Shown piece by piece: positions 1 to 64,000 of a stretch of DNA of 64,000 nt (the stretch's first letter is position 1; each line of letters opens with the position of its first letter). The notes under the pieces were generated by a model. The model ran no database searches. It was not told the DNA's origin and saw only the letters and a list, made by a program, of their open reading frames with translations. The translations under genes were made by a program, and so were the position numbers. Origin of the DNA: Acidisoma sp. PAMC 29798 (lineage in GTDB: Bacteria; Pseudomonadota; Alphaproteobacteria; Acetobacterales; Acetobacteraceae); assembly GCF_030252425.1 (NCBI RefSeq), contig NZ_CP126994.1, positions 4,273,001-4,337,000 of the forward strand, written 5' to 3'.

Positions 1-53
1 GGAGAGACCGTGGCGCGTAGGGTGGAGCGAAGCGCTATCCACCACACAAAGCG

Positions 54-1349
54 CTATCGCTTGCGGCCCAATTCATAGAGCGCGACGGCGGTCGCGGCGG
101 AGACGTTGAGGCTCTCCATGATGCCGGCCATCGGCAGCTTGGAGAGTTCGTCACAGGAGTCGCGGGTGAGGCGGCGGAGGCCGCTGCCTTCTCCGCCGAG
201 CACCAGGGCCACCCGGCGGTCCACGAAGGCGCCGCCGTCGAGCGCGGTCGGGCCTTCGGCATCCAGACCCACGACCCAGAAATTGGCGGCCTTGAGCATG
301 ACCAGGGTGCGGGCGAGATTGACGGCGCGCAGCAGCGGCACGCTTTCCAGCGCGCCCGAGGCGGCCTTGGCGAGCGAACCCGTTTCTTCCGGCGCATGGC
401 GTTCCTGCACGATGACGCAGGCGACGCCGAAGGCCGCGGCCGAGCGCAGGATGGCGCCGATATTGCGCGGGTCGTTCACCTGATCGAGCACCAGGACGGG
501 TCCCGGCCGCTCCAGCGTGGCAGACAGCACCGGCTGTGGCAGCAGATCGGCGAGCAGGGCGATGCCCTGATGCACGGCATCCTTGCCGAGAAGCTGGTCG
601 ATGCGACCGCGATCGACCATTTCAGCCGTCAGCGCCCAGGGCTTGGGCAGGCGTCCGGTAAGGGTCGCTTCGGCTTCCTCGGTCGCCATCAGACGGCGTA
701 GGCGACGGGCGGGATTCTGCAGGGCCGCCTGGACGGCGTGCTGGCCATAGAGCCAGACAGTGCCGCGCGGTGCCTCGGCGGCCTGGGGCGGCAGCGCCAC
801 GCCGCGTGGCGTGACGGGCGGCGTATAATTATCCTCGCCGCGCTCGCGGGTCAGGCTTTCGCGGGCGCGATCCTGGATGCGGGCGGCAGGCCGGGCCGGG
901 CGATCGCCTGCGGTCTGGTTCGGCCGCGTCTGGCGAATGGTGCGCTCGCCACGCTCGGGCCGGTCGGAGTTTTCCTGGCGAGGGCCGGTATAGGGCGCGC
1001 TTTTAAAGCCGCTGGCGGGGCGGCGGGTTCGCACGGGGCGCTCACCGGACTCCGCCTCGAACTCAGTACGGGCGGGCGCGGGGCGCGGTGACGCGGGGCG
1101 CGGGCCTACGGGTCGGGATGACGTGGGCCGACCGCCGGGATTGCCGCCGCCGTAATTGGGTTTCTCGGAACTCGCGGTATAGCTCGACCGGCCCTGGGCG
1201 CCGCGCGGCTTATCGGGGCTGCCCGCATAGCTGGGTTTCCCGTAGCTCGGTTTGCCGGCGGCCGGGCCGGTGGCGCGATTGGGCTTGTGGGGCGGTTTGG
1301 CGCCGGCGGGTGCGCCTGTGCGCGGACGGTCTGAGCGTGGCGGTTTCAT
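54..1349 (-). CDS. rlmB: 23S rRNA 2'-O-methyltransferase, TrmH/SpoU family (RlmB-like)
   Basis: SPOUT-class methyltransferase expected to methylate the 2'-O of G2251 in the 23S rRNA P-loop. The C-terminal half carries the SpoU fold: a substrate-binding start (VWLYGQHAVQAAL), motif 1 (NDPRNIGAILRSAAAFG), motif 2 (LVLGGEGSGLRRL) and motif 3 (LPMAGIMESLNVSAATAVALYE), which form the SAM-binding knot. The N-terminal ~180 residues are low-complexity and rich in P, R, G and S, an extension common in alphaproteobacterial homologues and probably disordered or RNA-binding. The reading frame opens upstream at a GTG (1382), but the ATG at 1349 has a strong GGAGGCG ribosome site and is preferred. Family sure; exact target inferred from the family. 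Confidence 0.9.
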   Translation of the reverse strand: MKPPRSDRPRTGAPAGAKPPHKPNRATGPAAGKPSYGKPSYAGSPDKPRGAQGRSSYTASSEKPNYGGGNPGGRPTSSRPVGPRPASPRPAPARTEFEAESGERPVRTRRPASGFKSAPYTGPRQENSDRPERGERTIRQTRPNQTAGDRPARPAARIQDRARESLTRERGEDNYTPPVTPRGVALPPQAAEAPRGTVWLYGQHAVQAALQNPARRLRRLMATEEAEATLTGRLPKPWALTAEMVDRGRIDQLLGKDAVHQGIALLADLLPQPVLSATLERPGPVLVLDQVNDPRNIGAILRSAAAFGVACVIVQERHAPEETGSLAKAASGALESVPLLRAVNLARTLVMLKAANFWVVGLDAEGPTALDGGAFVDRRVALVLGGEGSGLRRLTRDSCDELSKLPMAGIMESLNVSAATAVALYELGRKR

Positions 1350-1467
1350 CGCCTCCGTATAGGGCAATGCGCGGCGCGGCACAGGCTTTTTGGCGCAACC
1401 CGGCTAGAAGCGGGCGCGCGCTCCGTTGACACGAGGAGGCAAATGTTGGAAAGCCCGCTCCCGCGTT

Positions 1468-1553
1468 GGAGGGGTGCCCGAGTGGTTAAAGGGGGCGGAC
1501 TGTAAATCCGCTGGCGTACGCCTACGTTGGTTCAAATCCAACCCCCTCCACCA
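1468..1553 (+). tRNA. tRNA-Tyr (anticodon GTA), CCA encoded
   Basis: An 86-nt class II tRNA. The 7-bp acceptor stem GGAGGGG pairs with CCCCTCC, followed by discriminator A and an encoded CCA. The anticodon loop reads CTGTAAA (GTA, Tyr), there is a long variable arm, and the T loop contains GGTTCAAATCC. A TTGACA hexamer at 1426-1431 could be the -35 of its promoter, but no good -10 is obvious. The 3' end is the integration target of the island that follows; the left copy keeps the whole tRNA, so the gene should be functional. Confidence 0.97.
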
Positions 1554-1560
1554 GCGTTGG
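1537..1560 (+). repeat. attL: 24-bp direct repeat at the tRNA-Tyr 3' end
   Basis: This 24-bp segment (begins TCCAACCCCC, ends CAGCGTTGG) covers the last 17 nt of tRNA-Tyr including CCA plus 7 nt beyond it, and recurs exactly at 31238-31261. The flanking base differs on both sides (A versus T before, C versus A after), so 24 bp is the true extent of identity. Integration into a tRNA 3' end next to a P4-type integrase is the classical arrangement for such islands. Confidence 0.9.
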
Positions 1561-2008
1561 CGCTTAGGGCGTTGAGAAGGCTGCAAAGTAGCGCTGCTCA
1601 TTCGAGGCGACCCACCTTAGAACCCGCCTTATAGATTGAATTGCCCTGGTTCTGGGTGACACAGCGTGGGCCACTGACCAACGTGTAAGCCCTCTGGCCA
1701 GCATACGAATGGCTAGCGTTTCTAGAGCCCTGGATGCCGCTATTTGGATAACGCTGCGTCGGCGTGGAATGGACACGCAAATCGCGATGCTGGTCCGAAA
1801 TCAGCACGTTGATCGTCTCTAATTAGCCGGTCCCGAATCCGGCACGCAGCACTTCAAGATGTCCTGTCCGCCGGTTACCATCCAGATGCTGCGGCGGCGC
1901 CACTGACTTTCGTAAGCCGTCGGCCTACCCTCCGGTGGGAGCGGGGTTTGAAGCTCTCCGAGCCGCTAACCCCGTCCGCAGCGCTATGGGCTCTCGGTGC
2001 GATCGATT
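1561..2008. other. Left end of island, no gene recognised
   Basis: About 450 bp between attL and the tspO remnant. Several short open frames exist but none has a good start or recognisable content. A minus-strand frame ending in a stop near 1820 contains the string SQWRRRS, which is shared with the region near 13050; see the dispersed repeat at 1887-1925. I read this as decayed sequence. Confidence 0.5.
1887..1925. repeat. Dispersed ~39-bp imperfect repeat, copy A
   Basis: About 39 bp starting TGCTGCGGCG and ending GTCGTCGGCC or GCCGTCGGCC matches 13043-13081 with three mismatches, in the same orientation. On the minus strand both translate to a similar peptide (PTxYxSQWRRRS), so they may be remnants of one duplicated coding segment. 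No function is assigned. Confidence 0.5.
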
Positions 2009-2532
2009 TTAGCGGTTTCGCCGCCACCCCTCTTCCTGAAGAAAGGAAGCAAACACTACCCAACCGGCCAGCGGTAGGCTCGCAATGGCCGCCTTGCGGT
2101 CAACCATACCGGCCGTGGCTACAAGGCCGACAGACGCGCCGACCATCCCGGCGGTCACGCCTCATCCAGGCGTTTGCGGCCAAACAGCACCCAGGAAAAG
2201 CCGCCCACACCCAGGATGCTCAGGCCCCAAAAGCCAAGAGCCGCATTGCGCTTGGGACTAGGCTCTTGCGCCATCAACCGCGCGCCCCCGTACCACAGCA
2301 ATACCTCGATCGCAGTCCAGGCCCCGGCGAAAACAGGACCGGGGGGTGTCAGCGGCGATTTCCGCAGCCGCGCGGACCAGACTGCTGTCCTCGGATGGGC
2401 AGGCGCAGGGGCAAAGCTGCCGCCGGAAATCGCTGCGGCACCAACGATGGCGCCGGCGATAACGATCGCTGTGCTATTCCGTATTTTCTTCGATCCCCAA
2501 CACGCAGCATTCTCACGGATTATGATGCAGCA
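2009..2532 (-). pseudogene. TspO/MBR tryptophan-rich sensory protein, decayed
   Basis: Reading the minus strand from the stop at 2533-2535, an open frame gives a TspO-like N-half: SARLRKSPLTPPGPVF, then a Trp-containing helix (AWTAIEVLLWYGGARLM) and a third helix ending FSWVLFGRKRL. It stops (TGA) at about 2158, but shifting frame by one continues the protein with MVGASVGLVATAGMVDRKAA and ASLPLAGWVVFASFLQEE, as expected for TspO helices 4-5, ending at 2009. No ATG, GTG or TTG exists before the first helix. So the gene has lost its start and carries a frameshift. TspO proteins are five-helix porphyrin-binding membrane proteins of about 160 aa. Confidence 0.72.
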
Positions 2533-2702
2533 TTAAGCCAATCTGGATAGGTGGGTCACTCGGTCGAATAGCTGCTACGGGATGGGTGTTTCGCGCTCCC
2601 GCGCCCGGCACGCCTCCGAGTCCCGTCAAAGGCTTGCTACCGCAGGCATAGCCGTCTGCACATGGGCCCGCGTCGTCACCTTAGTGCTTGACTTCCGCTC
2701 GA

Positions 2703-3164
2703 TTATGAATGGCTGCGGAGTTTGAGCTGATACTCGAACCAATAGCGCCCAGGCGACGAATAAAGCATATAGATAGCCACCGCCTGTAGCCCGAGATCTG
2801 GCGCCGCCCATAACAGCACCACGTAGCCGTGATACGGAGGTGCGAACGTCCACATCGCGTCGATGATGAAGTTTAAGAGGAACCCGGTCCTCGCCCAGCG
2901 TCTTCCAAGTCCGATCTCCCATACTGCCCAAGCTGAAAAAGCTGCTGTAAGCAGATAGAAGAAAACGATCAGCTCATCGACGGTCGTTTGACTGATGGAG
3001 ATCAGGCCGCCGAGCTGCGTGGCGATCATCTTGGGGATTGTTGCCAACGACTGATAAATGCCTGCAATGGCGGTCCAAGCAGTCCACGCCCAGAGGAGCC
3101 ATTCGGCAGCGCGCACAGCTCGTCGCGCGCCTGGCGCACCGCTAATAAGGTGCACAACGCGCAC
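2703..3164 (-). CDS. Multi-pass inner-membrane protein of unknown function
   Basis: 153 aa starting at a GTG. Four hydrophobic segments are visible: residues ~18-40 (AEWLLWAWTAWTAIAGIY), ~58-85 (VDELIVFFYLLTAAFSAWAVW), ~90-112 and ~112-135 (YVVLLWAAPDLGLQAVAIYML). Aromatic and Trp-rich, as is common in small integral membrane proteins. I do not recognise the family. It is followed by the tspO remnant on the same strand and preceded by two small exported proteins, so this part of the island is a membrane or envelope cluster. Confidence 0.65.
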   Translation of the reverse strand: MRVVHLISGAPGARRAVRAAEWLLWAWTAWTAIAGIYQSLATIPKMIATQLGGLISISQTTVDELIVFFYLLTAAFSAWAVWEIGLGRRWARTGFLLNFIIDAMWTFAPPYHGYVVLLWAAPDLGLQAVAIYMLYSSPGRYWFEYQLKLRSHS

Positions 3165-3223
3165 CCTGTGAGCGGTGGTGCTCGGTCAGCAGCAGAAAAA
3201 GCTCTTGCCAGCAATCATAGAGC

Positions 3224-3409
3224 TCAGGCTGGCTTAGCGCCTGGCATGGAGCACTTTACAAACTTCCCAGAGTGGTCGCGGCAGTGGACCACCTTGCTCG
3301 TGGGCGCAGGGCACTTCATGAATTTACCGGCGCTGTCCCGGCATTGGGCGGCATAGGCGCTGGACGTGGCAAGGCCCAGGATCAGTGCAGCGGTCAGCAG
3401 ATGGCGCAT
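3224..3409 (-). CDS. Small exported Cys-rich protein
   Basis: 61 aa from the ATG at 3409, which has GGAGAG five bases upstream; an earlier ATG at 3430 lacks a ribosome site. Residues 1-22 are a Sec signal peptide (MRHLLTAALILGLATSSAYA, AxA cleavage). The mature peptide of about 40 residues has two copies of a C-R-D-x-x-G-K-F-x-K-C unit separated by PAPTSKVVH, so four cysteines and a basic charge. Predicted periplasmic; the repeats could form two small disulphide loops. Function unknown. Confidence 0.7.
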   Translation of the reverse strand: MRHLLTAALILGLATSSAYAAQCRDSAGKFMKCPAPTSKVVHCRDHSGKFVKCSMPGAKPA

Positions 3410-3483
3410 GTCGCTCTCCAGTCGGAACATCTAAGTTGAGCTTGATGGTGCCGAGCGCAACGGCGCCGGCGATGCCCTATCGG

Positions 3484-3978
3484 TCAGGGACCAACGGCAT
3501 CCAACTCCCCGATATGACGCAGGACGATACGATGGGTCTCTGCGGCAAAAGCCCGGAGCTTTGGGTCGCTACCTGATTGCGCTTCTATGGCGAAGGCGGC
3601 GCCGTCCTTCGCATGGATTACTTTCATATCCTGGAGATACGCAGCATCGAAAGACCGGCCGGACATTGCCTTCAGGCGATCGAGTTCATGCTGGAACGCG
3701 GCGCTCAAAGTGTCTGGGAAGGTGACCCCTGCCCCGGTAGCGATCGTCTTGAGCTTCGCGCCAACCAGAGTGTGGTCATGCGCTTCGGTCGCACCCTGGT
3801 CCCGTACGTCCTGGGTATCGCCTTGAGCAGCACCAGCTTCTCCGGCCGCTACTTCGAACATGCCCCCCTGGCTGACCTTCGCAATGAAGGTTCTGTCCGC
3901 TGACGAGACCATATCGGCCGCATAAGCAGTAAGGCTAAACGCGGCGGATAAAAGCAGCGCTGGGACAATGTATCGCAA
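3484..3978 (-). CDS. DUF4142 exported protein
   Basis: Signal peptide (RYIVPALLLSAAFSLTAYAA) followed by a helical DUF4142 domain starting SSADRTFIAKVSQGGMFEVAAGE, the ferritin-like bundle of this family (AAGEAGAAQG, YLQDMKVIHAKDGAAF, LRAFAAETHRIVLRHI). About 164 aa, normal for the family. The frame opens at an ATG (3990), but a GGAGG sits inside those first codons and five bases before a TTG (3978), so TTG is the likely start. Periplasmic; family members are often on stress-related plasmids and islands, and no biochemical role is established. Confidence 0.8.
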   Translation of the reverse strand: MRYIVPALLLSAAFSLTAYAADMVSSADRTFIAKVSQGGMFEVAAGEAGAAQGDTQDVRDQGATEAHDHTLVGAKLKTIATGAGVTFPDTLSAAFQHELDRLKAMSGRSFDAAYLQDMKVIHAKDGAAFAIEAQSGSDPKLRAFAAETHRIVLRHIGELDAVGP

Positions 3979-4508
3979 AGCGACCTCCATAGATTTATCG
4001 CGTCACTAATGTGGTCACGAATGTCGCCGCGTCTACAGGCTTAGGAAACCTGTGGCGTCACATCTTACGCGAGATAGGTAGGCAGGTCGTTGGCTCAGCA
4101 GGATGGGCCAGCCACATCGCATTTCGGAATGGCTCACCAGCGGCTGGGGACCGTACACCAATCCCCGCTCTCACGCGGCCCTGGGTAGCAGCTTCTTCAC
4201 CTTCCAGCAGATCATGTATCTCTCCACGGCTAGGCGCTTTGCCCTTAAATCGTGGGTGTCGTCATACTAATGTACGGGGCGGCATATCGCGCCCTTGCCG
4301 CCGCCTCCTCCCATTACTTCGCCCCTCCCCGGCACACCTATATCCAGATGGAGGTGCCATTTGGTCGGATCGATCTTGCCACGGTCGATCCCACAGCATA
4401 ACCATTTCGATATATTCCTCACGAAGCAGTGAGGCTCACTATTTTGCCATACTCCGGCCAGCCCGCATTTCTATTCGGCGCCCGTATCATTGCTGATTAG
4501 GAATACGA
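3979..4508. other. ~530 bp without a recognisable gene
   Basis: Open frames in all six frames are short, lack ribosome sites and have no coherent composition. I see no tRNA, repeat or strong hairpin here. Probably decayed island sequence. Confidence 0.5.
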
Positions 4509-4703
4509 ATGGCCTATTGCCACGACATTACGCGCAGAAGCGAAGCGCAACGACTGTTTGCAGCGCTGACAGAAGCTTTAGTTCTGCGAGATGTCTCACG
4601 CTTTTCATGGCCCGAGGGGCTCAACAACGTTCAGACGATAAAAGTCCTGCGTGCAAGGGCATCTCTGGCCAATTCGTTGGCCGCATATCGTAATCGGACT
4701 TGA
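4509..4703 (+). CDS. Possible small protein, 64 aa
   Basis: Starts MAYCHDITRRSEAQRLF with AGGA six bases upstream of the ATG. The product is amphipathic, helical-looking and moderately charged (ALTEALVLRDVSRF, LRARASLANSLAAYRNR). No family recognised. It stands alone in a poorly coding stretch; the ribosome site and regular composition are the only support. Confidence 0.35.
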   Translation: MAYCHDITRRSEAQRLFAALTEALVLRDVSRFSWPEGLNNVQTIKVLRARASLANSLAAYRNRT

Positions 4704-4848
4704 TGCGAGGGGTGCCGTCACTGCTCGCCAGGCGTACCCAACGATTTCTTGATTTGAGAGAGCCAAGGCGGGAGGAGCGTCGGTTCCGGCGCGAGTGCCC
4801 GCGCGGAGGCATCAGCGTGAGTTCCATCCTCACCGCGCCAGTCGTCAA

Positions 4849-5278
4849 TTACTTTGTCGGAAACGAACAACCATCGAGGCTCGTGCCCGCAACCAGCAGT
4901 GCCCACAATTCCGGATGACCAGATCGGAGGGTGTCCGAGCCGTCACGTTTGAATAGTAGGACGGCATTCGCAGAGGCATCATCTGGTTCCAGGCTCGCGA
5001 TCGCCTCTTGGCCTGCATCCATCAAACGCGCAGTGCGGACCATGGAGGTTGCTTCGACTCGAGTCTCAACAGATCGCATCGCCAACTTCAGCGGCGCTAT
5101 TTCAACCCTGCCGCCGGGTGCATCGGGATCGATACATAAAGAACGCCATTCCACATACCCATCATATGGGAAGTTTTCTGTTCGATATGGGCGCTCACCG
5201 GGATGTCCTTCGTTCGGATTGCTGATGCCAACGACGGTAGGTTTTATCGGTGTGGCCGGAGTAGCCTCACTTAGGGCT
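4849..5278 (-). pseudogene. Remnant of an unrecognised protein, start lost
   Basis: From the in-frame stop at about 5280 the minus strand is open to 4849 and looks coding: ATPIKPTVVGISNPNEG, YRTENFPYDGYVEWRSLCID, then LKLAMRSVETRVEATSMV and GQEAIASLEPDDASANAV, ending HPELWALLVAGTSLDGCSF. There is no ATG, GTG or TTG before the GTG at 5154 (codons Y-V-E-W), so either translation starts there (101 aa) or the 5' end is lost. Family not recognised. Confidence 0.4.
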
Positions 5279-5354
5279 TAGGCACACGTTACCCTTTTTG
5301 TGATCGGTAGCTATCAGGCTAGCTGAGCGCTCGGCTTCACACTTGCGCCGTCGG

Positions 5355-5612
5355 TCACCACCCTCGGCGATCGCGCGACCTGGACCACATGAACAGGACC
5401 GCCAGCACAACGACAACCAGGACAACCTCTTGGCCGAGCGTGAGCTGGTGCATCAGTCGGAAGATGACGCTGTAGATCATCGCGTGGATGACGGCTGACA
5501 CCGCCATGTGCGCCATCCAGTCGGTCATGCCGCCGCCATAGCTGTGGTGATAGCCGTAACCGCCGCCATATCCGTAGCTGTGGTGATAGGCGAGCAGTGT
5601 CAGGTGGCTCAT
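5355..5612 (-). CDS. Small membrane protein with Gly/Tyr/His-rich N-terminus
   Basis: 85 aa. The N-terminal ~28 residues are repetitive (HHSYGYGGGYGYHHSYGGG), then a hydrophobic segment ~31-50 (MAHMAVSAVIHAMIYSVIF), a second ~60-76 (EVVLVVVVLAVLFM) and a basic tail SRSRDRRGW. Its ATG overlaps the stop of the preceding gene by 4 bp, so it is the last gene of a six-gene minus-strand operon. The His-rich head could bind metal, but that is only a guess. Confidence 0.7.
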   Translation of the reverse strand: MSHLTLLAYHHSYGYGGGYGYHHSYGGGMTDWMAHMAVSAVIHAMIYSVIFRLMHQLTLGQEVVLVVVVLAVLFMWSRSRDRRGW

Positions 5613-5875
5613 GCGAACGGAACCCCTTCCAGCACCGTCCCCGCGGTGATGATGCCCCAGCTTAGCGGGTCACCAGGAGGCAGCGGATAGAGGTAGGGCG
5701 GCCGTGTCACAACGGGCTTGACGTCGCTGTTGGCTGTCTCTCCCAACAGGAACGCCACCCTGGTCCTCAGTGCCTCACTGGAGACGCCAAGACGCGCCGC
5801 TATCCGTGCGTAACGGCGATCACGGGCGATTAGCGTCAACGCTAGGCCGTCCATCTCGGGCGTCCATGTCGTCAC
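5609..5875 (-). CDS. Small HTH-like protein
   Basis: 88 aa. Residues ~3-45 (TWTPEMDGLALTLIARDRRY then ARIAARLGVSSEALRTRVAFL) have the W...L....R...IA..LGVS pattern of SANT/GcrA-like or sigma-4-like helix-turn-helix segments, so DNA binding is plausible. The C-terminal half is Pro-rich (TRPPYLYPLPPGDP) and unrecognised. Fifth gene of the minus-strand operon; it overlaps the next gene by 4 bp and follows the previous one by 3 bp. Confidence 0.65.
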   Translation of the reverse strand: MTTWTPEMDGLALTLIARDRRYARIAARLGVSSEALRTRVAFLLGETANSDVKPVVTRPPYLYPLPPGDPLSWGIITAGTVLEGVPFA

Positions 5876-5878
5876 GGA

Positions 5879-6223
5879 TCAGTAGCCCTCCACATCAGAG
5901 AATTTCGGAAACAGCCGCCTGATTTGCACATCCCGCTGAGCAGAGAATGCATGGACCATTGCCTTTGCCGCTGGGAGATCGGTGCCGAAGTGCAGGAAGT
6001 CCCAGGTATCGTCCTTCCAGACCAACTCGATGGCATAGTATCGGACGGTGCCGAGCAAAGGGATGCGAACATACCCGCGCCCGGCCGGGAGCTGCATGGC
6101 ACGCCTGGTGTCGCAGGGCCTGAGCTGCAAGTAAGCGGCCCGCTTCCACTGAACCGCTGTGGGGGTGATGATTTCGATTTCGCCGCCGCCGTCTTTGTCG
6201 TGTTCGTCCTCGTATTCGCTCAT
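5879..6223 (-). CDS. Conserved-looking hypothetical protein
   Basis: 114 aa with an acidic head (MSEYEDEHDKDGGGEIEI) and a compact body mixing beta-like and aromatic stretches (GRGYVRIPLLGTVRYYAIEL, VWKDDTWDFLHFGTDLPAAK). No signal peptide or membrane segment, so cytoplasmic. Its ATG overlaps the MarR gene stop by 4 bp, which implies translational coupling. Family not recognised. Confidence 0.65.
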   Translation of the reverse strand: MSEYEDEHDKDGGGEIEIITPTAVQWKRAAYLQLRPCDTRRAMQLPAGRGYVRIPLLGTVRYYAIELVWKDDTWDFLHFGTDLPAAKAMVHAFSAQRDVQIRRLFPKFSDVEGY

Positions 6224-6561
6224 TCGATCACCTTGCGTCGGCCCGCTTCGTATCCCCCAAAAAAGCGTGCGGCGTAACGTTTGCCGTCAGGGGTGATTGT
6301 CACGAGCACGCTTCGCCAATCGTCTGGATTGTCTCCTCGTTTAACGAGACCCGCCCGTTCCAGATGATCAACCGCCCGCGTGATAGAGGGCGTGGGGATC
6401 ATCAGGCGGATAGCAAGACCCTTGACTGTCCACGGCTGTTTCGACGTGCAGCAGATCAGAAGAACCGCCAACTGCCGGAGGGTCAGGTCCCGGTCCTTCT
6501 CGCGCATCAGGGTCGTGATACGGCACGCGAGAAGAGCGGCGAAATCGTATTCCTCTTTCAT
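6220..6561 (-). CDS. MarR-type winged-helix regulator
   Basis: 113 aa from the ATG at 6561 (AAGG upstream); an upstream TTG at 6594 is also possible. The winged-helix domain is clear: LTLRQLAVLLICC, then TVKGLAIRLMIPTPSITRAVDHLERAGLV (recognition helix and following helix) and the wing KRGDNPDDWRSVLVTITPDGKRY. The N-terminal dimer helix is short. Third gene of the minus-strand operon. It may regulate this element's own genes; the ligand is unknown. Confidence 0.8.
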   Translation of the reverse strand: MKEEYDFAALLACRITTLMREKDRDLTLRQLAVLLICCTSKQPWTVKGLAIRLMIPTPSITRAVDHLERAGLVKRGDNPDDWRSVLVTITPDGKRYAARFFGGYEAGRRKVIE

Positions 6562-6596
6562 GGACTCGCCTTTCTCATGCGTGTTCCGGTGCAATT

Positions 6597-7073
6597 TCAG
6601 TCGTCACAAGACATTGTTCGATCGCGCCCACGCGGCTGGAACAGCGGCAGCAGGTCCGTTGATTGGACACCATAGGGCGGCCACTTCACGGGAGTCGATG
6701 CGGCTGCGGCGGGCAGTCCGGGACCGAAACCAGTCGCCCTGATGACCTGTGGTCCCGACATCGTCCGTCTCTCCATCCAGGGCAGCGCGGCCGTGTAAAC
6801 CGCGAACAGCGCCTCCGCAGGCGTCGCCTCGAACCACTCGTTGCGGACGCACATTTTGCCGAGTAGCCGGTGCGCTTGGTGCTCGACGTCAGGGGCATCG
6901 CCGAACGGCACAGCAATCGCCACGTGGATCATGAGGTCGAGCGGTGACGCGGTCTGGAGCGTTGCGAGTCTGGCACGCGGGTTGGTCGCCATACCGATCT
7001 TCTGAAGCCCGCTGACGGGGCCGATCACATAGACATAGCGGATAGCGGGAGGCAGTCGGGCGTTACGCTTCAA
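6597..7073 (-). CDS. GIY-YIG-like (MUG113/T5orf172) nuclease-fold protein
   Basis: 158 aa. Residues ~12-45 read YVYVIGPVSGLQKIGMATNP then RARLATLQTASP, the Y-V-Y-x-I...KIG...R...LQ...P signature of the T5orf172/MUG113 branch of the GIY-YIG superfamily. Further conserved-type residues follow in VEHQAHRLLGKMCVRNEWFE (E, H and the NEWF motif). These proteins occur in phages and mobile elements; endonuclease activity is inferred from the fold. Second gene of the operon, starting inside the stop of the XRE gene (4-bp overlap). Confidence 0.75.
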   Translation of the reverse strand: MKRNARLPPAIRYVYVIGPVSGLQKIGMATNPRARLATLQTASPLDLMIHVAIAVPFGDAPDVEHQAHRLLGKMCVRNEWFEATPAEALFAVYTAALPWMERRTMSGPQVIRATGFGPGLPAAAASTPVKWPPYGVQSTDLLPLFQPRGRDRTMSCDD

Positions 7074-7306
7074 GTCGAGCGGTTCCTCATTCGCACACCG
7101 GCGCCGCCACCGTTCTCGGCGATGAATTCGACGCCTGCGGCCTCTAGGGCACGACGGATCGCATCCATGTTCGCCGATGTTATCGCGCCGCCAGATTCGA
7201 GGCGTTGAACCGTGGAAAGGCCCAGATTGGCGGCCTCAGCTAGTTGGCGGGCTGACCATCCCAAGAAACCTCTTGCTCCCCTCGTCTGAGCGGCGGACAG
7301 ATTCAT
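7070..7306 (-). CDS. XRE-family repressor, small
   Basis: 78 aa with one Cro/CI-type helix-turn-helix at ~10-55: QTRGARGFLGWSARQLAEAA, NLGLSTVQRLESGG, SANMDAIRRALEAAGVEFIAE. It is the first gene of a six-gene minus-strand operon, and its start codon is 12 bp from an inverted-repeat element (7318-7364) that also overlaps the divergent promoter. It is therefore the obvious candidate regulator of both operons and of itself. Family sure; operator assignment is inference. Confidence 0.85.
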   Translation of the reverse strand: MNLSAAQTRGARGFLGWSARQLAEAANLGLSTVQRLESGGAITSANMDAIRRALEAAGVEFIAENGGGAGVRMRNRST

Positions 7307-7317
7307 TTTAGTTCACA

Positions 7318-7364
7318 TGACATAAATTGCTTGACCACCGCATTCTGTGATGTAATTTATGTCA
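7318..7364. promoter_or_regulatory. Inverted-repeat operator between divergent operons
   Basis: TGACATAAATT (7318-7328) and its exact reverse complement AATTTATGTCA (7354-7364) are separated by 25 bp. The right arm overlaps the -10 of the plus-strand promoter and the left arm lies just upstream of the XRE start codon. Two arms 36 bp centre to centre suit looping or cooperative binding by a small XRE dimer. Confidence 0.6.
7331..7358 (+). promoter_or_regulatory. Putative sigma-70 promoter of the plus-strand operon
   Basis: TTGACC (7331-7336), a 16-bp spacer and TAATTT (7353-7358) resemble a -35/-10 pair. The -10 lies within the right arm of the inverted repeat, so repressor binding there would block it. 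The first gene starts about 150 bp downstream. Confidence 0.5.
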
Positions 7365-7511
7365 CATGAGGCGAATAACTTCAATGGTCGCTTCCGTCAC
7401 CGCGCCGGGCGGCTCCCGGCACAGTCCGCAGCGCTAAGTCGCTGGGCGAGGTCGAGACGGCGAGTGCGGACACACCCGTCGTCTCTGACCCCAAGCAAGG
7501 GACCAAGACCC

Positions 7512-7883
7512 ATGCGAGTGGCTACTATGAAGCTTACACCCGAGGGTCAGCGCCTGCCATTCGCGCTGGTCCTCATCGACCTCGACAGCCACAGCGACGG
7601 AGCTCTGATGCGCATGTGCGCCAGGGCGATGAAGCTGAGCGACGACGGCGAGATTGCCCGCACCGTCGGCCGGACCGCCGTGGTGATGTGGGCCCGCGAA
7701 TTCGGCGCCGAGCAGGAGGACCTGCGGACCCGCATCGTCCATACCGCCGCACGCACGGCCGAGGGTGCTGCCATGAAGGCGCTCTACGCGACGAGCGATG
7801 TCCTCGTCGCTGCGCGGCCCGTCCTGCACCAGGCGGCCTACAGCGCCCTTGAGGACATGCTGCGGATGGGGAGGCGCACGTGA
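7512..7883 (+). CDS. Hypothetical protein, first gene of plus-strand operon
   Basis: 123 aa from the ATG at 7512 (MRVATMKLTPEGQRLPFALV). The same frame is open from 7359, but that upstream part is Arg- and Ser-rich and lies over the promoter, so it is excluded. The body is helical and Ala-rich: RMCARAMKLSDDGEIARTVG, VVMWAREFGAEQEDLRTRI, HTAARTAEGAAMKALY. No signal peptide or recognised family. The stop overlaps the GTG of the next gene by 4 bp. Confidence 0.6.
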   Translation: MRVATMKLTPEGQRLPFALVLIDLDSHSDGALMRMCARAMKLSDDGEIARTVGRTAVVMWAREFGAEQEDLRTRIVHTAARTAEGAAMKALYATSDVLVAARPVLHQAAYSALEDMLRMGRRT

Positions 7884-8308
7884 GCGGCCGGCGCGGCGTA
7901 GGCCGCCGGAACCTGATCGGGGGCGCTTCGATGCTCATCCTGATGGCGGCCGAGGCAGGTGTCGCTAAGGCAGAGGAGTTGGACGGGCAGCTCCTGGCGC
8001 TCTGTGCCGAATACCACGAGAAGGAGGACGAATTCGATCGTCTCTCTGATATCTTCGACGCCCTTGACCGCGCAGATCCCGAACACCGCAGGATTGATGC
8101 GGTCTTCACTCCTCTGGTTGGTCGCATCCACGAAATCCGGGACGAGGTGTCGGAAATTGCTGCCCGGACGCCTGAAGGGTTGCGAGCGAAGGCGAAGGTG
8201 TCCCTAAGGGAATTGGCGCATGGCGGCAACCTTGGTGGCGGACCTGCCAACGAAGCGGACCGTGTCGTCTGGTCGCTGTGCTGCGACCTGCTGGGGAGGG
8301 CAGCGTGA
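7880..8308 (+). CDS. Hypothetical exported-type protein, paralogue of the next gene
   Basis: 142 aa from a GTG. The N-terminus has a twin-arginine-like signal (GRRNLIGGASMLILMAAEAG, cleavage around VAKA). The rest is a helical hairpin with LLALCAEYHEKEDEFDRLSD and a conserved-type EIAARTPEGLRAKAKVSL segment. The next gene repeats this plan (RR signal, then EIALAAATTPQGIRAKCAAA), so the two are tandem paralogues. Homologous-looking proteins are common in alphaproteobacterial prophages. Function unknown. Confidence 0.65.
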   Translation: MSGRRGVGRRNLIGGASMLILMAAEAGVAKAEELDGQLLALCAEYHEKEDEFDRLSDIFDALDRADPEHRRIDAVFTPLVGRIHEIRDEVSEIAARTPEGLRAKAKVSLRELAHGGNLGGGPANEADRVVWSLCCDLLGRAA

Positions 8309-8796
8309 TGGCCACCACTCTCGGGCGCCGCGGCGCCATCGGAGCGGCAACCGCCCTCATGGCGACTGCGGCTACCGGCTCCCAGCCGGCATGCGCTGCT
8401 GCGGCAGATCCTGTGGTTGCGCTCTGGGCCAAGACCCAGGCCGTGAGCGCTGAACTTGATCGGGTCTCGGGTCGGCAAAACGACCTCAGGCTCCAGATCA
8501 TCGAACGGAACCCGACGCAACCACCGGGGGTTATGTTCGCAGATTGGTACAGAGGCGACCCTGATTTGCCTCGGTGCACGTCTCTTCGTGTTCTGAGCAA
8601 CAAGCTCTGCTCCCAAAGCTCCGATCTTTACGACGAAATCGCTCTTGCTGCGGCCACGACTCCGCAAGGCATTCGAGCAAAATGCGCGGCGGCCATCTCG
8701 CTGTTAGTGCTAGAGCCAGATCTGCGCGATGAGATGTCGTTCTACGATCTGGTGCTGAATGCCCTGCGCGAAGCGGCGGCGGGGAGTGCGGAATAA
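8308..8796 (+). CDS. Hypothetical exported-type protein, paralogue of the previous gene
   Basis: 162 aa from the ATG at 8308, which overlaps the previous stop (TGATG). Twin-arginine-like signal TLGRRGAIGAATALMATAAT with cleavage near ACAAA. The body has VVALWAKTQAVSAELDRVSG, a cysteine pair region (LPRCTSLRVLSNKLCSQSSD) and ATTPQGIRAKCAAAISLL, which matches the previous protein. The stop overlaps the following ATG. Function unknown; tandem duplication within the operon is clear. Confidence 0.65.
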   Translation: MATTLGRRGAIGAATALMATAATGSQPACAAAADPVVALWAKTQAVSAELDRVSGRQNDLRLQIIERNPTQPPGVMFADWYRGDPDLPRCTSLRVLSNKLCSQSSDLYDEIALAAATTPQGIRAKCAAAISLLVLEPDLRDEMSFYDLVLNALREAAAGSAE

Positions 8797-9047
8797 TGGG
8801 CGACGTTGTTCAGTTTCGCCGCAATCCGGCCGCTCCTGTCCGTCACATATTTGCGGAGCGCGAGATCCTCAGGGAAATGGCAGCCATTTGGCGGGCGGGC
8901 GGGCGGATCGCTCCCACGATGACGACGCCGAAACAGACGTCGGACTTTCTCTGCGGACAGATTCAACAGATCGCTGATAACCTCGGCATAGATGTTGAGG
9001 CACCGTTCCGGCGCACGACACCCGCGCCTAAGCCGACGGAGGGGTGA
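8796..9047 (+). CDS. Hypothetical small protein
   Basis: 83 aa, beginning MGDVVQFRRNPAAPVRHIFA. Cytoplasmic, mixed helical (EILREMAAIWRAGGRIAP, SDFLCGQIQQIADNLGID), with a Pro/Thr tail. Short proteins that start with a xxVVQFRR motif are frequent in alphaproteobacterial mobile elements. Start and stop overlap or abut neighbours, supporting a real gene in the operon. Confidence 0.6.
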   Translation: MGDVVQFRRNPAAPVRHIFAEREILREMAAIWRAGGRIAPTMTTPKQTSDFLCGQIQQIADNLGIDVEAPFRRTTPAPKPTEG

Positions 9048-9050
9048 GGA

Positions 9051-9119
9051 ATGGGGCGCATCATCGCTCGCACGGCCGCAGGTAACGCCGCAGCATTGGC
9101 GAATGAGTGTGCCCGATGA
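9051..9119 (+). CDS. Possible 22-aa peptide bridging operon genes
   Basis: ATG three bases after the previous stop, with GGGTGAGGA just upstream; encodes MGRIIARTAAGNAAALANEC then AR, and its TGA overlaps the next ATG. It may be a genuine micropeptide or simply a translational coupling device. No homology known. Confidence 0.35.
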   Translation: MGRIIARTAAGNAAALANECAR

Positions 9120-9337
9120 ATCAGCGGACCCTCCGCGAGATGCGGCCCTCAATGCGCCAGCTTGCCGCTGTCCTCGCCGATACCCTCCGGCTGCAGTCCT
9201 GGCCGCGCCGGTGGGAACTGCTGAGCCTGGCCGGTCAGTTGGCCTGGCTGCGGGTGAAGATCACGTGGTTCCGGCTTCGTGAATACAAATCTTGTCGTTT
9301 CGAACCGCTGGAAGAGACTATCGATTGCTCCGCTTAA
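9116..9337 (+). CDS. Hypothetical small basic protein
   Basis: 73 aa from the ATG overlapping the preceding stop (MNQRTLREMRPSMRQLAAVL). Amphipathic helices with several Trp (SWPRRWELLSLAGQLAWLRV). Last gene of the plus-strand operon; its 3' end overlaps the convergent zinc-ribbon gene by 20 bp. Family not recognised. Confidence 0.5.
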   Translation: MNQRTLREMRPSMRQLAAVLADTLRLQSWPRRWELLSLAGQLAWLRVKITWFRLREYKSCRFEPLEETIDCSA

Positions 9338-9518
9338 GGGCATGCTTCTCGAACATGTCGACCTTCATTTCGTAGGTGAGTTTGTGCGTCTCTCCGCAAT
9401 TCTCACACTCAAATATTCGCATCGCCTTGACCCAGCGACCTGCCTTGAGCACGTCAAACTCGCAGTGCGGGCAGGTAATGACGAACAGCGCGTGAGATAG
9501 GTCTACTGGAAGCGCCAA
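9318..9518 (-). CDS. Small zinc-ribbon protein
   Basis: 66 aa with two CxxC knuckles: ITCPHCEFDVLKAGRW and IFECENCGETHKLTYE, 22 residues apart, a classic zinc ribbon. No other domain. A diverged second copy of the same gene, interrupted by a stop codon, lies at 14223-14414. Role unknown; such ribbons often bind nucleic acid or act as protein adaptors. Confidence 0.7.
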   Translation of the reverse strand: MALPVDLSHALFVITCPHCEFDVLKAGRWVKAMRIFECENCGETHKLTYEMKVDMFEKHALKRSNR

Positions 9519-9996
9519 TAGTTAGCACGGCATCGGGAGGGTCGGTCGATCAATGCTCGTCATCCGAGGCTCTTGGGTTCATAAATCATATTATAGGAAA
9601 CGCAGTGTCTGGCGTTTTGGATGCAGCTTGGATTGCAACGCTGGTAACTTCGGAACCATGCCGATTGCGTCATTACCCTTTAGACGGCCGAAATCGGCCA
9701 ATCACTGTTTGACCCCTCTTGCTCGGCTTTTCGGGGCAACCAGGATTAGTGCGATACTGATCGAATCAACCATTTCAGGCCCAGGTCCACCCCGCGTCTA
9801 TCGGGGGTATGGGGAGATGCATGCTCCTAGGCACCTCAACGCTGGCGGTGTCAGCCATGCTACGCGGCGCCGAAAGACGGGCGAGTTCATTTTCGGGTCG
9901 CGACAGGGCGCACCTATGAGAGCGCCCGAGATCAATCCCCAGATGCGGACGAAAGCGCCTGTTCAGCAGAGTAAGGCACATCAGGCAACCATTCGT
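9519..9996. other. ~480 bp without a supported gene
   Basis: A 149-codon plus-strand frame and a 68-codon minus-strand frame cross here but both have erratic composition and no ribosome site. A small part may hold the promoter of the zinc-ribbon gene. Nothing else seen. Confidence 0.5.
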
Positions 9997-10569
9997 TCAT
10001 GACCTCAGACAATGTTTAAGCCGAGCAAGGTCCCGTTTTATCCATGATTTCATGGTCGCGATGGGAACCCGATGTTGCGCAGCGAGGTCGATGCGGGACA
10101 CGCCATCAACGTAAGCGCTCGTCAATATAGCGCGGCGGTGGGGCTCCAATATCTTTAGGCATCGATGAAGTGCTTGGGCTTCAACATCCCCGATCAGTTG
10201 GGTGAGGGCATCGGCCGAGGCGTCTTTCTGGTCTGGAGCGGCCGTCACCGGTTTTTCTCGCCACCGGGGTCGCTTTATGTCGAGCGCTCGATACCGAACA
10301 ATACTGGTCAACCAAGCCCCGGCATCGCCGCGCTGCGCGTCAAACGTCGCCGCATGCGTCCAGACCTGCAACAACGTGTCATGCACAGCGTCAGCCGCCA
10401 AGTCTGCGTCATCCGTGATGCGCATAGCTAATCTCGTCAAACGCCACGCTTGGGCGATGTAGAGGTCACGGAATGCCGATGCATCGCCCGACGCACAACG
10501 GCGGAGAAGCGCGCTCAGCATCTCCTCTGTGGTGGTAGAGGTTTGCTGCCGAGGTTCAGGCGTCATCAT
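9997..10569 (-). CDS. ECF-type RNA polymerase sigma factor
   Basis: 190 aa. Sigma region 2 at ~28-95 (FRDLYIAQAWRLTRLAMRIT, DLAADAVHDTLLQVWTHAA then GAWLTSIVRYRALDIKR) and sigma region 4 at ~130-188 (CLKILEPHRRAILTSAYVDG then RIDLAAQHRVPIATMKSWIK). Resembles the SigK-like ECF group. ECF factors normally pair with an anti-sigma gene next door; none is recognisable here, so control is unknown. Within the island it could switch on the adjacent small stress genes. Confidence 0.88.
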   Translation of the reverse strand: MMTPEPRQQTSTTTEEMLSALLRRCASGDASAFRDLYIAQAWRLTRLAMRITDDADLAADAVHDTLLQVWTHAATFDAQRGDAGAWLTSIVRYRALDIKRPRWREKPVTAAPDQKDASADALTQLIGDVEAQALHRCLKILEPHRRAILTSAYVDGVSRIDLAAQHRVPIATMKSWIKRDLARLKHCLRS

Positions 10570-10610
10570 ACCTAGTAACGCCGCAGATCAATGACGGATG
10601 CGGAACAAAC

Positions 10611-10904
10611 CTATTCGCCAGGGCGGGTCCGGCACCAGGTGTCCCTTAACCCCGCTGCTTCGAGCAAGCCAGGCTCGCACAGCTTCAGCATCGTCGCCGT
10701 CGCACCAAAGTTCCCGCAGGCGGTGCAGCGCACGCCGACCATGGCAAATTCCATGAGCATCGTGGCGCCGTGCTTTCGGATCAGCCGATCGATTGGAATA
10801 GCGCCCAGGTGGCCGCATTTGGTGCATTCGCCATCCTGACCCAGCCGACCGGGGCAACCCTGAGGCTGGCGAGCTGCGGCTGACGGTTCGGATCCTTCCC
10901 GCCC
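10611..10904 (-). pseudogene. Zinc-ribbon protein, apparently frameshifted
   Basis: The minus-strand frame ending at 10611 contains two CxxC pairs, GECTKCGHLGAIPIDRLIRK and MVGVRCTACGNFGATATMLK, a treble-clef or ribbon protein of a type common in alphaproteobacterial islands. The only start with a ribosome site (GGGAGA) is the ATG at 10904 (MGGKDPNRQPQLASLRV), which is in a different frame by one base and would stop before the second CxxC. Either one base has been lost or gained around 10840-10860, or translation begins far upstream inside the previous gene. A frameshift is preferred. Confidence 0.5.
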
Positions 10905-10932
10905 ATGGCGCCGTCTCCCGCGGTCCGGCCGC

Positions 10933-11235
10933 CTAGTTTCCCACAGGCTCTGCCTCTCGGTCAGGCCGCACGCCTTTGCCCATTGGTGGGAGAGATGACG
11001 CCAGCGCAATCGGCGTAGGCGGCTTACGAAGGACGATGTAATTCGATCGCCGGAGTGCCGTGATGACCTGCTCGGCCATGATCTCCGCATCGAGCCGGTC
11101 CGTCCGGTGCGCGGATCTCCGACCAAGGCTCTGAATAGCCATGCGAAACGTCAGGATAAGATCGGCTTCGACGGGGTGCCGGAGGTCCGCGGGGATCGGT
11201 CTGGTCTCGGTCACAGGTGCTGGCCTCCTCGCCAC
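10933..11235 (-). CDS. Hypothetical cytoplasmic protein
   Basis: 100 aa; start at a GTG, or at the GTG seven codons later (11214), which has GAGGAGG nine bases upstream. Helical middle (ADLILTFRMAIQSLGRRSAH then RLDAEIMAEQVITALRRSNY) and a Pro-rich tail. Upstream of and co-directional with the zinc-ribbon remnant, 28 bp apart. Family not recognised. Confidence 0.55.
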   Translation of the reverse strand: MARRPAPVTETRPIPADLRHPVEADLILTFRMAIQSLGRRSAHRTDRLDAEIMAEQVITALRRSNYIVLRKPPTPIALASSLPPMGKGVRPDREAEPVGN

Positions 11236-11401
11236 GGATTAGAACAAAGCACGAACAGTCCGGCAATGGGAGTCCAAATCGTTAAGGCTGGCGCCGAGTG
11301 GCTCCATGTCTGAGCTATTGCGCTCTGAAGATGGACGTTACACCGATTGGCGCGCACAACTCCCTGTATTGAAAAAGTTTTCTATACCAGGGAGGCACTC
11401 G

Positions 11402-11782
11402 ATGGCTGACCATGGCTACCACCCTCGTATCCTGATTGTTGAAGATGAGGCGCTGGTGGCGATTGTGATCGCGGAGCAGCTGACCGACCTAGGCTATGAA
11501 GTGGTGACCGTGGCGACGGTCAAGCAAGCCTTGGCCAATCTGAAGCCGGAACATCGCCTTGACGCGGCGCTTCTCGATCTACAACTCGAGGGCGAGCAGA
11601 GTTTTGCCGTCGGGGATGCCCTCGTAGAGCGGAGAGTGCCGTTCGCCTTCATGACGGGGTTTGGACCCAGCGGCCTCAAAGGGACGCGCTTCTTCGACGT
11701 GCCTGTTCTAGCGAAGCCCTTCAGATTTGAGGAACTGAAAAGATCCCTCCTTGGCCTGCTCGCGGCTCCCGGCCTTCGCTAA
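11402..11782 (+). CDS. Single-domain response regulator (CheY-like)
   Basis: 126 aa from the ATG at 11402 with GGGAGG upstream; the frame is open further 5' but that part is not regulator-like. One receiver domain: RILIVEDEALVAIVIAEQL (acidic pair), phosphoacceptor Asp in DAALLDLQLEG, Thr in FAFMTGFGPSG and the conserved Lys in PVLAKPFRFEELKRSL. No output domain, so it acts by protein contact. No histidine kinase is in the window. Confidence 0.88.
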   Translation: MADHGYHPRILIVEDEALVAIVIAEQLTDLGYEVVTVATVKQALANLKPEHRLDAALLDLQLEGEQSFAVGDALVERRVPFAFMTGFGPSGLKGTRFFDVPVLAKPFRFEELKRSLLGLLAAPGLR

Positions 11783-11974
11783 GAGGCCCAGTCCGCGACC
11801 TTGTACCGTCATGGCATCGTTTCGCCTGATTATTTGTTATTTTAACGCAACTAGATAGTTAAGACGTAGCAACAAACAGTTTGCCCCGGCCACTTGCAGA
11901 TAGTCTCTTTAACGTGTTTCGCTATTCGACTTAAATCGGTCTCTTTTCTAGCGTAACCTTCTAGGCTTTCAGTC

Positions 11975-12345
11975 ATGACCGATGTGACGCGTATTCTTGT
12001 TGTGGAGGATGACCATCTACTTCGCATGATAGCCGTTGGTGTGCTGGAGGAAGAGGGCTTCGAGGTATTCGAGGCCCACGATGGCGATGCCGCCGTGATA
12101 CATCTAACCGACCAGGCTTCTTCCATGCTGTGTTCACCGACGTCCAAATGCCTGGGAAGTTGGACGGCATTGGAGTCGCCCACCACGCACGCAGCATTCA
12201 TCCTGGCATCCCGGTAATCATCGTGTCTGCCTTCGCCCACAACCTCAGGGAACGGTTGGCTGAGCTCGCCCCTCCCATGCAGTTCTTCACGAAGCCCTAT
12301 CAGACCGCCGAGATCACAAAAGCTCTAAGGCGGCATAGGCAATAA
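11975..12345 (+). pseudogene. Response regulator receiver, frameshifted
   Basis: Begins MTDVTRILVVEDDHLLRMIA with a normal receiver N-terminus to about HLTDQASSM, then the frame derails. A second frame from about 12120 supplies the remainder: VFTDVQMPGKLDG (phosphoacceptor Asp), PVIIVSAFAHN and MQFFTKPYQTAEITKALRR (conserved Lys). One small indel near 12110-12128 explains this. Two receiver genes 190 bp apart suggests a former pair, now with one broken. Confidence 0.75.
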
Positions 12346-12405
12346 GCCATGCTGACGTCGCTTTTTCTATTTGGCAGGACAGGCGGTCTGGTGTCAGATG
12401 TCTAG

Positions 12406-12816
12406 ATGTCTCAGATCCTCCAGCAATATGCGGCGCTGCCAGTGACAGGACGTGAAGGGCGCTTCCAGGTCCTTCTGGTCACCTCGCGCGGTACCGGTCG
12501 ATGGATCATCCCCAAAGGCCACCCCGAGAAGAAAATGACACCTTCATCGGTTGCGGCACTTGAGGCTTTGGAAGAAGCGGGCGTTTCCGGCTCGATCGAA
12601 CCCGAGCCGCTCGGACGGTATCAATCGACGAAGCGCCTGCCGTCGGGTGAGGTAGTGGCATGCAACGTCACTGTCTTCCGATTGGACGTCTCAGAGCACC
12701 ATTCCAACTGGAAGGAGGACACTGAGCGTAAAAGGCTCTGGGTGCCTCTCATCCAAGCCGCTCGGTTTGTCGATGACGGCGGTCTTGGGACCTTCCTCGA
12801 CGAATTGAGCTTGTAG
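12406..12816 (+). CDS. NUDIX hydrolase
   Basis: 136 aa. Resembles the small NUDIX branch related to diphosphoinositol-polyphosphate hydrolases: FQVLLVTSRGTGRWIIPKGH, then the Nudix-box region KKMTPSSVAALEALEEAGV. Relative to G-x5-E-x7-R-E-U-x-E-E-x-G-U the box keeps the EExG metal ligands but the first Glu and the Arg are replaced, a change usual in this subgroup. It should hydrolyse a nucleoside-diphosphate-linked substrate in the cytoplasm; the substrate cannot be told. Confidence 0.8.
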   Translation: MSQILQQYAALPVTGREGRFQVLLVTSRGTGRWIIPKGHPEKKMTPSSVAALEALEEAGVSGSIEPEPLGRYQSTKRLPSGEVVACNVTVFRLDVSEHHSNWKEDTERKRLWVPLIQAARFVDDGGLGTFLDELSL

Positions 12817-13399
12817 GCGCCAAACAACGCATCTCAGTATCATTGATGTGTGGACGCTTTGTTCGATCGTGACCGTGAGGCCGCGGCCATGGGTGACGCC
12901 ACTAGAGCGTCATGAGCTCGTGGGGCGTCGTGCCCTCCGGCAGGAGCGAGATTAGAAGCTTTCCTAGCCACTATTCTCGTCCGCAGCCCATACCTGCCGC
13001 CATCGTGACTTCGCGGTCGCCAAACTTCACCCACGTATTCAGTGCTGCGGCGACGCCACTGACTATCGTAAGTCGTCGGCCCCTTGGGGCGCAGGGTCTT
13101 GTCAAGGCACCCTGACCGCAGCGCTAAATCCCAGACTGTCAAACGGGGCTCCGTGCGACGCGGAGAATCCCACTGTGAAGTTACCGACCTGCCACATTCA
13201 ACGGCCGGCATCATTAAAGGGTTCGCTCCCGCCAGAGCCGCGTCCGAAGCAGGAGGAAGCGAAAGAACCGCGAAATATGCATTGATCTACACATGACTGT
13301 TGCTTTGCCTAAGAACGGGTTGGGCGGAAGCTGTGGCCGCACCACTTACTATTATCTGAGAAGGCTCAGTCGCGCTTTTCAGACAATATGGAGAAAAAC
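12817..13399. other. ~580 bp without a supported gene
   Basis: Contains copy B of the dispersed 39-bp repeat (13043-13081). A 124-codon minus-strand frame spans most of it but lacks a ribosome site and is rich in Arg and Ser. The last ~80 bp should hold the promoter and leader of the PRC-barrel gene. Confidence 0.5.
13043..13081. repeat. Dispersed ~39-bp imperfect repeat, copy B
   Basis: Matches 1887-1925 with three mismatches in the same orientation. In the minus-strand frame it encodes PTTYDSQWRRRSTE against PTAYESQWRRRSIW in copy A; the substitutions are mostly conservative, hinting at former coding sequence. Confidence 0.5.
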
Positions 13400-13807
13400 A
13401 TGGCCAGTATCGAAAGTCGTGGCGACACCAGCGGCGAATTGATTGCCGCAAGCAATGTAAGCGGCACCAGCGTCTATGATACTGTCGGAGAAAAACTGGG
13501 CACAGTTTACGATGTTATGCTCAGTAAAGTCTCTGGCAGAGCTGAGTATGCCGTCATAAGTTTTGGCGGTTTCTTGGGAATGGGTGAACGCTACCATCCT
13601 CTTCCGTGGCATCAGCTCAGATATGATACCCAAGTTGGTGGGTATGTCGTTGACCTAGATCGCAATCAGCTTGAAGGCGCGCCGAACTACGAGTCTAGCG
13701 ATTTGCCTGCTTGGGATGATCGCCGCAGAACGGACATTGATACTTATTACGGGACTGGTGGGGGTTACGACACGGGCGGACTCGGTGAACGGCCGATGAA
13801 TGTCTGA
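13400..13807 (+). CDS. PRC-barrel domain protein
   Basis: 135 aa from the ATG at 13400; the ATG at 13388 contains the GGAG used by the later start. PRC-barrel at ~15-85: ASNVSGTSVYDTVGEKLGTV, DVMLSKVSGRAEYAVISFGG, FLGMGERYHPLPWHQLRYDT, GGYVVDLDRNQL. The tail is Gly/Tyr-rich (DTYYGTGGGYDTGG). Stand-alone PRC-barrel proteins are common in soil and plant-associated alphaproteobacteria, often stress-induced; the ligand is unknown. Confidence 0.85.
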   Translation: MASIESRGDTSGELIAASNVSGTSVYDTVGEKLGTVYDVMLSKVSGRAEYAVISFGGFLGMGERYHPLPWHQLRYDTQVGGYVVDLDRNQLEGAPNYESSDLPAWDDRRRTDIDTYYGTGGGYDTGGLGERPMNV

Positions 13808-13931
13808 TCGACCGCGCTCGTTATGCGGCGATCTCCTTCTCATCCGTGCCGACTCTCCCGTCTGCCGTTGGCGCGTTCAGGCGGCAAGGGCAGTCCTTAT
13901 GATGTGTGCGATCGATGATCGGCCTATTGCA

Positions 13932-14091
13932 TCACTGAACCGTCACGCCAGCAGGAGGCCCTTCATTAATCGCCCGTGCGCATGCTTCCGTGACAAGAGT
14001 CAGAAACTCTTCCAAAACCCGCGTTTCACGCTGGATTAGCCCTTCGCTGTCAATATGAACGACCCTTGGGCCTTCGCCTGCAAATTTCATC
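13932..14091 (-). pseudogene. Small unknown protein, likely frameshifted
   Basis: From the ATG at 14091 the minus strand encodes MKFAGEGPRVVHIDSEG and then, at a run of four G, leaves a second frame that gives LIQRETRVLEEFLTLVTEAC then ARAINEGPPAGVTVQ and a stop at 13932. Removing one G joins the two into a coherent 52-aa protein; as written the first frame stops after 21 residues. Family unknown. Confidence 0.42.
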
Positions 14092-14222
14092 ACGACCTGT
14101 CGCCTTCTTTTTCTTTCTTAACCTGGTACTATACACCCGTGTTGGGAATCCAGCGTTCGACCCGGGCGAATAGCCTCAAGGCTTAGAGCGAGCGTCGCGA
14201 CAGGCCCCGGGAGTTCGGCGAA

Positions 14223-14414
14223 TCAACCCAAATGGCCGTGCTTGCTGAACAGCGCTACTTTGTCTTCATACGTGAGACGTAATTTGCAGCCGCAACCCTC
14301 GCACTCGAAACTGCTGATCGATTTGAACCACATACCTCTTTTGGCTAATTCTTAGCCACACTGCTTGCATAGCAGGGTGACGTAGACGTTCAATAAGTTG
14401 CCTGAAAGCGCCAC
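14223..14414 (-). pseudogene. Second zinc-ribbon copy with in-frame stop
   Basis: Read from a GTG at 14414, the translation aligns along its length with the protein at 9318-9518: same MAL start, CxxC pair (LLCKQCG), then an in-frame TAA, then LAKRGMWFKSISSFECEGCG, LRLTYEDKVALFSKHG. The order CxxC ... KxGxW.K...FEC..CG...LTYE.KV..F.KH is shared. The TAA falls where the first copy has FD. So this is a paralogue inactivated by a nonsense codon, unless the stop is read through. Confidence 0.75.
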
Positions 14415-14546
14415 CGCCGCGACTCCAATTTTGTTGTCAGCTACAGTCTACCACATCGCCTCCCTTCGAACTCCGGCCCTGTAAGGCGTTTGGGGGGCAT
14501 CTGCGTTACCTTCTGACGTCTTCCGTCCTGTTGTTGCCCCCCTCGT

Positions 14547-14852
14547 ATGGAAAGGTTTCCGTCGTTGGCAGCAAAAGAAACAGCGTCCGCCGTACCATCC
14601 CGAGGTCTATACGCCCATATCAGCCTGGCTGGAGCCGAAGCTTTTCGTTGCGGCCACTTCGTGGAGAACAACCCGTGGCCTATGGGGAGCAACGAGCGAG
14701 CCGCGTGGGTCGCTGGTTGGCTCAATGCTCAAGCACTGGTTAAGCCTCCTGCTCAGCCTCCTGTGCCGCTCAAGGTCTCTGTCTCGAAGGCTCCTAAAGA
14801 CGACGGTTTATGGACGTCCGAGGAGCGCTCGCATCGGTTACGGCCTTCCTGA
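14547..14852 (+). CDS. RMF/CrpP-like small protein
   Basis: 101 aa; start uncertain. Residues ~25-60 read ISLAGAEAFRCGHFVENNPW then PMGSNERAAWVAGWLNAQ, the G-x-x-A-x-x-x-G....NP......R..W..GW pattern of the ribosome modulation factor family, also found in the phage and plasmid-borne CrpP group. The C-terminal 40 residues are Pro/Lys-rich and unrecognised. Might bind RNA or ribosomes; the reported ciprofloxacin activity of CrpP should not be assumed. Its 3' end overlaps the next small gene. Confidence 0.6.
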   Translation: MERFPSLAAKETASAVPSRGLYAHISLAGAEAFRCGHFVENNPWPMGSNERAAWVAGWLNAQALVKPPAQPPVPLKVSVSKAPKDDGLWTSEERSHRLRPS

Positions 14853-14953
14853 TTGTGCTCCCGTTCCTTTGGTTTTGGCGCAGGCTTCGGAAGAAGAAGG
14901 CACCGTTGCTGCTGCCGCCACCAGGCGGAACGCGCCGAGAGCCAACTCTCTAA
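14810..14953 (+). CDS. 47-aa single-pass membrane protein
   Basis: ATG inside the 3' end of the previous gene in another frame. Encodes MDVRGALASVTAFLIVLPFL followed by WFWRRLRKKK and a Pro/Arg tail: one transmembrane helix followed by a basic stop-transfer patch, so N-out/C-in orientation is expected. Overlap with neighbours and positive-inside pattern support it despite its size. Function unknown. Confidence 0.55.
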   Translation: MDVRGALASVTAFLIVLPFLWFWRRLRKKKAPLLLPPPGGTRREPTL

Positions 14954-14973
14954 ATTCCCTGTGAGGACTGGAC

Positions 14974-15216
14974 ATGGGCTTCCTGACGATGCTCGCCAGC
15001 GCGGGCCTTTCGGCTTTCTTCGGTTTCAGCAAAATGTCCTTTTACTGGGTCGTTGCAACGGCAGCGCTATGGATGATCGGTTACATCATGGCGAAACCGC
15101 AGGTGCTATCCCGAATCCGGCTAGCTCCCGTCTTCGTTCCCGTATCGCTCTATTGCTCGGTGCTTTTACCCAACGCTATCTGCTTTGGAATTGGTCACTT
15201 GATCGGACTAGCTTGA
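14974..15216 (+). CDS. Small multi-pass membrane protein
   Basis: 80 aa. Three hydrophobic segments: ~3-20 (FLTMLASAGLSAFFGFS), ~22-40 (SFYWVVATAALWMIGYIMA) and ~52-78 (PVFVPVSLYCSVLLPNAI then CFGIGHLIG). A TGAGGA ribosome site precedes the ATG. It lies 20 bp after the 47-aa membrane peptide, so the two may be co-expressed. Its 3' end converges on the polyvalent gene. Possibly holin-like by size, but no signature supports that. Confidence 0.55.
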   Translation: MGFLTMLASAGLSAFFGFSKMSFYWVVATAALWMIGYIMAKPQVLSRIRLAPVFVPVSLYCSVLLPNAICFGIGHLIGLA

Positions 15217-15240
15217 CCAACAAGGCCGATCATAATGGCG

Positions 15241-18200
15241 TCATGGCCCAGCTGCCTTCGCTTTCTGCGGCCCGTAGATGATGCCGCGCAGCCAATCCGA
15301 CACGCCCTCCGGGTCTTCCTGGCCACTGGCAACGTCCGTCAGGAACTGAGCCGTCCCTGCCGCCTGCCCCGTCGGCAGACCAAGGATGTAGCCCGGCGCC
15401 TCGATAGCGTGGCGGACCCACTGCTCCGACGCAGGCTGGTCCCGCAGCCCGGTGGCAGACGCAGCGTCCTTACCCAGTTTCACGAAGCTGTCGAAGGTCT
15501 GCCCGACCGGGCTCATCTCATAACTCCTGCCATGGATCGCCGCGTCCGCCACGTCGCGCAGGACGGGAACGCCCGCCGGAACCTCGCCCAGCACAGCCTT
15601 CGCTGCCCATCCCGGCCAGGACTCATCGTTGCTTGGTCCGCCCTGCGACACCATCGCCTCGATCAGCGCGGGAACGGCGAGATAGAAGAAGAAGGTCGAG
15701 AGCGACTTGGCGAAATCGCCGCGGGCTTGAGCGACATTCCCAGCTCTCAGGTTTCGCACACCGCTGGCCGCCGACCTAATGCCGACGACCTGGCGATTAT
15801 AGATATGGTTGAAGAACCCATAGAACATGGTGAACAGCTTCTGCGTCTCACTGCCGCGCTGGATGGCGGCAAGGTCTGGAGCGCCGTTTGCGCCATGGGC
15901 GTTGCGGACCGTCTTATCGGCGTAGGCAATGGCGTCAATGTCCTCCATCCCTTGTGCCTGGCCCTTCCGGTAAGCGCCCATCCAGGTTGGGAGCGCCGAG
16001 AGCATGTCGAGCATCCCGACACCGTAGTGGCCGAACCGCGCTGCATCTGCGATCACGCCGGACTTGCCCATGCTGTCGCGCACCGCATCGCGCACGTCGC
16101 GGTCGATCTCGTTCATGCGGTGCCGCATCTCGGCTGAGGCCGTGGTGATGAAGTCATATTGGCGCTTCATCTTGTCCATCGACCCGAAGAACTCGCTCGA
16201 GCCCTGAGCCAGCCACTTCGGCCCAAGCTCACCTACGCTATTCGAGAGCGCCGTCGTCCCGTGCTTCAGCATCGTGGTCGCACGGAACCCGATATTGACT
16301 ATCATACTGTTCGTGCGGAGGCGGTGGAAGAAGGCATCCATGGCGGCCAGCGCGCGGGTGTCGGTGTTGCGGTCGTTCGCCACGCCTTGAAGCCAACGGT
16401 CGAGCTGGCTGCGTTGATCCCGCCCGATCGTGGAGTCCATGGCTGTCATCACGCGCTTGTCACGCAGCAGCTTGTCGGCATTCAGGATGGCCTCGCGATA
16501 CGCCAGGTCGTGGACGCTCTGCCCCAACTTCCAGGCAATGACATCGGGGTTGAGGGAGATGGGCTCCTTCACCTGGCTCACGCGGCTGATGGTATGGCCC
16601 TTGGCCGTCGTGGCACGGACATAGTCCGCTTCGAAACGCGCATCGCCGCTCGCTTTGATGCGGTCGCCCAGAAGCGACAGGTTCGGATCATAGACGATCG
16701 GATAGTAGCCGCCCTTGAACTTGCCGAAGCTGGTCTCGACCTCGCGCGGCTCGATCTTCTCCAGGCCCACGCCCGTTAGGCGCCGCTGCATGGCCTCGAT
16801 CCGAGGGAACAGGTTCTCGAATGTGTTCCAGACGCCTTGCACATAGTGCCAGTCGGCCTCGTTCATTTGCCGATCAAGAAGCGCCTGCACCGACTGCTCA
16901 GTCCAGTTGTAGCCGTCCAGCAGCCGCCCCAGGTTGCTCTCGTTGCCGGCGTTCAGCGCGATGGCGATCAGGCCGCGGCGCTTCAGCGCCATCGGGGCGC
17001 CGGTGCGAGGATCCGTGATACCGGGGTGCTCCGGCAGCGACTTGTCGAAGTCCTTCCCATAGCCTTTCGGCAGACTGTCGTTTAGGTCCCGAAGCTGCCC
17101 CGCTACCTCGGCTTGCAGATCGTTGGCGACGCCCTGGGCTGCTTTGATCGGCCGCCAGACAGCTTTGTTGAAGATGCCGTTAGGATCGTCGGCATCAAGG
17201 CGATCCAGAATCGCCTCCGGCTTGAGCAGCATGGCGTGGAACCGCGACGCTATGTCCCCACCCCGCTCGACAACGCCCTTCACACCCGTCTCGCCGCCCT
17301 GGTTGGCGAAGTCGCGCGGCGTCTTCTGGATCAGGCTGCCGACCTGCTCAACCATCTGCTGGACGACGATCTCCCGCTCGATCTTCTCGCCCTCGATGAC
17401 CACCTGCTGCAGGTCGCGGCCGGCATGGGCAACACTTCGGACGGTGTCCGATAGGTCCCGGAACTGGTTCACCGACAGGGTGTCGATCGGTCGCGCGTAG
17501 GTCGTGTCGTAGAGCTCAGGCGCCACATAGATGTCGTGGCCCTCGGCCATACGGTCGGTCGCCCACTGCTGGAGCGAGACGCCACCCAGCGCGCGATCCA
17601 GTTCCGCGCTGTCACGCTTGGTCGGCAGATCGAAGCGCCGCAGCAACTCGTGGATGCGGTCAACGAAGCCCGGATCGATCGTGGGGAACTCCGCCTTGCG
17701 GCCAAACCGCTCCAGCCGCGCCATGCCGGACGTCACGTCGTCCTTGGCTGCTTTCGCCGCCATATAGAGGGCGTGGTTGAGGAGCTGCTTCTGCTTCTGA
17801 CGGAATGCCTCGGCGTGATCGCCCGCGAGGATCGCCTTCTCCGCCGCCCGGCCCGCCTTCGCCTCTGACCGCGCATAGAGTTCAGGCCGGGTGCCCGCCT
17901 TGATGTCTTTGTCGCCGATCGTCCGCTCTGCCCAATCGCGGGCAACCTTCACAGGGGTAACGCGCGCATTGCTCCGGCGACCGAGCGCCCGCAGTTCCGT
18001 GCCGAGCACCTCCAGCTTCCGCTCGGAGTGCAACTGGTTCATCGCCTCATCCTGAAGCGAGCCGTCCGTTAGCATCTCGCCGTGCTGATCGACCATCCGG
18101 GCATGCGTTTCGGTATCGATCGTGTACTGGCGAACCGATCGCTTATCGCCCTGCGCGCGAAGCTGCTGCCGCAGCGCCTCATGAGCCATCAGCGCCTTGA

Positions 18201-20124
18201 GCAGCGCGTCTCCTGACCGCATCCCGACCATCTCGGCCACCGCGTCAGGATGGAGGTCACCGCGCTCGCTGTAGATAGGCGGGACACGGCGCGGCAGGAG
18301 GCTCAGGACCGACTCATTCCCATAGAGGTCCACGATCGCCTGCCGCGACAGAGTGATGCGGCCGCCTGGCGCAGTCTCGGTGCCTGGCAGACGCCCCGTC
18401 CGAAGAAGCTGGAGCGCCCGCATCTCCGGCCGAGCATCCACCTTCTCCCCGATCTCGTCGCGGATCGGCGCTTCCTCATCCTTCCAGCGGGCCGTCTGCT
18501 CACGCCGGACGTCGTTCATGACCTTCTGCGTCAGCCCGTCCACCGCCTCGCTCCGGGCGCGCTCGACGCTGGCGGTGTAGGCCTTGAACTCCGCGTCCGT
18601 CATGCCGGCCGCTTCTGGCGAGTTAAACATCTGGCCAAGGCGCTGGACCTGCTGCGCATGGGTGATCTCGTCATCGGACGCGATCAGACGGTCGAACACC
18701 GCGCGCATCTCGGGATGGATGGGGGCATTCAGATTGGCGATGTTGCGATAGATGCCAACGAGCCACGCGCGGAATCTCTGGAACGCGCCACGCAACGCAA
18801 CGCTCGGCGCCTTACCCTCCATGAGGTAGGCCTCAACCGCACGAGCAAACTGCTCATGCTGCGGTCTCGTGATGTCCTCACCATCTGCCGCGCCGAGCCA
18901 CTTCCGAACCGCGGCCATGTCATCACGGATCTGCTGCGGCGCTCCGTCAGTCACCGCGTCACGGGACAACTCATCCAGCCAGAGATGTCCGGTCTCGTGC
19001 AGCAGGGTCGAAAGGTCGCGCTTGGCGAAGAGGTTGATGATGGTGCGGCCGTCCTGGAATTGGATGGAGCCGCGGTACTGAGACGCTGGATCGGACTCGG
19101 GGCCTGCTGAATCCGACTGGCTGTAGGACCGAACATCAAGATTGACGCCGTCGTCTGATTGGCCCACTTTCTGGTCGTAGGCGGCGCCGCCTCCCTCTTC
19201 TCCAGGACCAGCTTTGTGAGCGGTCTCCTCCGGGTTGAGTGGGCGGGCCGCCTCTTCTTCCAAAGGTGAATGGTTGTAGTAGAGATGCCCGTTGCTGTCC
19301 TCGCGCAGAGTGACGCCAACGCGCGCCAGCTTCCCGCCCATCTCAACCGGAGCCGTCAGAAAATGATATGCTTTGGTAGAGGGCTCCGCGCCCTGATCCC
19401 TCGCCGACGCGCTATCATGGATCGCGCCGTGAGCAATCACGTCCCGTAGCGCGGCGAACAGGCGGAGTTTGTCGGGATTGGCGGATGCACTAAAGGCCTT
19501 GCGGCTGCCGCGGAACTCGACATCGCGCCCTAAAGCTTCGCTGCGCACTGTCGTGCCACGAAGCTGCTGATCATAGAAGTTTCGCGCTGCCTTCCTGAGA
19601 CTACCGACATCCGCTTCACGCGGCGCGATCTCTTCACCTGTGATGCGCGCGACGGGTTCAACGGCCGTCTGCGTATATTGCCTGCCGGATTCCGCAGCTT
19701 GCTCGGTCCGCTGCTGTTCCAGAGCCGCCTTGATCTCAGCATTACTCGCCTTCTTCGGGTCAATGCCAAGCCGATTCAGCGTTTCCCCAAGGTCACGCGA
19801 CGCCGCACGGAAATCGACCGCGTTGTCAATGTCATTTCCGGCGTAAATGGGCTGGCCACCCAGTTCCTGCCGAACCGCGTCGTGGAAATCGTTGATGTCC
19901 GGCCGCTGCTCACTCGGGAAATATCCGCGTTCCCATGCCGCGCGTGCTGCCGCGTCCGGCTTAAACTCGTTCACATCCTTGGCGGCGTCTATGCCGGGCA
20001 TGGCCGGACCAGCGTCATCTGACATCGGTCGTAGGAAGCTGCGTGTGCCAGGGCGACCCTTGTTCCAGTCACCTGCGCCCATCGCGGCCAGATTGTCAAT
20101 CAGCGTTGAATAGTTACCAGGCAA
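15241..20124 (-). CDS. Giant phage-type polyvalent protein, 5'-truncated by IS21
   Basis: 1627-codon frame. Residues 1-10 (MPGNYSTLID) are encoded by the IS end; the island-derived sequence starts at 20093. Visible parts: a MuF-C/barnase-like domain at ~190-285 (ALGRDVEFRGSRKAFSAS, KAYHFLTAPVEMGGKLARVG), a zincin motif HETGH at 376-380 within LLHETGHLWLDELSR, long helical stretches (~400-1350), and a C-terminal region at ~1430-1460 (GSETQKLFTMFYGFFNHIYN) with hydrophobic helices after it, typical of large virion-associated or conjugation-associated polyvalent proteins that enter the host with the DNA. The real N-terminus is missing, and no matching piece is found beyond either IS copy, so it was deleted. 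Expression would need a start supplied by the IS or an internal ATG. Confidence 0.75.
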   Translation of the reverse strand: MPGNYSTLIDNLAAMGAGDWNKGRPGTRSFLRPMSDDAGPAMPGIDAAKDVNEFKPDAAARAAWERGYFPSEQRPDINDFHDAVRQELGGQPIYAGNDIDNAVDFRAASRDLGETLNRLGIDPKKASNAEIKAALEQQRTEQAAESGRQYTQTAVEPVARITGEEIAPREADVGSLRKAARNFYDQQLRGTTVRSEALGRDVEFRGSRKAFSASANPDKLRLFAALRDVIAHGAIHDSASARDQGAEPSTKAYHFLTAPVEMGGKLARVGVTLREDSNGHLYYNHSPLEEEAARPLNPEETAHKAGPGEEGGGAAYDQKVGQSDDGVNLDVRSYSQSDSAGPESDPASQYRGSIQFQDGRTIINLFAKRDLSTLLHETGHLWLDELSRDAVTDGAPQQIRDDMAAVRKWLGAADGEDITRPQHEQFARAVEAYLMEGKAPSVALRGAFQRFRAWLVGIYRNIANLNAPIHPEMRAVFDRLIASDDEITHAQQVQRLGQMFNSPEAAGMTDAEFKAYTASVERARSEAVDGLTQKVMNDVRREQTARWKDEEAPIRDEIGEKVDARPEMRALQLLRTGRLPGTETAPGGRITLSRQAIVDLYGNESVLSLLPRRVPPIYSERGDLHPDAVAEMVGMRSGDALLKALMAHEALRQQLRAQGDKRSVRQYTIDTETHARMVDQHGEMLTDGSLQDEAMNQLHSERKLEVLGTELRALGRRSNARVTPVKVARDWAERTIGDKDIKAGTRPELYARSEAKAGRAAEKAILAGDHAEAFRQKQKQLLNHALYMAAKAAKDDVTSGMARLERFGRKAEFPTIDPGFVDRIHELLRRFDLPTKRDSAELDRALGGVSLQQWATDRMAEGHDIYVAPELYDTTYARPIDTLSVNQFRDLSDTVRSVAHAGRDLQQVVIEGEKIEREIVVQQMVEQVGSLIQKTPRDFANQGGETGVKGVVERGGDIASRFHAMLLKPEAILDRLDADDPNGIFNKAVWRPIKAAQGVANDLQAEVAGQLRDLNDSLPKGYGKDFDKSLPEHPGITDPRTGAPMALKRRGLIAIALNAGNESNLGRLLDGYNWTEQSVQALLDRQMNEADWHYVQGVWNTFENLFPRIEAMQRRLTGVGLEKIEPREVETSFGKFKGGYYPIVYDPNLSLLGDRIKASGDARFEADYVRATTAKGHTISRVSQVKEPISLNPDVIAWKLGQSVHDLAYREAILNADKLLRDKRVMTAMDSTIGRDQRSQLDRWLQGVANDRNTDTRALAAMDAFFHRLRTNSMIVNIGFRATTMLKHGTTALSNSVGELGPKWLAQGSSEFFGSMDKMKRQYDFITTASAEMRHRMNEIDRDVRDAVRDSMGKSGVIADAARFGHYGVGMLDMLSALPTWMGAYRKGQAQGMEDIDAIAYADKTVRNAHGANGAPDLAAIQRGSETQKLFTMFYGFFNHIYNRQVVGIRSAASGVRNLRAGNVAQARGDFAKSLSTFFFYLAVPALIEAMVSQGGPSNDESWPGWAAKAVLGEVPAGVPVLRDVADAAIHGRSYEMSPVGQTFDSFVKLGKDAASATGLRDQPASEQWVRHAIEAPGYILGLPTGQAAGTAQFLTDVASGQEDPEGVSDWLRGIIYGPQKAKAAGP

Positions 20125-20148
20125 CAGCGTCCAAAAGTTTCCACTTTC

Positions 20149-20937
20149 TCAGCTGTTTTTCGGCTGTTTCTTTCGCTGCTTGAAGCGGAACGAGTCGTTG
20201 CCGGTCTCCAGGATGTCGCAGTGGTGGGTGACCCGGTCCAGCAGTGCGGTTGTCATCTTTGGGTCACCGAAGACACCCACCCATTCGGCAAAAGAGAGGT
20301 TGGTTGTGAAGATCAGCGAGGTCTTTTCGTAGAGCTGGCTGATCAGGTGGAACAGCAGAGCGCCGCCCGAGGCTGGGAACGGCAGATAGCCGAGTTCGTC
20401 GATGATCACGGCGTCGGTCTGCACCAGCTGACGGGCGAGATTGCCGGCGCGTCCCTGCTGTTTCTCCCGCTCCAGCTGGTTGACCAGGTCGACGGCGTTG
20501 TAGAAGCGCACGCGTTTGCCCTGGTGGATGGCAGCGACACCCAGCGCCGTCGCGATGTGGGTCTTTCCGGTGCCGGTGCCGCCGACCAGGATCAGATTGT
20601 GCGCGGTTGCCATGAAGGCGGCGGTCGCCAGTTGTTCGATTTGCGCCTGCGGCAATGGGGTTTCGGCCCATTCGATACCGGTCAGGTCGCGATGAACAGG
20701 GAAGCGCGCGGCCTTGAGCTGGTAGCGCAGGCTGCGGACCTGGCGATCGGCAAGCTCGGCTTCGATTAACCGGTCCAGCCATGCCTCGGGCTGCATCGGC
20801 CGACGTGGGCCTTCCGCCAGCAACTCGCTCCAGGCGGTAGCCATGCCGTAGAGATGTAGCGCACTGAGTTGGCCGAGGCGGTCTACGCCGGAAGCAACCA
20901 AGGCAAGAGGCTTAACAGCAAGATCAGTGGATGACAT
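20149..20937 (-). CDS. istB: IS21 transposition helper ATPase IstB (copy 1)
   Basis: 262 aa. AAA+/DnaC-like ATPase that assembles on target DNA and delivers it to the IstA transposase. N-terminal helical DNA-binding region ([17 protein letters not shown]), Walker [15 protein letters not shown] at ~118, Walker [13 protein letters not shown], sensor region [12 protein letters not shown] and the arginine-rich end. Length normal for the family. Starts 14 bp inside the end of istA, the usual coupling. Confidence 0.95.
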
Positions 20938-22423
20938 GGCTCACCTCGCGCAGGTGGTCGTAGCGGCCGCAATCGGCGCGCGGCTCGGTTTGGAGCTTCA
21001 GCATGTCGGGCACGTTCAGCATGGCGGGCGTGCTGGGTGCGACAAGCCGGCGCATCTCGTTCAGCACCACGGCGGCAGTGATGACATTGCCGTCCAATAC
21101 CAATTCGCAGGCGACCTGCAGCGGCTCCAGGCCGAACTCGCGTGCCATCATCAGCAACTCGACAAAAGCACGATCGCCTTTCGGCTGCTTGAGAATGCGG
21201 TCGCGCACCAGCCGGATGGGCGTGGGCAAATCCCATTGCTGGAACGGCACACCGTTGCGCAATGCGCCAGGTTTGCGTTCCAGGATCGGCAGATAATGCC
21301 ACGGATCGCAGATCAGTTGATCACGCCCATACCGCCGGGCATGGTCGGCGACGATTGCGCCGTCGGCCACGATGCGCACGCCGGCGGCTGAGGTGCGCAC
21401 CGAGACAGCGCGGCCGGCGAAGGCGGCTGGCACGCTGTATCGGTTGCGATCCACCGCCACCAGGCAGGTGCTCGACACGCGCAGCATATGTTCGACATAG
21501 CCGTCGAATGTCGCGGTGATCTGCCGCAGCGACGGCTGCTCCTCGGCAAAGCACGCGGCAATCGAGCGCTCCGGCGTTACCGGGTGTTTGCGCTGCGCCA
21601 GCTCCCGGCAGCGCGTGGCCAGCCAGACGTTCAGCGCATCGAAGCTGATAAAACGGGCCAGCGGCGTGAATAGCCATTCGCGGATGTTGCCAACCTGGTT
21701 CTCGACCTGCCCCTTCTCCCATCCAGAGGCGGGGGTACAGGCGACGGGCTCAAACAGATAGTGGTTGGCCAGCACCATGAAGCGCCGATTGAACTGCCGC
21801 TCCTTGCCGGTAAATATCGTCTCCACAACGGACTTGAGGTTGTCGTAGACCATGCGCTGGGGCACCCCGCCGAAGAAGGCGAAAGCGCGGTTATGCGCGT
21901 CGAAGACCATCTCCTGGGTCTCGCGTGGGTAGGCCACCACGAACATCTGCCGGCTGAAGGTCAGCCGGAAATGCGCAACCTTGATGGTCTGCATGACGCC
22001 GCCGAGTTCGACATGCTCATGGCTCCAGTCGAACTGGCACACCTCGCCGGGTGCGAAGGCCAGCGGGATAAAGGCGTGCGCCAGCGCCGGGCCCGACTTG
22101 TCCGCCTTCCAGCGCCGCACGAAACGTTGCACGCTGTCGTAGGCGCCGCGGTAGCCCTCCGCCTGCAAACCTTCGAATAGCCGCTGGGCCGTGCGGCGCT
22201 GGGCTTTCGGGAGAAGCCCTTCGGTCCGCAGCCACGTCTCCAGCGTCTGCTGGACCGCTCCCAGCATCGGCGTTGGCTGCCGGCTGCGCTGGTAGGACGG
22301 CTGGGCTTCGGTCCGGCAATGCCGGCGGACGGTCTGCCGGCACAGCTTAAGGTCCCGCGCGATCGAGCTGATGCTCTCGTGGCGGACCAGATGGCGGCGC
22401 CGGATCTCGGCAATCAAGTCCAT
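20924..22423 (-). CDS. istA: IS21 transposase IstA (copy 1)
   Basis: 499 aa from the ATG at 22423 ([19 protein letters not shown]); the frame is open upstream into the IS end but that portion is terminal sequence. N-terminal HTH ([19 protein letters not shown]), then a DDE integrase core with Asp in [12 protein letters not shown], Asp in [12 protein letters not shown] and Glu in [15 protein letters not shown], and a C-terminal beta domain. All catalytic residues intact, so probably active. Confidence 0.95.
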
Positions 22424-22536
22424 GAGCAGCACCCCAGATTCCCCAGCAAAAATGCCGGATGATCGCACGACCAGGGTGGAAACTATTGGACGCTGTTTAC
22501 CCCTGGAATCTGGGAACTTTTGCACGCTGTTTTACA

Positions 22537-22706
22537 CCCTCTTTACCCACGAGCGCCTGAAACCGCGCCTCCGCGTGCCGTGCCGAGCCTTCTGGATCGG
22601 AATGCTGTCGCTGCCGGGCATTGTCGATTAGCTCCGCCAGGTTCGTCGGAATGCCATTGCCGCCCGGGTTCTCCAGACGGATCAGTCGTCGATTGAACGC
22701 GCTCAT
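22537..22706 (-). pseudogene. Small phage-type protein, 3' end replaced by IS21
   Basis: Starts MSAFNRRLIRLENPGGNGIP (ATG at 22706, overlapping the previous stop) and runs through LIDNARQRQHSDPEGSARHA before entering the IS; the fused frame stops inside the IS at 22497. The remaining ~57 residues look like an intact N-terminus. Family unknown. It follows the DUF5681 gene with a 4-bp overlap, so it was part of that operon. Confidence 0.6.
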
Positions 22707-23149
22707 CGGTTTGCCCTTTCCTCAATGGCGGCAAGACGGCGCTCAATATCGACCGTCTCTATTGCCCGCCGCTTCGTGTCATAGATACCAGCCAACGTGG
22801 CCGCCTCCTCAGGGGTGAGCTCGCCGGCGGCCGCAGCCGCGATGACGCTGCCCAGCGCTTCGGTGATGTCCACGGCGCGATTTAGCGTGGGCACCTCAAA
22901 CCGGACAGGCCTGCCTCGGCGCAGCGGTGCAATACGCTCCAGCACCAGCTTCAACGCCACGGTGTCGCCCATCATCGCGAGGTCGATGGCTTTCTGGGTG
23001 ATCGCCTCCGCCTGACCGTCCAGCAGCGCCTCGATGGCCACCGTCGTCTTGTTGCGCGTGCCCGGTGTCCGACCCTTCGGGTTGCCGGACTGGCCTGGCG
23101 CGAACAGGTGCGCGGGTCGTTGTGCTTTGTGGTCTGCATCTTCAGTCAT
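22703..23149 (-). CDS. DUF5681 domain protein
   Basis: 148 aa. N-terminal DUF5681 motif FAPGQSGNPKGRTPGTRNKT, then a helical region (VAIEALLDGQAEAITQKAID, VALKLVLERIAPLRRGRP) with an ITEALGSVIAAAAAGELTPE segment. DUF5681 proteins occur in prophages and mobile elements near terminase or primase genes and are thought to bind DNA or ribosomal partners; no activity is established. Last intact gene of the primase operon before the IS. Confidence 0.82.
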   Translation of the reverse strand: MTEDADHKAQRPAHLFAPGQSGNPKGRTPGTRNKTTVAIEALLDGQAEAITQKAIDLAMMGDTVALKLVLERIAPLRRGRPVRFEVPTLNRAVDITEALGSVIAAAAAGELTPEEAATLAGIYDTKRRAIETVDIERRLAAIEERANR

Positions 23150-23170
23150 GCGTTAAATTTCCTTTGGGAA

Positions 23171-23638
23171 TCATGATGCGGTCAGCGTCGCGTGTGCGCG
23201 CGCACGGAACAGGGGGTTTGGCCCTTGTAAGTTTTCCGTCTTCCCCGGTTTCCAGGGCTCTTCGCACTCTTCAACCAGAGAGACGGTTTTGCGCCATGTT
23301 GCGCCGTCCCTGCGCCGTGGGAGAATGATGGGATGGCGTTGCGCCATCATCATTTTCCCCTTAGGGCCGGATGATGGCGCACGCGCTCCATCCTGCGCCA
23401 TGTTTGCGCCATAACTCGGGGTCTCGGAGGTAATCCGCTTCGGCTTGCATGCGTCGCAGCGCCGACGCGGATAGGAGAAGTCCATGCGCGTGTAGAGATT
23501 GAACGGGCGCTGGCATTCCATGCAGTCCGACTCCCAGTCGGTGACCTGACTTGGACGCCCATGGCCATTCCGGAGATACCGCGTGCCTCGCCACCTATAG
23601 GCTTGGCCTTTGTATTGCCGGTCTTGCGGGCTACTCAT
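23171..23638 (-). CDS. Zinc-finger-like hypothetical protein
   Basis: 155 aa from the ATG at 23638, which overlaps the ATPase stop; the frame is also open upstream. Basic N-terminus (QYKGQAYRWRGTRYLRNG) and a four-Cys finger: SDCMECQRPFNLYTRMDFSY followed by RRRCDACKPKR. The remainder is basic and low-complexity with KGKMMMAQRHP. Likely binds nucleic acid alongside the primase and ATPase. Family not recognised. Confidence 0.6.
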   Translation of the reverse strand: MSSPQDRQYKGQAYRWRGTRYLRNGHGRPSQVTDWESDCMECQRPFNLYTRMDFSYPRRRCDACKPKRITSETPSYGANMAQDGARAPSSGPKGKMMMAQRHPIILPRRRDGATWRKTVSLVEECEEPWKPGKTENLQGPNPLFRARAHATLTAS

Positions 23639-24830
23639 CACCATCATCGCCCTTCCAATCAGCGTTGGTCGGCCGCCCATCTGAGGTTCGAAGACCGGTG
23701 ACGATCTTCCGGGTTCGAGCGTCCTTAAATTGCGCGACCTCAAAGCCGCCGGCGATCAGGTCTTGCATCAGCTTCCGCTGCCCATCGCCAGTTGTGATGC
23801 CGTGCGAGACGAGCAGATGCTTCACAGACCTCGGCTTAGGAGACAGGGTTGGCGACCAGGGCCCATCGGGGCTTCCGCGAGCGATCCCAGACTCGATGGC
23901 GGCACGGGCCTCGCTGGTTACGGTGTCCTTCGGGACCGACCAAGGCAGGAGCGTCGGCGCCCAGTCACCATTTGCCAGCTCTATCCCTATCCGCTCGAAC
24001 CATTCCGCGTCTCCCAATGGGGCATATGACTGCTTCCCATCATCAAGCCGGACATAATTCCGACGCGTATCTGGACTGATTCCAAGCGCTGCCGCTTCTT
24101 CCTCGTTCATCCCGGTCAGGGTCATGCCGACCCTGATGGCGCCGATGATAGAGGACGCGCCGCGCGCGCTATCGAGGTCGCCGGGAGCCGCTATCCCCTT
24201 ACGCAGATGATGCACGATGAGCATCGCGACCCCGCATTCTTTCGCCAACGTCCGCAGCTCCGCCAGCACCTGCTTCAAGTCGCCGTTGCTGTTTTCGTCC
24301 ACCCCCGTCGTCAGCTCCACAAGCGGATCAAGGATCACCACGCTGGCGCCTGTCTCCTCGATAAGGAGCCTCAAGTCCGCCAAGGCCGCTGTCCTGGTAA
24401 TCTTGCCCGTCTCAGCGTTTCGTTCGAAGAGAGAGGCGATCTTCTCCGGACCCGCTCGCGTCAACCAGCCGTCGAGGTCGATTGCCCGCTTTCCGAACTG
24501 CCTGATCAGCGACGAAATGCGCCGTCGCTGCTCGTCCGCGTCATCCTCCGCGTTGATAATCAGGACACGCCGCCGCGGGCTTTCCGCGCCGGGAATTGGT
24601 TTGAACTTGCCGACAGGCTCACCGAGAGCAAGTGCGATCGACCACAACAGCGCCAGCAATGACTTTCCGGCTGCGGGCGACCCCACAACGAGCGACAAGG
24701 TGTTCCGCATAAGATAGCCGGGCACGACCCACGGGCGCGGCGGGATCGCGGCTTCGTCCCAGGCATCATCCCGATCGACCCAGAAGGCTGGCCCTTCAGC
24801 GACGACGGTGTAACCGAATGGACTATCCAC
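23631..24830 (-). CDS. RepA-like AAA ATPase (replication helicase type)
   Basis: 399 aa from a GTG overlapping the primase stop (GTGGATAG). RecA-like fold: Walker A VVGSPAAGKSLLALLWSIAL at ~40, Walker B VVILDPLVEL with the following Thr/Asp, and VAMLIVHHLRKG then the DSARGASSIIGAIRVGMTLT motif, as in plasmid RepA/KaiC-like hexameric helicases. A winged-helix-like C-terminus (SVKHLLVSHGITTGDGQRKL) follows. Works with the Toprim primase; the pair is a self-replication module of mobile elements. Confidence 0.85.
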   Translation of the reverse strand: MDSPFGYTVVAEGPAFWVDRDDAWDEAAIPPRPWVVPGYLMRNTLSLVVGSPAAGKSLLALLWSIALALGEPVGKFKPIPGAESPRRRVLIINAEDDADEQRRRISSLIRQFGKRAIDLDGWLTRAGPEKIASLFERNAETGKITRTAALADLRLLIEETGASVVILDPLVELTTGVDENSNGDLKQVLAELRTLAKECGVAMLIVHHLRKGIAAPGDLDSARGASSIIGAIRVGMTLTGMNEEEAAALGISPDTRRNYVRLDDGKQSYAPLGDAEWFERIGIELANGDWAPTLLPWSVPKDTVTSEARAAIESGIARGSPDGPWSPTLSPKPRSVKHLLVSHGITTGDGQRKLMQDLIAGGFEVAQFKDARTRKIVTGLRTSDGRPTNADWKGDDGDE

Positions 24831-25719
24831 GCCGCTCGGCCAACACATCGGCGAAGTCTGTGCCCTCGAGATCCGGCGTCGCGATCTCGACTGAACGACC
24901 CTCGGCCCTCCAACGTCGGGCGGCGGCCCGCGCGGCATCCTGGCCTGGCCAAACCTTTCTGCCATGCAGAATGTGAGGCAAATCATTATCCGCCGCGATC
25001 GTGATGCGCCGGATCGCGACGGGCAGCATCAACCCCTTGGCCAGATTACCCGCCGAGATTGCTGCCCACGCCGGAAGCCCCAGGAGGAGGCCCGCAGCGG
25101 CCGATGTCTCGACCCCCTCCCCAATGACGATAGCACCGTCGATCGGCTCCTGTAGGCGCACCGCAGCGCCCCACAAGACACCAAGACCGGCTTTCGCAGG
25201 TGTGACGCCTGCCTTGGCGGATCCGTCGCGGGTCAGATAGATACGCTGCAGACCGACTGGCTCCCCATCGACGCTCCGAGCGAGCGCCACGAGTGCCGCC
25301 AGGCTGCCTCCCTCGGGATGCTTAAGATCATCGTGGAACCGGAGATGCGGACTCCCGGCAACATGCTCGATTCCTCGCCCCCTCAGATAGGCCACGCCTG
25401 GTTCTGAAGTGCGATCTGTGAGCGGACGGCAGCGGGCCCAAACCGTACGCGCATATTCAGCCCGATCATCATTGGACCGGGCGGAAGAGGCCAACGGCAC
25501 CTTCGGTTCATAGGTGCCGCCCGTGACCCTCGCCGCCTCCTTCAGCAGCGTGCCCCGGTCGCAGCCGTTGGAGCAGAAAAGACGCGCGTTACCCTCCGAG
25601 CTCGCCTGGACCGAAAGCGACCCGCTGTAGCTGCAACAGAAGCAGTCGCCGCGCCACGACTTCGGGTATTTCTTGAGGCGGAGACGATCAGCCAGATCGC
25701 GGGCCATGATGGCGGTCAT
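24823..25719 (-). CDS. Toprim-domain primase
   Basis: 298 aa. N-terminal zinc-binding segment (WRGDCFCCSYSGSL and LFCSNGCDRGTLL), a middle DUF7146-like region (PGVAYLRGRGIEHVAGSPHL) and a C-terminal Toprim: VIGEGVETSAAAGLLLGLPA (catalytic Glu) and RRITIAADNDLPH (DxD-like). Together with the downstream RepA-like ATPase it should prime replication of the excised element. Start overlaps the previous gene by 4 bp. Confidence 0.85.
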   Translation of the reverse strand: MTAIMARDLADRLRLKKYPKSWRGDCFCCSYSGSLSVQASSEGNARLFCSNGCDRGTLLKEAARVTGGTYEPKVPLASSARSNDDRAEYARTVWARCRPLTDRTSEPGVAYLRGRGIEHVAGSPHLRFHDDLKHPEGGSLAALVALARSVDGEPVGLQRIYLTRDGSAKAGVTPAKAGLGVLWGAAVRLQEPIDGAIVIGEGVETSAAAGLLLGLPAWAAISAGNLAKGLMLPVAIRRITIAADNDLPHILHGRKVWPGQDAARAAARRWRAEGRSVEIATPDLEGTDFADVLAERRG

Positions 25720-26183
25720 GAGGCCACCGCCTTTCGTGCGGCCGCATCCAATTCCGACGCCCTTGCCGCGTGCCGAAGAGCGTTCTGCTCTTCACGCTCC
25801 CTAAGGCAGTCGCCCACGCCTTCAAGGTGCCAATCCCGGAGCACTTCTATCTCGGACGCCGACAGCGTGACCCTGCGCATCATTGCACACCTGCCTGCAT
25901 TGCTTCGCGCAACCGGGCCCGACGTGCTGGCGTCCGCCATCGACCGAAACTTAAAGATCACCGCACGGCCCGCCCGGAATGCGACCGTGGCAAGACTGCA
26001 TCCCGTACGATCAGGCCAATTTACCCCCTCGTCATGGGTGAGTAGCGCCGACATGCCGGGCCGACTCAGCACATCCTCCAGCGATAGATGACCAGGCGAT
26101 AGCACAGCGATCGCGACTTCGTCGGCGGCATACACGATCGTGTTGATGCGCGCCGCAACGGGAACCTGGATACCGCCGCTCAT
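25716..26183 (-). CDS. Hypothetical protein of the primase operon
   Basis: 155 aa. N-terminal region with beta and helix alternation (MSGGIQVPVAARINTIVYAA, DEVAIAVLSPGHLSLEDVLS), a C-terminal helical part (TLSASEIEVLRDWHLEGVGD then CLREREEQNALRHAARASEL). No cysteine clusters or membrane segments. Overlaps both neighbours by 4 bp. Family unknown; position suggests a replication or regulatory role. Confidence 0.6.
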   Translation of the reverse strand: MSGGIQVPVAARINTIVYAADEVAIAVLSPGHLSLEDVLSRPGMSALLTHDEGVNWPDRTGCSLATVAFRAGRAVIFKFRSMADASTSGPVARSNAGRCAMMRRVTLSASEIEVLRDWHLEGVGDCLREREEQNALRHAARASELDAAARKAVAS

Positions 26184-26419
26184 CGGCCGCTTCCCGGAAC
26201 CGAGTGGAGAGATCTCGGAGGAAAACGATCGCCTCCGGTCGCGCGCAGCATCTCCGGATTCAGCCGTCGCTGATATTCATTAAGACGACCGAGGATCGCG
26301 GGCATGCCGCCTATCGCCGCGGCGACCTCCGCCAAGAACTCCGCAGTCGCACGCGGGCCGAGAGTATGCAGGTGTTCCGCGCCTCGCTGGAGGCGCATTT
26401 GGTCAAGATTATTCAACAT
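26180..26419 (-). CDS. Small protein, first gene of primase operon, promoter displaced by IS21
   Basis: 79 aa, ATG at 26419 with GGAGAT upstream (MLNNLDQMRLQRGAEHLHTL, ATAEFLAEVAAAIGGMPAIL). Helical; resembles small accessory proteins that precede primase genes in alphaproteobacterial prophages. IS copy 2 ends only 14 bp upstream of the start, so the native promoter is gone or replaced by outward transcription from the IS. Likely first gene of a seven-gene minus-strand unit down to the IS at 22536. Confidence 0.65.
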   Translation of the reverse strand: MLNNLDQMRLQRGAEHLHTLGPRATAEFLAEVAAAIGGMPAILGRLNEYQRRLNPEMLRATGGDRFPPRSLHSVPGSGR

Positions 26420-26546
26420 CGAGATCTCCGATGTGTAAAACAGCGTGCAAAAGTTCCCAGATTCCAGGGGTAAACAGCGTCCAATAGTTTCCACCCTGGT
26501 CGTGCGATCATCCGGCATTTTTGCTGGGGAATCTGGGGTGCTGCTC

Positions 26547-28046
26547 ATGGACTTGATTGCCGAGATCCGGCGCCGCCATCTGGTCCGCCACGAGAGCATC
26601 AGCTCGATCGCGCGGGACCTTAAGCTGTGCCGGCAGACCGTCCGCCGGCATTGCCGGACCGAAGCCCAGCCGTCCTACCAGCGCAGCCGGCAGCCAACGC
26701 CGATGCTGGGAGCGGTCCAGCAGACGCTGGAGACGTGGCTGCGGACCGAAGGGCTTCTCCCGAAAGCCCAGCGCCGCACGGCCCAGCGGCTATTCGAAGG
26801 TTTGCAGGCGGAGGGCTACCGCGGCGCCTACGACAGCGTGCAACGTTTCGTGCGGCGCTGGAAGGCGGACAAGTCGGGCCCGGCGCTGGCGCACGCCTTT
26901 ATCCCGCTGGCCTTCGCACCCGGCGAGGTGTGCCAGTTCGACTGGAGCCATGAGCATGTCGAACTCGGCGGCGTCATGCAGACCATCAAGGTTGCGCATT
27001 TCCGGCTGACCTTCAGCCGGCAGATGTTCGTGGTGGCCTACCCACGCGAGACCCAGGAGATGGTCTTCGACGCGCATAACCGCGCTTTCGCCTTCTTCGG
27101 CGGGGTGCCCCAGCGCATGGTCTACGACAACCTCAAGTCCGTTGTGGAGACGATATTTACCGGCAAGGAGCGGCAGTTCAATCGGCGCTTCATGGTGCTG
27201 GCCAACCACTATCTGTTTGAGCCCGTCGCCTGTACCCCCGCCTCTGGATGGGAGAAGGGGCAGGTCGAGAACCAGGTTGGCAACATCCGCGAATGGCTAT
27301 TCACGCCGCTGGCCCGTTTTATCAGCTTCGATGCGCTGAACGTCTGGCTGGCCACGCGCTGCCGGGAGCTGGCGCAGCGCAAACACCCGGTAACGCCGGA
27401 GCGCTCGATTGCCGCGTGCTTTGCCGAGGAGCAGCCGTCGCTGCGGCAGATCACCGCGACATTCGACGGCTATGTCGAACATATGCTGCGCGTGTCGAGC
27501 ACCTGCCTGGTGGCGGTGGATCGCAACCGATACAGCGTGCCAGCCGCCTTCGCCGGCCGCGCTGTCTCGGTGCGCACCTCAGCCGCCGGCGTGCGCATCG
27601 TGGCCGACGGCGCAATCGTCGCCGACCATGCCCGGCGGTATGGGCGTGATCAACTGATCTGCGATCCGTGGCATTATCTGCCGATCCTGGAACGCAAACC
27701 TGGCGCATTGCGCAACGGTGTGCCGTTCCAGCAATGGGATTTGCCCACGCCCATCCGGCTGGTGCGCGACCGCATTCTCAAGCAGCCGAAAGGCGATCGT
27801 GCTTTTGTCGAGTTGCTGATGATGGCACGCGAGTTCGGCCTGGAGCCGCTGCAGGTCGCCTGCGAATTGGTATTGGACGGCAATGTCATCACTGCCGCCG
27901 TGGTGCTGAACGAGATGCGCCGGCTTGTCGCACCCAGCACGCCCGCCATGCTGAACGTGCCCGACATGCTGAAGCTCCAAACCGAGCCGCGCGCCGATTG
28001 CGGCCGCTACGACCACCTGCGCGAGGTGAGCCATGTCATCCACTGA
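26547..28046 (+). CDS. istA: IS21 transposase IstA (copy 2)
   Basis: Translation identical to copy 1, with HTH, DDE residues and C-terminal domain intact; start ATG at 26547. Identity between copies implies very recent duplication. Confidence 0.95.
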
Positions 28047-28821
28047 TCTTGCTGTTAAGCCTCTTGCCTTGGTTGCTTCCGGCGTAGACCGCCTCGGCCA
28101 ACTCAGTGCGCTACATCTCTACGGCATGGCTACCGCCTGGAGCGAGTTGCTGGCGGAAGGCCCACGTCGGCCGATGCAGCCCGAGGCATGGCTGGACCGG
28201 TTAATCGAAGCCGAGCTTGCCGATCGCCAGGTCCGCAGCCTGCGCTACCAGCTCAAGGCCGCGCGCTTCCCTGTTCATCGCGACCTGACCGGTATCGAAT
28301 GGGCCGAAACCCCATTGCCGCAGGCGCAAATCGAACAACTGGCGACCGCCGCCTTCATGGCAACCGCGCACAATCTGATCCTGGTCGGCGGCACCGGCAC
28401 CGGAAAGACCCACATCGCGACGGCGCTGGGTGTCGCTGCCATCCACCAGGGCAAACGCGTGCGCTTCTACAACGCCGTCGACCTGGTCAACCAGCTGGAG
28501 CGGGAGAAACAGCAGGGACGCGCCGGCAATCTCGCCCGTCAGCTGGTGCAGACCGACGCCGTGATCATCGACGAACTCGGCTATCTGCCGTTCCCAGCCT
28601 CGGGCGGCGCTCTGCTGTTCCACCTGATCAGCCAGCTCTACGAAAAGACCTCGCTGATCTTCACAACCAACCTCTCTTTTGCCGAATGGGTGGGTGTCTT
28701 CGGTGACCCAAAGATGACAACCGCACTGCTGGACCGGGTCACCCACCACTGCGACATCCTGGAGACCGGCAACGACTCGTTCCGCTTCAAGCAGCGAAAG
28801 AAACAGCCGAAAAACAGCTGA
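28033..28821 (+). CDS. istB: IS21 transposition helper ATPase IstB (copy 2)
   Basis: Translation identical to copy 1 (262 aa, Walker [15 protein letters not shown]). Overlaps istA by 14 bp. Confidence 0.95.
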
Positions 28822-28876
28822 GAAAGTGGAAACTTTTGGACGCTGTTGCCTGGTAACTATTCAACGCTGATTGACA

Positions 28877-29306
28877 CCCTTGCAGTGCGCCCGTTTCCAT
28901 TTTTGAATGGATGGATCCAGTTTATCCGCCATAGACAAAACGATGCGATTTCAATCGGAGGAGTGCTTGTCCACCTTGCCCCAAGCTCCTTGGTGAACTC
29001 ATTCATACAGTCCTTAACATCCTCCCAGTGAGGAGGTTGATGAACCGTGACACCTCCTTTGGAAACAACTACTTCTCCGTCTCTGTAGACACCTGGAGTT
29101 TTAAGTAATAGTAAAGTCCCAGTTCGATGGAGTTCGCAGAGCTCTGCCTCAGAAGGGTGAGAGTTTAGTAGGGCACTATTTAGACGTATATGATAAGTAA
29201 CGAATTTTATCAGGGCTTCGATGAAATTGACCTGACTGGAATAGTTTAATACTTCGATTTCATGTGCTTCGGGTCCATTGATCAGCTCCCAATTATCGTC
29301 AAACAT
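28877..29306 (-). pseudogene. Fic-domain protein truncated by IS21
   Basis: ATG at 29306 with GAGGTG upstream (MFDDNWELINGPEAHEIEVL). The Fic core is present through LCELHRTGTLLLLKTPGVYR, the flap VVVSKGGVTVHQPPHWEDVK and the active-site loop IHPFKNGNGRTAR, after which the IS begins; a fused frame adds VSISVE from the IS end and stops at 28857. The catalytic His, Phe and GNGR are kept, but the residue that usually is Asp/Glu (HPFx[D/E]GNGR) is Asn, so Mg-dependent AMP transfer is doubtful even in the intact protein. The C-terminal helix bundle is lost. The region is visibly AT-richer than its surroundings, pointing to recent transfer. Confidence 0.85.
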
Positions 29307-29380
29307 TGCACACCTCAGCAAAACGGCTCACCATGAAGGGTGAGCCGTTGAGGCAAGGTCAAGGCTTTTGTTTTAAGGAG

Positions 29381-29581
29381 TTACGGCTTCGGTTCCCGGG
29401 CGTCATGCCCTTCGATCTGATCGAGCAGGGTGGATACCTTATCTTTCGTGAGCGTGGAGTCATCCGACCGCAGGCCCATTATCAAACTCATGCGTTGGGC
29501 GCGGCGCTCCGACGGGCGCATCGTATGATTACGCGCACGCTCAACGAGGTCATCAAGCGACAATGTTTGGCTTTGCATCAT
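29381..29581 (-). CDS. Small protein upstream of fic, candidate partner
   Basis: 66 aa (MMQSQTLSLDDLVERARNHT, MRPSERRAQRMSLIMGLRSD, LTKDKVSTLLDQIEG), 74 bp upstream of fic and co-directional. Small proteins of this build, with a helix containing ERxAQRxS...G then a short linker and a C-terminal helix, often precede Fic and other toxin-like genes. The inhibitory [S/T]xxxE[G/N] motif of the VbhA/FicA antitoxins is not evident, so the antitoxin role is a guess. With fic broken it would now be an orphan. Confidence 0.55.
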   Translation of the reverse strand: MMQSQTLSLDDLVERARNHTMRPSERRAQRMSLIMGLRSDDSTLTKDKVSTLLDQIEGHDAREPKP

Positions 29582-29859
29582 CGTGGTTACTCCTCACAAA
29601 TCAGCCTCTTAATAGCGATCTCCATTGATGGAACGCAAAACGTAAGTCGTTGATCGTTAAAGTTATCCACAGATATTTTACATTAACAGAGATTCAATTA
29701 TTGACAACGACCTCAGTTTGAGTCCTGTCGCCGGCGCAGTAGTTGAGGCCTAAAGGTCGCTAACCACCAGATATGGTGGGATTCGAGATAACTCCGGATA
29801 TTTTGTCGTACGCGATTCGTGGGACCGCACCGTCAACTTCCCACAAGTCTCTCGTTGCC

Positions 29860-31077
29860 TCACCTCTCGCCATATTCGCCAGCCGCGCACCACTTCCCCC
29901 ACGCCTCCATCATCTCTCTCCGCTTCTCGAACAGGTCGCCCCGCCGATAGGCTGCCTCGACCTTCGACCCGATGACATGGGCGAGGGCCATCTCGGCGAC
30001 CTCGCCGGGATAATCCGTCGCCTCAGCGATCCAATCCCGGAAGGTTGACCGGAACCCATGAACGGTTGCGGCCTTAGCGCCCAACGCGGTGTGGACCGCT
30101 TTCAGTAGCCCCACGTCGGACATAGGCCTGCCGATCTTCGCGCCAGGGAAGACGAACGCATCCGCTGGCGGCTTGCTCTCCATCGGCCACTGCTTCCGCA
30201 GGATGGTAAGGGCCGGTTCCGACAGGGGCACCCGGTGCTCGTTCTTGGCCTTCATTCGCTCGGCTGGGACAATCCAGAGCTTCCGCTCGAGATCGAACTC
30301 CCGCCACCGGGCCCCGCGGACTTCCCCTGACCGTGCGGCGGTCAGGCAGGCAAACCGTACCGCCCGAGCTGCCATCCCCTCTGCCTTGGCGAGCGCCGTC
30401 ATGACCGTCGCAACCTGGCGCCAGTCCACGGCGCGGTGATGCTCGACCCGGGCGCCCAGGGCTCGGGGTGCAAGGATGTTGGCGAGGTGCCCCTTCCAGC
30501 GGGCGGGGTTCTCGCCCTTCAGCCATTTGTGAGCGTGCGCGTAATCCAGGATCCGCTCGAGCCGGCCGCGGACCCTATCGGCGGTCTCTTTCTTCTCGGC
30601 CCAGATAGGCCGCAGAATCAGCAGGATATCCTCGGTGGTGATGCTGCCGATCGGCTTATTGCACACGACAGGATAGGCAAACCGTGTCAGGGAGCTACGC
30701 CAGACAGGCGCCGCCCGCCGATCGGTCCAGCCTGGCTCCCTGTCCTTGATATAGGCTTCGGTGACCGCCGCGAAGGTCATGCCGGTGGCGCGCTTCGCTT
30801 CTTTCCGTCGTTTTTCGTTCTCTATAGGGTCGATCTCTTCGTCCAGCAGCTGCCGGGCTGTTCGAGCTTTATCCCTGGCCTTGGCGAGGGTGACGTCCAG
30901 ATAAGAGCCCAGGCCCATTTCGCGTCGCTTGCCTGTCACTGGACTTTTGTAGCGGAATGTCCATCGCTTTGCCTTGCCTTGAACGGTTAGCCACAGATTC
31001 CCGCCGTCGCCCCAGCTTCCATCTTTGAGCGATTCGACCTCACGCACCGTCATCTGGTTCGGTCCAAGTCGACTCAC
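29860..31077 (-). CDS. P4-type tyrosine integrase of the island
   Basis: 405 aa. N-terminal DUF4102 arm-binding domain (VESLKDGSWGDGGNLWLTVQ), SAM-like core-binding domain (FAAVTEAYIKDREPGWTDRR), then the catalytic domain with Arg in CLTAARSGEVRGARW, Lys in MKAKNEHRVPL, HxxR in VHGFRSTFRDW, His in EMALAHVIGSKVE and Tyr in AAYRRGDLFEKR. All catalytic residues are present, so active excision or integration is possible. It lies 160 bp from attR. No excisionase gene is obvious; the small XRE or MarR proteins could serve. Confidence 0.94.
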   Translation of the reverse strand: MSRLGPNQMTVREVESLKDGSWGDGGNLWLTVQGKAKRWTFRYKSPVTGKRREMGLGSYLDVTLAKARDKARTARQLLDEEIDPIENEKRRKEAKRATGMTFAAVTEAYIKDREPGWTDRRAAPVWRSSLTRFAYPVVCNKPIGSITTEDILLILRPIWAEKKETADRVRGRLERILDYAHAHKWLKGENPARWKGHLANILAPRALGARVEHHRAVDWRQVATVMTALAKAEGMAARAVRFACLTAARSGEVRGARWREFDLERKLWIVPAERMKAKNEHRVPLSEPALTILRKQWPMESKPPADAFVFPGAKIGRPMSDVGLLKAVHTALGAKAATVHGFRSTFRDWIAEATDYPGEVAEMALAHVIGSKVEAAYRRGDLFEKRREMMEAWGKWCAAGEYGER

Positions 31078-31237
31078 AGCGTGCCACCCATCTTACACCA
31101 CCCTACTTAGCGCCCATCTTAAGAATTGCGCTGCAGGGAGACAAGTCGGCACAGCGGGAACCGGGTGATCGTCTAGAAGCCTATGATCAAACAGCTATTT
31201 TGATGCATCCGGAAACGCTGGGGAACATCATTGTTAT

Positions 31238-31261
31238 TCCAACCCCCTCCACCAGCGTTGG
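31238..31261 (+). repeat. attR: 24-bp direct repeat of the tRNA-Tyr 3' end
   Basis: Exact copy of 1537-1560. It contains only the final 17 nt of tRNA-Tyr, so this side carries no functional tRNA. Marks the right edge of the island. Confidence 0.9.
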
Positions 31262-31359
31262 ACGAAGTCCCCGGTGCCCTCGACAATCAACCGGCAGGCA
31301 GCTTCAGTCACTGCAAGCAAGGGCCGCCGATCTCGCTGACCGGCAGCCCTTTCGAGAGG

Positions 31360-31782
31360 CTAGATCTCCTCGGCCGCCGGATCGGCGGCCACGTCCTCAG
31401 CCGGTTCCTTCTCCGCCGTCTTCTCCGTCTCGGGCGGACCTTCTTTGGCGCGCTCACGCGCCGCGCTCAGATAGTCAAACGCTAGCGGGTCGTGGCCTTC
31501 GAAGATGAGGCGGTATTCCGCACCCATGGCGGTATTGGTGGTCTGCTCGACTTTGCCGACCTTTTCGATAATCCAGCCCGCGCCGCGATCAACCGTGGCC
31601 GGCGGCAGCGTCACGATGCGGCTTGGTGCCCGCTTCTCATCACGGCCGCGCCCACCCGGACCGCCGGGGCCGCCCGGACGACCTTTACCGCCGCCGCCCG
31701 ACTTCCGTTCCCGGCTGTTCATGTCGAACTGCGCGGGCGCCGCTGCCTTACCCTTGGGGGGACCGCCGGGTGCTTTAGCCAT
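31360..31782 (-). CDS. Disordered Gly/Pro-rich conserved-type protein
   Basis: 140 aa from the ATG at 31782 (GAGGAG upstream). N-terminal ~60 residues are low-complexity (KAPGGPPKGKAAAPAQF, GGGGKGRPGGPGGPGGRGR), the middle is a compact segment (IVTLPPATVDRGAGWIIEKV, TNTAMGAEYRLIFEGHDPLA) and the tail is acidic (ETEKTAEKEPAEDVAADPA). No signal peptide. First gene right of the island; family not recognised. Confidence 0.6.
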   Translation of the reverse strand: MAKAPGGPPKGKAAAPAQFDMNSRERKSGGGGKGRPGGPGGPGGRGRDEKRAPSRIVTLPPATVDRGAGWIIEKVGKVEQTTNTAMGAEYRLIFEGHDPLAFDYLSAARERAKEGPPETEKTAEKEPAEDVAADPAAEEI

Positions 31783-31902
31783 AACCGTACTCCTCTTTTG
31801 GCCGAAGCCGCTAAAGGGGTCTCTTACAGCGGTCCAGGTCTTCTCCACCAGCCGCATCGTCGCCACGCCCGGCCGGGTTCTTGCGGTCGATCGCTCGACT
31901 GG

Positions 31903-32367
31903 TCAGTGGGCCTTCTTCTTGTAGAGCAGCCAGCGGAGCATCATTAAAATGTCCTCGGCGCCGTTGCTGATGACAATGTCGCGCTGATAGGCGGTTGAGG
32001 CGAGTTCTATATCCGACTCGCTGGGTGCGCGGACAATCGTCATGGCCCAATTGCCGAAGTCACGCTCCTCGTGACTTTCGCTATACATGAGTTCGATGCT
32101 CTGATGACGCTTGTCACAGGCGATATGACCAAAGAGGGACTTCACGGCATGTGCCGATCCCTCAAGGACCTGGGCGTAGCCGGTCGCGGTCAACATTAGC
32201 GCTCCGGTGATGTCGTTGGCGGCGTTCCATTCTCGCGACACACTCAGTATTCGCTCAATATCCGTGTCAAAAGACGTCTCCAGTCCCCTGACGATCTGAC
32301 TGCGATAGACGACTTTGTAGATCGTGTCGCCGTCGGCCATATCCAATACAGAACTCGCTGACATCAT
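31903..32367 (-). CDS. BLUF blue-light photoreceptor protein
   Basis: About 154 aa; start taken at ATG 32367, with alternatives at 32406 and 32340. BLUF domain: IYKVVYRSQIVRG (flavin-side Tyr), ILSVSREWNAANDITGALML (Asn), YAQVLEGSAHAVKSLFGHIA (conserved Gln), CDKRHQSIELMYSESHEERD and FGNWAM (Trp/Met of strand 5). The C-terminal ~45 residues form a helical cap, no output domain, so it signals by protein contact. Binds FAD non-covalently. A tandem 21-bp repeat lies in its upstream region. Confidence 0.88.
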   Translation of the reverse strand: MMSASSVLDMADGDTIYKVVYRSQIVRGLETSFDTDIERILSVSREWNAANDITGALMLTATGYAQVLEGSAHAVKSLFGHIACDKRHQSIELMYSESHEERDFGNWAMTIVRAPSESDIELASTAYQRDIVISNGAEDILMMLRWLLYKKKAH

Positions 32368-32458
32368 GTGAAAATCTTTAAAACAGATCAAAGTCAATGC
32401 TACCACGACTTCACACGAGACGCCATGCGGGGGGCAGGCTTCACTTTCAGCATACTGA

Positions 32459-32499
32459 ATCAGCGATCAAGGGGACTTGATCAGCGATCAAGGGGACTT
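32459..32499. repeat. Tandem direct repeat, two ~20-bp units
   Basis: The unit ATCAGCGATCAAGGGGACTT occurs twice in a row (32459-32478 and 32480-32499) with a single G between. It lies ~90 bp upstream of the BLUF gene start, so it could be a regulator site or a simple duplication. No consensus recognised. Confidence 0.7.
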
Positions 32500-32605
32500 C
32501 AAAACGGTATAGGGAATGTTAAACGTTGGAGCGTATGACCATACCTTTTCGTTCAATCCGCTTGATGCGGAGGGTAAGGTGTGGTTAACCACCCTTGCCC
32601 TAAAG

Positions 32606-32633
32606 AAAAAAAAGGCGGCGCCGAAGCACCGCC
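32606..32633 (-). terminator. Rho-independent terminator, minus strand
   Basis: On the minus strand GGCGGTGC-TTCG-GCGCCGCC forms an 8-bp stem with one G-U pair and a stable TTCG tetraloop, followed by eight T. It lies ~220 bp past the stop of the heme peroxidase and would end the oxidase-peroxidase transcript, which would then run antisense through the 39-aa ORF at 32649. Confidence 0.85.
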
Positions 32634-32648
32634 AAGTTTAGGGAGGAA

Positions 32649-32768
32649 ATGTCCAAAAAAGCAGCAACACGATCAAGGACCGCCGTTGCTCCGAGCCTTA
32701 TAGGCTGGATCGCACAAAGCGGCAAGTTTTTGGTGCGCCGCACAAAAACCCTTTTACACAACCTTTGA
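32649..32768 (+). CDS. Possible 39-aa cationic amphipathic peptide
   Basis: ATG preceded by AGGGAGGAA, one of the strongest ribosome sites in the window. Encodes MSKKAATRSRTAVAPSLIGW then IAQSGKFLVRRTKTLLHNL: basic N- and C-thirds around an amphipathic, membrane-active-looking centre. It sits just after the terminator hairpin and a 12-bp palindrome (GTGGTTAACCAC, 32581-32592). No family known. Could be a small regulatory or toxin-like peptide. Confidence 0.5.
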   Translation: MSKKAATRSRTAVAPSLIGWIAQSGKFLVRRTKTLLHNL

Positions 32769-32854
32769 TCGCGTTTGCTTTCGGTCGCCCCAATCGCCGA
32801 TCAACCCGGACGCGCGCTACGCGCCGGGTTGAGCTTTTGGAAGTCGGCGCGCGC

Positions 32855-34492
32855 CTAGGGCTTGATCTGGAATTTGAGCGCAGCCGCAATCAGTTCCCGA
32901 AGGCCGAAGACGCCGTTCTGCATGTATGCGGGTGTCCAGAGAGGATTGAGACTCACGTAGGAACTCGAATCGGCGAGGAGCAGGCCCACAAAAGTTTCGG
33001 CAACGATGCGACCGCCAACTGGCCCGAGTTGCCGGGTCTTGATTGTCTGAGGGCCGTCGAGTGTCTTGACGACCACGTCGATCTCCACCGTTTCGGCAAG
33101 GCAGTAGGCCCATAACGGACAATTGTCGGCGAAGGCGCCTCCCGCAAACGTAGCGAAAGAGCCCGCCGGGACAGGAACATCCCCGTCTCCGGCTGCGGCG
33201 CCGATGAATTTCCCGATCACGATCTGAGCGTCGGTGAGGGGAATAAGTCCCATCGCCCTTGCCACATCCTGCCCGCTGGGCAAACGCATGCGCCAGCCGC
33301 GCTCCAGATTGCGCAGGGCAAGCACGCTCGGGTCGATCGCGACCGAGGCCGGCAAGACGCCGAGCGGGCTTACCAATGAGGTATCGATCTTGTAAGCCAG
33401 TTGCAGGCGATTTCGATTTCCGGCAATCGCGGGGTCGGGGTTGTCGATCGGCCCGCCGTAAGCCATTGGCTCCAGATCGATGAAGCGCCGCCAGTCTATC
33501 GCCCAAGGGGAAAGGGGGGCTTGGAATCCCCGAAGATCATGCGCGTGCTCTCCATGTTTGAAGATCGGCAGAAGCGTATCGTCTTTTGCCCTGTGACCCT
33601 CGGGAAGCAAAGGCACGCCATCGTTCAAACGATATCCGGGTCTCACCATGGAATGGCCGAAGCGGTAGGCGGCGGCAGAAAACTCCAAAGGCATGAACGC
33701 CGCATCGCGAAAACGGAAGAAGCGCAGGTTCCGTTCCTCGATCACCAAAGCGCCGTCGGCGGCCTTCGGGAGCACATCGTCTAGCACGCCAGCTGAGACA
33801 ATCGTCGGGAGGAAGTCGTGCAGAAGCACCCACTGGTAATGGAACCTGACCGCTTGTTGGACTTGTGAAAAACTCCATGTGGGGTTTTCGTCAACGATGC
33901 GGTTGTGGAAGCGCTGCATCAGACCTTGAAACTGTGAAACGATCACGTTCTCGTCGTTGCGGGGATCGCCGATCAACGCCCGCGCCGGCGTCTCGTTATT
34001 ACGCTGGAGACCAAGTGCTCCGCTATTGACTTGAGGCGCGCCAGTCAGCTCCGGCCCAAGCACGAAACTCTTACCCTTGATGTCATAGATGTACGGCTGA
34101 TCGTCGGGTCCGCGCCCATACAGATTGTCGAGATCAAACTGTGGGGTGCGAAAATCGACCAGGGCGTCTGGATCGTTCTGTTTCTGAAGGCTGCTGGACG
34201 GATCAAAGGTCAAATCGTGATCGATGAACTGGCCGAAATAGGTAAAGGCGGAGGGGATGCCGCTTTCCTCACTGTCAGGTCCGTCCTTCGGATCCGCCTT
34301 ATCCGGCTGCGAGGTCATCGCCTTGGCAAGCGCTTTGAGAGCGTCCACGGATGCGACGTCGCTGGCGCCGAAATCAGCGGGCGGCAAGGCCCGGAAGATA
34401 CGGCCAAATGGCCCCGCGAAGAACTTTGAGCTGCGGGAAAGATTAGCGCCGCGAACCCCACCATGAGGCCGTGTCGTTGAAAGCACTTTCAT
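32855..34492 (-). CDS. Animal-type heme peroxidase
   Basis: 545 aa from the ATG at 34492 (GGAGAG upstream). Myeloperoxidase/cyclooxygenase superfamily: distal-heme motif FTYFGQFIDHDLTFDP with the Asp-His pair (His ~92) that in mammalian enzymes carries a heme ester and the distal His; LMQRFHNRIVDENPTW with the catalytic Arg; proximal His (~280) in YRFGHSMVRPGYRLN. No signal peptide, so cytoplasmic or released by other means. Uses hydrogen peroxide to oxidise halide, thiocyanate or organic substrates. It begins 72 bp after the stop of the copper oxidase gene on the same strand, and that oxidase is expected to supply hydrogen peroxide. Confidence 0.88.
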   Translation of the reverse strand: MKVLSTTRPHGGVRGANLSRSSKFFAGPFGRIFRALPPADFGASDVASVDALKALAKAMTSQPDKADPKDGPDSEESGIPSAFTYFGQFIDHDLTFDPSSSLQKQNDPDALVDFRTPQFDLDNLYGRGPDDQPYIYDIKGKSFVLGPELTGAPQVNSGALGLQRNNETPARALIGDPRNDENVIVSQFQGLMQRFHNRIVDENPTWSFSQVQQAVRFHYQWVLLHDFLPTIVSAGVLDDVLPKAADGALVIEERNLRFFRFRDAAFMPLEFSAAAYRFGHSMVRPGYRLNDGVPLLPEGHRAKDDTLLPIFKHGEHAHDLRGFQAPLSPWAIDWRRFIDLEPMAYGGPIDNPDPAIAGNRNRLQLAYKIDTSLVSPLGVLPASVAIDPSVLALRNLERGWRMRLPSGQDVARAMGLIPLTDAQIVIGKFIGAAAGDGDVPVPAGSFATFAGGAFADNCPLWAYCLAETVEIDVVVKTLDGPQTIKTRQLGPVGGRIVAETFVGLLLADSSSYVSLNPLWTPAYMQNGVFGLRELIAAALKFQIKP

Positions 34493-34563
34493 CGAACTCT
34501 CCTGTCTGTCGGTGAATAACATTGCCCGGTCTGCACTTGCGGGCCGTGGCGACCAGTTTTGTT

Positions 34564-37500
34564 TCAGCGGATCTCAAAGTCGCGTACATGCAACAGCCAT
34601 TCGCCCTTCACGCGGTCCAGCGGGCCCGTCACCCGCATGAGCGTGGCGCTGACGAGAGAAGCGATGAGCCGTTCAAAGGCGGCGTGCTCCATCGGCGTGG
34701 CCTCACGCGCTTGCTGCACCAACCGGTCGAACTGGATTTTGTTCGTGCCGGCCAACGGCAGAAGCTTGACGGCCGATGACAGCAGCGGCCCGGTAAGCAC
34801 CAAACCTTCGGCCTGCTGTTGGACAAGCCCAGTGATTGATACTTCAACGCCCCGAAAGTCGTAGCTTCCATTGGCCGATTCTGCGATTTGCGCCGCCCAA
34901 CGATCGATGTCGGGCAGACTGTCGCTCTCGAGGTAGACGTCCGCCGTCGAATCCTCGGCATTGGCAATCGGGCGAACAGCGGTGACGCCGTCGAGCGTAA
35001 CGAGTGCCTGATAAGCCCCGCCCCAACACGCACCGAGGCCGTAGGGACATTTAGAGGTGAGGCCGACTGCGACTTGCGTGCCGCTGGCGGTCGCACGAAT
35101 ATGCTTGTCCACCTCTTCCAAAGTGACGGCCGGTTTCGCCGGGGCGGCCTTCTGCGTAGATCTAATCAGCAAGGCCGCAATGTGCAGGATCCACGCGACC
35201 GAAGGCACGCCTTTTCGGTTAAGCACGAAGAGCATGTAATAGCCTGGCGGGCAGTCGTGCGGCTGTGCCGGTGCGGTGACGCGCAACCCCCCGGCTGCCA
35301 CTGTGAAAGCCAGGATATTGATGCGCTGGTTCATATTGTTGGTATGCGTGACTGAGGCGAGACGGATCAGGCTGACCTTGCCGATATCCTCCGGTACAGC
35401 GACCGAGATGTCGAACGCCGCGCCATAGGCAATTTCCTTCGGTGCGGCAGAGATTTCGGGGCGCGGTCCGCGAAACAGATAAGGCGGCTTGAAGACTTGT
35501 CCGTCGCGATGCGTGTCCTGGGGCGGGTTCGGTTCCGCATTGACAGCGAATTCACCTCCGCCGGCGCTCAGTACTGTGGCATCCGGCAACAACACCGCCG
35601 TTGCGTGATAGCAGCGGTCCACCGCTTCCTCTGCGAGGAGAGTCCAGCTTTCTGTGGTAGGGTCCCACAGCTCCGCGACATGCACCGGGCCGCCAACCGT
35701 AAGATCGCTGAATCCGGGTCCCTGCGACCCGCCGGTGACGAGAACCGTGCCGTCAGGCAGTAAGGTCGCATTGTGCTGGCGCCGCGCGAAATGCATCGGA
35801 TGCACCGTTCGCCAAGCGGGCGCGTCTGCCGTTAGATCGATGACCTCGACGGCCGACGATGGTGTTTGCGGCTGCGTCGGATTATTGCCGCCGCCGATAT
35901 AGACGATCTTCCCGGTGTCATACATGACCGAGGGCGCGTAATCGCGCCGGGCATTGTCGCGAAGTCCGCCATCACCTTCGAGCAAGCTCCATGTCCCCGT
36001 CACCGGGTCGAGAAAGAAGCTCCGCGCGGCCGGCCCGGACATGAAGATGCGCCCGTCTGGCGCGACATGCAGGCAAGGAAAGAGATCGATTGGACTCGCA
36101 CTCTGGGGTGTGGCCCCGTCCCCCGGGAATGGATCGAAATTTTGCCACGTCGTTCCGTCCCATACTTGAGGTGTCGGGTCATTCTGGGTTTGCTTGCCAT
36201 CTGTGGTGCCGAAGCTGCCGGACAGCACGACGGCCCGGCCATCGGCCAGTGTCAGCGCGGTGGGATACCAGCGCCCGTTCGTCACGGTCGGCAGCGCCTC
36301 CCACAGGTTGGTGTCGAAATGGTAGCGGCAAGCTTGGTTGATGCCGTAGCCATCCTTCAAGTGGCCGCCGATGACCAAAAGGGTACCGTCCGCCAGCATG
36401 GTGTGACCGGAGCAAAACAGGTTCACCGTGTCGCCGTTGGCACGTGTTGGTTGCGGCGTTGCGGCAGTCGCACCGGTCGCAGGCTCCCAAAGATGGGGCG
36501 TGCAGAAATGATCGTTCAACGTGCCCGTCACAGGTGAATCTCTGCGGCCCCAGAACAGCACCTTTCCGTTCGGCAGAAGATGCGCGTGGATCGCCGCATT
36601 CGGCATGTCGAACCTCTCGCCCCAGGCGCCGATCCGCTCCGGTGTCTGCGCACCGGATGGCAGGTCGGGACGTTCCGGCGCGGTATAGGTCGCTGACAAA
36701 CGGTAGCTCGGCCGCGTCCCCACCGCCGCCTGCGTGAGCGAAATCCGAAGCGCGTGGAAGCCGGTCGCGATCGTCGTCGTCGTCAGCGTCGCCTGCCCGG
36801 TGGCGGTCGCCAAAACCGATCCGTCCACACCCAGGATGTCGATGGTTGCGCGCGCAGTGGCGGCCAGATCGGGGATGGAGAGGTGGGTCTGCACGGGCGT
36901 TCCGGTAGCGCACCAGATGCGGCCGACCTGGAGCGCACGGGCGGCGTCGGCCGGCGGTAGATCGAGGTCTGCGGCGCCTTCAAAATCCTGCGTCACCGAC
37001 CGCGGCGTGACGACTGTGCTCGTCCCGCTGCCGTTGCGACTGTAGCACACGTAGCCACGCCCATCGGCATTGGGTGGAACCGTGATCATTGCCGTTCCGG
37101 TCGCAGTCGTGACGACGTCCGGGCCGTTGCCCGTATAGTCGTGCAGTTTCACATTTGGACCGAAGGTGGTTGCGACCTCTGCAGTATGCGGACTATTGGG
37201 ATCGTTGTTGAGGCCGACCAACAAACCAGGCGCGCCAAGCCGCTCATAGACGAAAAGATCGAAGGCCTTCCAGCGTGCTTCGGTGGTTCCGTTGGCGAGC
37301 TGCTCATGGATCCAGATCAGGTTGTCCAGCAGAGGCTGCAGCCCGTAGCAATCTGGATCGGTGCTGTAGTCGCGCCAATAGACGCACGGGTACCCTTCCG
37401 ATGTCATGATATAGGCATAGGCAAGCATCTTATTGACGACGATAGGATCGTCGAGATCGGTATCATGGTTCTCGACGAAGGTGACGGCATTGAGCGGCGC

Positions 37501-38370
37501 CAGGCCGACAAGCCCGGCTTTATCGAGCGTTGCCATATCGAAGGCACCGGGGTTGCGGCACATCCGCGCCAGCACAAAGCGTAGTGGAAAGTCGAAAGCG
37601 CTCGCTCGGCTCTTCATCCCGTCAGGATTGGACACCCAGACGTTGACTGCCGTCGGATCGCCATCAAAGAACTCGCCGACTGCGAACTTCCCCGCCATCG
37701 CTTTGGCACCGAGGAACGGGCTCAGGAAATCTGTCGATAGACCCTTCACATCGTCGAGCCTGTAGCCCTGCACATCGAGTGCCCGCGTCAGCCAATCGGC
37801 GGCATCGATCAGTCCGGTCGAGACATAGCCTGCGGGAATGGCGTTGATCGGGGCCAGTTCGCGCGCGAAGGGGAAATCATCCTTTGCCGGACCGCCGAGA
37901 TTGGGGTCGCGCGGCACATTGGGTACGAAATTGGGCGGGTTCTTCGTAAACCGGCCGAGGTCGCGCCGTCCCTCCGCCCCCTTGTAGCGAAAAATGAAAT
38001 TCCCAGGATCGCCAGATCGATGGTGCTCCACGAGATCGAGATAGACGTCGAGCCCATTCGCGCGGAGCGTCGCGACGCAGCGTTGCAGTGCTTCCCTGCT
38101 TCCGAAGCGCGTCGGCAGTGCGCCCATTTGGTCTTTCGACCCAATGTCGTAATCGTCGAAGGGACGATAGCCATCCGCGTCGGGTTTCGCGCCGCCGTTG
38201 GCCTTGAGCACCGGGGGCAACCACACAGCGGTGAAGCCCGCGCGACCCAATGCGTTCGCTCGTGTGGTAAGATGGTCCCACCACCAGAGTATCGTGGGGT
38301 CACCGTCAGACGGGGCCGGAACGGCTTGCGCCTCGGCCGTCTTGAAAAAGCCCTGTAGCAGCACGCCCAT
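34564..38370 (-). CDS. GH13 amylase fused to galactose/glyoxal-oxidase-like copper radical oxidase
   Basis: 1268 aa. Residues ~20-390: GH13 barrel with nucleophile Asp206 in GYRLDDVKG, acid/base Glu233 in KFAVGEFFDG and Asp303 in FVENHDTD, so the triad is intact. ~390-450: amylase beta domain; ~455-565: another beta-sandwich. ~570-1060: seven-bladed kelch-type AA5 domain with all radical-copper residues expected from galactose oxidase: Cys653 (LFCSGHT) and Tyr702 (RWYPT) for the thioether cofactor, Tyr921-His922 (RCYHATAVLLPD) and His1009 (VTHTNNMNQRI) as ligands, then the Ig-like cap. ~1080-1268: unrecognised domain. No signal peptide although most AA5 enzymes are secreted. The oxidase should convert an alcohol or aldehyde to an aldehyde or acid plus hydrogen peroxide; the GH13 part could release the sugar substrate. 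Operon with the heme peroxidase. Confidence 0.85.
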   Translation of the reverse strand: MGVLLQGFFKTAEAQAVPAPSDGDPTILWWWDHLTTRANALGRAGFTAVWLPPVLKANGGAKPDADGYRPFDDYDIGSKDQMGALPTRFGSREALQRCVATLRANGLDVYLDLVEHHRSGDPGNFIFRYKGAEGRRDLGRFTKNPPNFVPNVPRDPNLGGPAKDDFPFARELAPINAIPAGYVSTGLIDAADWLTRALDVQGYRLDDVKGLSTDFLSPFLGAKAMAGKFAVGEFFDGDPTAVNVWVSNPDGMKSRASAFDFPLRFVLARMCRNPGAFDMATLDKAGLVGLAPLNAVTFVENHDTDLDDPIVVNKMLAYAYIMTSEGYPCVYWRDYSTDPDCYGLQPLLDNLIWIHEQLANGTTEARWKAFDLFVYERLGAPGLLVGLNNDPNSPHTAEVATTFGPNVKLHDYTGNGPDVVTTATGTAMITVPPNADGRGYVCYSRNGSGTSTVVTPRSVTQDFEGAADLDLPPADAARALQVGRIWCATGTPVQTHLSIPDLAATARATIDILGVDGSVLATATGQATLTTTTIATGFHALRISLTQAAVGTRPSYRLSATYTAPERPDLPSGAQTPERIGAWGERFDMPNAAIHAHLLPNGKVLFWGRRDSPVTGTLNDHFCTPHLWEPATGATAATPQPTRANGDTVNLFCSGHTMLADGTLLVIGGHLKDGYGINQACRYHFDTNLWEALPTVTNGRWYPTALTLADGRAVVLSGSFGTTDGKQTQNDPTPQVWDGTTWQNFDPFPGDGATPQSASPIDLFPCLHVAPDGRIFMSGPAARSFFLDPVTGTWSLLEGDGGLRDNARRDYAPSVMYDTGKIVYIGGGNNPTQPQTPSSAVEVIDLTADAPAWRTVHPMHFARRQHNATLLPDGTVLVTGGSQGPGFSDLTVGGPVHVAELWDPTTESWTLLAEEAVDRCYHATAVLLPDATVLSAGGGEFAVNAEPNPPQDTHRDGQVFKPPYLFRGPRPEISAAPKEIAYGAAFDISVAVPEDIGKVSLIRLASVTHTNNMNQRINILAFTVAAGGLRVTAPAQPHDCPPGYYMLFVLNRKGVPSVAWILHIAALLIRSTQKAAPAKPAVTLEEVDKHIRATASGTQVAVGLTSKCPYGLGACWGGAYQALVTLDGVTAVRPIANAEDSTADVYLESDSLPDIDRWAAQIAESANGSYDFRGVEVSITGLVQQQAEGLVLTGPLLSSAVKLLPLAGTNKIQFDRLVQQAREATPMEHAAFERLIASLVSATLMRVTGPLDRVKGEWLLHVRDFEIR

Positions 38371-38792
38371 GGCCGCATCCTTTCAGTGCCAGCTTATGGG
38401 TGCTGGCTTAGGAAAAGCGCTGCCGCTGGTTGCTATCATCACCGGCACATGTCGTAACGATGCGGCGATGACCGACGTACGTCAAGTAAGACTGTCGTTG
38501 ACGCAACAATCTTCTGCAATCTACTACAACCATAGCTTGTCTATGACGACGGAGCTGCTCTCCGGCGCATAATGCTCAGACCCAACCACAGTCGTTCGGA
38601 TCAACAGCGGCGCCGATCGCGGCGCACTTTGATCGCTGAAGCCCTGTGGCGAGAGGTCCGACTGCGATGGCTGTACTCCCGCGGGACGTGCAGCATTATC
38701 CATCCGCCCACCCGGCGATTCTGCTTGACGGCCGACGAGCCTCCGACCATGATGCATGGAAATGCTGTTGTGAATAAAAATTCAGGTGGGAA
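38371..38792. other. Divergent intergenic region between oxidase and sugar operons
   Basis: About 420 bp with no supported gene. It must hold the promoters of both the minus-strand oxidase-peroxidase operon and the plus-strand sugar operon. The right end carries the palindrome at 38771-38784. Confidence 0.6.
38771..38784. promoter_or_regulatory. Putative operator of the sugar operon
   Basis: TGAATAAAAATTCA, 5-bp inverted arms around AAAA, directly before the ribosome site (GGTGGGA) of the first transketolase gene. SorC/DeoR-type regulators often bind TGAA...TTCA-type sequences, and a SorC gene is in the operon. Assignment is inference. Confidence 0.4.
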
Positions 38793-39674
38793 ATGCAAGG
38801 ACAAGACTGGCCATCGCCGGAGGTGACCGATCTTCATGCGAAGGTCGCGGCGGCGAATGACGCCGATCGGGGAGCACTGCTCGCGCGCATCGCCGACGAG
38901 GTCCGTATTTGCATTCTCCACACCATCGACGGTCCCAAGATGGGCCATATCGGTGGTGATTTCTCCGTCGCCGACGTGCTGACAACGCTGTTCTTCGGGG
39001 TTCTGAAGCTTGATCCCACCGATCCGAGATGGGCGGAGCGGGATCGCTTCATCCTCAGCAAGGGTCATTGTTCGGCGGCGCTCTATTCGGTTCTGGCCAT
39101 GCGCGGCTTCTTCCCGGTTGCCGATCTCAAGACCTTCATGGCGCCTCTTTCAGCGCTGAACGGCCACCCCAATCGCCGCAAAATCCCGGGCGTCGAGGCC
39201 AATACCGGCCCGCTCGGACATGGCCTGCCCATCGGCCTGGGCTGCGCCATCGCCGCGCGCCTTGCCGGCAGTGATCGCCGCACCTTCGTGGTGCTCGGTG
39301 ACGGCGAATTGCAGGAAGGCAGTAATTGGGAGGCGGCCATGGCCGCCGGCCATCGTGGCCTGTCCAACCTGACCGCCATCGTCGATCGCAACCGCCTGCA
39401 GCAGGGTGCGCGCACAGAAGATACCAATCGCCTCGAACCCCTGGCCGACAAATGGCGCAGCTTCGGCTGGGAGGTGCATGAGGTGGACGGCCATGACCAC
39501 GCCCGTCTTTACGCTCTGCTGTCGGCGCGGGGCGGGTCTCAGCCGCGCTGCCTCGTCGCCCGCACGATAAAGGGCAAAGGCGTTTCCTTTATCGAGGATC
39601 GCGTCGAATGGCATCACAAGGTGCCTTCGGCGGAACAGGTTCAGCTCGCCCTGAAGGAGCTTGCGGTTCGATGA
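38793..39674 (+). CDS. Transketolase, N-terminal subunit (split enzyme)
   Basis: 293 aa. TPP-binding half of a two-subunit transketolase: DGPKMGHIGGDFSVADVLTT, SKGHCSAALYSVLAMRGFF, the TPP/Mg motif LGDGELQEGSNWEAAMAAGH then LTAIVDRNRLQQGA, and KGKGVSFIEDRVEWHHKVPS. Transfers a ketol unit from a ketose phosphate. The stop overlaps the start of the C-terminal subunit (ATGA). Split transketolases are typical of dedicated catabolic operons, such as AptA/AptB for apulose 4-phosphate or SqwGH for a sulfosugar, rather than of the pentose phosphate pathway. Confidence 0.92.
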   Translation: MQGQDWPSPEVTDLHAKVAAANDADRGALLARIADEVRICILHTIDGPKMGHIGGDFSVADVLTTLFFGVLKLDPTDPRWAERDRFILSKGHCSAALYSVLAMRGFFPVADLKTFMAPLSALNGHPNRRKIPGVEANTGPLGHGLPIGLGCAIAARLAGSDRRTFVVLGDGELQEGSNWEAAMAAGHRGLSNLTAIVDRNRLQQGARTEDTNRLEPLADKWRSFGWEVHEVDGHDHARLYALLSARGGSQPRCLVARTIKGKGVSFIEDRVEWHHKVPSAEQVQLALKELAVR

Positions 39675-40624
39675 ACGAAATGAGCCCAACACCGAACACC
39701 ACAACCTTCGATTGCCGCGTCGCCTTCGCTGAAACCATGATCGAGATGGCGCGGGTCGATCCGCGCATCGTCGCGGTCTGCAACGATTCCGTGGGGTCGA
39801 GCAACCTCAACGCCTTCCAGAAGGAATTTCCCGACCGGCTGATCAATGTCGGCATCGCGGAGCAGAATATGGTCGGCGTCGCGGCCGGCCTCGCGAATGG
39901 CGGTTTTGTACCCTTCGTGAGCTGTGCGTCACCCTTCCTGACCGGTCGCGCGCTGGAACAGATCAAGGCGGATGTCGCCTATAACAATTATCACATCGTG
40001 CTCTGCGGCCAGAGCCCCGGCATGTCTTACGGCGAACTCGGCCCGACGCATCATTCGATCGAGGATTTCGCCTGGATGCGGGCGCTGACGGATCTCACGA
40101 TCCTGGTGCCCGCCGATCCGCAGCAGACACGAGATGCGTTGCGCTGGTCCGCCACGGCCAATCGCCCCATTTTCATGCGCATTGGCCGCTTCAAGGTGCC
40201 GGCGGTGACGCCGGAGAGCGAGGCCTTCACCGTCGGTCGTGCATCTGTGCTGAGAGAGGGCACGGACGTGACGCTCATTGCCTGCGGCACCATGGTGTCC
40301 CGCGCCTTGCAGGCGGCGGACCAACTCGCGGCGAAGGGCGTTTCCGCCCGCGTGCTCAACATGACGACGATCCAGCCGCTGGACGAGGCGGCAGTGATTG
40401 CCGCCGCGACCGAGACCGGGCGCATCGTGACGGTGGAGGAGGCGATCATCCATGGCGGCCTCGGCTCCGCCGTCGCCGAATGCGTGGTGCAGAACGCACC
40501 CGTGCCCATGCGCATTCTGGGCGTGCCGCATCTGGCGCCCACCGGCAGCAACGCCTTCCTGCTCGATCATTTCGGGCTGAATGCCGAGGGCATCGCAAAC
40601 GCCGCCCTCGCGCTGGTGGCCTGA
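39671..40624 (+). CDS. Transketolase, C-terminal subunit (split enzyme)
   Basis: 317 aa from ATG 39671, overlapping the previous stop. Pyrimidine-binding domain with the catalytic Glu in LINVGIAEQNMVGVAAGLAN, substrate loop SPGMSYGELGPTHHSIEDFA and the C-terminal transketolase domain GTDVTLIACGTMVSRALQAA, VTVEEAIIHGGLGSAVAE. Completes the enzyme with the preceding gene; both are needed for TPP binding at the interface. Confidence 0.92.
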   Translation: MNEMSPTPNTTTFDCRVAFAETMIEMARVDPRIVAVCNDSVGSSNLNAFQKEFPDRLINVGIAEQNMVGVAAGLANGGFVPFVSCASPFLTGRALEQIKADVAYNNYHIVLCGQSPGMSYGELGPTHHSIEDFAWMRALTDLTILVPADPQQTRDALRWSATANRPIFMRIGRFKVPAVTPESEAFTVGRASVLREGTDVTLIACGTMVSRALQAADQLAAKGVSARVLNMTTIQPLDEAAVIAAATETGRIVTVEEAIIHGGLGSAVAECVVQNAPVPMRILGVPHLAPTGSNAFLLDHFGLNAEGIANAALALVA

Positions 40625-40627
40625 TCC

Positions 40628-42121
40628 ATGGCCGCCCCGCTGCTCCTCGCGATTGATCAGGGCACCAGCGGCACCAAGGCGATTCTGGTGGATGGCGTCG
40701 GTGCCATCATCGCGCGGGGCCATGCCCCGGTCGGTGAGACACATCCGAATCCGGGTTGGGTGGAGCAGGATCCGATCGCGATTTGGCACAGCGTTCAGCG
40801 CGCCGTCGCCGTTTGCCTCGATGGCCAGGACGCAGGGCGTGTGGTGGCGGTGGGCCTGAGTACCCAGCGTGAGTCCATCGTGATGTGGGACCGGATCACC
40901 GGCGCGCCCATCACGCCCGTGATCAGTTGGCAGGACCAGCGGACTGCGGCGCTGTGCGATGAATTCCGCAGCCCGGAGGTGGAGCGGCTGGTGCGGGCGC
41001 GCAGCGGCCTGCCGCTCGACCCGATGTTTTCCGCGATCAAGGCGCGTTGGCTGTTGCAGACCCATGCGGGCGCGATGGCGGCCGTGCGGGATGGACGCGC
41101 CGTCATCGGCACGATCGATTCCTGGCTGCTCAGCCGCTTCTCCAACGACGATCCGGTGATCGAAGTTGGCAATGCCTCACGCACCCAATTGTTGCACGTC
41201 GCCGACGTGACTTGGGATCCTGATCTGCTGGAGGTCTTCGGCGTGCCGGCGGCGGTGCTGCCACGGCTGACGCGCTCCACCGGTCCTTTCCCATCGACAC
41301 GCGGTCTGGCACCTGTGCCGGACGGCACGCCGGTCATGGCGGTGATGGGCGATTCCCATTCCGCCCTCTTTGCGCATGGCGCCTTCGCACCCGGTCAGAT
41401 CAAAGCGACCTACGGCACCGGATCTTCCGTCATGGGGCTGATCGCTCGGCCGGACGCGCTGCATCCGGGGGTGTGCCTGACCATCGGCTGGCAGATGGAT
41501 CGCCCGGCTTTCGCTGCCGAAGGGAATATCCGCGCCACCGGGGCGGCTTTGCGCTGGATGGCGAGCATTTTGGGCATGAGCGTCGATGCCATGACCGAAC
41601 TGGGCGCCCGCTCGCAAAGCCGCGGCGCCGTGCTGGTGCCGGGTTTCACCGGCCTCGGCGCGCCGTGGTGGGACCGGGACGCGGTGGGTCTGCTGACGAA
41701 CCTCTCCCTGGACACCACGCCCGCCGAGCTCGCCCGAGCGGCCCTGGAAGCCGTCGTGCACCAGGTCGCCGATGTCGTCGCGGTGATCGGTGACAACGTC
41801 GGCACGGTGCGGGACCTGTTCACCGATGGCGGCCCCAGCCGCAATGATGCGCTGATGCAGATGCAGGCCGATCTTCTCGGCTGCACGGTCCATCGCTCGG
41901 CGGCGGCGGAACTGTCGGCCCTCGGTGTCGCCCATATGGCGGGCCTGGCGGCGGGCGTGTGGAGCGAGGCGGCTTTGCGCGACTTGCCGCGCCCGCGCGA
42001 CACGATTCTGCCCCGTGAGACCGGAGACGATCGCGCGGCACAGCGCGCGCAATGGCAAGCGGCCATCGCCCGGGCGCGTTCAGGCTTGGCCTGTCGCAGC
42101 GCGACGATAGAGACCGCGTGA
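40628..42121 (+). CDS. FGGY-family carbohydrate kinase
   Basis: 497 aa. Glycerol kinase/xylulokinase fold: phosphate-binding LLAIDQGTSGTKAILVDGVG, HPNPGWVEQDPIAIWHSVQR, the adenosine site TYGTGSSVMGLIARPDALHP and the FGGY signature region FTDGGPSRNDALMQMQADLL then LSALGVAHMAGLAAGVW. Phosphorylates a ketose or polyol with ATP. Between split transketolase and ABC genes it most likely makes the ketose phosphate the transketolase uses. The exact sugar is not readable. Confidence 0.9.
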   Translation: MAAPLLLAIDQGTSGTKAILVDGVGAIIARGHAPVGETHPNPGWVEQDPIAIWHSVQRAVAVCLDGQDAGRVVAVGLSTQRESIVMWDRITGAPITPVISWQDQRTAALCDEFRSPEVERLVRARSGLPLDPMFSAIKARWLLQTHAGAMAAVRDGRAVIGTIDSWLLSRFSNDDPVIEVGNASRTQLLHVADVTWDPDLLEVFGVPAAVLPRLTRSTGPFPSTRGLAPVPDGTPVMAVMGDSHSALFAHGAFAPGQIKATYGTGSSVMGLIARPDALHPGVCLTIGWQMDRPAFAAEGNIRATGAALRWMASILGMSVDAMTELGARSQSRGAVLVPGFTGLGAPWWDRDAVGLLTNLSLDTTPAELARAALEAVVHQVADVVAVIGDNVGTVRDLFTDGGPSRNDALMQMQADLLGCTVHRSAAAELSALGVAHMAGLAAGVWSEAALRDLPRPRDTILPRETGDDRAAQRAQWQAAIARARSGLACRSATIETA

Positions 42122-42134
42122 AGGGAAGCAAGGC

Positions 42135-43118
42135 ATGTCCACGACAACTGTAAGAGCGGCCGCCGGACCAGAGGCCAAGCGCACGATCTGGTCGCGTCTG
42201 CTGACCGGATCGCAAGGGCCGCTGATCGGCCTCATCGTGCTGTGTGTAGTCTTCTCCGTCACCAGCGACGTCTTTCTCTCAGCCCGCAATTTCCTCAACG
42301 TCATCGATCAGGTCACCGTCCTCGGCATTCTGGCCCTGGGCATGACGGGCGTGATCATCATCGGCGGCATCGATCTTTCGGTGGGCTCAATCCTCGCCCT
42401 GTCCTGCATGGTGTTGGGCTGGCTGCCGCAGGATTATGGTGTGCCCTTCGGTGTGTCCTTGCTCCTGGCCATCATCGCCGGCGCCGGCTGTGGATTGGTC
42501 AATGGTCTGCTCGTCACGCGCGCCAAGCTGCCGCCCTTCATCGCGACACTGACGGTGATGTCGGTCGCGCGCGGTCTCGCCAATCTCACCACGGGCGGTG
42601 AGCAGGTCGTGGGCTATCCTGACTGGTTCACCAAACTCGCGACGGTCCGCCATTTCGGCTTCCTGTCTGCGACCGTCGCGATGTTCATCATTCTTGCCTT
42701 GGCGGGATGGATCTTCCTGCGCTACCGCGCCACCGGCCGCAGTCTATATGCCATCGGCGGCAATCCCGAGGTCGCGCGCCTCGCCGGCATCAAGGTGCTG
42801 CCGCTGACCGTGTGGGTCTATGTCGCGTCAGGCGTGCTCGCCGGTCTCGCGGCTCTGGTGCTGTCGGCGCGGCTCGACTCTTCGCAACCGAGTGCCGGGC
42901 TCGGCTATGAGCTGGATGCCATCGCCGCCGTGGTCATCGGCGGGGCCAGTCTTTCGGGCGGCATCGGCGGTATTGGCGGCACCGTCGTCGGTGTGCTGAT
43001 CATCGGTGTTTTGCACAACGGCCTCAATCTGGTCGGCGTGTCCCCCTTCATCCAGCAGGTCATCATCGGCTGCGTTATCGCTGTCGCTGTCACCATCGAC
43101 AAGTTCCGTCGTCGGTAG
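42135..43118 (+). CDS. Ribose-type ABC transporter permease
   Basis: 327 aa, RbsC family with about ten membrane segments (IGLIVLCVVFSVTSDVFLSA, ILALGMTGVIIIGGIDLSVG with the ISLSVG-type signature, LFLRYRATGRSLYAIGGNPE loop). Forms the membrane pore of a CUT2 sugar importer with the ATPase and binding protein downstream. Confidence 0.93.
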   Translation: MSTTTVRAAAGPEAKRTIWSRLLTGSQGPLIGLIVLCVVFSVTSDVFLSARNFLNVIDQVTVLGILALGMTGVIIIGGIDLSVGSILALSCMVLGWLPQDYGVPFGVSLLLAIIAGAGCGLVNGLLVTRAKLPPFIATLTVMSVARGLANLTTGGEQVVGYPDWFTKLATVRHFGFLSATVAMFIILALAGWIFLRYRATGRSLYAIGGNPEVARLAGIKVLPLTVWVYVASGVLAGLAALVLSARLDSSQPSAGLGYELDAIAAVVIGGASLSGGIGGIGGTVVGVLIIGVLHNGLNLVGVSPFIQQVIIGCVIAVAVTIDKFRRR

Positions 43119-43209
43119 GCCTGCAGGACGCTGACCGTCCGCGAAGCGGACGGGCGTTTACGTGCCGTGTCTATCCAAGAACTGTAATGAAATCAAAAAC
43201 GAGGGAATG

Positions 43210-44154
43210 ATGTTCAAAACGAAATTGCTTGCCTCCGTGCTGACGGCGGCGTTCCTGACATGCGCGGCACTGCCGCTGACGGTGTCCGCGCGCGCGGATG
43301 AGCCGACGGTGGGCCTGGCGGTTGCCAATCTTCAGGCGGACTTCTTCAACCAGATCAAGCAGGCCGTGGAAGCCGAAGCCAAGATCAAGGGCGTTAAGGT
43401 CGTGGTGGTCGATGCGCATGGTGACAGCGCCACGCAGGTCAATCAGATCCAGGATCTCATTACACGGGGCGTCAAGGCGCTGATCTATATCCCCGCCGGC
43501 GCCACGGCAGCGGGCGTGCCGGTGCGCTCGGCCCAGGCCGCGCATATTCCCGTCATTGCCGTCGATCGCAATGCGCCGGATGCGCCTGCCGATACCTTCA
43601 TCGCGACCGACAGCGTCAATGCCGCGCATACGCTGGGCGACTATGTTTGCAAGGTCACCGGCGGCAAGGGTACGCTCGCCATCATCCAGGGCCAGCTTGG
43701 CACGACGCCTGAGAACGACCGTAACACCGGCTTCACGGCGGCCATGGCCAATTGCCCTGGCATCAAGGAAGTCGCTCGCCAGGCTAGCCAGGAATGGTCG
43801 CAGAACGAGGGCTTCACGATCGCGCAGGATATGCTGCAGCGCCATCCCGACATCACGATCTTCTTCGGTCGTGCGGACGGTCTGGCACTGGGCGCGGCCC
43901 AGGCGAGCAAGGTGGCCAATCTTGATAATCCGGTCATGGTCTTCGGCTTCGACGGTGACAAGGCTGGGCTGAAGGCAGTGCGGGACGGTGTTCTGGCGGC
44001 GACGATGACGCAGAAGACCCAGGCGATGGGCAAGCTGGCGCTCGATTCCGCGCTGGATCTCGTCGCTGGCAAGACGGTTCCGAAGCAGCAGCTTCAAAGT
44101 GCCGTGCTGACGACGAAGGACAATGTTGCGCCCTTCATCGCGCAGCATCCGTAG
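43210..44154 (+). CDS. Periplasmic sugar-binding protein (RbsB type)
   Basis: 314 aa from the ATG at 43210 (GAGGG upstream; an adjacent ATG at 43207 is too close). Signal peptide FKTKLLASVLTAAFLTCAAL ... SARA. Periplasmic-binding fold: VGLAVANLQADFFNQIKQAV, VDAHGDSATQVNQIQDLITR, VIAVDRNAPDA, and the hinge regions FGRADGLALGAAQASKV, VFGFDGDKAGLKAVRDG. Captures the substrate for the CUT2 importer; specificity unknown. Confidence 0.92.
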   Translation: MFKTKLLASVLTAAFLTCAALPLTVSARADEPTVGLAVANLQADFFNQIKQAVEAEAKIKGVKVVVVDAHGDSATQVNQIQDLITRGVKALIYIPAGATAAGVPVRSAQAAHIPVIAVDRNAPDAPADTFIATDSVNAAHTLGDYVCKVTGGKGTLAIIQGQLGTTPENDRNTGFTAAMANCPGIKEVARQASQEWSQNEGFTIAQDMLQRHPDITIFFGRADGLALGAAQASKVANLDNPVMVFGFDGDKAGLKAVRDGVLAATMTQKTQAMGKLALDSALDLVAGKTVPKQQLQSAVLTTKDNVAPFIAQHP

Positions 44155-44188
44155 GCGCCGGATTTCGGAACGGGGAGGAGACAGGACC

Positions 44189-45691
44189 ATGTGCGCCGAT
44201 ACATCGTTGCTGCGTCCTGTACGCCTCTCCGTCACCGGAGCGCGGAAAGCCTTTTCGGGCACGGTTGTGCTCAGCGACGTCGATCTCACCGTCCGGGAAG
44301 GCGAGGTCGTGGCCTTGTTGGGGGAGAATGGTGCCGGCAAGTCTACCATTTCCTCCATCATTGCCGGTGTGGTCAGCCCTGACGCAGGGTCGATGCTATG
44401 GGAGGGGCAACCCTATGCGCCGACCTCGCCCGGTGACGCCATCGCCCACGGCGTGGGGTTGATCCATCAAGAGATGCGCCTCCTCCCCGATCTCACGATC
44501 GCGGAGAATGTCTTCGTCGGCCGGCTGCCGATGACCGGCGGGCGCATCGACCGCGAGCAGATGCGCAATCGCGCCTCGGAGCAACTGCGCCGTCTCGGCC
44601 TCGATATTTCGCCCGACACGCTGGTGCGCGGCCTGCGCGTCGCCGCGCAACAGCAGGTGGAAATCGCAAAGGCGCTGACGCTGAAGGCGCGATTGCTGAT
44701 TCTGGATGAGCCGACGGCGGCCTTGGGCGGCGAGGAGACCGATCGGCTTTTTGCGCAGATCGACCAGCTCAAGAAGGAAGGATTCTCCTTCATCTATATC
44801 AGCCACCGGCTGGAGGAGATTGCGCGTATCGCGGATCGCATCGTGGTCCTGCGCGACGGCCAGAAGGTTGCCGAGCATGACACCGCGCAGGTGCCGGTGG
44901 GTCAATTGCTGCGCGATATGGTCGGGCGCAATATCGAACGGCTGTTCCCCGAGGTCGATGCGCCGCGCCCGCGCGAGGTTTTGCGCGTCGAGGGGCTGCG
45001 GTCCGCGCAAGGGGCTTTCGCCGACATCAGCTTCGCCGTGCGTGAGGGTGAAATTTTCGGCATTGCCGGCATTGTCGGTGCTGGGCGGACAGAATTGGTG
45101 CGCACCATCGCCGGGGCCGATCCGCTTGCCGCCGGCACGGTGACGCTCGATGGCAAAACCTTGAAACTGACCGGTCCCGATGCCGCCATCGCTGCGGGGA
45201 TCGTGCTGGTGCCGGAGGATCGCAAGGGGCAGGGCGTGCTGCTGGAACATACCGTCGCGGACAATCTGGCCCTGGGCAATATGGATCGGCTCGGCACTCA
45301 TGGTTGGATCGATCCCGGCAAAATACGGGATTTCGGCAGCAGGATGATCGAGCGTCTGGGCGTCAAGGGCCGTCCTGGGCAGTTGGCGCGATACCTGTCT
45401 GGCGGAAATCAGCAGAAGGTGGTGATCGCGCGCTGGGTCGCCCGCTCCCCCAAGGTCATCATCCTCGACGAGCCGACGCGCGGCATAGATGTCGGGGCCC
45501 GCGCCGCTATCTATGAGGTCATCGCGGATCTTGCCCGTTCGGGCATGGCGGTCATCGTCGTCAGTTCGGATCTCGAGGAGGTCCTGGGGCTCGCGCATCG
45601 CGTCATGGTGCTGGCGCGCGGCCGGCAGATGGGCGTGCTCGATCGGGCCGAGGCCAATAACGTCGCCGTCATGGCCCTGGCCACGGCGTAG
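44189..45691 (+). CDS. Ribose-type ABC transporter ATPase (RbsA type)
   Basis: 500 aa with two nucleotide-binding domains. First: Walker A LLGENGAGKSTISSIIAG, Walker B LLILDEPTAAL; second: degenerate P-loop GIAGIVGAGRTELVRTIAGA, signature YLSGGNQQKVVIARW, Walker B VIILDEPTRGIDVG. Energises import with the permease and binding protein. A GGGGAGGAG ribosome site precedes the ATG. Confidence 0.93.
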   Translation: MCADTSLLRPVRLSVTGARKAFSGTVVLSDVDLTVREGEVVALLGENGAGKSTISSIIAGVVSPDAGSMLWEGQPYAPTSPGDAIAHGVGLIHQEMRLLPDLTIAENVFVGRLPMTGGRIDREQMRNRASEQLRRLGLDISPDTLVRGLRVAAQQQVEIAKALTLKARLLILDEPTAALGGEETDRLFAQIDQLKKEGFSFIYISHRLEEIARIADRIVVLRDGQKVAEHDTAQVPVGQLLRDMVGRNIERLFPEVDAPRPREVLRVEGLRSAQGAFADISFAVREGEIFGIAGIVGAGRTELVRTIAGADPLAAGTVTLDGKTLKLTGPDAAIAAGIVLVPEDRKGQGVLLEHTVADNLALGNMDRLGTHGWIDPGKIRDFGSRMIERLGVKGRPGQLARYLSGGNQQKVVIARWVARSPKVIILDEPTRGIDVGARAAIYEVIADLARSGMAVIVVSSDLEEVLGLAHRVMVLARGRQMGVLDRAEANNVAVMALATA

Positions 45692-45708
45692 AAAAGGAGA
45701 CGGCGCAG

Positions 45709-46473
45709 ATGACGGATCTCTTCAGCCTGGCCGGTGAGGTCGCCTTCGTGACCGGCGCGGGCAGCGGCATCGGCCAGCGATTGGCCGTGGGTCTGGCGGA
45801 AGCGGGCGCAGATGTCGCCTGCTTCGATTTGGCGGCGAGCAAGGGTTTGGACGAGACGGTGGCGCGCATCACGGCCCTTGGTCGCCGCGCCGTCGCGGCG
45901 CGTGGCGACGTGACGCATGCCGTGGATCTGGCGCAGGCGTTGGAGGCGGCCGAAGCGCTGGGGCCAGTGTCCGTTGCGCTGAATTGCGCCGGCATCGCCA
46001 ATGCGGCGCCGGCGGAGGAAATGGCGCAGGACCAGTGGCAGCGGATGTTCGATGTCAATGTCACCGGCATCTTTCTGTCGTGCCAGGCGGAGGCGCGCGT
46101 CATGCTGCCACGCGGGCGGGGCGCCATCGTCAATATCGCCTCCATGTCCGGCGTCATCGTCAATCGCGGCCTGCTCCAGGCCCATTACAACAGCGCCAAG
46201 GCGGCCGTGATCCATTTGTCCAAAAGTCTGGCCATGGAATGGAGCGACCGGGGCATCCGGGTGAATTCGATCAGCCCCGGCTATACCGCGACGCCCATGA
46301 ACACGCGCCCCGAGGTGGCCGAGCAGGTGAAACAGTTCGAGGCCGATACCCCGATGGGACGGATGGCGACGGTGGACGAATTGGTGGGTCCCGCCGTATT
46401 CCTCGCAAGTCGCGCCGCATCCTTCTGCACAGGGGTCGATCTTCTGGTCGATGGCGGTTTCGTATGCTGGTGA
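45709..46473 (+). CDS. Short-chain dehydrogenase/reductase
   Basis: 254 aa classical SDR: NAD(P) motif VTGAGSGIG, NAG-type motif NCAGIAN, catalytic Ser in NIASMSGV, YxxxK in HYNSAKAAVIHLS and the PG motif SPGYTATPMNTRP. Probably oxidises the imported polyol or sugar to a ketose, or interconverts an intermediate, feeding the FGGY kinase. Coenzyme not determined: Asp at the end of strand 2 (CFDLAAS) favours NAD. Confidence 0.88.
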   Translation: MTDLFSLAGEVAFVTGAGSGIGQRLAVGLAEAGADVACFDLAASKGLDETVARITALGRRAVAARGDVTHAVDLAQALEAAEALGPVSVALNCAGIANAAPAEEMAQDQWQRMFDVNVTGIFLSCQAEARVMLPRGRGAIVNIASMSGVIVNRGLLQAHYNSAKAAVIHLSKSLAMEWSDRGIRVNSISPGYTATPMNTRPEVAEQVKQFEADTPMGRMATVDELVGPAVFLASRAASFCTGVDLLVDGGFVCW

Positions 46474-47443
46474 AGGATGTCGATTGCCCCGGGCCGATGA
46501 ACTCCGTCTGATCGCGCGCGTCGCACGCATGTACTATCTGGACGACATGAAGCAGGGCGATATCGCCGCCCGGCTGACCATTTCCCAGGCGACCATTTCA
46601 CGTCTGCTGCGCCGCGCGCGGGATGAGGATGTGGTGCGCATCAGCGTCCATACGCCGACTGGCACCTTTCCCGAATTGGAGGAAAGCCTGTGCCGCAAGT
46701 TCGGTATGACCGAGGTGATTGTCGCTGAATGCAGTGAGGACCGCGAAGGCCAAATTCTGCGCCGGATGGGGGAGGCGGCGGCCCTCTATCTGGAGACGAC
46801 CCTGCAACCCGGGGAGATTGTGGGCATCTCGTCCTGGAGTGAATCGCTGCTTCATACGGTCGAGAATATTCACCCCAATCGACGTGTCGCGGCGGCGCGC
46901 GTGGTGCAGATTCTGGGCGGCATGGGCGATCCCAGCGTGCAGAAGCATGCGACGAATCTCACGCGGCGGCTCGCCCAATTGATCGGGGCGCAGCCGCAGC
47001 ATCTTTCGACCCAAGGGGTCACCAGTTCCAAGGCTGCGCAGAAGGCGCTGACGAGCGATCCTTTCGTGCGGGAGACGATGGCCTTCTTTCCGCAAGTCAC
47101 GCTGGCGCTGGTCGGCATCGGTGCCGTGGAGCCTTCCAAGCTGCTTGCGGATAGCGGCAATATTTTTACCCCGGATGAGCTTGGGGAACTGTCCCGGCTG
47201 GGGGCGGTGGGCGATATCTGCCTGAATTTTTTCGACAAGAACGGCAAGCCGGTGCCGTCTTCCTTCCAGGAGCGTGTGATCGGCATTGGCTTGGATCAAT
47301 TGCGCCAGACCCGGCGGGTCGTGGCGGTCGCGGGCGGTGCGCGCAAGGTGGCGCCTCTGCTAGGCGCGATGCGTGGCAAGCTCATCGATGTCCTGGTGAC
47401 GGATCAATATACGGCGGCTCGGCTCGACGCCGCGCAAGACTGA
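46451..47443 (+). CDS. SorC-family sugar-binding transcriptional regulator
   Basis: 330 aa if started at the ATG (46451), which overlaps the SDR by 23 bp; a TTG at 46484 with AAGGA upstream would give LPRADELRLIA and 319 aa. N-terminal HTH (MKQGDIAARLTISQATISRLLRRARDE, split across residues ~38-62) and a large C-terminal sugar-phosphate-binding domain (GISSWSESLLHTVENI, RVVQILGGMGDPSVQKHATN, VAVAGGARKVAPLLGAMRGK). Expected to control this operon, with a phosphorylated intermediate as inducer. Confidence 0.9.
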   Translation: MAVSYAGEGCRLPRADELRLIARVARMYYLDDMKQGDIAARLTISQATISRLLRRARDEDVVRISVHTPTGTFPELEESLCRKFGMTEVIVAECSEDREGQILRRMGEAAALYLETTLQPGEIVGISSWSESLLHTVENIHPNRRVAAARVVQILGGMGDPSVQKHATNLTRRLAQLIGAQPQHLSTQGVTSSKAAQKALTSDPFVRETMAFFPQVTLALVGIGAVEPSKLLADSGNIFTPDELGELSRLGAVGDICLNFFDKNGKPVPSSFQERVIGIGLDQLRQTRRVVAVAGGARKVAPLLGAMRGKLIDVLVTDQYTAARLDAAQD

Positions 47444-47464
47444 ACAAAAACACGGGAGACGGAC

Positions 47465-48244
47465 ATGGTGTTGACGAACAAGGTTGCGGTCATCACCGGT
47501 GCAAGCCGTGGCATCGGTGCGGCCATCGCGCGCCGCTTGGCGAAAGAGGGTGCGGCCGTGGTGCTGGCCGCCAATGAGCCGACGGTGGAGGCCGTGGCCG
47601 AGGCGATCCGCGCGGCGGGCGGTCGCGCTTCCTCGGTGATCGCCGATGTGACGAAAGCGGCCGATGTCGCGGCTATCTACGATCTTGCCGAGCGCGATTA
47701 CGGTCGCGTCGATATCTCCGTCCAGAACGCGGGTGTCATCACCATCGCGCGGGTCGAGGATCTGCCCGAGTCCGATTGGGACAAGGTGATGGCCGTGAAC
47801 ACCAAGGGCGTCTTCCTGTGCTGCCAGGCGGCGATCGCGCGCATGCGCAAGCATGGCGGCGGCGGGCGTCTGATCAACACCGCCTCGGGGCAGGCGCGGC
47901 AGGGTTTCGTCTTCACGCCGCATTATGCGGCCAGCAAATTCGGCGTCATCGGCATCACGCAAAGCCTGGCGAAGGAAGTCGCGAAGGAAGGTATTACCGT
48001 CAATGCCTTCTGCCCCGGCATCATCGAGACGGATATGTGGGCCTATAACGACCAGGCCTGGGGCAAGCTGCTCGGCGATTATGCGCCGGGTGAACTGATG
48101 GCCGAATGGGTCGAGAATATTCCCATGGGCCGCGCCGGGCAGGGTGAGGATGTCGCGGGGCTCGTCGCTTTCCTCGCAGGGCCGGACGCGGCCTATATCA
48201 CCGGCCAGACCATTAACGTCGATGGCGGGCTTATTATGTCTTGA
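47465..48244 (+). CDS. Short-chain dehydrogenase/reductase (polyol or diacetyl-reductase type)
   Basis: 259 aa classical SDR: VITGASRGIGAAIARRLAKE, NAGVITIAR, catalytic Ser in NTASGQARQG, YxxxK in HYAASKFGVIGIT and CPGIIETDMW. Sequence style resembles sorbitol, threitol or acetoin dehydrogenases. A second dehydrogenase in the operon may act on an alternative polyol or a different carbon. Confidence 0.88.
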   Translation: MVLTNKVAVITGASRGIGAAIARRLAKEGAAVVLAANEPTVEAVAEAIRAAGGRASSVIADVTKAADVAAIYDLAERDYGRVDISVQNAGVITIARVEDLPESDWDKVMAVNTKGVFLCCQAAIARMRKHGGGGRLINTASGQARQGFVFTPHYAASKFGVIGITQSLAKEVAKEGITVNAFCPGIIETDMWAYNDQAWGKLLGDYAPGELMAEWVENIPMGRAGQGEDVAGLVAFLAGPDAAYITGQTINVDGGLIMS

Positions 48245-48290
48245 GCCCGGCCGAAGCGCGGGGCTGTCGGCGCGATCCCACCCTTGTAAA

Positions 48291-48305
48291 TGCGACTTAG
48301 TCGCA
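48291..48305. promoter_or_regulatory. Candidate Fur box upstream of efeU
   Basis: TGCGACTTAGTCGCA is a perfect palindrome with 7-1-7 architecture, the layout of Fur-family sites (TGATAATnATTATCA). It lies 34 bp before the efeU start. Iron repression of an elemental iron importer is expected, so Fur or a relative is plausible; the base composition differs from the enterobacterial consensus. Confidence 0.5.
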
Positions 48306-48338
48306 GTAAGAGGGCGCCGAAGCTGATTGGGACGCTCC

Positions 48339-49943
48339 ATGCTCGCGACACTCGTGATAGGGCTGCGGGAAGGCCTTGAAGCGGCGTTGATCGTTGGCAT
48401 CATCGCGGCCTTCCTGCGCAAGAATGGCAAAAGCCTGACCGCCATGTGGTTGGGCGTCCTCTTCGCCCTCGTCCTGTCGCTTGCCGTCGGCGTCGGTCTT
48501 GACCTCGTCGAGCAGGCGCTGCCCCAGGCCAGCCAAGAGGGCATGGAATCCGTCATCGGCGCCATCGCCATCTTCTTCGTCACGGGCATGATCGTCTGGA
48601 TGAACAGCCATGCCAGCGGCATGAAGAAGGAGCTTGAGGCCGAGGCCGCCCAAGCGCTCAGCCAGGGTAGCGCCTATGCCTTGGCCATCATGGCCTTTCT
48701 CGCCGTGCTGAAGGAGGGGTTCGAGACCGCCGTCTTCCTGCTCGCGACCTTCTCGGCCGCACAATCGGCGGTCCTTGCCGCCAGCGGCGCGATCATCGGC
48801 GTTCTCCTCGCCGTCGTTATCGGCTGGGGCATCTATATCGGCGGCGTCAGGCTGAACCTGTCCCGCTTCTTCCGCTTCACCGGCGCCTTCCTCATTCTCG
48901 TCGCCGGCGGGCTGGTGATCACGGCCTTGCGCACCGCCCACGAGGCCGGCTGGCTGAATGCCGGCCAGGAACCGACCGTGAACCTGTCTTGGCTGGTCGC
49001 CCCCGGCACCGTGCAATCCGCGCTCATCACCGGGGTTCTCGGCATCCCCGCCGACCCGCGCCTGATCGAAGTGCTCGGCTGGTTCGCCTATCTTGTGCCC
49101 GTCATCCTTTTTGTCTTCTGGCCGTCTTCCCGCCGCCCGCGTCGGCACGCGGCTGTGCGCCTGCAATTCACACTGGCCGCCGCACTGGTGGCGGTCGCGG
49201 TCGCCCTCGCGATCGGTCTGCCCACGCCCCGCGCGCAACCGCCCGCGGCCGCCATGATCGTCGCCACCAGCGATGCGTCGCAAAGCCCACTCGGCACCGC
49301 CCGACTGAGTGCCGATACGCTCACGGTCTCCTTAAAAGACGCGGGGGGCACAGTGGTCCCGCTCCCGCAGGCCAGCGCCGCCCATGACCAGCATGACGGC
49401 ATCGACGCCTCGGCCTGGACCATCGACCGCACGATGCCGGTGGATGGCGCGCCCAAGACCTTGACCCTCGATCAGGTGGTCACTCTGTCCGGCGGGCGAG
49501 TGCCGATGGGGCTGAACCCGCGCCAGCATCCCGGCCCCTTCGACGCCGATTGGTCGGTCCATCGCACGACGCGTGTCTGGGCCGCCGAGGGCATGCTGCT
49601 GGATGCGACGGAGGAGTCCACAACCCTCGTCGCCGTCTCCGGCAGCGGCCTCGAAACGCCACGCACCCTTACGACCACAGTCGGTATCGGAACGCCCCTG
49701 GCCCCGCGCTGGCAGGTCACCGGTGCCTATGTCGATCAGGCTGTGGCCGAACTGAACCGGGTCGCGGCGGCCCGCACGGAACGGCTGCTCTGGGCTGTCC
49801 AGCTGCCCATCGCCCTCGGCCTCGTCGCTTTCCTCCTGGTCGTGGCGGCCTGCCGCAGAGTGCGGCGGCTGAGCCGCGCGCCTGCACCCGTCACTCGCAC
49901 ACCCATGCCGCATGCCGGCCACCGCGCCGGCACATCCATCTAA
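48339..49943 (+). CDS. efeU: FTR1-family ferrous iron permease EfeU with C-terminal extension
   Basis: 534 aa from ATG 48339, which puts the first REGLEA motif at residue 10 as usual; an in-frame TTG lies at 48327. Seven-helix FTR1 core (residues ~1-280) with iron-binding motifs REGLEAALIVGII and, in place of a second REGLE, LKEGFETAVFLLA (Lys for Arg). A ~220-residue periplasmic-looking extension (AMIVATSDASQSPLGTARLS, WTIDRTMPVDGAPKTLTLDQ) ends in another helix (LLWAVQLPIALGLVAFLLVV). Inner-membrane iron uptake with EfeO and EfeB. Confidence 0.9.
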   Translation: MLATLVIGLREGLEAALIVGIIAAFLRKNGKSLTAMWLGVLFALVLSLAVGVGLDLVEQALPQASQEGMESVIGAIAIFFVTGMIVWMNSHASGMKKELEAEAAQALSQGSAYALAIMAFLAVLKEGFETAVFLLATFSAAQSAVLAASGAIIGVLLAVVIGWGIYIGGVRLNLSRFFRFTGAFLILVAGGLVITALRTAHEAGWLNAGQEPTVNLSWLVAPGTVQSALITGVLGIPADPRLIEVLGWFAYLVPVILFVFWPSSRRPRRHAAVRLQFTLAAALVAVAVALAIGLPTPRAQPPAAAMIVATSDASQSPLGTARLSADTLTVSLKDAGGTVVPLPQASAAHDQHDGIDASAWTIDRTMPVDGAPKTLTLDQVVTLSGGRVPMGLNPRQHPGPFDADWSVHRTTRVWAAEGMLLDATEESTTLVAVSGSGLETPRTLTTTVGIGTPLAPRWQVTGAYVDQAVAELNRVAAARTERLLWAVQLPIALGLVAFLLVVAACRRVRRLSRAPAPVTRTPMPHAGHRAGTSI

Positions 49944-49955
49944 ACTGGAGCCCCC

Positions 49956-51167
49956 ATGTCTCGCATCCTTCCGACACGCCCCCTCTTCACCCTGGCCGCC
50001 CTTCTGGCCGTCGCGCCCGGCGCCTATGCCGCAGCCAATGACGGCACCATGGCCCCCGTGAAGGGCGGCGCCTCCCAGGTCCATATCACCCTCACCGGCG
50101 ATAATGGCGGCACCTGCATCGTCCATCAGACGGTGGCGAAGGCCGGTCCGGTCACCTTCATCGTGACCAACAAGACCGCCACGGCGATCAATGAGGTCGA
50201 GCTGCTGAGCGGGAACCGCATCGTCGGCGAGAAGGAGAATCTCGCCCCCGGCCTGCCCACCACCAGCCTCACCCTGACCCTCGGCGGCGGCGCGTATCAA
50301 ATCTACTGCCCGGGCGCGACGAAGGAATTGCAGGCCTTCACCGTTACCGGCCAGGCTGCGCCGCAAGCGACCGGCAGCACCGCCGCGCTTCTCACGGCCG
50401 GCACCCAGGGCTACGCCGCCTATGTGAATAGCGTCACCGATGCGATGCTCACGGCGACGAACCGGCTGAAGGCCGATATCGACGCGGGGGACCTCGCCAA
50501 GGCCCGCGCCGAATATCCGCTGGCGCGTCCCTTCTATGAGCGCATCGAAGCTGACGTGGATGGCTTCGTGATGCCGGGCTTCAAGGCCACCGACAATGCC
50601 GGCAACCTCGACTATCTGGTCGACATGCGCCAATCGGCCCTCGACCCGAAGGTTGGCTGGCATGGCCAGCACGCCATCGAGCGCGACCTGTTCCAGAACG
50701 GTAAGATCACCGACCAGACCAAGCAGCTGGCCGCCGAGCTTCAAAAGAACGTGGAGCTTCTCGATAAGGTCGTTCGCACCCTCACCTATAAGCCTGAGGA
50801 TCTTGCGAATGGCGCTGCCGACCTTCTCGAAGAGGTGCAGAGCACGAAGATCACCGGTGAGGAGGAAGCCTTCAGCCACTTCGATCTGATCGACTTCGCC
50901 GGCAATGTCGAAGGTGCCGAACAGGCTTTCGCCTATCTCGCGCCCGGCATGACGAAGATCGACCCTGACCTGACCGCGCGCGTGAACGCCGAATTCGCCA
51001 AGGTGGATGCCATGCTCGATACCTATCGTGACCCGAGCGTGCCCGGTGGCTTCAAGATGTACACCGCCGAGCTGAAAGCCTCGGACGGCGCCAAGCTTAG
51101 CAAGGCCATCCAGGCGCTGCAGGAGCCGCTGTCCAAGGTCGGCGCCAAAGTCGCGACCGTTAGCTAA
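49956..51167 (+). CDS. efeO: Iron uptake system protein EfeO
   Basis: 403 aa. Signal peptide (LFTLAALLAVAPGAYAA), an N-terminal cupredoxin-like domain (VHITLTGDNGGTCIVHQTVA, FIVTNKTATAINEVELLSGN) and a C-terminal M75/imelysin-like domain with HxxE in GWHGQHAIERDLFQNG. Periplasmic ferrous iron binding protein of EfeUOB. Its TAA overlaps the efeB ATG. Confidence 0.93.
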   Translation: MSRILPTRPLFTLAALLAVAPGAYAAANDGTMAPVKGGASQVHITLTGDNGGTCIVHQTVAKAGPVTFIVTNKTATAINEVELLSGNRIVGEKENLAPGLPTTSLTLTLGGGAYQIYCPGATKELQAFTVTGQAAPQATGSTAALLTAGTQGYAAYVNSVTDAMLTATNRLKADIDAGDLAKARAEYPLARPFYERIEADVDGFVMPGFKATDNAGNLDYLVDMRQSALDPKVGWHGQHAIERDLFQNGKITDQTKQLAAELQKNVELLDKVVRTLTYKPEDLANGAADLLEEVQSTKITGEEEAFSHFDLIDFAGNVEGAEQAFAYLAPGMTKIDPDLTARVNAEFAKVDAMLDTYRDPSVPGGFKMYTAELKASDGAKLSKAIQALQEPLSKVGAKVATVS

Positions 51168-52462
51168 TGGCGCCGGACAAAATGCCTCGCGACAAGCTCG
51201 GGGCCGAAAGCCCCGACATCCACGTGTCTCGCCGGGGGCTGCTCGTTCGAGCAGCCGTCGGTACTCTCACGGCATCGGTCAGTGCCTCGGCGGCGCTGAC
51301 GGCCGCCCACGCCACGGGTGTCGACACGGCGTCAGGCGGTGACATCGTCGATCTCACGCAAGGCCATGCCTTCTACGGGAATGCGCAGCAGGCCGGTATC
51401 AGCACATCGCCGCAGCGCTTTACCTTCTACATGACCTTCGATCTCACCTCACCGCTGCGGTCGGACCTGCAAGTCTTGCTGGCGCGCTGGTCGGCGGCGA
51501 TCGCGCAACTCATGAAGGGCGAGACCATCGGGCAGGTCGAACCCAAGGGTGACAGCCAGGTCGGTTTTGATACCGGTGAGGCACTCAATCTCGGCCCAGC
51601 GTCATTGACCGTCACGGTCGGGCTCGGTCCCAAGGTCTTCACCGATACCTATGGTCTGGCCGACAAGAAGCCCGCTTTGATGCGCGCGCTGATCCAACTG
51701 CCCAGCGATGCCCTCGTCGCCGGTATCTCAGGTGGCGATCTGTCCGTGCAGGCCTGCGCTGATGACCCGCAGGTCGCCTACCATGCTGTTCGCGACCTTG
51801 CCCGCATCGCCAAAGATTCCGGCACGGCGGCCACGCGCTGGACCGTGATGGGCTTCGGCCGCGCCTCCGCCGGAAAGGGTCAGGCGACACCGCGCAACCT
51901 CCTGGGTTTTAAGGACGGTACGCGCAACATCAGAGACGATGCCGAGTTCGAGAAATTCGTTTGGGTGAAGGGCGGTCCGGCCTGGCAGCGCTACGGCAGC
52001 TATCAGGTCGTGCGCAAGATCCAGATGCATATCGAAAACTGGGACACCGATCGTGTCAGTGACCAGAACAACGTCTTCGGCCGCCACAAGGTGTCTGGCG
52101 CGCCCCTGACGGGCACGCATGAGTTCGACACGCCGGATTTTCACAAGCGTGACGCCAAGGGCGATCCGGTGATTCCTTTCACCGCGCATATGCGGCTGGC
52201 GGCGCATGAGACGCACGGCGGCATCAAAATTTTGCGGCGCGGCTACAATTACACAGACGGGATCAATCAATTTGGCTTGCTCGATGCTGGGTTGCTGTTT
52301 CTGTCCTATCAGAACGACCCCGCGCATTTCGAAACTTTGCAGAGTAGCCTTGGCGCTTCCGACGCCCTGAACGAATACATTTCCCATATCGGTTCGGGGA
52401 TCTTCTTTGTGCCCCCAGCGCCGCAAGAGGGGTCCTACCTCGCCGAGGGCATGTTCGACTGA
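51167..52462 (+). CDS. efeB: Deferrochelatase/DyP-type peroxidase EfeB
   Basis: 431 aa. Tat signal SRRGLLVRAAVGTLTASVSA. DyP-type heme peroxidase: LLGFKDGTRNIRDDAEFEKF with the GxxDG motif (catalytic Asp), the proximal His-containing region and ETHGGIKILRRGYNYTDG with the conserved distal Arg and HGxR-like element. Periplasmic; supplies oxidising power for iron uptake or extracts iron from heme. Translation coupled to efeO. Confidence 0.93.
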   Translation: MAPDKMPRDKLGAESPDIHVSRRGLLVRAAVGTLTASVSASAALTAAHATGVDTASGGDIVDLTQGHAFYGNAQQAGISTSPQRFTFYMTFDLTSPLRSDLQVLLARWSAAIAQLMKGETIGQVEPKGDSQVGFDTGEALNLGPASLTVTVGLGPKVFTDTYGLADKKPALMRALIQLPSDALVAGISGGDLSVQACADDPQVAYHAVRDLARIAKDSGTAATRWTVMGFGRASAGKGQATPRNLLGFKDGTRNIRDDAEFEKFVWVKGGPAWQRYGSYQVVRKIQMHIENWDTDRVSDQNNVFGRHKVSGAPLTGTHEFDTPDFHKRDAKGDPVIPFTAHMRLAAHETHGGIKILRRGYNYTDGINQFGLLDAGLLFLSYQNDPAHFETLQSSLGASDALNEYISHIGSGIFFVPPAPQEGSYLAEGMFD

Positions 52463-52592
52463 CGATACCGATCAGGGCGGTATGTGAAACTGGCTGACGT
52501 CGATCGGGTGAACGGAATTTCGCCTATGCCCGGTCGGTGGCACCCAATCGTAAGGGACCGCCTGACAGCGGCGTGCAGGCGGCTCAGGTGTC

Positions 52593-52850
52593 ATGATGGT
52601 GAAGTCGCTCAAGGCCAAGAATCTCCTGACGCAACAGTCTGGCACGGACGACACGCGTGTCCGACATCTCGCGCTCACGACTGCGGGAATTGCGGTGCTG
52701 GCGAAAGCAACGCCTTTGATGGGCGCTCTTCAGGAGAGGCTATGGCCGCCAGGAACCGAGGCCGAAACATTGCTCGCACTGATGAAGGCAACCGCGCATC
52801 GGTGGACGACAGACGAGGCCGATTGGTCAGGGTTGCCCGATACGCCTTAG
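52593..52850 (+). pseudogene. MarR-family regulator, C-terminal fragment
   Basis: The frame (MVKSLKAKNLLTQQSGTDDT then RVRHLALTTAGIAVLAKATP) matches the wing and dimerisation helix of MarR proteins, including the D-x-R-x-x-x-L-x-L-T-x-x-G signature. There is no recognition helix or N-terminal part upstream. A truncated relic; its 3' end meets the convergent TetR gene. Confidence 0.62.
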
Positions 52851-53497
52851 GCTGAAGCGTCTCTCATGGGTGATTGCGACGGCCAAGCCGACATAGCCTG
52901 ATCCGCAAGCGCCAGAAGCCTCTCGCGAGGCAGGTTGTCACGTGCCAGCACCGACATGCCTTGCACAACCGCGAGGATCAGGTCGGATAAAGCCGCAGCA
53001 TTGGTGGACACGGGCAATATCCCTACCGCGATGTCCTGATCGATGCGGTCCATGAGGTCAGCCGCGATCCGCCGGCGCACAGCGGAGACCGCTGACCGGA
53101 CGTCGGCCGAAGCCTCCGATCCACTGGCCGTGGCGCTCGCCAGCAAGCATCCTCTGGGTGTCAGCTCACCCGTAAAGGCGGTGGCTGCGGCCACAAGCAT
53201 GTCGCGCGCGGCATCGCGTGCCGTTGGCGCCGCCGCCAGCTGTCGTTCCATCTCTAACGGATCGCCGGCATAGCGGCGCATGGCTTCCAGAAACAGCCGC
53301 TTCTTGTCGCCAAACGCCGCATAGAGGCTGGGGGCCGTTATCCCCATGGCCGATGTCAGGTCGGCAATGGATGTCGTCTCGTAGCCGTGCCGCCAGAAGG
53401 CCAGCATCGCTTCTTCCAATGCGGTGTCCCGGTTGAATGACAGCGGCCTGCCGGTCCGTCGTCGCTGAATGGCGTGTATGACTTCCATAACGTTCAC
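52847..53497 (-). CDS. TetR/AcrR-family regulator
   Basis: 216 aa. N-terminal HTH at ~20-65 (DTALEEAMLAFWRHGYETTS, IADLTSAMGITAPSLYAAFG, DKKRLFLEAMRRY), then the AcrR-like ligand domain (RGCLLASATASGSEASADVR). Divergent from the aldo-keto reductase at 53571, so it probably represses that gene and itself. Confidence 0.9.
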   Translation of the reverse strand: MNVMEVIHAIQRRRTGRPLSFNRDTALEEAMLAFWRHGYETTSIADLTSAMGITAPSLYAAFGDKKRLFLEAMRRYAGDPLEMERQLAAAPTARDAARDMLVAAATAFTGELTPRGCLLASATASGSEASADVRSAVSAVRRRIAADLMDRIDQDIAVGILPVSTNAAALSDLILAVVQGMSVLARDNLPRERLLALADQAMSAWPSQSPMRDASA

Positions 53498-53570
53498 TAT
53501 AAAATCGATTGACCTTCGGATGCAATGATGCGATGGGTTTCATATCGATCATTATGGAAGTCGCCCGACA
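53498..53570. promoter_or_regulatory. Divergent tetR/aldo-keto reductase promoter region
   Basis: 73 bp between the two start codons. Two ATCGAT elements lie at 53504-53509 and 53544-53549, spaced 40 bp, with AT-rich flanks; a likely place for the TetR operator. Confidence 0.4.
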
Positions 53571-54647
53571 ATGACCCTCACCGATTACCGCACCTTGGGC
53601 CGCTCCGGCCTCGTCGTCAGTCCCATGGCCTTGGGCACGATGACCTTCGGCACGCAGGGATGGGGCGCGGATGAGGCGGGCTCGCGCGCCATTTTCGATG
53701 CCTACCGCGCGCAGGGTGGCAACTTTATCGACACGGCCGACATCTATTCCGGCGGAACCAGTGAGGCGATGGTCGGCCGCTTCATCGCTGAAACCGGCAC
53801 GCGCGACGAGATGGTTCTGGCGACCAAGTTCGCCTTCAACGGATCGGCGAGCCCCTTGGCGGCATCCCAGGGCGCGCCGGGCAACCCCAATGCCGGCGGC
53901 GCGGGTGCGAAGAACATCCATCGTGCGCTCGACGCCTCGCTGAAGCGGCTCGGCACCGATTACATCGATCTCTACTGGATGCACATTTGGGATGGCGTGA
54001 CCCCGGTCGAGGAAATCATGCAAACGCTGGGTGATCTGGTTCGGGCTGGGAAGATCCGCTACTGCGCCCTGTCGGACATGCCGGCCTGGCTGGCGATGAA
54101 GGCCGCGACCATCGCGAGCGAACGTCGTGTGCCGGGCCCGATTGCCATGCAGGTCGAATATTCTCTGGTCGCCCGCGATATCGAGCGTGAGCATATCCCT
54201 GTGGCCCGCGAAGCGGGGATGGCGGTCATGCCCTGGAGCCCGCTGGCGGGCGGTTTCCTGACCGGCAAATACAAGCGTGACGATAATTCCGGCACGGGCC
54301 GGTTGAGCGGTACAAACCCTTTCGGCAAGAGCAAATTCGTCGACCGCAACTGGGATATTCTGGATGTGCTTGGTGATGTTGCCGCCGAGCATGACCGTCC
54401 TCTTTCGCAGATTGCCCTGGCATGGACGCGCGCCCAGCCTGGCGTGACCTCAATCGTTATCGGTGCGCGCAAAGTGGCGCAGCTTGAGGATAATCTGGCA
54501 GCGCTGGACATCACCCTTACGGATGTACAGATGCGCCGCTTGAACGAGGCGAGCGCGACCCTTCCCGGGTTCACCGATAGTCTTGCGGCGCCGGGTATCC
54601 GGCGCATGGTGTTCGGCGGTCATGACGTTCGCGGTTGGGGCGAGTGA
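53571..54647 (+). CDS. Aldo/keto reductase
   Basis: 358 aa TIM-barrel NADPH oxidoreductase of the AKR11/13-like group: RTLGRSGLVVSPMALGTMTF, catalytic tetrad Asp/Tyr in FIDTADIYSGGTSE, Lys in LATKFAF and His in WMHIWD, cofactor segment TSIVIGARKVAQLEDNL. Reduces aldehydes or ketones; substrate unknown. Divergent from the TetR gene. Confidence 0.9.
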   Translation: MTLTDYRTLGRSGLVVSPMALGTMTFGTQGWGADEAGSRAIFDAYRAQGGNFIDTADIYSGGTSEAMVGRFIAETGTRDEMVLATKFAFNGSASPLAASQGAPGNPNAGGAGAKNIHRALDASLKRLGTDYIDLYWMHIWDGVTPVEEIMQTLGDLVRAGKIRYCALSDMPAWLAMKAATIASERRVPGPIAMQVEYSLVARDIEREHIPVAREAGMAVMPWSPLAGGFLTGKYKRDDNSGTGRLSGTNPFGKSKFVDRNWDILDVLGDVAAEHDRPLSQIALAWTRAQPGVTSIVIGARKVAQLEDNLAALDITLTDVQMRRLNEASATLPGFTDSLAAPGIRRMVFGGHDVRGWGE

Positions 54648-54673
54648 TCGCGGCGCCTTGTGCGGGCGCAGCC

Positions 54674-55411
54674 TCAGGGGGCGATGGTACTGCCGTCCCA
54701 CGCAAGGACGCGGCCGCTGTCTGACGGCGTCAGGCCATCGATCACCGTGAGCAGACAGGACGCGGCTCTCACTGCGGTAAACAGCCGGCCTTCCGCAACG
54801 CCGCGCTGGAAGGGCCGGCTCAATTCCGTATCGACCGTGCCCGGATGCAAGCCGACGCAGATGCGCTGAGGATGACGACGGGCGGTCTCTATCGCCAGGT
54901 TCCGCACAATCATGTTGAGCGCCGCCTTGGACGCGCGGTAGCTGTGCCACCCGCCGCTTCTATTGTCGCCGATACTGCCCACCCGCGCTGACAACACGGC
55001 AAAGACGCTACGGCCTTGCGACGACAACTTTGGCAGCATGTGCTTGGCGACGAGCGCGGGCCCGATGGCGTTGATCCGATAACTTTCGAGCATTCCTGCG
55101 GCATCGATAGCCCGATAGGTCTTCTCGGGCGATGGTATGCCGCCGCCTTGCAAGGCGCCCGTCGCGACGATCACCAGGCGCACGTCGTCGGCCAATCTGT
55201 CTGCCGCGGCTCTGATGCTGTCTTCGTCGGAGATGTCGATCACGCCGCGACGGAGCCCTGGTGCGACGTCAAGATCGTCTCCAAAACTGCGCGCCAATGC
55301 GATTACTTTGCCAAAAACCGGCTGATCGAGGAGTGCCGTCACCAGAGCCGAGCCGATGCCACCCGATGCGCCGATGACGATGGCAGAGCTGTCGGCCGGA
55401 AAGCTGTGCAT
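54674..55411 (-). CDS. Short-chain dehydrogenase (CsgA/C-factor type)
   Basis: 245 aa from ATG 55411 (MHSFPADSSAIVIGASGGIG). Short SDR with GASGGIG, catalytic Ser/Tyr/Lys in VLSARVGSIG and SYRASKAALNMIV, and HPGTVDTELSRPF. Resembles the small C-factor/csgA-like SDRs of unknown substrate. Convergent with the aldo-keto reductase. Confidence 0.85.
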   Translation of the reverse strand: MHSFPADSSAIVIGASGGIGSALVTALLDQPVFGKVIALARSFGDDLDVAPGLRRGVIDISDEDSIRAAADRLADDVRLVIVATGALQGGGIPSPEKTYRAIDAAGMLESYRINAIGPALVAKHMLPKLSSQGRSVFAVLSARVGSIGDNRSGGWHSYRASKAALNMIVRNLAIETARRHPQRICVGLHPGTVDTELSRPFQRGVAEGRLFTAVRAASCLLTVIDGLTPSDSGRVLAWDGSTIAP

Positions 55412-55419
55412 TTTGGGGA

Positions 55420-55881
55420 TTACCACCCCATGCTTTCTGGAACGCCTTTGAACGGCCCTTTCAAATCCCGCGTCACCCAGCCGCCGTAGAACCCGCCTGG
55501 CTGCGGCGTGACCGCCTCCTCGCCGACAAAACACGCCTCCATCATGCCGGCGTAAACGGCGAGGTGGTCACGGATGGAGATAAAAGCCTCGGTCGGTTCC
55601 GGGTAGCTCCAGGCGGCCCGTTCCGCAACACGGTCGCCGACCCGAATGCTCCAATATCGGGCGACACCTTTCCACTCGCAGACACTTCCGCCGGAGGCCT
55701 GCGTCAGTAGGCAGCCGGTGAAGGAGGAGGGCGGCAGATAATAGACGGGCGGATGGGACGTCTCCAACACCCGAAACCCAGCTTCGGTCACCGCGATCGT
55801 TCGGCCGGCGAAGACGATGCGGAGGGTTTGTGCAACGGGCTCCAATCGAGGGGGCCGCGGATACTCCCAAACATCTTCCAT
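55420..55881 (-). CDS. DUF427 protein
   Basis: 153 aa from ATG 55881 (GGGAG upstream): two DUF427-type beta modules, e.g. VAQTLRIVFAGRTIAVTEAG, ETSHPPVYYLPPSSFTG, VCEWKGVARYWSIRVGDRVA, AAWSYPEPTEAFISIRDHLA. Cytoplasmic, function unknown. Only 8 bp upstream of the SDR, so co-transcribed. Confidence 0.85.
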   Translation of the reverse strand: MEDVWEYPRPPRLEPVAQTLRIVFAGRTIAVTEAGFRVLETSHPPVYYLPPSSFTGCLLTQASGGSVCEWKGVARYWSIRVGDRVAERAAWSYPEPTEAFISIRDHLAVYAGMMEACFVGEEAVTPQPGGFYGGWVTRDLKGPFKGVPESMGW

Positions 55882-55992
55882 CACAGGCTCCCGTGCGACA
55901 TTCATCAGCACTCGAAAGATCGGCACGCCGACGCAGTTTACGAGGGCTTGCGCGCACCGGCCGGAATGTGATCCGCAAGCCTCTATCTTGCT

Positions 55993-56892
55993 ATGGTGAA
56001 ATCATCGATCCTCCGCCTCATGCCGCAGTCCCCACCCTCTTCGAGCATGATGCCACGCGGCGGGATTACGCAGCCGATCAAGCACCTGATCGCCTCCCAG
56101 ACGGTCGCGATGTTCAACGACCGCGCCCGCGGCGAGCGGCCGGTCGTGAGACAGCCCGATGGCTTGTTCGGGCCGAGCGCCGTCGCCTGGCGCGTTCACG
56201 GCGACGTCGCATCGATGATGGTGGGTGGGATTGCCAGCCTGCTGCTTCAGATGCTGCATCCCGCCGTGCTGGCAGGTGTCTGGGATCACTCGAACTTCCG
56301 CACGGACATGCATGGACGGCTGAGGCGCACGGCACGCTTCATCGCGCTCACGACCTATGGCGGCCGTGTCGAGGCGGAGGCCATGCTGGCGCGTATTCGC
56401 AAGATCCATGATCAGGTTCGTGGCGTGCTGCCCAATGGCACCGCCTATGCCGCCAATGACCCCGCCTTACTGGCCTGGGTGCATGTGACCGAGACCAGCA
56501 GCTTCCTGGACGCTTGGATCCGCTATGCCGAACCCCGAATGCGGATGATCGACCAAGACCGCTATTTCGCGGAGATGGTCCGGATCGGGGAGCCGCTTGG
56601 GGCCTTTCCCGTGCCGCGCAGCCGCCGCGAGGCACGGGCCTTGTTGTCGGAGATGCGGCCGCAGTTGCTGTGTGACGCCCGAACGCGGGAAGTCGCCAAG
56701 CTGGTCCTGAACCAGCCGGCCCAGAACTGGATGACGGAGCCGCTTCAGGCGCTGACGATGCAGGCGGGCATCGATCTTTTGCCACCTTGGGCGCGCCAGC
56801 AGCATGGTCTGCACAATCCCGGCTTGGGCCGCCCGCTCATTCGCGGTGGAACGCTCGGCATCGCGCGCACGCTGCGCTGGGCCTTCTCTTAG
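55993..56892 (+). CDS. DUF2236 oxygenase-like protein (MpaB/latex-clearing family)
   Basis: 299 aa. Core features of DUF2236: AVAWRVHGDVASMMVGGIAS, LLLQMLHPAVLAGVWDHSNF, RRTARFIALTTYGGRVEAEA, WVHVTETSSFLDAWIRY, with conserved His at HP and WVH as in heme-b binding relatives. Possible oxygenase; the substrate is not predictable. Stands alone, convergent with the AraC gene. Confidence 0.82.
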   Translation: MVKSSILRLMPQSPPSSSMMPRGGITQPIKHLIASQTVAMFNDRARGERPVVRQPDGLFGPSAVAWRVHGDVASMMVGGIASLLLQMLHPAVLAGVWDHSNFRTDMHGRLRRTARFIALTTYGGRVEAEAMLARIRKIHDQVRGVLPNGTAYAANDPALLAWVHVTETSSFLDAWIRYAEPRMRMIDQDRYFAEMVRIGEPLGAFPVPRSRREARALLSEMRPQLLCDARTREVAKLVLNQPAQNWMTEPLQALTMQAGIDLLPPWARQQHGLHNPGLGRPLIRGGTLGIARTLRWAFS

Positions 56893-56928
56893 TGTGTCAG
56901 AGTCTTGGTGTGTCAGTCCGCACCGCCG

Positions 56929-57915
56929 TCACTCGGCGGCATATCCCCTGACTTCACTTGGGGTGGCACTATAGCGAATCTTGAACATGCGATTGAACGT
57001 CGGAATGTCGATAAATCCGTTTCGGAAACCGATCTCCTCAATGAGTACGTTTCGATACTCAACGGCGCGCAGCATGCGATATGCGGCTTCGATACGAATG
57101 GTCCATATCATCTTCGCCACGCTTTCACCGCGCGCGCCAAACACCCGGTAAAGCGTCGCCCGCGAACACCCCAGTCCCCTCGTGACGGCAGCAGGATCAA
57201 GATTGGGATCTGAGAAGTCATTGCGGATAAGCCTGACGGCGGCATGATAGAGGCCGAGTTGAAAATTGTCCTCTTCAGGGTTTTTCGCGAACTGGCCCTG
57301 AATCGCAAGAAGGGCCATATCAACTGTCGCCGATACGGCGACGACGCGTTCCACTGGATGAAGCTGCGCACCTTGATCGATGGTCATCTGCATATGAGAG
57401 CGCATCAAAGCCACGATCCCGCGTGGTTGCAAGGTTTGGCCGGCAAGCCGAGACGGATCTGCCAAGACAGAGCGCACCCGTTCTCGCGGTAAGAACAGAC
57501 TGATGATGCGATGCCGCGCGTGGACGATGTGGAGCGGCCGGCTCAAATCCATCATGATCATGTCGCCCGCATGCGGCAGCCGTCGCCCGGTGCCATTGTC
57601 GACACTGGCGCCGGAGGTTGTCACGATGAAATCAAGAATAATGTCGTCGCAAAGGTCGGAACGACAGTGGCTCGCATCGCGGCTCGCCCTGAGTGCGCTT
57701 CCCCGATGCTCGATCACCTCCGCGCCTTCTCCGCCGATGCGCGTCAGCCGAGCCCCAAAGGGCAAATCCGCCTCAGGTTCATAGGAGCTGACCATCCGAC
57801 GGAAGACATGGCCTAGCCAATACTTGTGGCGTCGCGCCGGCGGAACCACATCGGCGCTGAACACTGCCATTGTTCCCGCCGGCTGTTCACGCGGCGGACA
57901 TAAGGGCTGGGACAT
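56929..57915 (-). CDS. AraC-family transcriptional regulator
   Basis: 328 aa if started at ATG 57915; the frame is open to 58038 and an alternative ATG lies at 57870. N-terminal cupin-like AraC ligand-binding region (YWLGHVFRRMVSSYEPEADL, IILDFIVTTSGASVDNGTGR) and C-terminal double HTH (DPAAVTRGLGCSRATLYRVF, MIWTIRIEAAYRMLRAVEYR, EIGFRNGFIDIPTFNRMFKI). Target unknown; next to remnants and a NIPSNAP gene. Confidence 0.9.
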   Translation of the reverse strand: MSQPLCPPREQPAGTMAVFSADVVPPARRHKYWLGHVFRRMVSSYEPEADLPFGARLTRIGGEGAEVIEHRGSALRASRDASHCRSDLCDDIILDFIVTTSGASVDNGTGRRLPHAGDMIMMDLSRPLHIVHARHRIISLFLPRERVRSVLADPSRLAGQTLQPRGIVALMRSHMQMTIDQGAQLHPVERVVAVSATVDMALLAIQGQFAKNPEEDNFQLGLYHAAVRLIRNDFSDPNLDPAAVTRGLGCSRATLYRVFGARGESVAKMIWTIRIEAAYRMLRAVEYRNVLIEEIGFRNGFIDIPTFNRMFKIRYSATPSEVRGYAAE

Positions 57916-58076
57916 CGGCTTGGACAGAAACTCCACAGTCTCGATCCTCGCAGGGACGGCGGTTGGATAAGATGGCTGCCGACAGTCAGATGAGCCCAAT
58001 TGGGGACGCTGACAAGACGGTTGCGCTTCAGCACCCACCTCCCCGCCACTTGGGATGCAATGCCGCGATCGACCGC

Positions 58077-58274
58077 CTATCGGCCGACAATATCATGGAC
58101 GATGGTGTTAACCGTGTCCCAGCGCGCCAGGAAGGCGTCCTTGTCGCCGCCCACCGGCTGGCTGACATTGAAGTGGATATTGCCGTCACCGACATGCCCG
58201 AACGGCAAGACGCGCGCCCCCGGCATGAAGCGCTCGACGGCCGGCATCGCATCCGCCAGCAACGCTTCCATCAC
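58077..58274 (-). pseudogene. FAD-linked oxidase C-terminal fragment
   Basis: The frame MEALLADAMPAVERFMPGAR then VLPFGHVGDGNIHFNVSQPV matches the C-terminal domain of glycolate/D-lactate dehydrogenase-type FAD oxidases (GHxGDGNxH). No N-terminal FAD-binding half is present. A relic of a deleted gene. Confidence 0.7.
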
Positions 58275-58277
58275 CGC

Positions 58278-58367
58278 GTCGATGCCGATGTCTTTGTCGA
58301 TACCAATGGCCTCATCTACGCCACCGACTTCAACGCCGGCCTGTATGTCATGGAATACACTAGCTAG
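58278..58367 (+). pseudogene. LVIVD-repeat-type protein, C-terminal fragment
   Basis: A 29-codon frame ends DVFVDTNGLIYATDFNAGLY then VMEYTS and a stop, typical of the last blade of beta-propeller proteins with LVIVD-type repeats (D-x-x-V-D...GLIYATD.NAGLY). Nothing upstream continues it, so it is the tail of a lost gene, abutting the opposed FAD-oxidase fragment. Confidence 0.55.
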
Positions 58368-58441
58368 AGTGAGGTCGCCTCAGGTTCAATCGCACACCGA
58401 ACCTGAGGCGAAACATATCTTGAGAGTGGAGAACAGCTGTC

Positions 58442-58765
58442 GTGTTGATCGATCATAGAACCTACACCACCCGCCCCGGCGCAGTGCAGAAGCAACTCGC
58501 CTTGTATGGCGAATACGGGTTTCCGGTGCAGTGTAAGCTCGCCGGCGATCCGCTCGCCTTTCTCGTCACGGAGACGGGACCGCTCAACTCCTACGTTCAC
58601 CTCTGGGTCTATGAAGATGCGGCCCACCGCGCGCAGGTGCGTGCCGCCCTTCAGGCGGATCCTGCATGGGTGGCGTATCTGGCCAAAAGCGCAGAGGCTG
58701 GCAATCTGGTCTCGCAGGAGAACAGGCTCATGGTGCCGGCGGCGTTCGCACCCCTTCGTCGGTAG
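58442..58765 (+). CDS. NIPSNAP-family protein
   Basis: 107 aa from a GTG. Dimeric alpha-beta barrel of the NIPSNAP family: IDHRTYTTRPGAVQKQLALY, LNSYVHLWVYEDAAHRAQVR, AALQADPAWVAYLAKSAEAG. Family members bind small ligands or act as monooxygenase-like enzymes; no function is fixed. It lies 23 bp upstream of the TPP enzyme, so the two form an operon. Confidence 0.85.
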   Translation: MLIDHRTYTTRPGAVQKQLALYGEYGFPVQCKLAGDPLAFLVTETGPLNSYVHLWVYEDAAHRAQVRAALQADPAWVAYLAKSAEAGNLVSQENRLMVPAAFAPLRR

Positions 58766-58788
58766 ATCAAGCAAACGGAGACGAAGGC

Positions 58789-60498
58789 ATGACTTTGCCA
58801 AATGCCACGCCGCGCACGGGCGGTCAGCTCGTGGTCGATTGCCTGCTGTCACAGGGCGTCGAGCATGTCTTCTGCGTGCCAGGCGAAAGCTTTCTGGCAG
58901 TGCTCGACGCCCTGCACGGCACACCGATCGCGGTCACGATCTGCCGCCAGGAAGGCGGCGCCACGATGATGGCCGATGCCGTCGGGCGCCTCACCGGGCG
59001 TCCGGGAATCGCCATGGTGACGCGCGGACCGGGTGCCACGAATGCCTCACCGGGCATCCACATCGCCGAACATGACTCCGTGCCGCTCATTCTTTTCGTG
59101 GGCCAGGTCGCCCGGGACATGAAAGGTCGCGGCGCGTTTCAGGAGATGGACTTCAAGGCCGTCTTCGGAACGATGGCGAAGTGGGTGGTGGAGATCGAGG
59201 ATGCCGCGCGCGTGCCCGAAATCATTGCCAGGGCCTTCCACGTGGCGATGCAGGGGCGGCCTGGACCTGTGGTGATTTCCCTTCCCGAGGATATGCTCAC
59301 AGACATGGCGCTGGCCTTTCCCGCAGGCCGCATCGAGCCGGTGGAGACAGCAACGAGTGCCATACAGCTTGCCGCTTTGCAGGAACTTTTGGAGGATGCC
59401 CGCAAGCCTGTCTTGCTGCTGGGTGGGTCCGGTTGGACGGCGGACAGCCTGCTGCGCCTGCGCGGCTTCATCGAGCGGTTCGACCTGCCGGTGGCGACGA
59501 CCTTTCGGCGCGCGATGCTGTTGAGTGGCGACCATCCGAATTACGGTGGCGAACTTGGTATTGGCCCAAACCCCAAGCTCAGGGCGCGCATCGAGGCGGC
59601 TGACTTGGTGTTAATGTTCGGCACGCGCATGGCCGAGATTCCGTCCCAAGGCTATACGCTATTCGACATTCCGACGCCTCGGCAGACGATCGTTCATGTC
59701 CATGCCGATACGGCCGAACTCGGGCGGGTCTATCATCCGACCTTGGCCATCCAGGCAACGCCGGACGGGCTTTCGCGTGGATTGGAGGCGCTCTCGCCCA
59801 GCCGCGCTGTGCCGTGGCATGCCGAGACGCGCCAGGCGCACGCCGATTTTCTGGCCTGGACCGACACGGCGCCCAAGCTGCCCGGCTCGGTGCAGTATGG
59901 TGACATCATCGTCTCCCTACGGGACCGTTTGCCTGCGGATGCGATCGTCACGAATGGCGCTGGCAATTACACGATCTGGGTTCAGCGGTTTCTCCGCTTC
60001 CGGTCGTTTGGGTCGCAGCTTGCGCCCGTGTCCGGCTCCATGGGCTACGGCCTGCCGGCAGCGGTCGGCGCCAAGCGTCTGCTGCCGGAGCGGATGGTGG
60101 TGTGCTTCGCGGGTGATGGCTGCTTTCTCATGAACGGTCAGGAATTCGCCACAGCGGTTCAGTATGGCCTGCCCATCATCGTCATCATCGTGGATAACGG
60201 CATGTACGGCACCATCCGCATGCATCAGGAGCGGCATTATCCCGGTCGCGTATCGGGCACGCAGCTGCGCAATCCGGATTTCGCAGCCTATGCGGTCGCC
60301 TTTGGCGGACATGGCGAGCGGGTCGAGAGCACGGACGCCTTTCTGCCCGCCTTCGAGCGGGCCGTCGCTTCAGGGCTTCCCGCCATCATCCACCTCATCG
60401 TCGATCCTGAAGCGCTGACCCCTGGTGCCAGCCTGACTACGATCCGGGAGAAGGCCTTGCGTGACCAGGCTGACGCCGCTGTGGGCTCAGCGATATGA
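58789..60498 (+). CDS. Thiamine-pyrophosphate enzyme, acetolactate-synthase-like
   Basis: 569 aa from ATG 58789. Three-domain TPP enzyme: catalytic Glu in CRQEGGATMMADAVGRLTG, VTRGPGATNASPGIHIAEHD, central FAD/nucleotide-like domain (VLLLGGSGWTADSLLRLRGF) and the TPP/Mg site CFAGDGCFLMNGQEFATAVQ then IVDNGMYGTIRMHQE. Related to acetolactate synthase, benzoylformate decarboxylase and similar; the reaction is not assigned. Its end overlaps the convergent E1-like gene by 12 bp. Confidence 0.87.
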   Translation: MTLPNATPRTGGQLVVDCLLSQGVEHVFCVPGESFLAVLDALHGTPIAVTICRQEGGATMMADAVGRLTGRPGIAMVTRGPGATNASPGIHIAEHDSVPLILFVGQVARDMKGRGAFQEMDFKAVFGTMAKWVVEIEDAARVPEIIARAFHVAMQGRPGPVVISLPEDMLTDMALAFPAGRIEPVETATSAIQLAALQELLEDARKPVLLLGGSGWTADSLLRLRGFIERFDLPVATTFRRAMLLSGDHPNYGGELGIGPNPKLRARIEAADLVLMFGTRMAEIPSQGYTLFDIPTPRQTIVHVHADTAELGRVYHPTLAIQATPDGLSRGLEALSPSRAVPWHAETRQAHADFLAWTDTAPKLPGSVQYGDIIVSLRDRLPADAIVTNGAGNYTIWVQRFLRFRSFGSQLAPVSGSMGYGLPAAVGAKRLLPERMVVCFAGDGCFLMNGQEFATAVQYGLPIIVIIVDNGMYGTIRMHQERHYPGRVSGTQLRNPDFAAYAVAFGGHGERVESTDAFLPAFERAVASGLPAIIHLIVDPEALTPGASLTTIREKALRDQADAAVGSAI

Positions 60499-62880
60499 CT
60501 GCCGAACGTGGCGTACAGGGCGGCCCAGCGATACGGCTTGCGCCGCGCCCATAATCGCCTGAGCATCCAGCCCGTGGTGGCGATACATATCCGCGGTGGT
60601 TCCGGTCTGCCCGAAGCGCTCGACACCCAAGGCGCGCAGGCGATGGCCATGGACGGAGCCGAGCCAGCTCAAGGTCGCGGGATGACCGTCGAGAACGGTG
60701 ACCAAGCCGCAGTGGGAGGGCAGCTCCGCCAACAGCGTCTCGATATGGCTGTTCACCTGCGGAATGCCCGCTTCGCGCACTCGTTGCGCGGCGACCCAGC
60801 CGGCATGGAGGCGATCGGCCGAGGTCACCGCCAGCAGGCCCACGTCGCGCCGGTCCTCCCCCAATAATCCCACGGCCTCCATCGCTTCCGGCGCCACCGC
60901 GCCGGTGTAGGCGATGATCGCCTGGGCGTTCGGGCCAGGCTTGCGCAGCCAATAGGCGCCTTGCAGAACATCCTCTGTCACCAACGGCGTCGTGCTGCGC
61001 TGCGGCTGTTCAAGGACGCGGGTCGAGAGGCGGAGATAGACCGAGCCTCCGCTTTCGTCGCGCAGCAGGGACCGTGGGTCCGCCGCCTCCGAACGCTGCA
61101 CATGCGCGAAGGCGAAGCGCAGGATAATGGCCAGCTCATCCACAAAGGCGGGCTCGAAGCTTGCCAACCCATCCTGCGCCATGCCGATCAGTGGCGTCGC
61201 GATGGATTGATGCGCGCCGCCTTCGGGTGCGAGCGTCACGCCGGAAGGCGTGGCCACCACCACGAACCGTGCATCCTGGTAGCAGGCGTAGTTGAGGGCA
61301 TCGAGGCCGCGTTCGATAAAGGGGTCATACAGCGTGCCGATGGGAATCAACCGCTCCCCATGCAGCGCATGGCTCAGGCCGAGCGCCGAGAGCATCAGGA
61401 ACAGGTTCATTTCGGCGATGCCCAGTTCCATGTGCTGGCCGCCCGGTGAGAACTGCCAGTTGAAGGTGGAGGGGATACGTTCCTTCTTGAACAGGTCTGC
61501 GAGTTCCTCCTTGGCGAAGAGTCCGCGACGATTGACCCAAGCGCCAAGATTGGTGGAGACGGTGACATCGGGGGAGGTGGTGACGATGCGGCGCGCCAAG
61601 TCCGTGTCGCCCTTGCCCAGCTCATGCATCAGCAAGCCGAAACCCTGTTGCGTGGACATGGTCGGCTGCGCTGGCACCGTCAGCGTGGCGGGCACGGGAA
61701 TGACCGGCGCCTGAAAGCGGCGCGGCCCCGCTTGGTTAAACGGGACGGTGGCCAGGAAATCACGAAGGTCGGAGGCCGGAAGGCGCAATCCTTCGAAGGG
61801 TTCCCACTCATGGCCGGCGCGTATCTGCAAGCTGTCACGCAGCACATCGAGCTGAGCCGGCGTCATCAGTCCGGCATGATTGTCCTTATGGCCGGCGAGC
61901 GGCAGGCCGGATCCCTTGATCGTATAGGCCAGGAAACACACCGGCCTGTCATGCAGCCGCGCCGCCGCGAAGGCTTCCAGCAGCAGCGGCAGGTCATGGC
62001 CGCCCAGATTGCCCATGAGGGCGGCCAGCTCATCGTCACTGCGGCGCTCGATCAAGGCAGAGACCGCGCCCTGGTCACCGAGGTCGTTCAGCAGGCGTTT
62101 TCGCCAGGCGGCGCCGCCCTGAAAGATGAGGGCGGAATAGAGCTGATTGGGGCAGCTTTCGATCCATTGGCGCAAGGCCGCGCCGCCGGGTTCGGTAAAG
62201 GCCGCCTGCTGGAGGGTGCCATGGCGCAGCACCACCACATCCCAGCCGAAGTTGCGGAAGGTCGCTTCCAGCCGCGACCAAAGCCCTTCCCGCACCACCG
62301 CATCCAGGCTCTGGCGATTGTAGTCCACCACCCACCAGGTATTGCGCAGCCCGTGTTTCCATCCTTCGAGCAGCGCTTCGAAGATATTGCCTTCATCCAT
62401 TTCAGCGTCGCCGAGCAGCGCCACCATGCGCCCCTCAGGGCGATCGACGCCCCAGCCGCGGACCCGCAGGTAATCCTGCACCAGGGACGAGAATAGCGTC
62501 TGCGCAACACCGAGACCGACCGATCCGGTGGAGAAGTCGACGTCGTCGGTGTCTTTGGTGCGGGAGGGATAGGATTGCGCGCCGCCATAACCGCGAAAGG
62601 CTTCCAGCTTTTCGCGCGTCTGGTTGCCGAGCAGATATTGAATGGCGTGAAACACCGGCGCCGCATGTGGCTTGACCGCGACGCGATCCTCGGGCCGCAG
62701 CACCGCCAGGTAGAGCGCCGTCATGATGGTGGCGGAGGAGGCAGAGGAAGCCTGATGGCCGCCGACCTTCAGCCCATCCTGGCTAATCCGCAGGTGGTTG
62801 GCATTGTGGATGGTCCAGACCGCCAACCAGAGGATCTTGCGCTCCAGGTCCGCAAGGATGTCCAGCCGTCGATCCGTCAT
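60487..62880 (-). CDS. Pyruvate-dehydrogenase-E1/transketolase-like TPP enzyme
   Basis: 797 aa from ATG 62880 (GAGGAG upstream). Homodimeric E1 style: HQASSASSATIMTALYLAVL, TPP motif LLGDAEMDEGNIFEALLEGW then WWVVDYNRQSLDAVVREGL, pyrimidine domain LGIAEMNLFLMLSALGLSHA with catalytic Glu, and a C-terminal transketolase-like domain. No dihydrolipoyl partner genes nearby, so it may not feed a classic PDH complex. Divergent from an Lrp-type regulator, its probable controller. Confidence 0.85.
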   Translation of the reverse strand: MTDRRLDILADLERKILWLAVWTIHNANHLRISQDGLKVGGHQASSASSATIMTALYLAVLRPEDRVAVKPHAAPVFHAIQYLLGNQTREKLEAFRGYGGAQSYPSRTKDTDDVDFSTGSVGLGVAQTLFSSLVQDYLRVRGWGVDRPEGRMVALLGDAEMDEGNIFEALLEGWKHGLRNTWWVVDYNRQSLDAVVREGLWSRLEATFRNFGWDVVVLRHGTLQQAAFTEPGGAALRQWIESCPNQLYSALIFQGGAAWRKRLLNDLGDQGAVSALIERRSDDELAALMGNLGGHDLPLLLEAFAAARLHDRPVCFLAYTIKGSGLPLAGHKDNHAGLMTPAQLDVLRDSLQIRAGHEWEPFEGLRLPASDLRDFLATVPFNQAGPRRFQAPVIPVPATLTVPAQPTMSTQQGFGLLMHELGKGDTDLARRIVTTSPDVTVSTNLGAWVNRRGLFAKEELADLFKKERIPSTFNWQFSPGGQHMELGIAEMNLFLMLSALGLSHALHGERLIPIGTLYDPFIERGLDALNYACYQDARFVVVATPSGVTLAPEGGAHQSIATPLIGMAQDGLASFEPAFVDELAIILRFAFAHVQRSEAADPRSLLRDESGGSVYLRLSTRVLEQPQRSTTPLVTEDVLQGAYWLRKPGPNAQAIIAYTGAVAPEAMEAVGLLGEDRRDVGLLAVTSADRLHAGWVAAQRVREAGIPQVNSHIETLLAELPSHCGLVTVLDGHPATLSWLGSVHGHRLRALGVERFGQTGTTADMYRHHGLDAQAIMGAAQAVSLGRPVRHVRQSYR

Positions 62881-63009
62881 GGTGATGCTCCTCATTATGG
62901 GACGAGCTTACGCCACGACGGTGGGTGGTTTTGACTAAAGTGAGCCTTCGTTCGAGCCCATTGGGGTGCTAATCTGCCGCCAAGACCATAAACTTGGCAG
63001 GAACGGCTA

Positions 63010-63480
63010 ATGCCGCATTTGGACGCCATCGATCGGAAGATCATCGCCGCCTTGCAGGCGGATGGTCGGCAGACGGTTCAGGATCTGGCCGGCCAGTGTG
63101 GGCTTTCCCCGTCGCCATGCCTGCGCCGGGTGCGGCTGCTGGAGGAGAGTGGCGTCATCAAGGGCTATACTGCGGTCATCGACCAGGAGAAGGTCGGTCT
63201 TCCGGTCAGCGTCTTCGCCTCGATCAAGTTGGAGCGAACGCGGGAAGAAGAGCTGGACCGTTTTTCGATGATGATCGCGCGGTGGCCGGAAGTCGTGGAT
63301 TGTTATTTGATGACTGGACCGCGCGACTATCTTTTGCGGATCGTAGTGCGGGACGTGCAGGCATATGAGCGATTCCTGAAGACGAAGCTGACGCGGTTAG
63401 ACGGCATCGCGTCGATTGAATCGAGCTTCGCTTTGGGTCAGGTCAAGACTTCTGGGGCCTTGCCTGTTCTGGAAGGGTAG
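63010..63480 (+). CDS. Lrp/AsnC-family regulator
   Basis: 156 aa. N-terminal HTH (IDRKIIAALQADGRQTVQDL, AGQCGLSPSPCLRRVRLLEE) and C-terminal RAM domain (GLPVSVFASIKLERTREEEL, VDCYLMTGPRDYLLRIVVRD). Divergently transcribed from the E1-like gene across 129 bp, and likely regulates it in response to an amino or keto acid. Confidence 0.92.
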   Translation: MPHLDAIDRKIIAALQADGRQTVQDLAGQCGLSPSPCLRRVRLLEESGVIKGYTAVIDQEKVGLPVSVFASIKLERTREEELDRFSMMIARWPEVVDCYLMTGPRDYLLRIVVRDVQAYERFLKTKLTRLDGIASIESSFALGQVKTSGALPVLEG

Positions 63481-63584
63481 GAGCCGATCCTGCGCTTTTC
63501 CCAGACATCGTTACAGCATTCCGTGCTCGCATTTTCCCGAGGCGATATTTAGTCTCGAACTCATAATGTCCGGCGGGATGTCAG

Positions 63585-64000
63585 ATGGTGGTCCAGATCA
63601 GCGATCTCGGCGGCAAGACACCCATGGGTGCGACCCCTGCGCTGACGGGCACCTATTTCCGCTGTTGGGCACCGTCGGCGACACGGGTCGCGCTTATCCA
63701 GGACGCCTCCGCCACACCCTTGGCGGGCGATGCGCTGCACCCGCTCGGCGACGGCAGCTGGGCGGGCTTTGCGCCGAACCTGCGGGACGGCGACACCTAT
63801 ATGTTCTGGATCGACGGTCCTGATCCGACACAGAAATGGGGCTCTGGCGCCAAGCGAGATCCACAGGCACGGGAGCTTGCGCTGCAACCGGCGTTTCCGG
63901 CTTGCGCCTGCGTGGTGCGCGATCCGAATGGCTACGCCTGGCAATTCCCGCAATGGCGCACGCCCGAGTTTTCAGATTTGATCCTCTATCAGCTGCACGT
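63585..64000 (+). CDS. GH13 alpha-glucan enzyme, N-terminal part (cut by window end)
   Basis: 138 codons before the window ends. E-set/CBM48 N-domain: LTGTYFRCWAPSATRVALIQ, LHPLGDGSWAGFAPNLRDGD, TYMFWIDGPD, followed by SDLILYQLHV, the entry of the GH13 barrel as in branching enzymes and maltooligosyltrehalose hydrolases. Start ATG at 63585 has only a weak ribosome site. Rest of gene lies outside. Confidence 0.8.
   Translation, partial: MVVQISDLGGKTPMGATPALTGTYFRCWAPSATRVALIQDASATPLAGDALHPLGDGSWAGFAPNLRDGDTYMFWIDGPDPTQKWGSGAKRDPQARELALQPAFPACACVVRDPNGYAWQFPQWRTPEFSDLILYQLH

Follow-up and report, generated by a model that had tools for sequence, protein, structure and literature searches.

A GH13–AA5 fusion gene followed by an animal-type heme peroxidase gene in Acidisoma sp. 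PAMC 29798: candidate partners in carbohydrate oxidation

Does the GH13–AA5 fusion gene of Acidisoma sp. PAMC 29798 form a working unit with the animal-type heme peroxidase gene that follows it? Within the window, the whole 64,000-nucleotide stretch of DNA that was analysed, the GH13–linker–AA5–C-terminal-domain fusion gene occupies 34564..38370 on the minus strand and encodes 1268 aa from an ATG start, its translation being one continuous ORF with no internal stops. The NCBIfam alpha-amylase model PRK09441 matched residues 2–444 (4.7e-84) and the radical copper oxidase GlxA model residues 672–1064 (5e-61), each under the model's strict cut-off; in Pfam, GO-like_E_set, kelch models and Glyoxal_oxid_N cleared the cut-off, and so, narrowly, did Alpha-amylase and Alpha-amy_C_pro. 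The intact ORF and these matches bear out an earlier note on this DNA, which had claimed that a single protein joins a GH13 barrel to an AA5-like oxidase; the letters it had named (Asp206, Glu233, Asp303, Cys653, Tyr702, Tyr921, His922 and His1009) were likewise present and identical across the aligned sequences. It had mentioned neither the domains at residues 446–572 and 1085–1268 nor the lack of a signal peptide. A chance ORF or frame artefact was ruled out, since the same module order recurs in four other loci at 53–60% identity to the window, and a pseudogene was ruled out because the fusion and peroxidase genes are both stop-free. An assembly chimera is unlikely, as the fusion was found in five assemblies, four of which are MAGs (two of these with related isolate names).

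The GH13 module (residues 1–445; 37036..38370, minus strand) carries the triad D206, E233 and D303, whose letters were identical in all five aligned fusions, window included; the catalytic Asp, Glu and Asp of CSR II, III and IV were kept in 14/14 aligned GH13 sequences. It leads into a beta-rich linker domain (residues 446–572; 36655..37035, minus strand), which the stand-alone GH13 relatives carry as well. Judging from the triad, the barrel would hold and probably cleave an alpha-glucan or related glucoside. CSR I, however, reads VEHH in the window as against V.NH in canonical relatives: the Asn is replaced by His in 5/5 aligned fusions, and the following His by Gln in three of the five, the window keeping H117 and H302. 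In the aligned GH13 proteins that accompany a BamB/PQQ-like propeller, CSR IV is changed too, reading NPD for NHD (7/7); in the tree a 100/100 branch separated these seven from the five fusion modules, and the fork uniting all five fusion modules had no resolution. Such substitutions favour an explanation in which GH13 is a binding or altered-specificity module and not an amylase, the peroxidase is a nearby H2O2 scavenger and the AA5 domain works alone. Against it stand the triad retained in all 14 sequences and the rank of GH13 as the best conserved module of the fusion (67–73% identity between the window and the other four), and we regard this explanation as somewhat unlikely.

The AA5 copper radical oxidase propeller and its GO-like E-set span residues 573–1068 (35167..36654, minus strand). 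C653, Y702, Y921, H922 and H1009 were found in 6/6 aligned AA5 sequences (window included), and by sequence the Tyr/Tyr/His/His copper ligands and the cross-linking Cys of AA5 thus appear to be in place. The stacking Trp of GalOx (W290) presumably corresponds to Phe720 in the window, an equivalence counted from GalOx numbering. The kelch propeller and E-set were both recognised, and the best 27 PDB rows of the structure search were all AA5-type oxidases, with 5c86 and 5c92 at a TM of 0.83 (normalised to target length); identity in structure alignments with known oxidases was 22–27%. In the tree the six AA5 domains (five fusions and Sinorhizobium) formed one clade (100/100). The domain is expected to oxidise a primary alcohol or aldehyde and yield H2O2, with its substrate, copper loading and coupling putative.

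The C-terminal domain (residues 1085–1268; 34567..35118, minus strand) gave no Pfam family match. It holds the invariant C1108 and C1115 and is predicted to fold as a b-a-b-b-a-b unit continuing into an OB-like barrel. Its identity as an HMA copper chaperone was not established: a search with five members at E values as high as 10 gave no HMA match (most weak matches are discarded by HMMER's filters), its Cys pair is C-x6-C against the CxxC of HMA, and no HMA chain stood among the best 50 of 811 Foldseek rows. Homologues were found in 1/396 genomes of the phylum sample of G201 (G201 itself), in 1/72,556 plasmid records and in none of the viral contigs. On a Sinorhizobium (S. meliloti) plasmid the AA5 and C-terminal domains are retained together with GH13 absent, which again speaks for AA5 working alone.

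The gene behind the fusion (32855..34492, minus strand) encodes an An_peroxidase of 545 aa (PF03098, 5.4e-13 in Pfam); its ORF opens at 34522, and the likely start is ATG 34492, after AGGAG. The letters Q88, D91, H92, R178, E181 and H280 are present, and the distal Gln/Asp/His, the Arg-x-x-Glu and the proximal His of the peroxidase-cyclooxygenases were found in 9/9 aligned rows; the enzyme was also aligned to LPO and MPO chains. We take these letters to include the distal and proximal His and the Arg, together with the Asp/Glu that form the heme ester links. The description of the enzyme as 'myeloperoxidase-type' is too narrow, because LPxGQ replaces the LPDYN of lactoperoxidase and no Asn was seen to partner the proximal His (this part of the alignment is weak, with a negative score).

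The peroxidase ATG lies 71 bp from the fusion stop on the same strand, and the intergenic stretch (34493..34563, minus strand) carries a Shine-Dalgarno-like CAGGAGAG ahead of it. Downstream of the peroxidase, an intrinsic-terminator-like hairpin (32614..32633, minus strand) has an uninterrupted T8 run and 8 pairs, of which 7 are G-C; it has the most G-C pairs among the terminator-like sites listed, of which 7 were found vs 6.5 expected in shuffles. The peroxidase is likely to be the operon partner of the fusion here. Alternatively, mobile DNA may have made accidental neighbours of the two genes, with no functional coupling. A tyrosine integrase gene close by (29860–31077) and, also near the fusion locus, two inverted IS21 copies matching perfectly over 2451 bp favour this, as does the occurrence of the fusion in 0/4 other genomes of the genus (best two candidates per genome scored). 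GC3 was 0.72 for the fusion and 0.68 for the peroxidase vs 0.73–0.82 in eight ORFs between 38793 and 52462, and these lower values are suggestive of acquisition at most. In the genus mates, the two contigs that carry the adjoining transketolase-like genes stop at the fusion site or just short of it.

A search with six peptide patterns over genome contigs, which reaches close relatives only, placed the fusion at five loci, window included, in Acetobacteraceae, Acidobacteriaceae and Verrucomicrobiota (relatives filed under three phyla); the search for further GH13–AA5 fusions that the earlier note proposed thus yielded four, and at the fifth locus (L002 = L017) the contig ends inside the gene. 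Counts from the genome searches refer to the matches listed, with the best 2 or 3 candidates per genome scored. In the acidobacterium L018 the peroxidase is 80–81% identical to that of the window and the fusion 53%, so the two genes may have travelled apart, as accidental neighbours would. Against such an accident, both families again lie near each other there in a different order, the peroxidase being divergent and 2.6 kb from the fusion, and a third AA5–glycosidase–peroxidase cluster was found in G026, another Acetobacteraceae genome. Its AA5 and GH31 genes are 32 bp apart, its peroxidase (50–56% identical) is 3.5 kb from the AA5 gene, and its AA5 falls far outside the fusion clade in the tree; the cluster is independent of the fusion loci. 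The verrucomicrobial fusion genomes L019 and L020 gave no PF03098 match in the genome search, so the peroxidase is not obligatory, a point that also favours AA5 working alone. Conservation of the pair in relatives therefore held in the window and L018 and failed in L019 and L020, that is, in two of the four fusion loci with readable surroundings. S. meliloti has an N-terminal PF03098 fragment alone (profile positions 2–117 of 530), continuing into a multicopper-oxidase ORF. A neighbour common to L018 and L031 (36% identity) gave no Pfam match.

The association was also examined statistically, in small samples of related genomes, some of them fragmented MAGs. AA5 occurred in 9/200 sampled Acetobacteraceae-family genomes, with a peroxidase match in 6/9 of these vs 25/191 of those lacking AA5 (p 5e-4; window included, no correction for relatedness). 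Starting from the peroxidase, the association is loose: AA5 was present in 3 of the 13 loci read (window, L018 and L135) and absent near ten (L123, L136–L140, L146, L147, L150 and L151; some stretches short), which lowers our confidence in coupling and raises that in accidental neighbours, still an unlikely explanation in our judgement.

Signal peptides were assigned by visual inspection of N-terminal hydrophobicity, not with SignalP. Of 31 AA5 genes whose starts could be read, 24 (in 21 genomes) had a signal-like N-terminus; the seven without one were those of the window, L002 = L017, L018, L019, L020, L031 and L008 = G026. None was seen on the window fusion or peroxidase, and an in-frame TGA precedes the fusion ATG by five codons; the fusion probably stays inside the cell. 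An intact peroxidase lay near 3/6 signal-less AA5 loci vs 0/18 genomes whose AA5 bears a signal (p 0.01); on the shorter AA5 contigs a farther peroxidase could be missed. Without the window the count was 2/5 (p 0.04), and with the S. meliloti fragment, which the main count leaves out, 4/6 (p 0.0014). The signal-bearing controls searched for PF03098 were G017, G108, G163, G165, G186, G209, G220, G227, G232, G282, G289, G299, G315, G316, G322, G343, G361 and G392. Left out of the comparison were loci with unclear N-termini (L011/L015, L014, L016, L039, L042/L093, L050/L100, L057, L058, L063, L066, L068, L069 and L070), signal-bearing loci in genomes outside the PF03098 search (L064, L065 and L067), L017 (contig end in gene) and the late loci L170–L172, L176 and L177.

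With a signal peptide seen on neither gene's product, a secreted form of the antimicrobial system suggested earlier is not supported, and an antimicrobial oxidant generator that is released by lysis or a signal-independent route and works like LodA-type oxidases, its peroxidase making stronger oxidants from H2O2, is quite improbable: a LodA-type oxidase is reported to be antimicrobial through H2O2 (PMC3948610), and next to the L019 fusion lie a LodA-like gene, for which neither LodA Pfam score reached cut-off, and a halogenase-like FAD gene, whose score did, but the missing signal peptides and the absence of toxin, immunity and secretion genes from the scanned subset of neighbours argue against it.

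We tentatively favour a non-secreted glucoside/copper-radical-oxidase enzyme that, with the peroxidase, forms a two-gene operon for coupled carbohydrate oxidation. The GH13 barrel would bind and probably cleave an alpha-glucan or related glucoside, and the fused AA5 would oxidise a primary alcohol or aldehyde to give H2O2; by analogy with fungal Perox–AlcOx, the peroxidase would one-electron-oxidise the copper enzyme to its active radical state and consume the H2O2 made by AA5. More speculatively, the C-terminal domain, in which two Cys are invariant, might deliver copper to AA5 folded in the cytoplasm and not outside the cell. Coupled oxidation is consistent with the conserved active-site letters of all three enzymes, the close same-strand pair followed by a terminator-like site, the fusion conserved in four other loci, the AA5 clade of six and the branch that sets the fusion GH13 modules apart, the 81% identical acidobacterial peroxidase, the independent G026 cluster, the association statistics and the fungal precedent for a copper radical oxidase activated by its partner peroxidase. 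It is weakened by the verrucomicrobial genomes without a peroxidase, AA5 in just 3/13 peroxidase loci, the divergent L018 peroxidase 2.6 kb off, the S. meliloti fragment, the altered GH13 substrate-site residues and the small samples; nor is any cytoplasmic copper radical oxidase known to us.

A bolder version, itself unlikely, is a cytoplasmic glycosidase-fused copper radical oxidase, copper-loaded by its own chaperone-like C-terminal domain and activated by an animal-superfamily peroxidase: a convergent intracellular counterpart of the fungal tandem. A natural bacterial operon that brings its own peroxidase together with a fused domain for substrate handling, and perhaps a copper domain as well, would be a compact self-sufficient oxidase, and one would then have to ask how a copper radical enzyme can mature when it is not exported. 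It would also offer bacterial animal-type peroxidases a testable role and, in the bolder version, a group of them its first function; in a 2015 review the role of Family 5 of the bacterial peroxidases is described as completely unknown (PMC4420034). Copper radical oxidases are sought as biocatalysts, and their full in vitro activity requires added peroxidase (PMC9770985).

In the titles and abstract openings of papers listed by searches of the open-licence PMC literature, we found neither a GH13–AA5 fusion from bacteria nor a bacterial copper radical oxidase that has an animal-type peroxidase as its partner. The nearest parallel is the fungal Perox–AlcOx tandem of Colletotrichum and Magnaporthe, in which a copper radical oxidase gene likewise lies beside a heme peroxidase gene and the oxidase is reported to be activated by its partner (PMC9770985). 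There, however, the peroxidase is of class II, another superfamily, the genes are head-to-head, both products are predicted to be secreted and no glycosidase is fused (PMC9770985), whereas the window has a PF03098 animal-type peroxidase on the same strand and no signal peptides were seen; the pair thus falls outside the fungal type. The Streptomyces GlxA/CslA locus (PDB 4unm, 5lxz) also links a bacterial AA5 of the same copper-site family to glycan genes, a conserved endoglucanase gene converging on the AA5 gene (PMC3543389). GlxA, by contrast, has a signal peptide, is held at the cell surface and is encoded separately, and a peroxidase partner goes unmentioned in the available part of that source. 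The 'peroxicins' (PMC4420034) are also short bacterial animal-type heme peroxidases with an R-x-x-E motif, whereas in the window peroxidase (LPxGQ) no Asn partnering the proximal His was seen. Stand-alone GH13–linker proteins (Tumebacillus, Armatimonadetes) and those paired with BamB/PQQ-like propellers share the GH13 and linker at 39–53% identity but have no AA5 domain, and the Tumebacillus form (L030), unlike the fusion, has a signal peptide. With the Pseudarthrobacter galactose oxidase (9g43, 9g8h) and fungal alcohol oxidases (5c86, 5c92, 6ryv), the fusion has the AA5 fold and copper ligands in common.

The fusion gene (34564–38370, minus strand) was found to be a single uninterrupted frame of 1268 aa, and an in-frame TGA five codons before the start fixes the start position. 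Profile scans assigned residues 2–444 to a GH13 amylase barrel and placed the end of the AA5 kelch propeller and E-set domain at residue 1064, leaving the rest of the chain unassigned; judged by its sequence, the protein is a member of both AA5 and GH13. The eight residues that an earlier note had named for the fusion were all right and were identical in every aligned sequence. That note had overlooked two domains, a beta-rich one at residues 446–572, which also stands behind the GH13 barrel in stand-alone relatives, and a distinct C-terminal one at residues 1085–1268, for which no Pfam match went below E 0.08. The AlphaFold2 model of the C-terminal domain (mean pLDDT 83.6, pTM 0.78) followed the strand and helix order b-a-b-b-a-b, the final long strand running on into an OB-like barrel; Foldseek gave weak matches with OB-fold proteins on top (best E 5e-3) and none at 0.001 or better. 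Cys1108 and Cys1115, within CPYGxxxCWGGA, were unchanged in six of six sequences, and from this Cys pair and the modeled topology one might guess at a copper-handling role. When the linker, AA5 and C-terminal domain were modeled together (mean pLDDT 70.5), the best PDB matches were AA5 enzymes. In CSR I of the barrel, H116 replaces Asn, and three relatives carry Gln for the next His; because CSR I is altered, the barrel may be specific for something other than starch. Galactose is an unlikely AA5 substrate, since Phe720 stands at what, by numbering, should be the Trp290 position of galactose oxidase.

The gene directly after the fusion (32855–34492, minus strand; best start ATG at 34492) matched the An_peroxidase profile PF03098 and was separated from it by a gap of 71 bp. 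A profile of nine peroxidase relatives aligned to lactoperoxidase and myeloperoxidase chains across the distal and proximal heme regions, and the product is of the peroxidase-cyclooxygenase superfamily; the Asn partner present in the chordate enzymes is, however, not seen in it. A terminator-like hairpin with a T8 run was observed 3′ of the peroxidase gene (32633–32614). Terminator-like sites in the region numbered 7 against 6.5 in shuffles, so a terminator is argued for solely by the quality of this one hairpin. A tyrosine integrase gene (29860–31077) lies 1.8 kb off the peroxidase gene, and the fusion operon may sit on the border of an integrative element. Further away, two identical copies of a 2451-bp IS21-type element in inverted orientation (20087–28883) bound a 3.9-kb stretch holding one Toprim/DUF7146 and one AAA_25 gene, and an ORF of 1627 aa (15241–20124) carries LPD3, a large polyvalent protein-associated domain frequent in mobile elements.

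Full or near full-length fusions were obtained at four further loci: in a MAG titled Acetobacteraceae (L017, the same as L002; cut at the contig end past residue 1186), in a MAG titled Acidobacteriaceae (L018) and in two MAGs titled Verrucomicrobiota (L019 and L020). The genome of L002 is of the window's family, which on that basis is taken to be Acetobacteraceae. The sampled genomes with a fusion were 2 of 397 in the window's family, 1 of 250 in the L018 family, 2 of 11 in the L020 family and 1 of 398 in the phylum, namely the window's own; a genome search found no fusion in the genus's other four. The S. meliloti plasmid pRRI128_2 (L031) encodes AA5 and the C-terminal domain without GH13. 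In a 40-row AA5 tree, whose bootstrap is not fully settled, the five fusions and S. meliloti formed one group (support 100/100), adjoined by 17 rows of which 16 came from the L018 family. Within the group the S. meliloti AA5 clustered with those of the window and L017 (100/98), a placement that points to loss of its GH13 module. In the GH13 tree, a 100/100 branch parted the five fusion modules from seven whose neighbor gene encodes a BamB/PQQ-like propeller, while the fork uniting all five fusion modules was without resolution.

At those seven loci (L003, L023, L027, L028, L103, L104 and L105) the propeller gene follows or lies near the GH13–linker gene, and the GH13 has NPD instead of NHD in CSR IV with the catalytic triad intact. 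A propeller gene of the same kind directly precedes the fusion of L018. A LodA-like gene (below the Pfam cut-off) and a halogenase-like FAD protein gene, together at 10129–15045, adjoin the fusion of L019, and a kumamolisin-like peptidase gene without an obvious signal peptide follows that of L020. Directly upstream of both fusions lie CHAT–SIR2-like protein genes (L019 3056–5104, L020 53–2101) that are 92% identical. Neighbor-gene products of L018 (8712–10064) and L031 (13718–14752) were homologous (36% identity) with no Pfam match.

The pairing of fusion and peroxidase pointed out in the earlier note held in the window and at L018, where a peroxidase of 81% identity is divergent from the fusion at a distance of 2.6 kb, with the propeller gene in between, but not in the genomes of L019 and L020, where a profile search gave no PF03098 match. 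The L017 assembly, whose contig ends inside the fusion gene, also had no PF03098 match. In S. meliloti, an ORF upstream of the AA5–C-terminal-domain gene (L031 3636–6620) holds a partial PF03098 domain, its first fifth, running into a multicopper oxidase. Outside the fusion clade, a gap of 32 bp separates an AA5 gene from a GH31 gene in another Acetobacteraceae genome (L135 8007–15633), and a peroxidase gene of 50–56% identity, 3.5 kb from the AA5 gene, converges on the two; this is an independent glycosidase–AA5–peroxidase cluster. Among 200 family genomes, 6 of the 9 with AA5 also had a peroxidase match; for the other 191 the figure was 25 (p 5e-4, kinship ignored). PF03098 matched in 9 of the 33 AA5 or GH13 genomes searched, in none of the nine on the contig with AA5 among the matches listed; one searched genome (G466) had its PF03098 gene and a weak GH13 match 8.5 kb apart. 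From the peroxidase side, an AA5 gene was present at 3 of 13 loci read. The AA5–peroxidase link is thus genuine yet loose.

Judged by eye, no signal peptide was seen in any of the fusions, in the AA5 of S. meliloti, in the AA5 and GH31 proteins of the independent cluster, or in the peroxidases of the window, L018 and that cluster; of the 31 AA5 genes whose start could be read, 24 had a signal-like N-terminus. In the stand-alone Tumebacillus enzyme (L030), a signal peptide ends where the first residues of the fusion begin. An intact peroxidase neighbor was found at 3 of 6 signal-less AA5 loci and in none of 18 genomes whose AA5 carries a signal (p 0.01); the window had been chosen for having an AA5–peroxidase pair, and without it the contrast gave p 0.04. 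The antimicrobial reading of the earlier note is conceivable only via a signal-independent exit.

Active-site letters in GH13, AA5 and peroxidase, neighboring same-strand genes, conservation of the fusion, and a glycosidase–AA5–peroxidase combination that recurs in a second lineage were all seen. The GH13 barrel would handle an alpha-glucoside, the AA5 domain would oxidize it or a product to yield H2O2, and the peroxidase, on the model of the fungal tandem, would activate the oxidase and consume H2O2. No published description of a GH13–AA5 fusion with an animal-type peroxidase was among the papers listed in the literature search, and there is a fair chance of a real biochemical surprise. According to PMC9770985, copper radical oxidases must be activated by a peroxidase to reach their maximum activity in vitro, and such activation was reported for the fungal pair. 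The fusion and its peroxidase are not a member of the fungal tandem, but by analogy their working mode may be alike.
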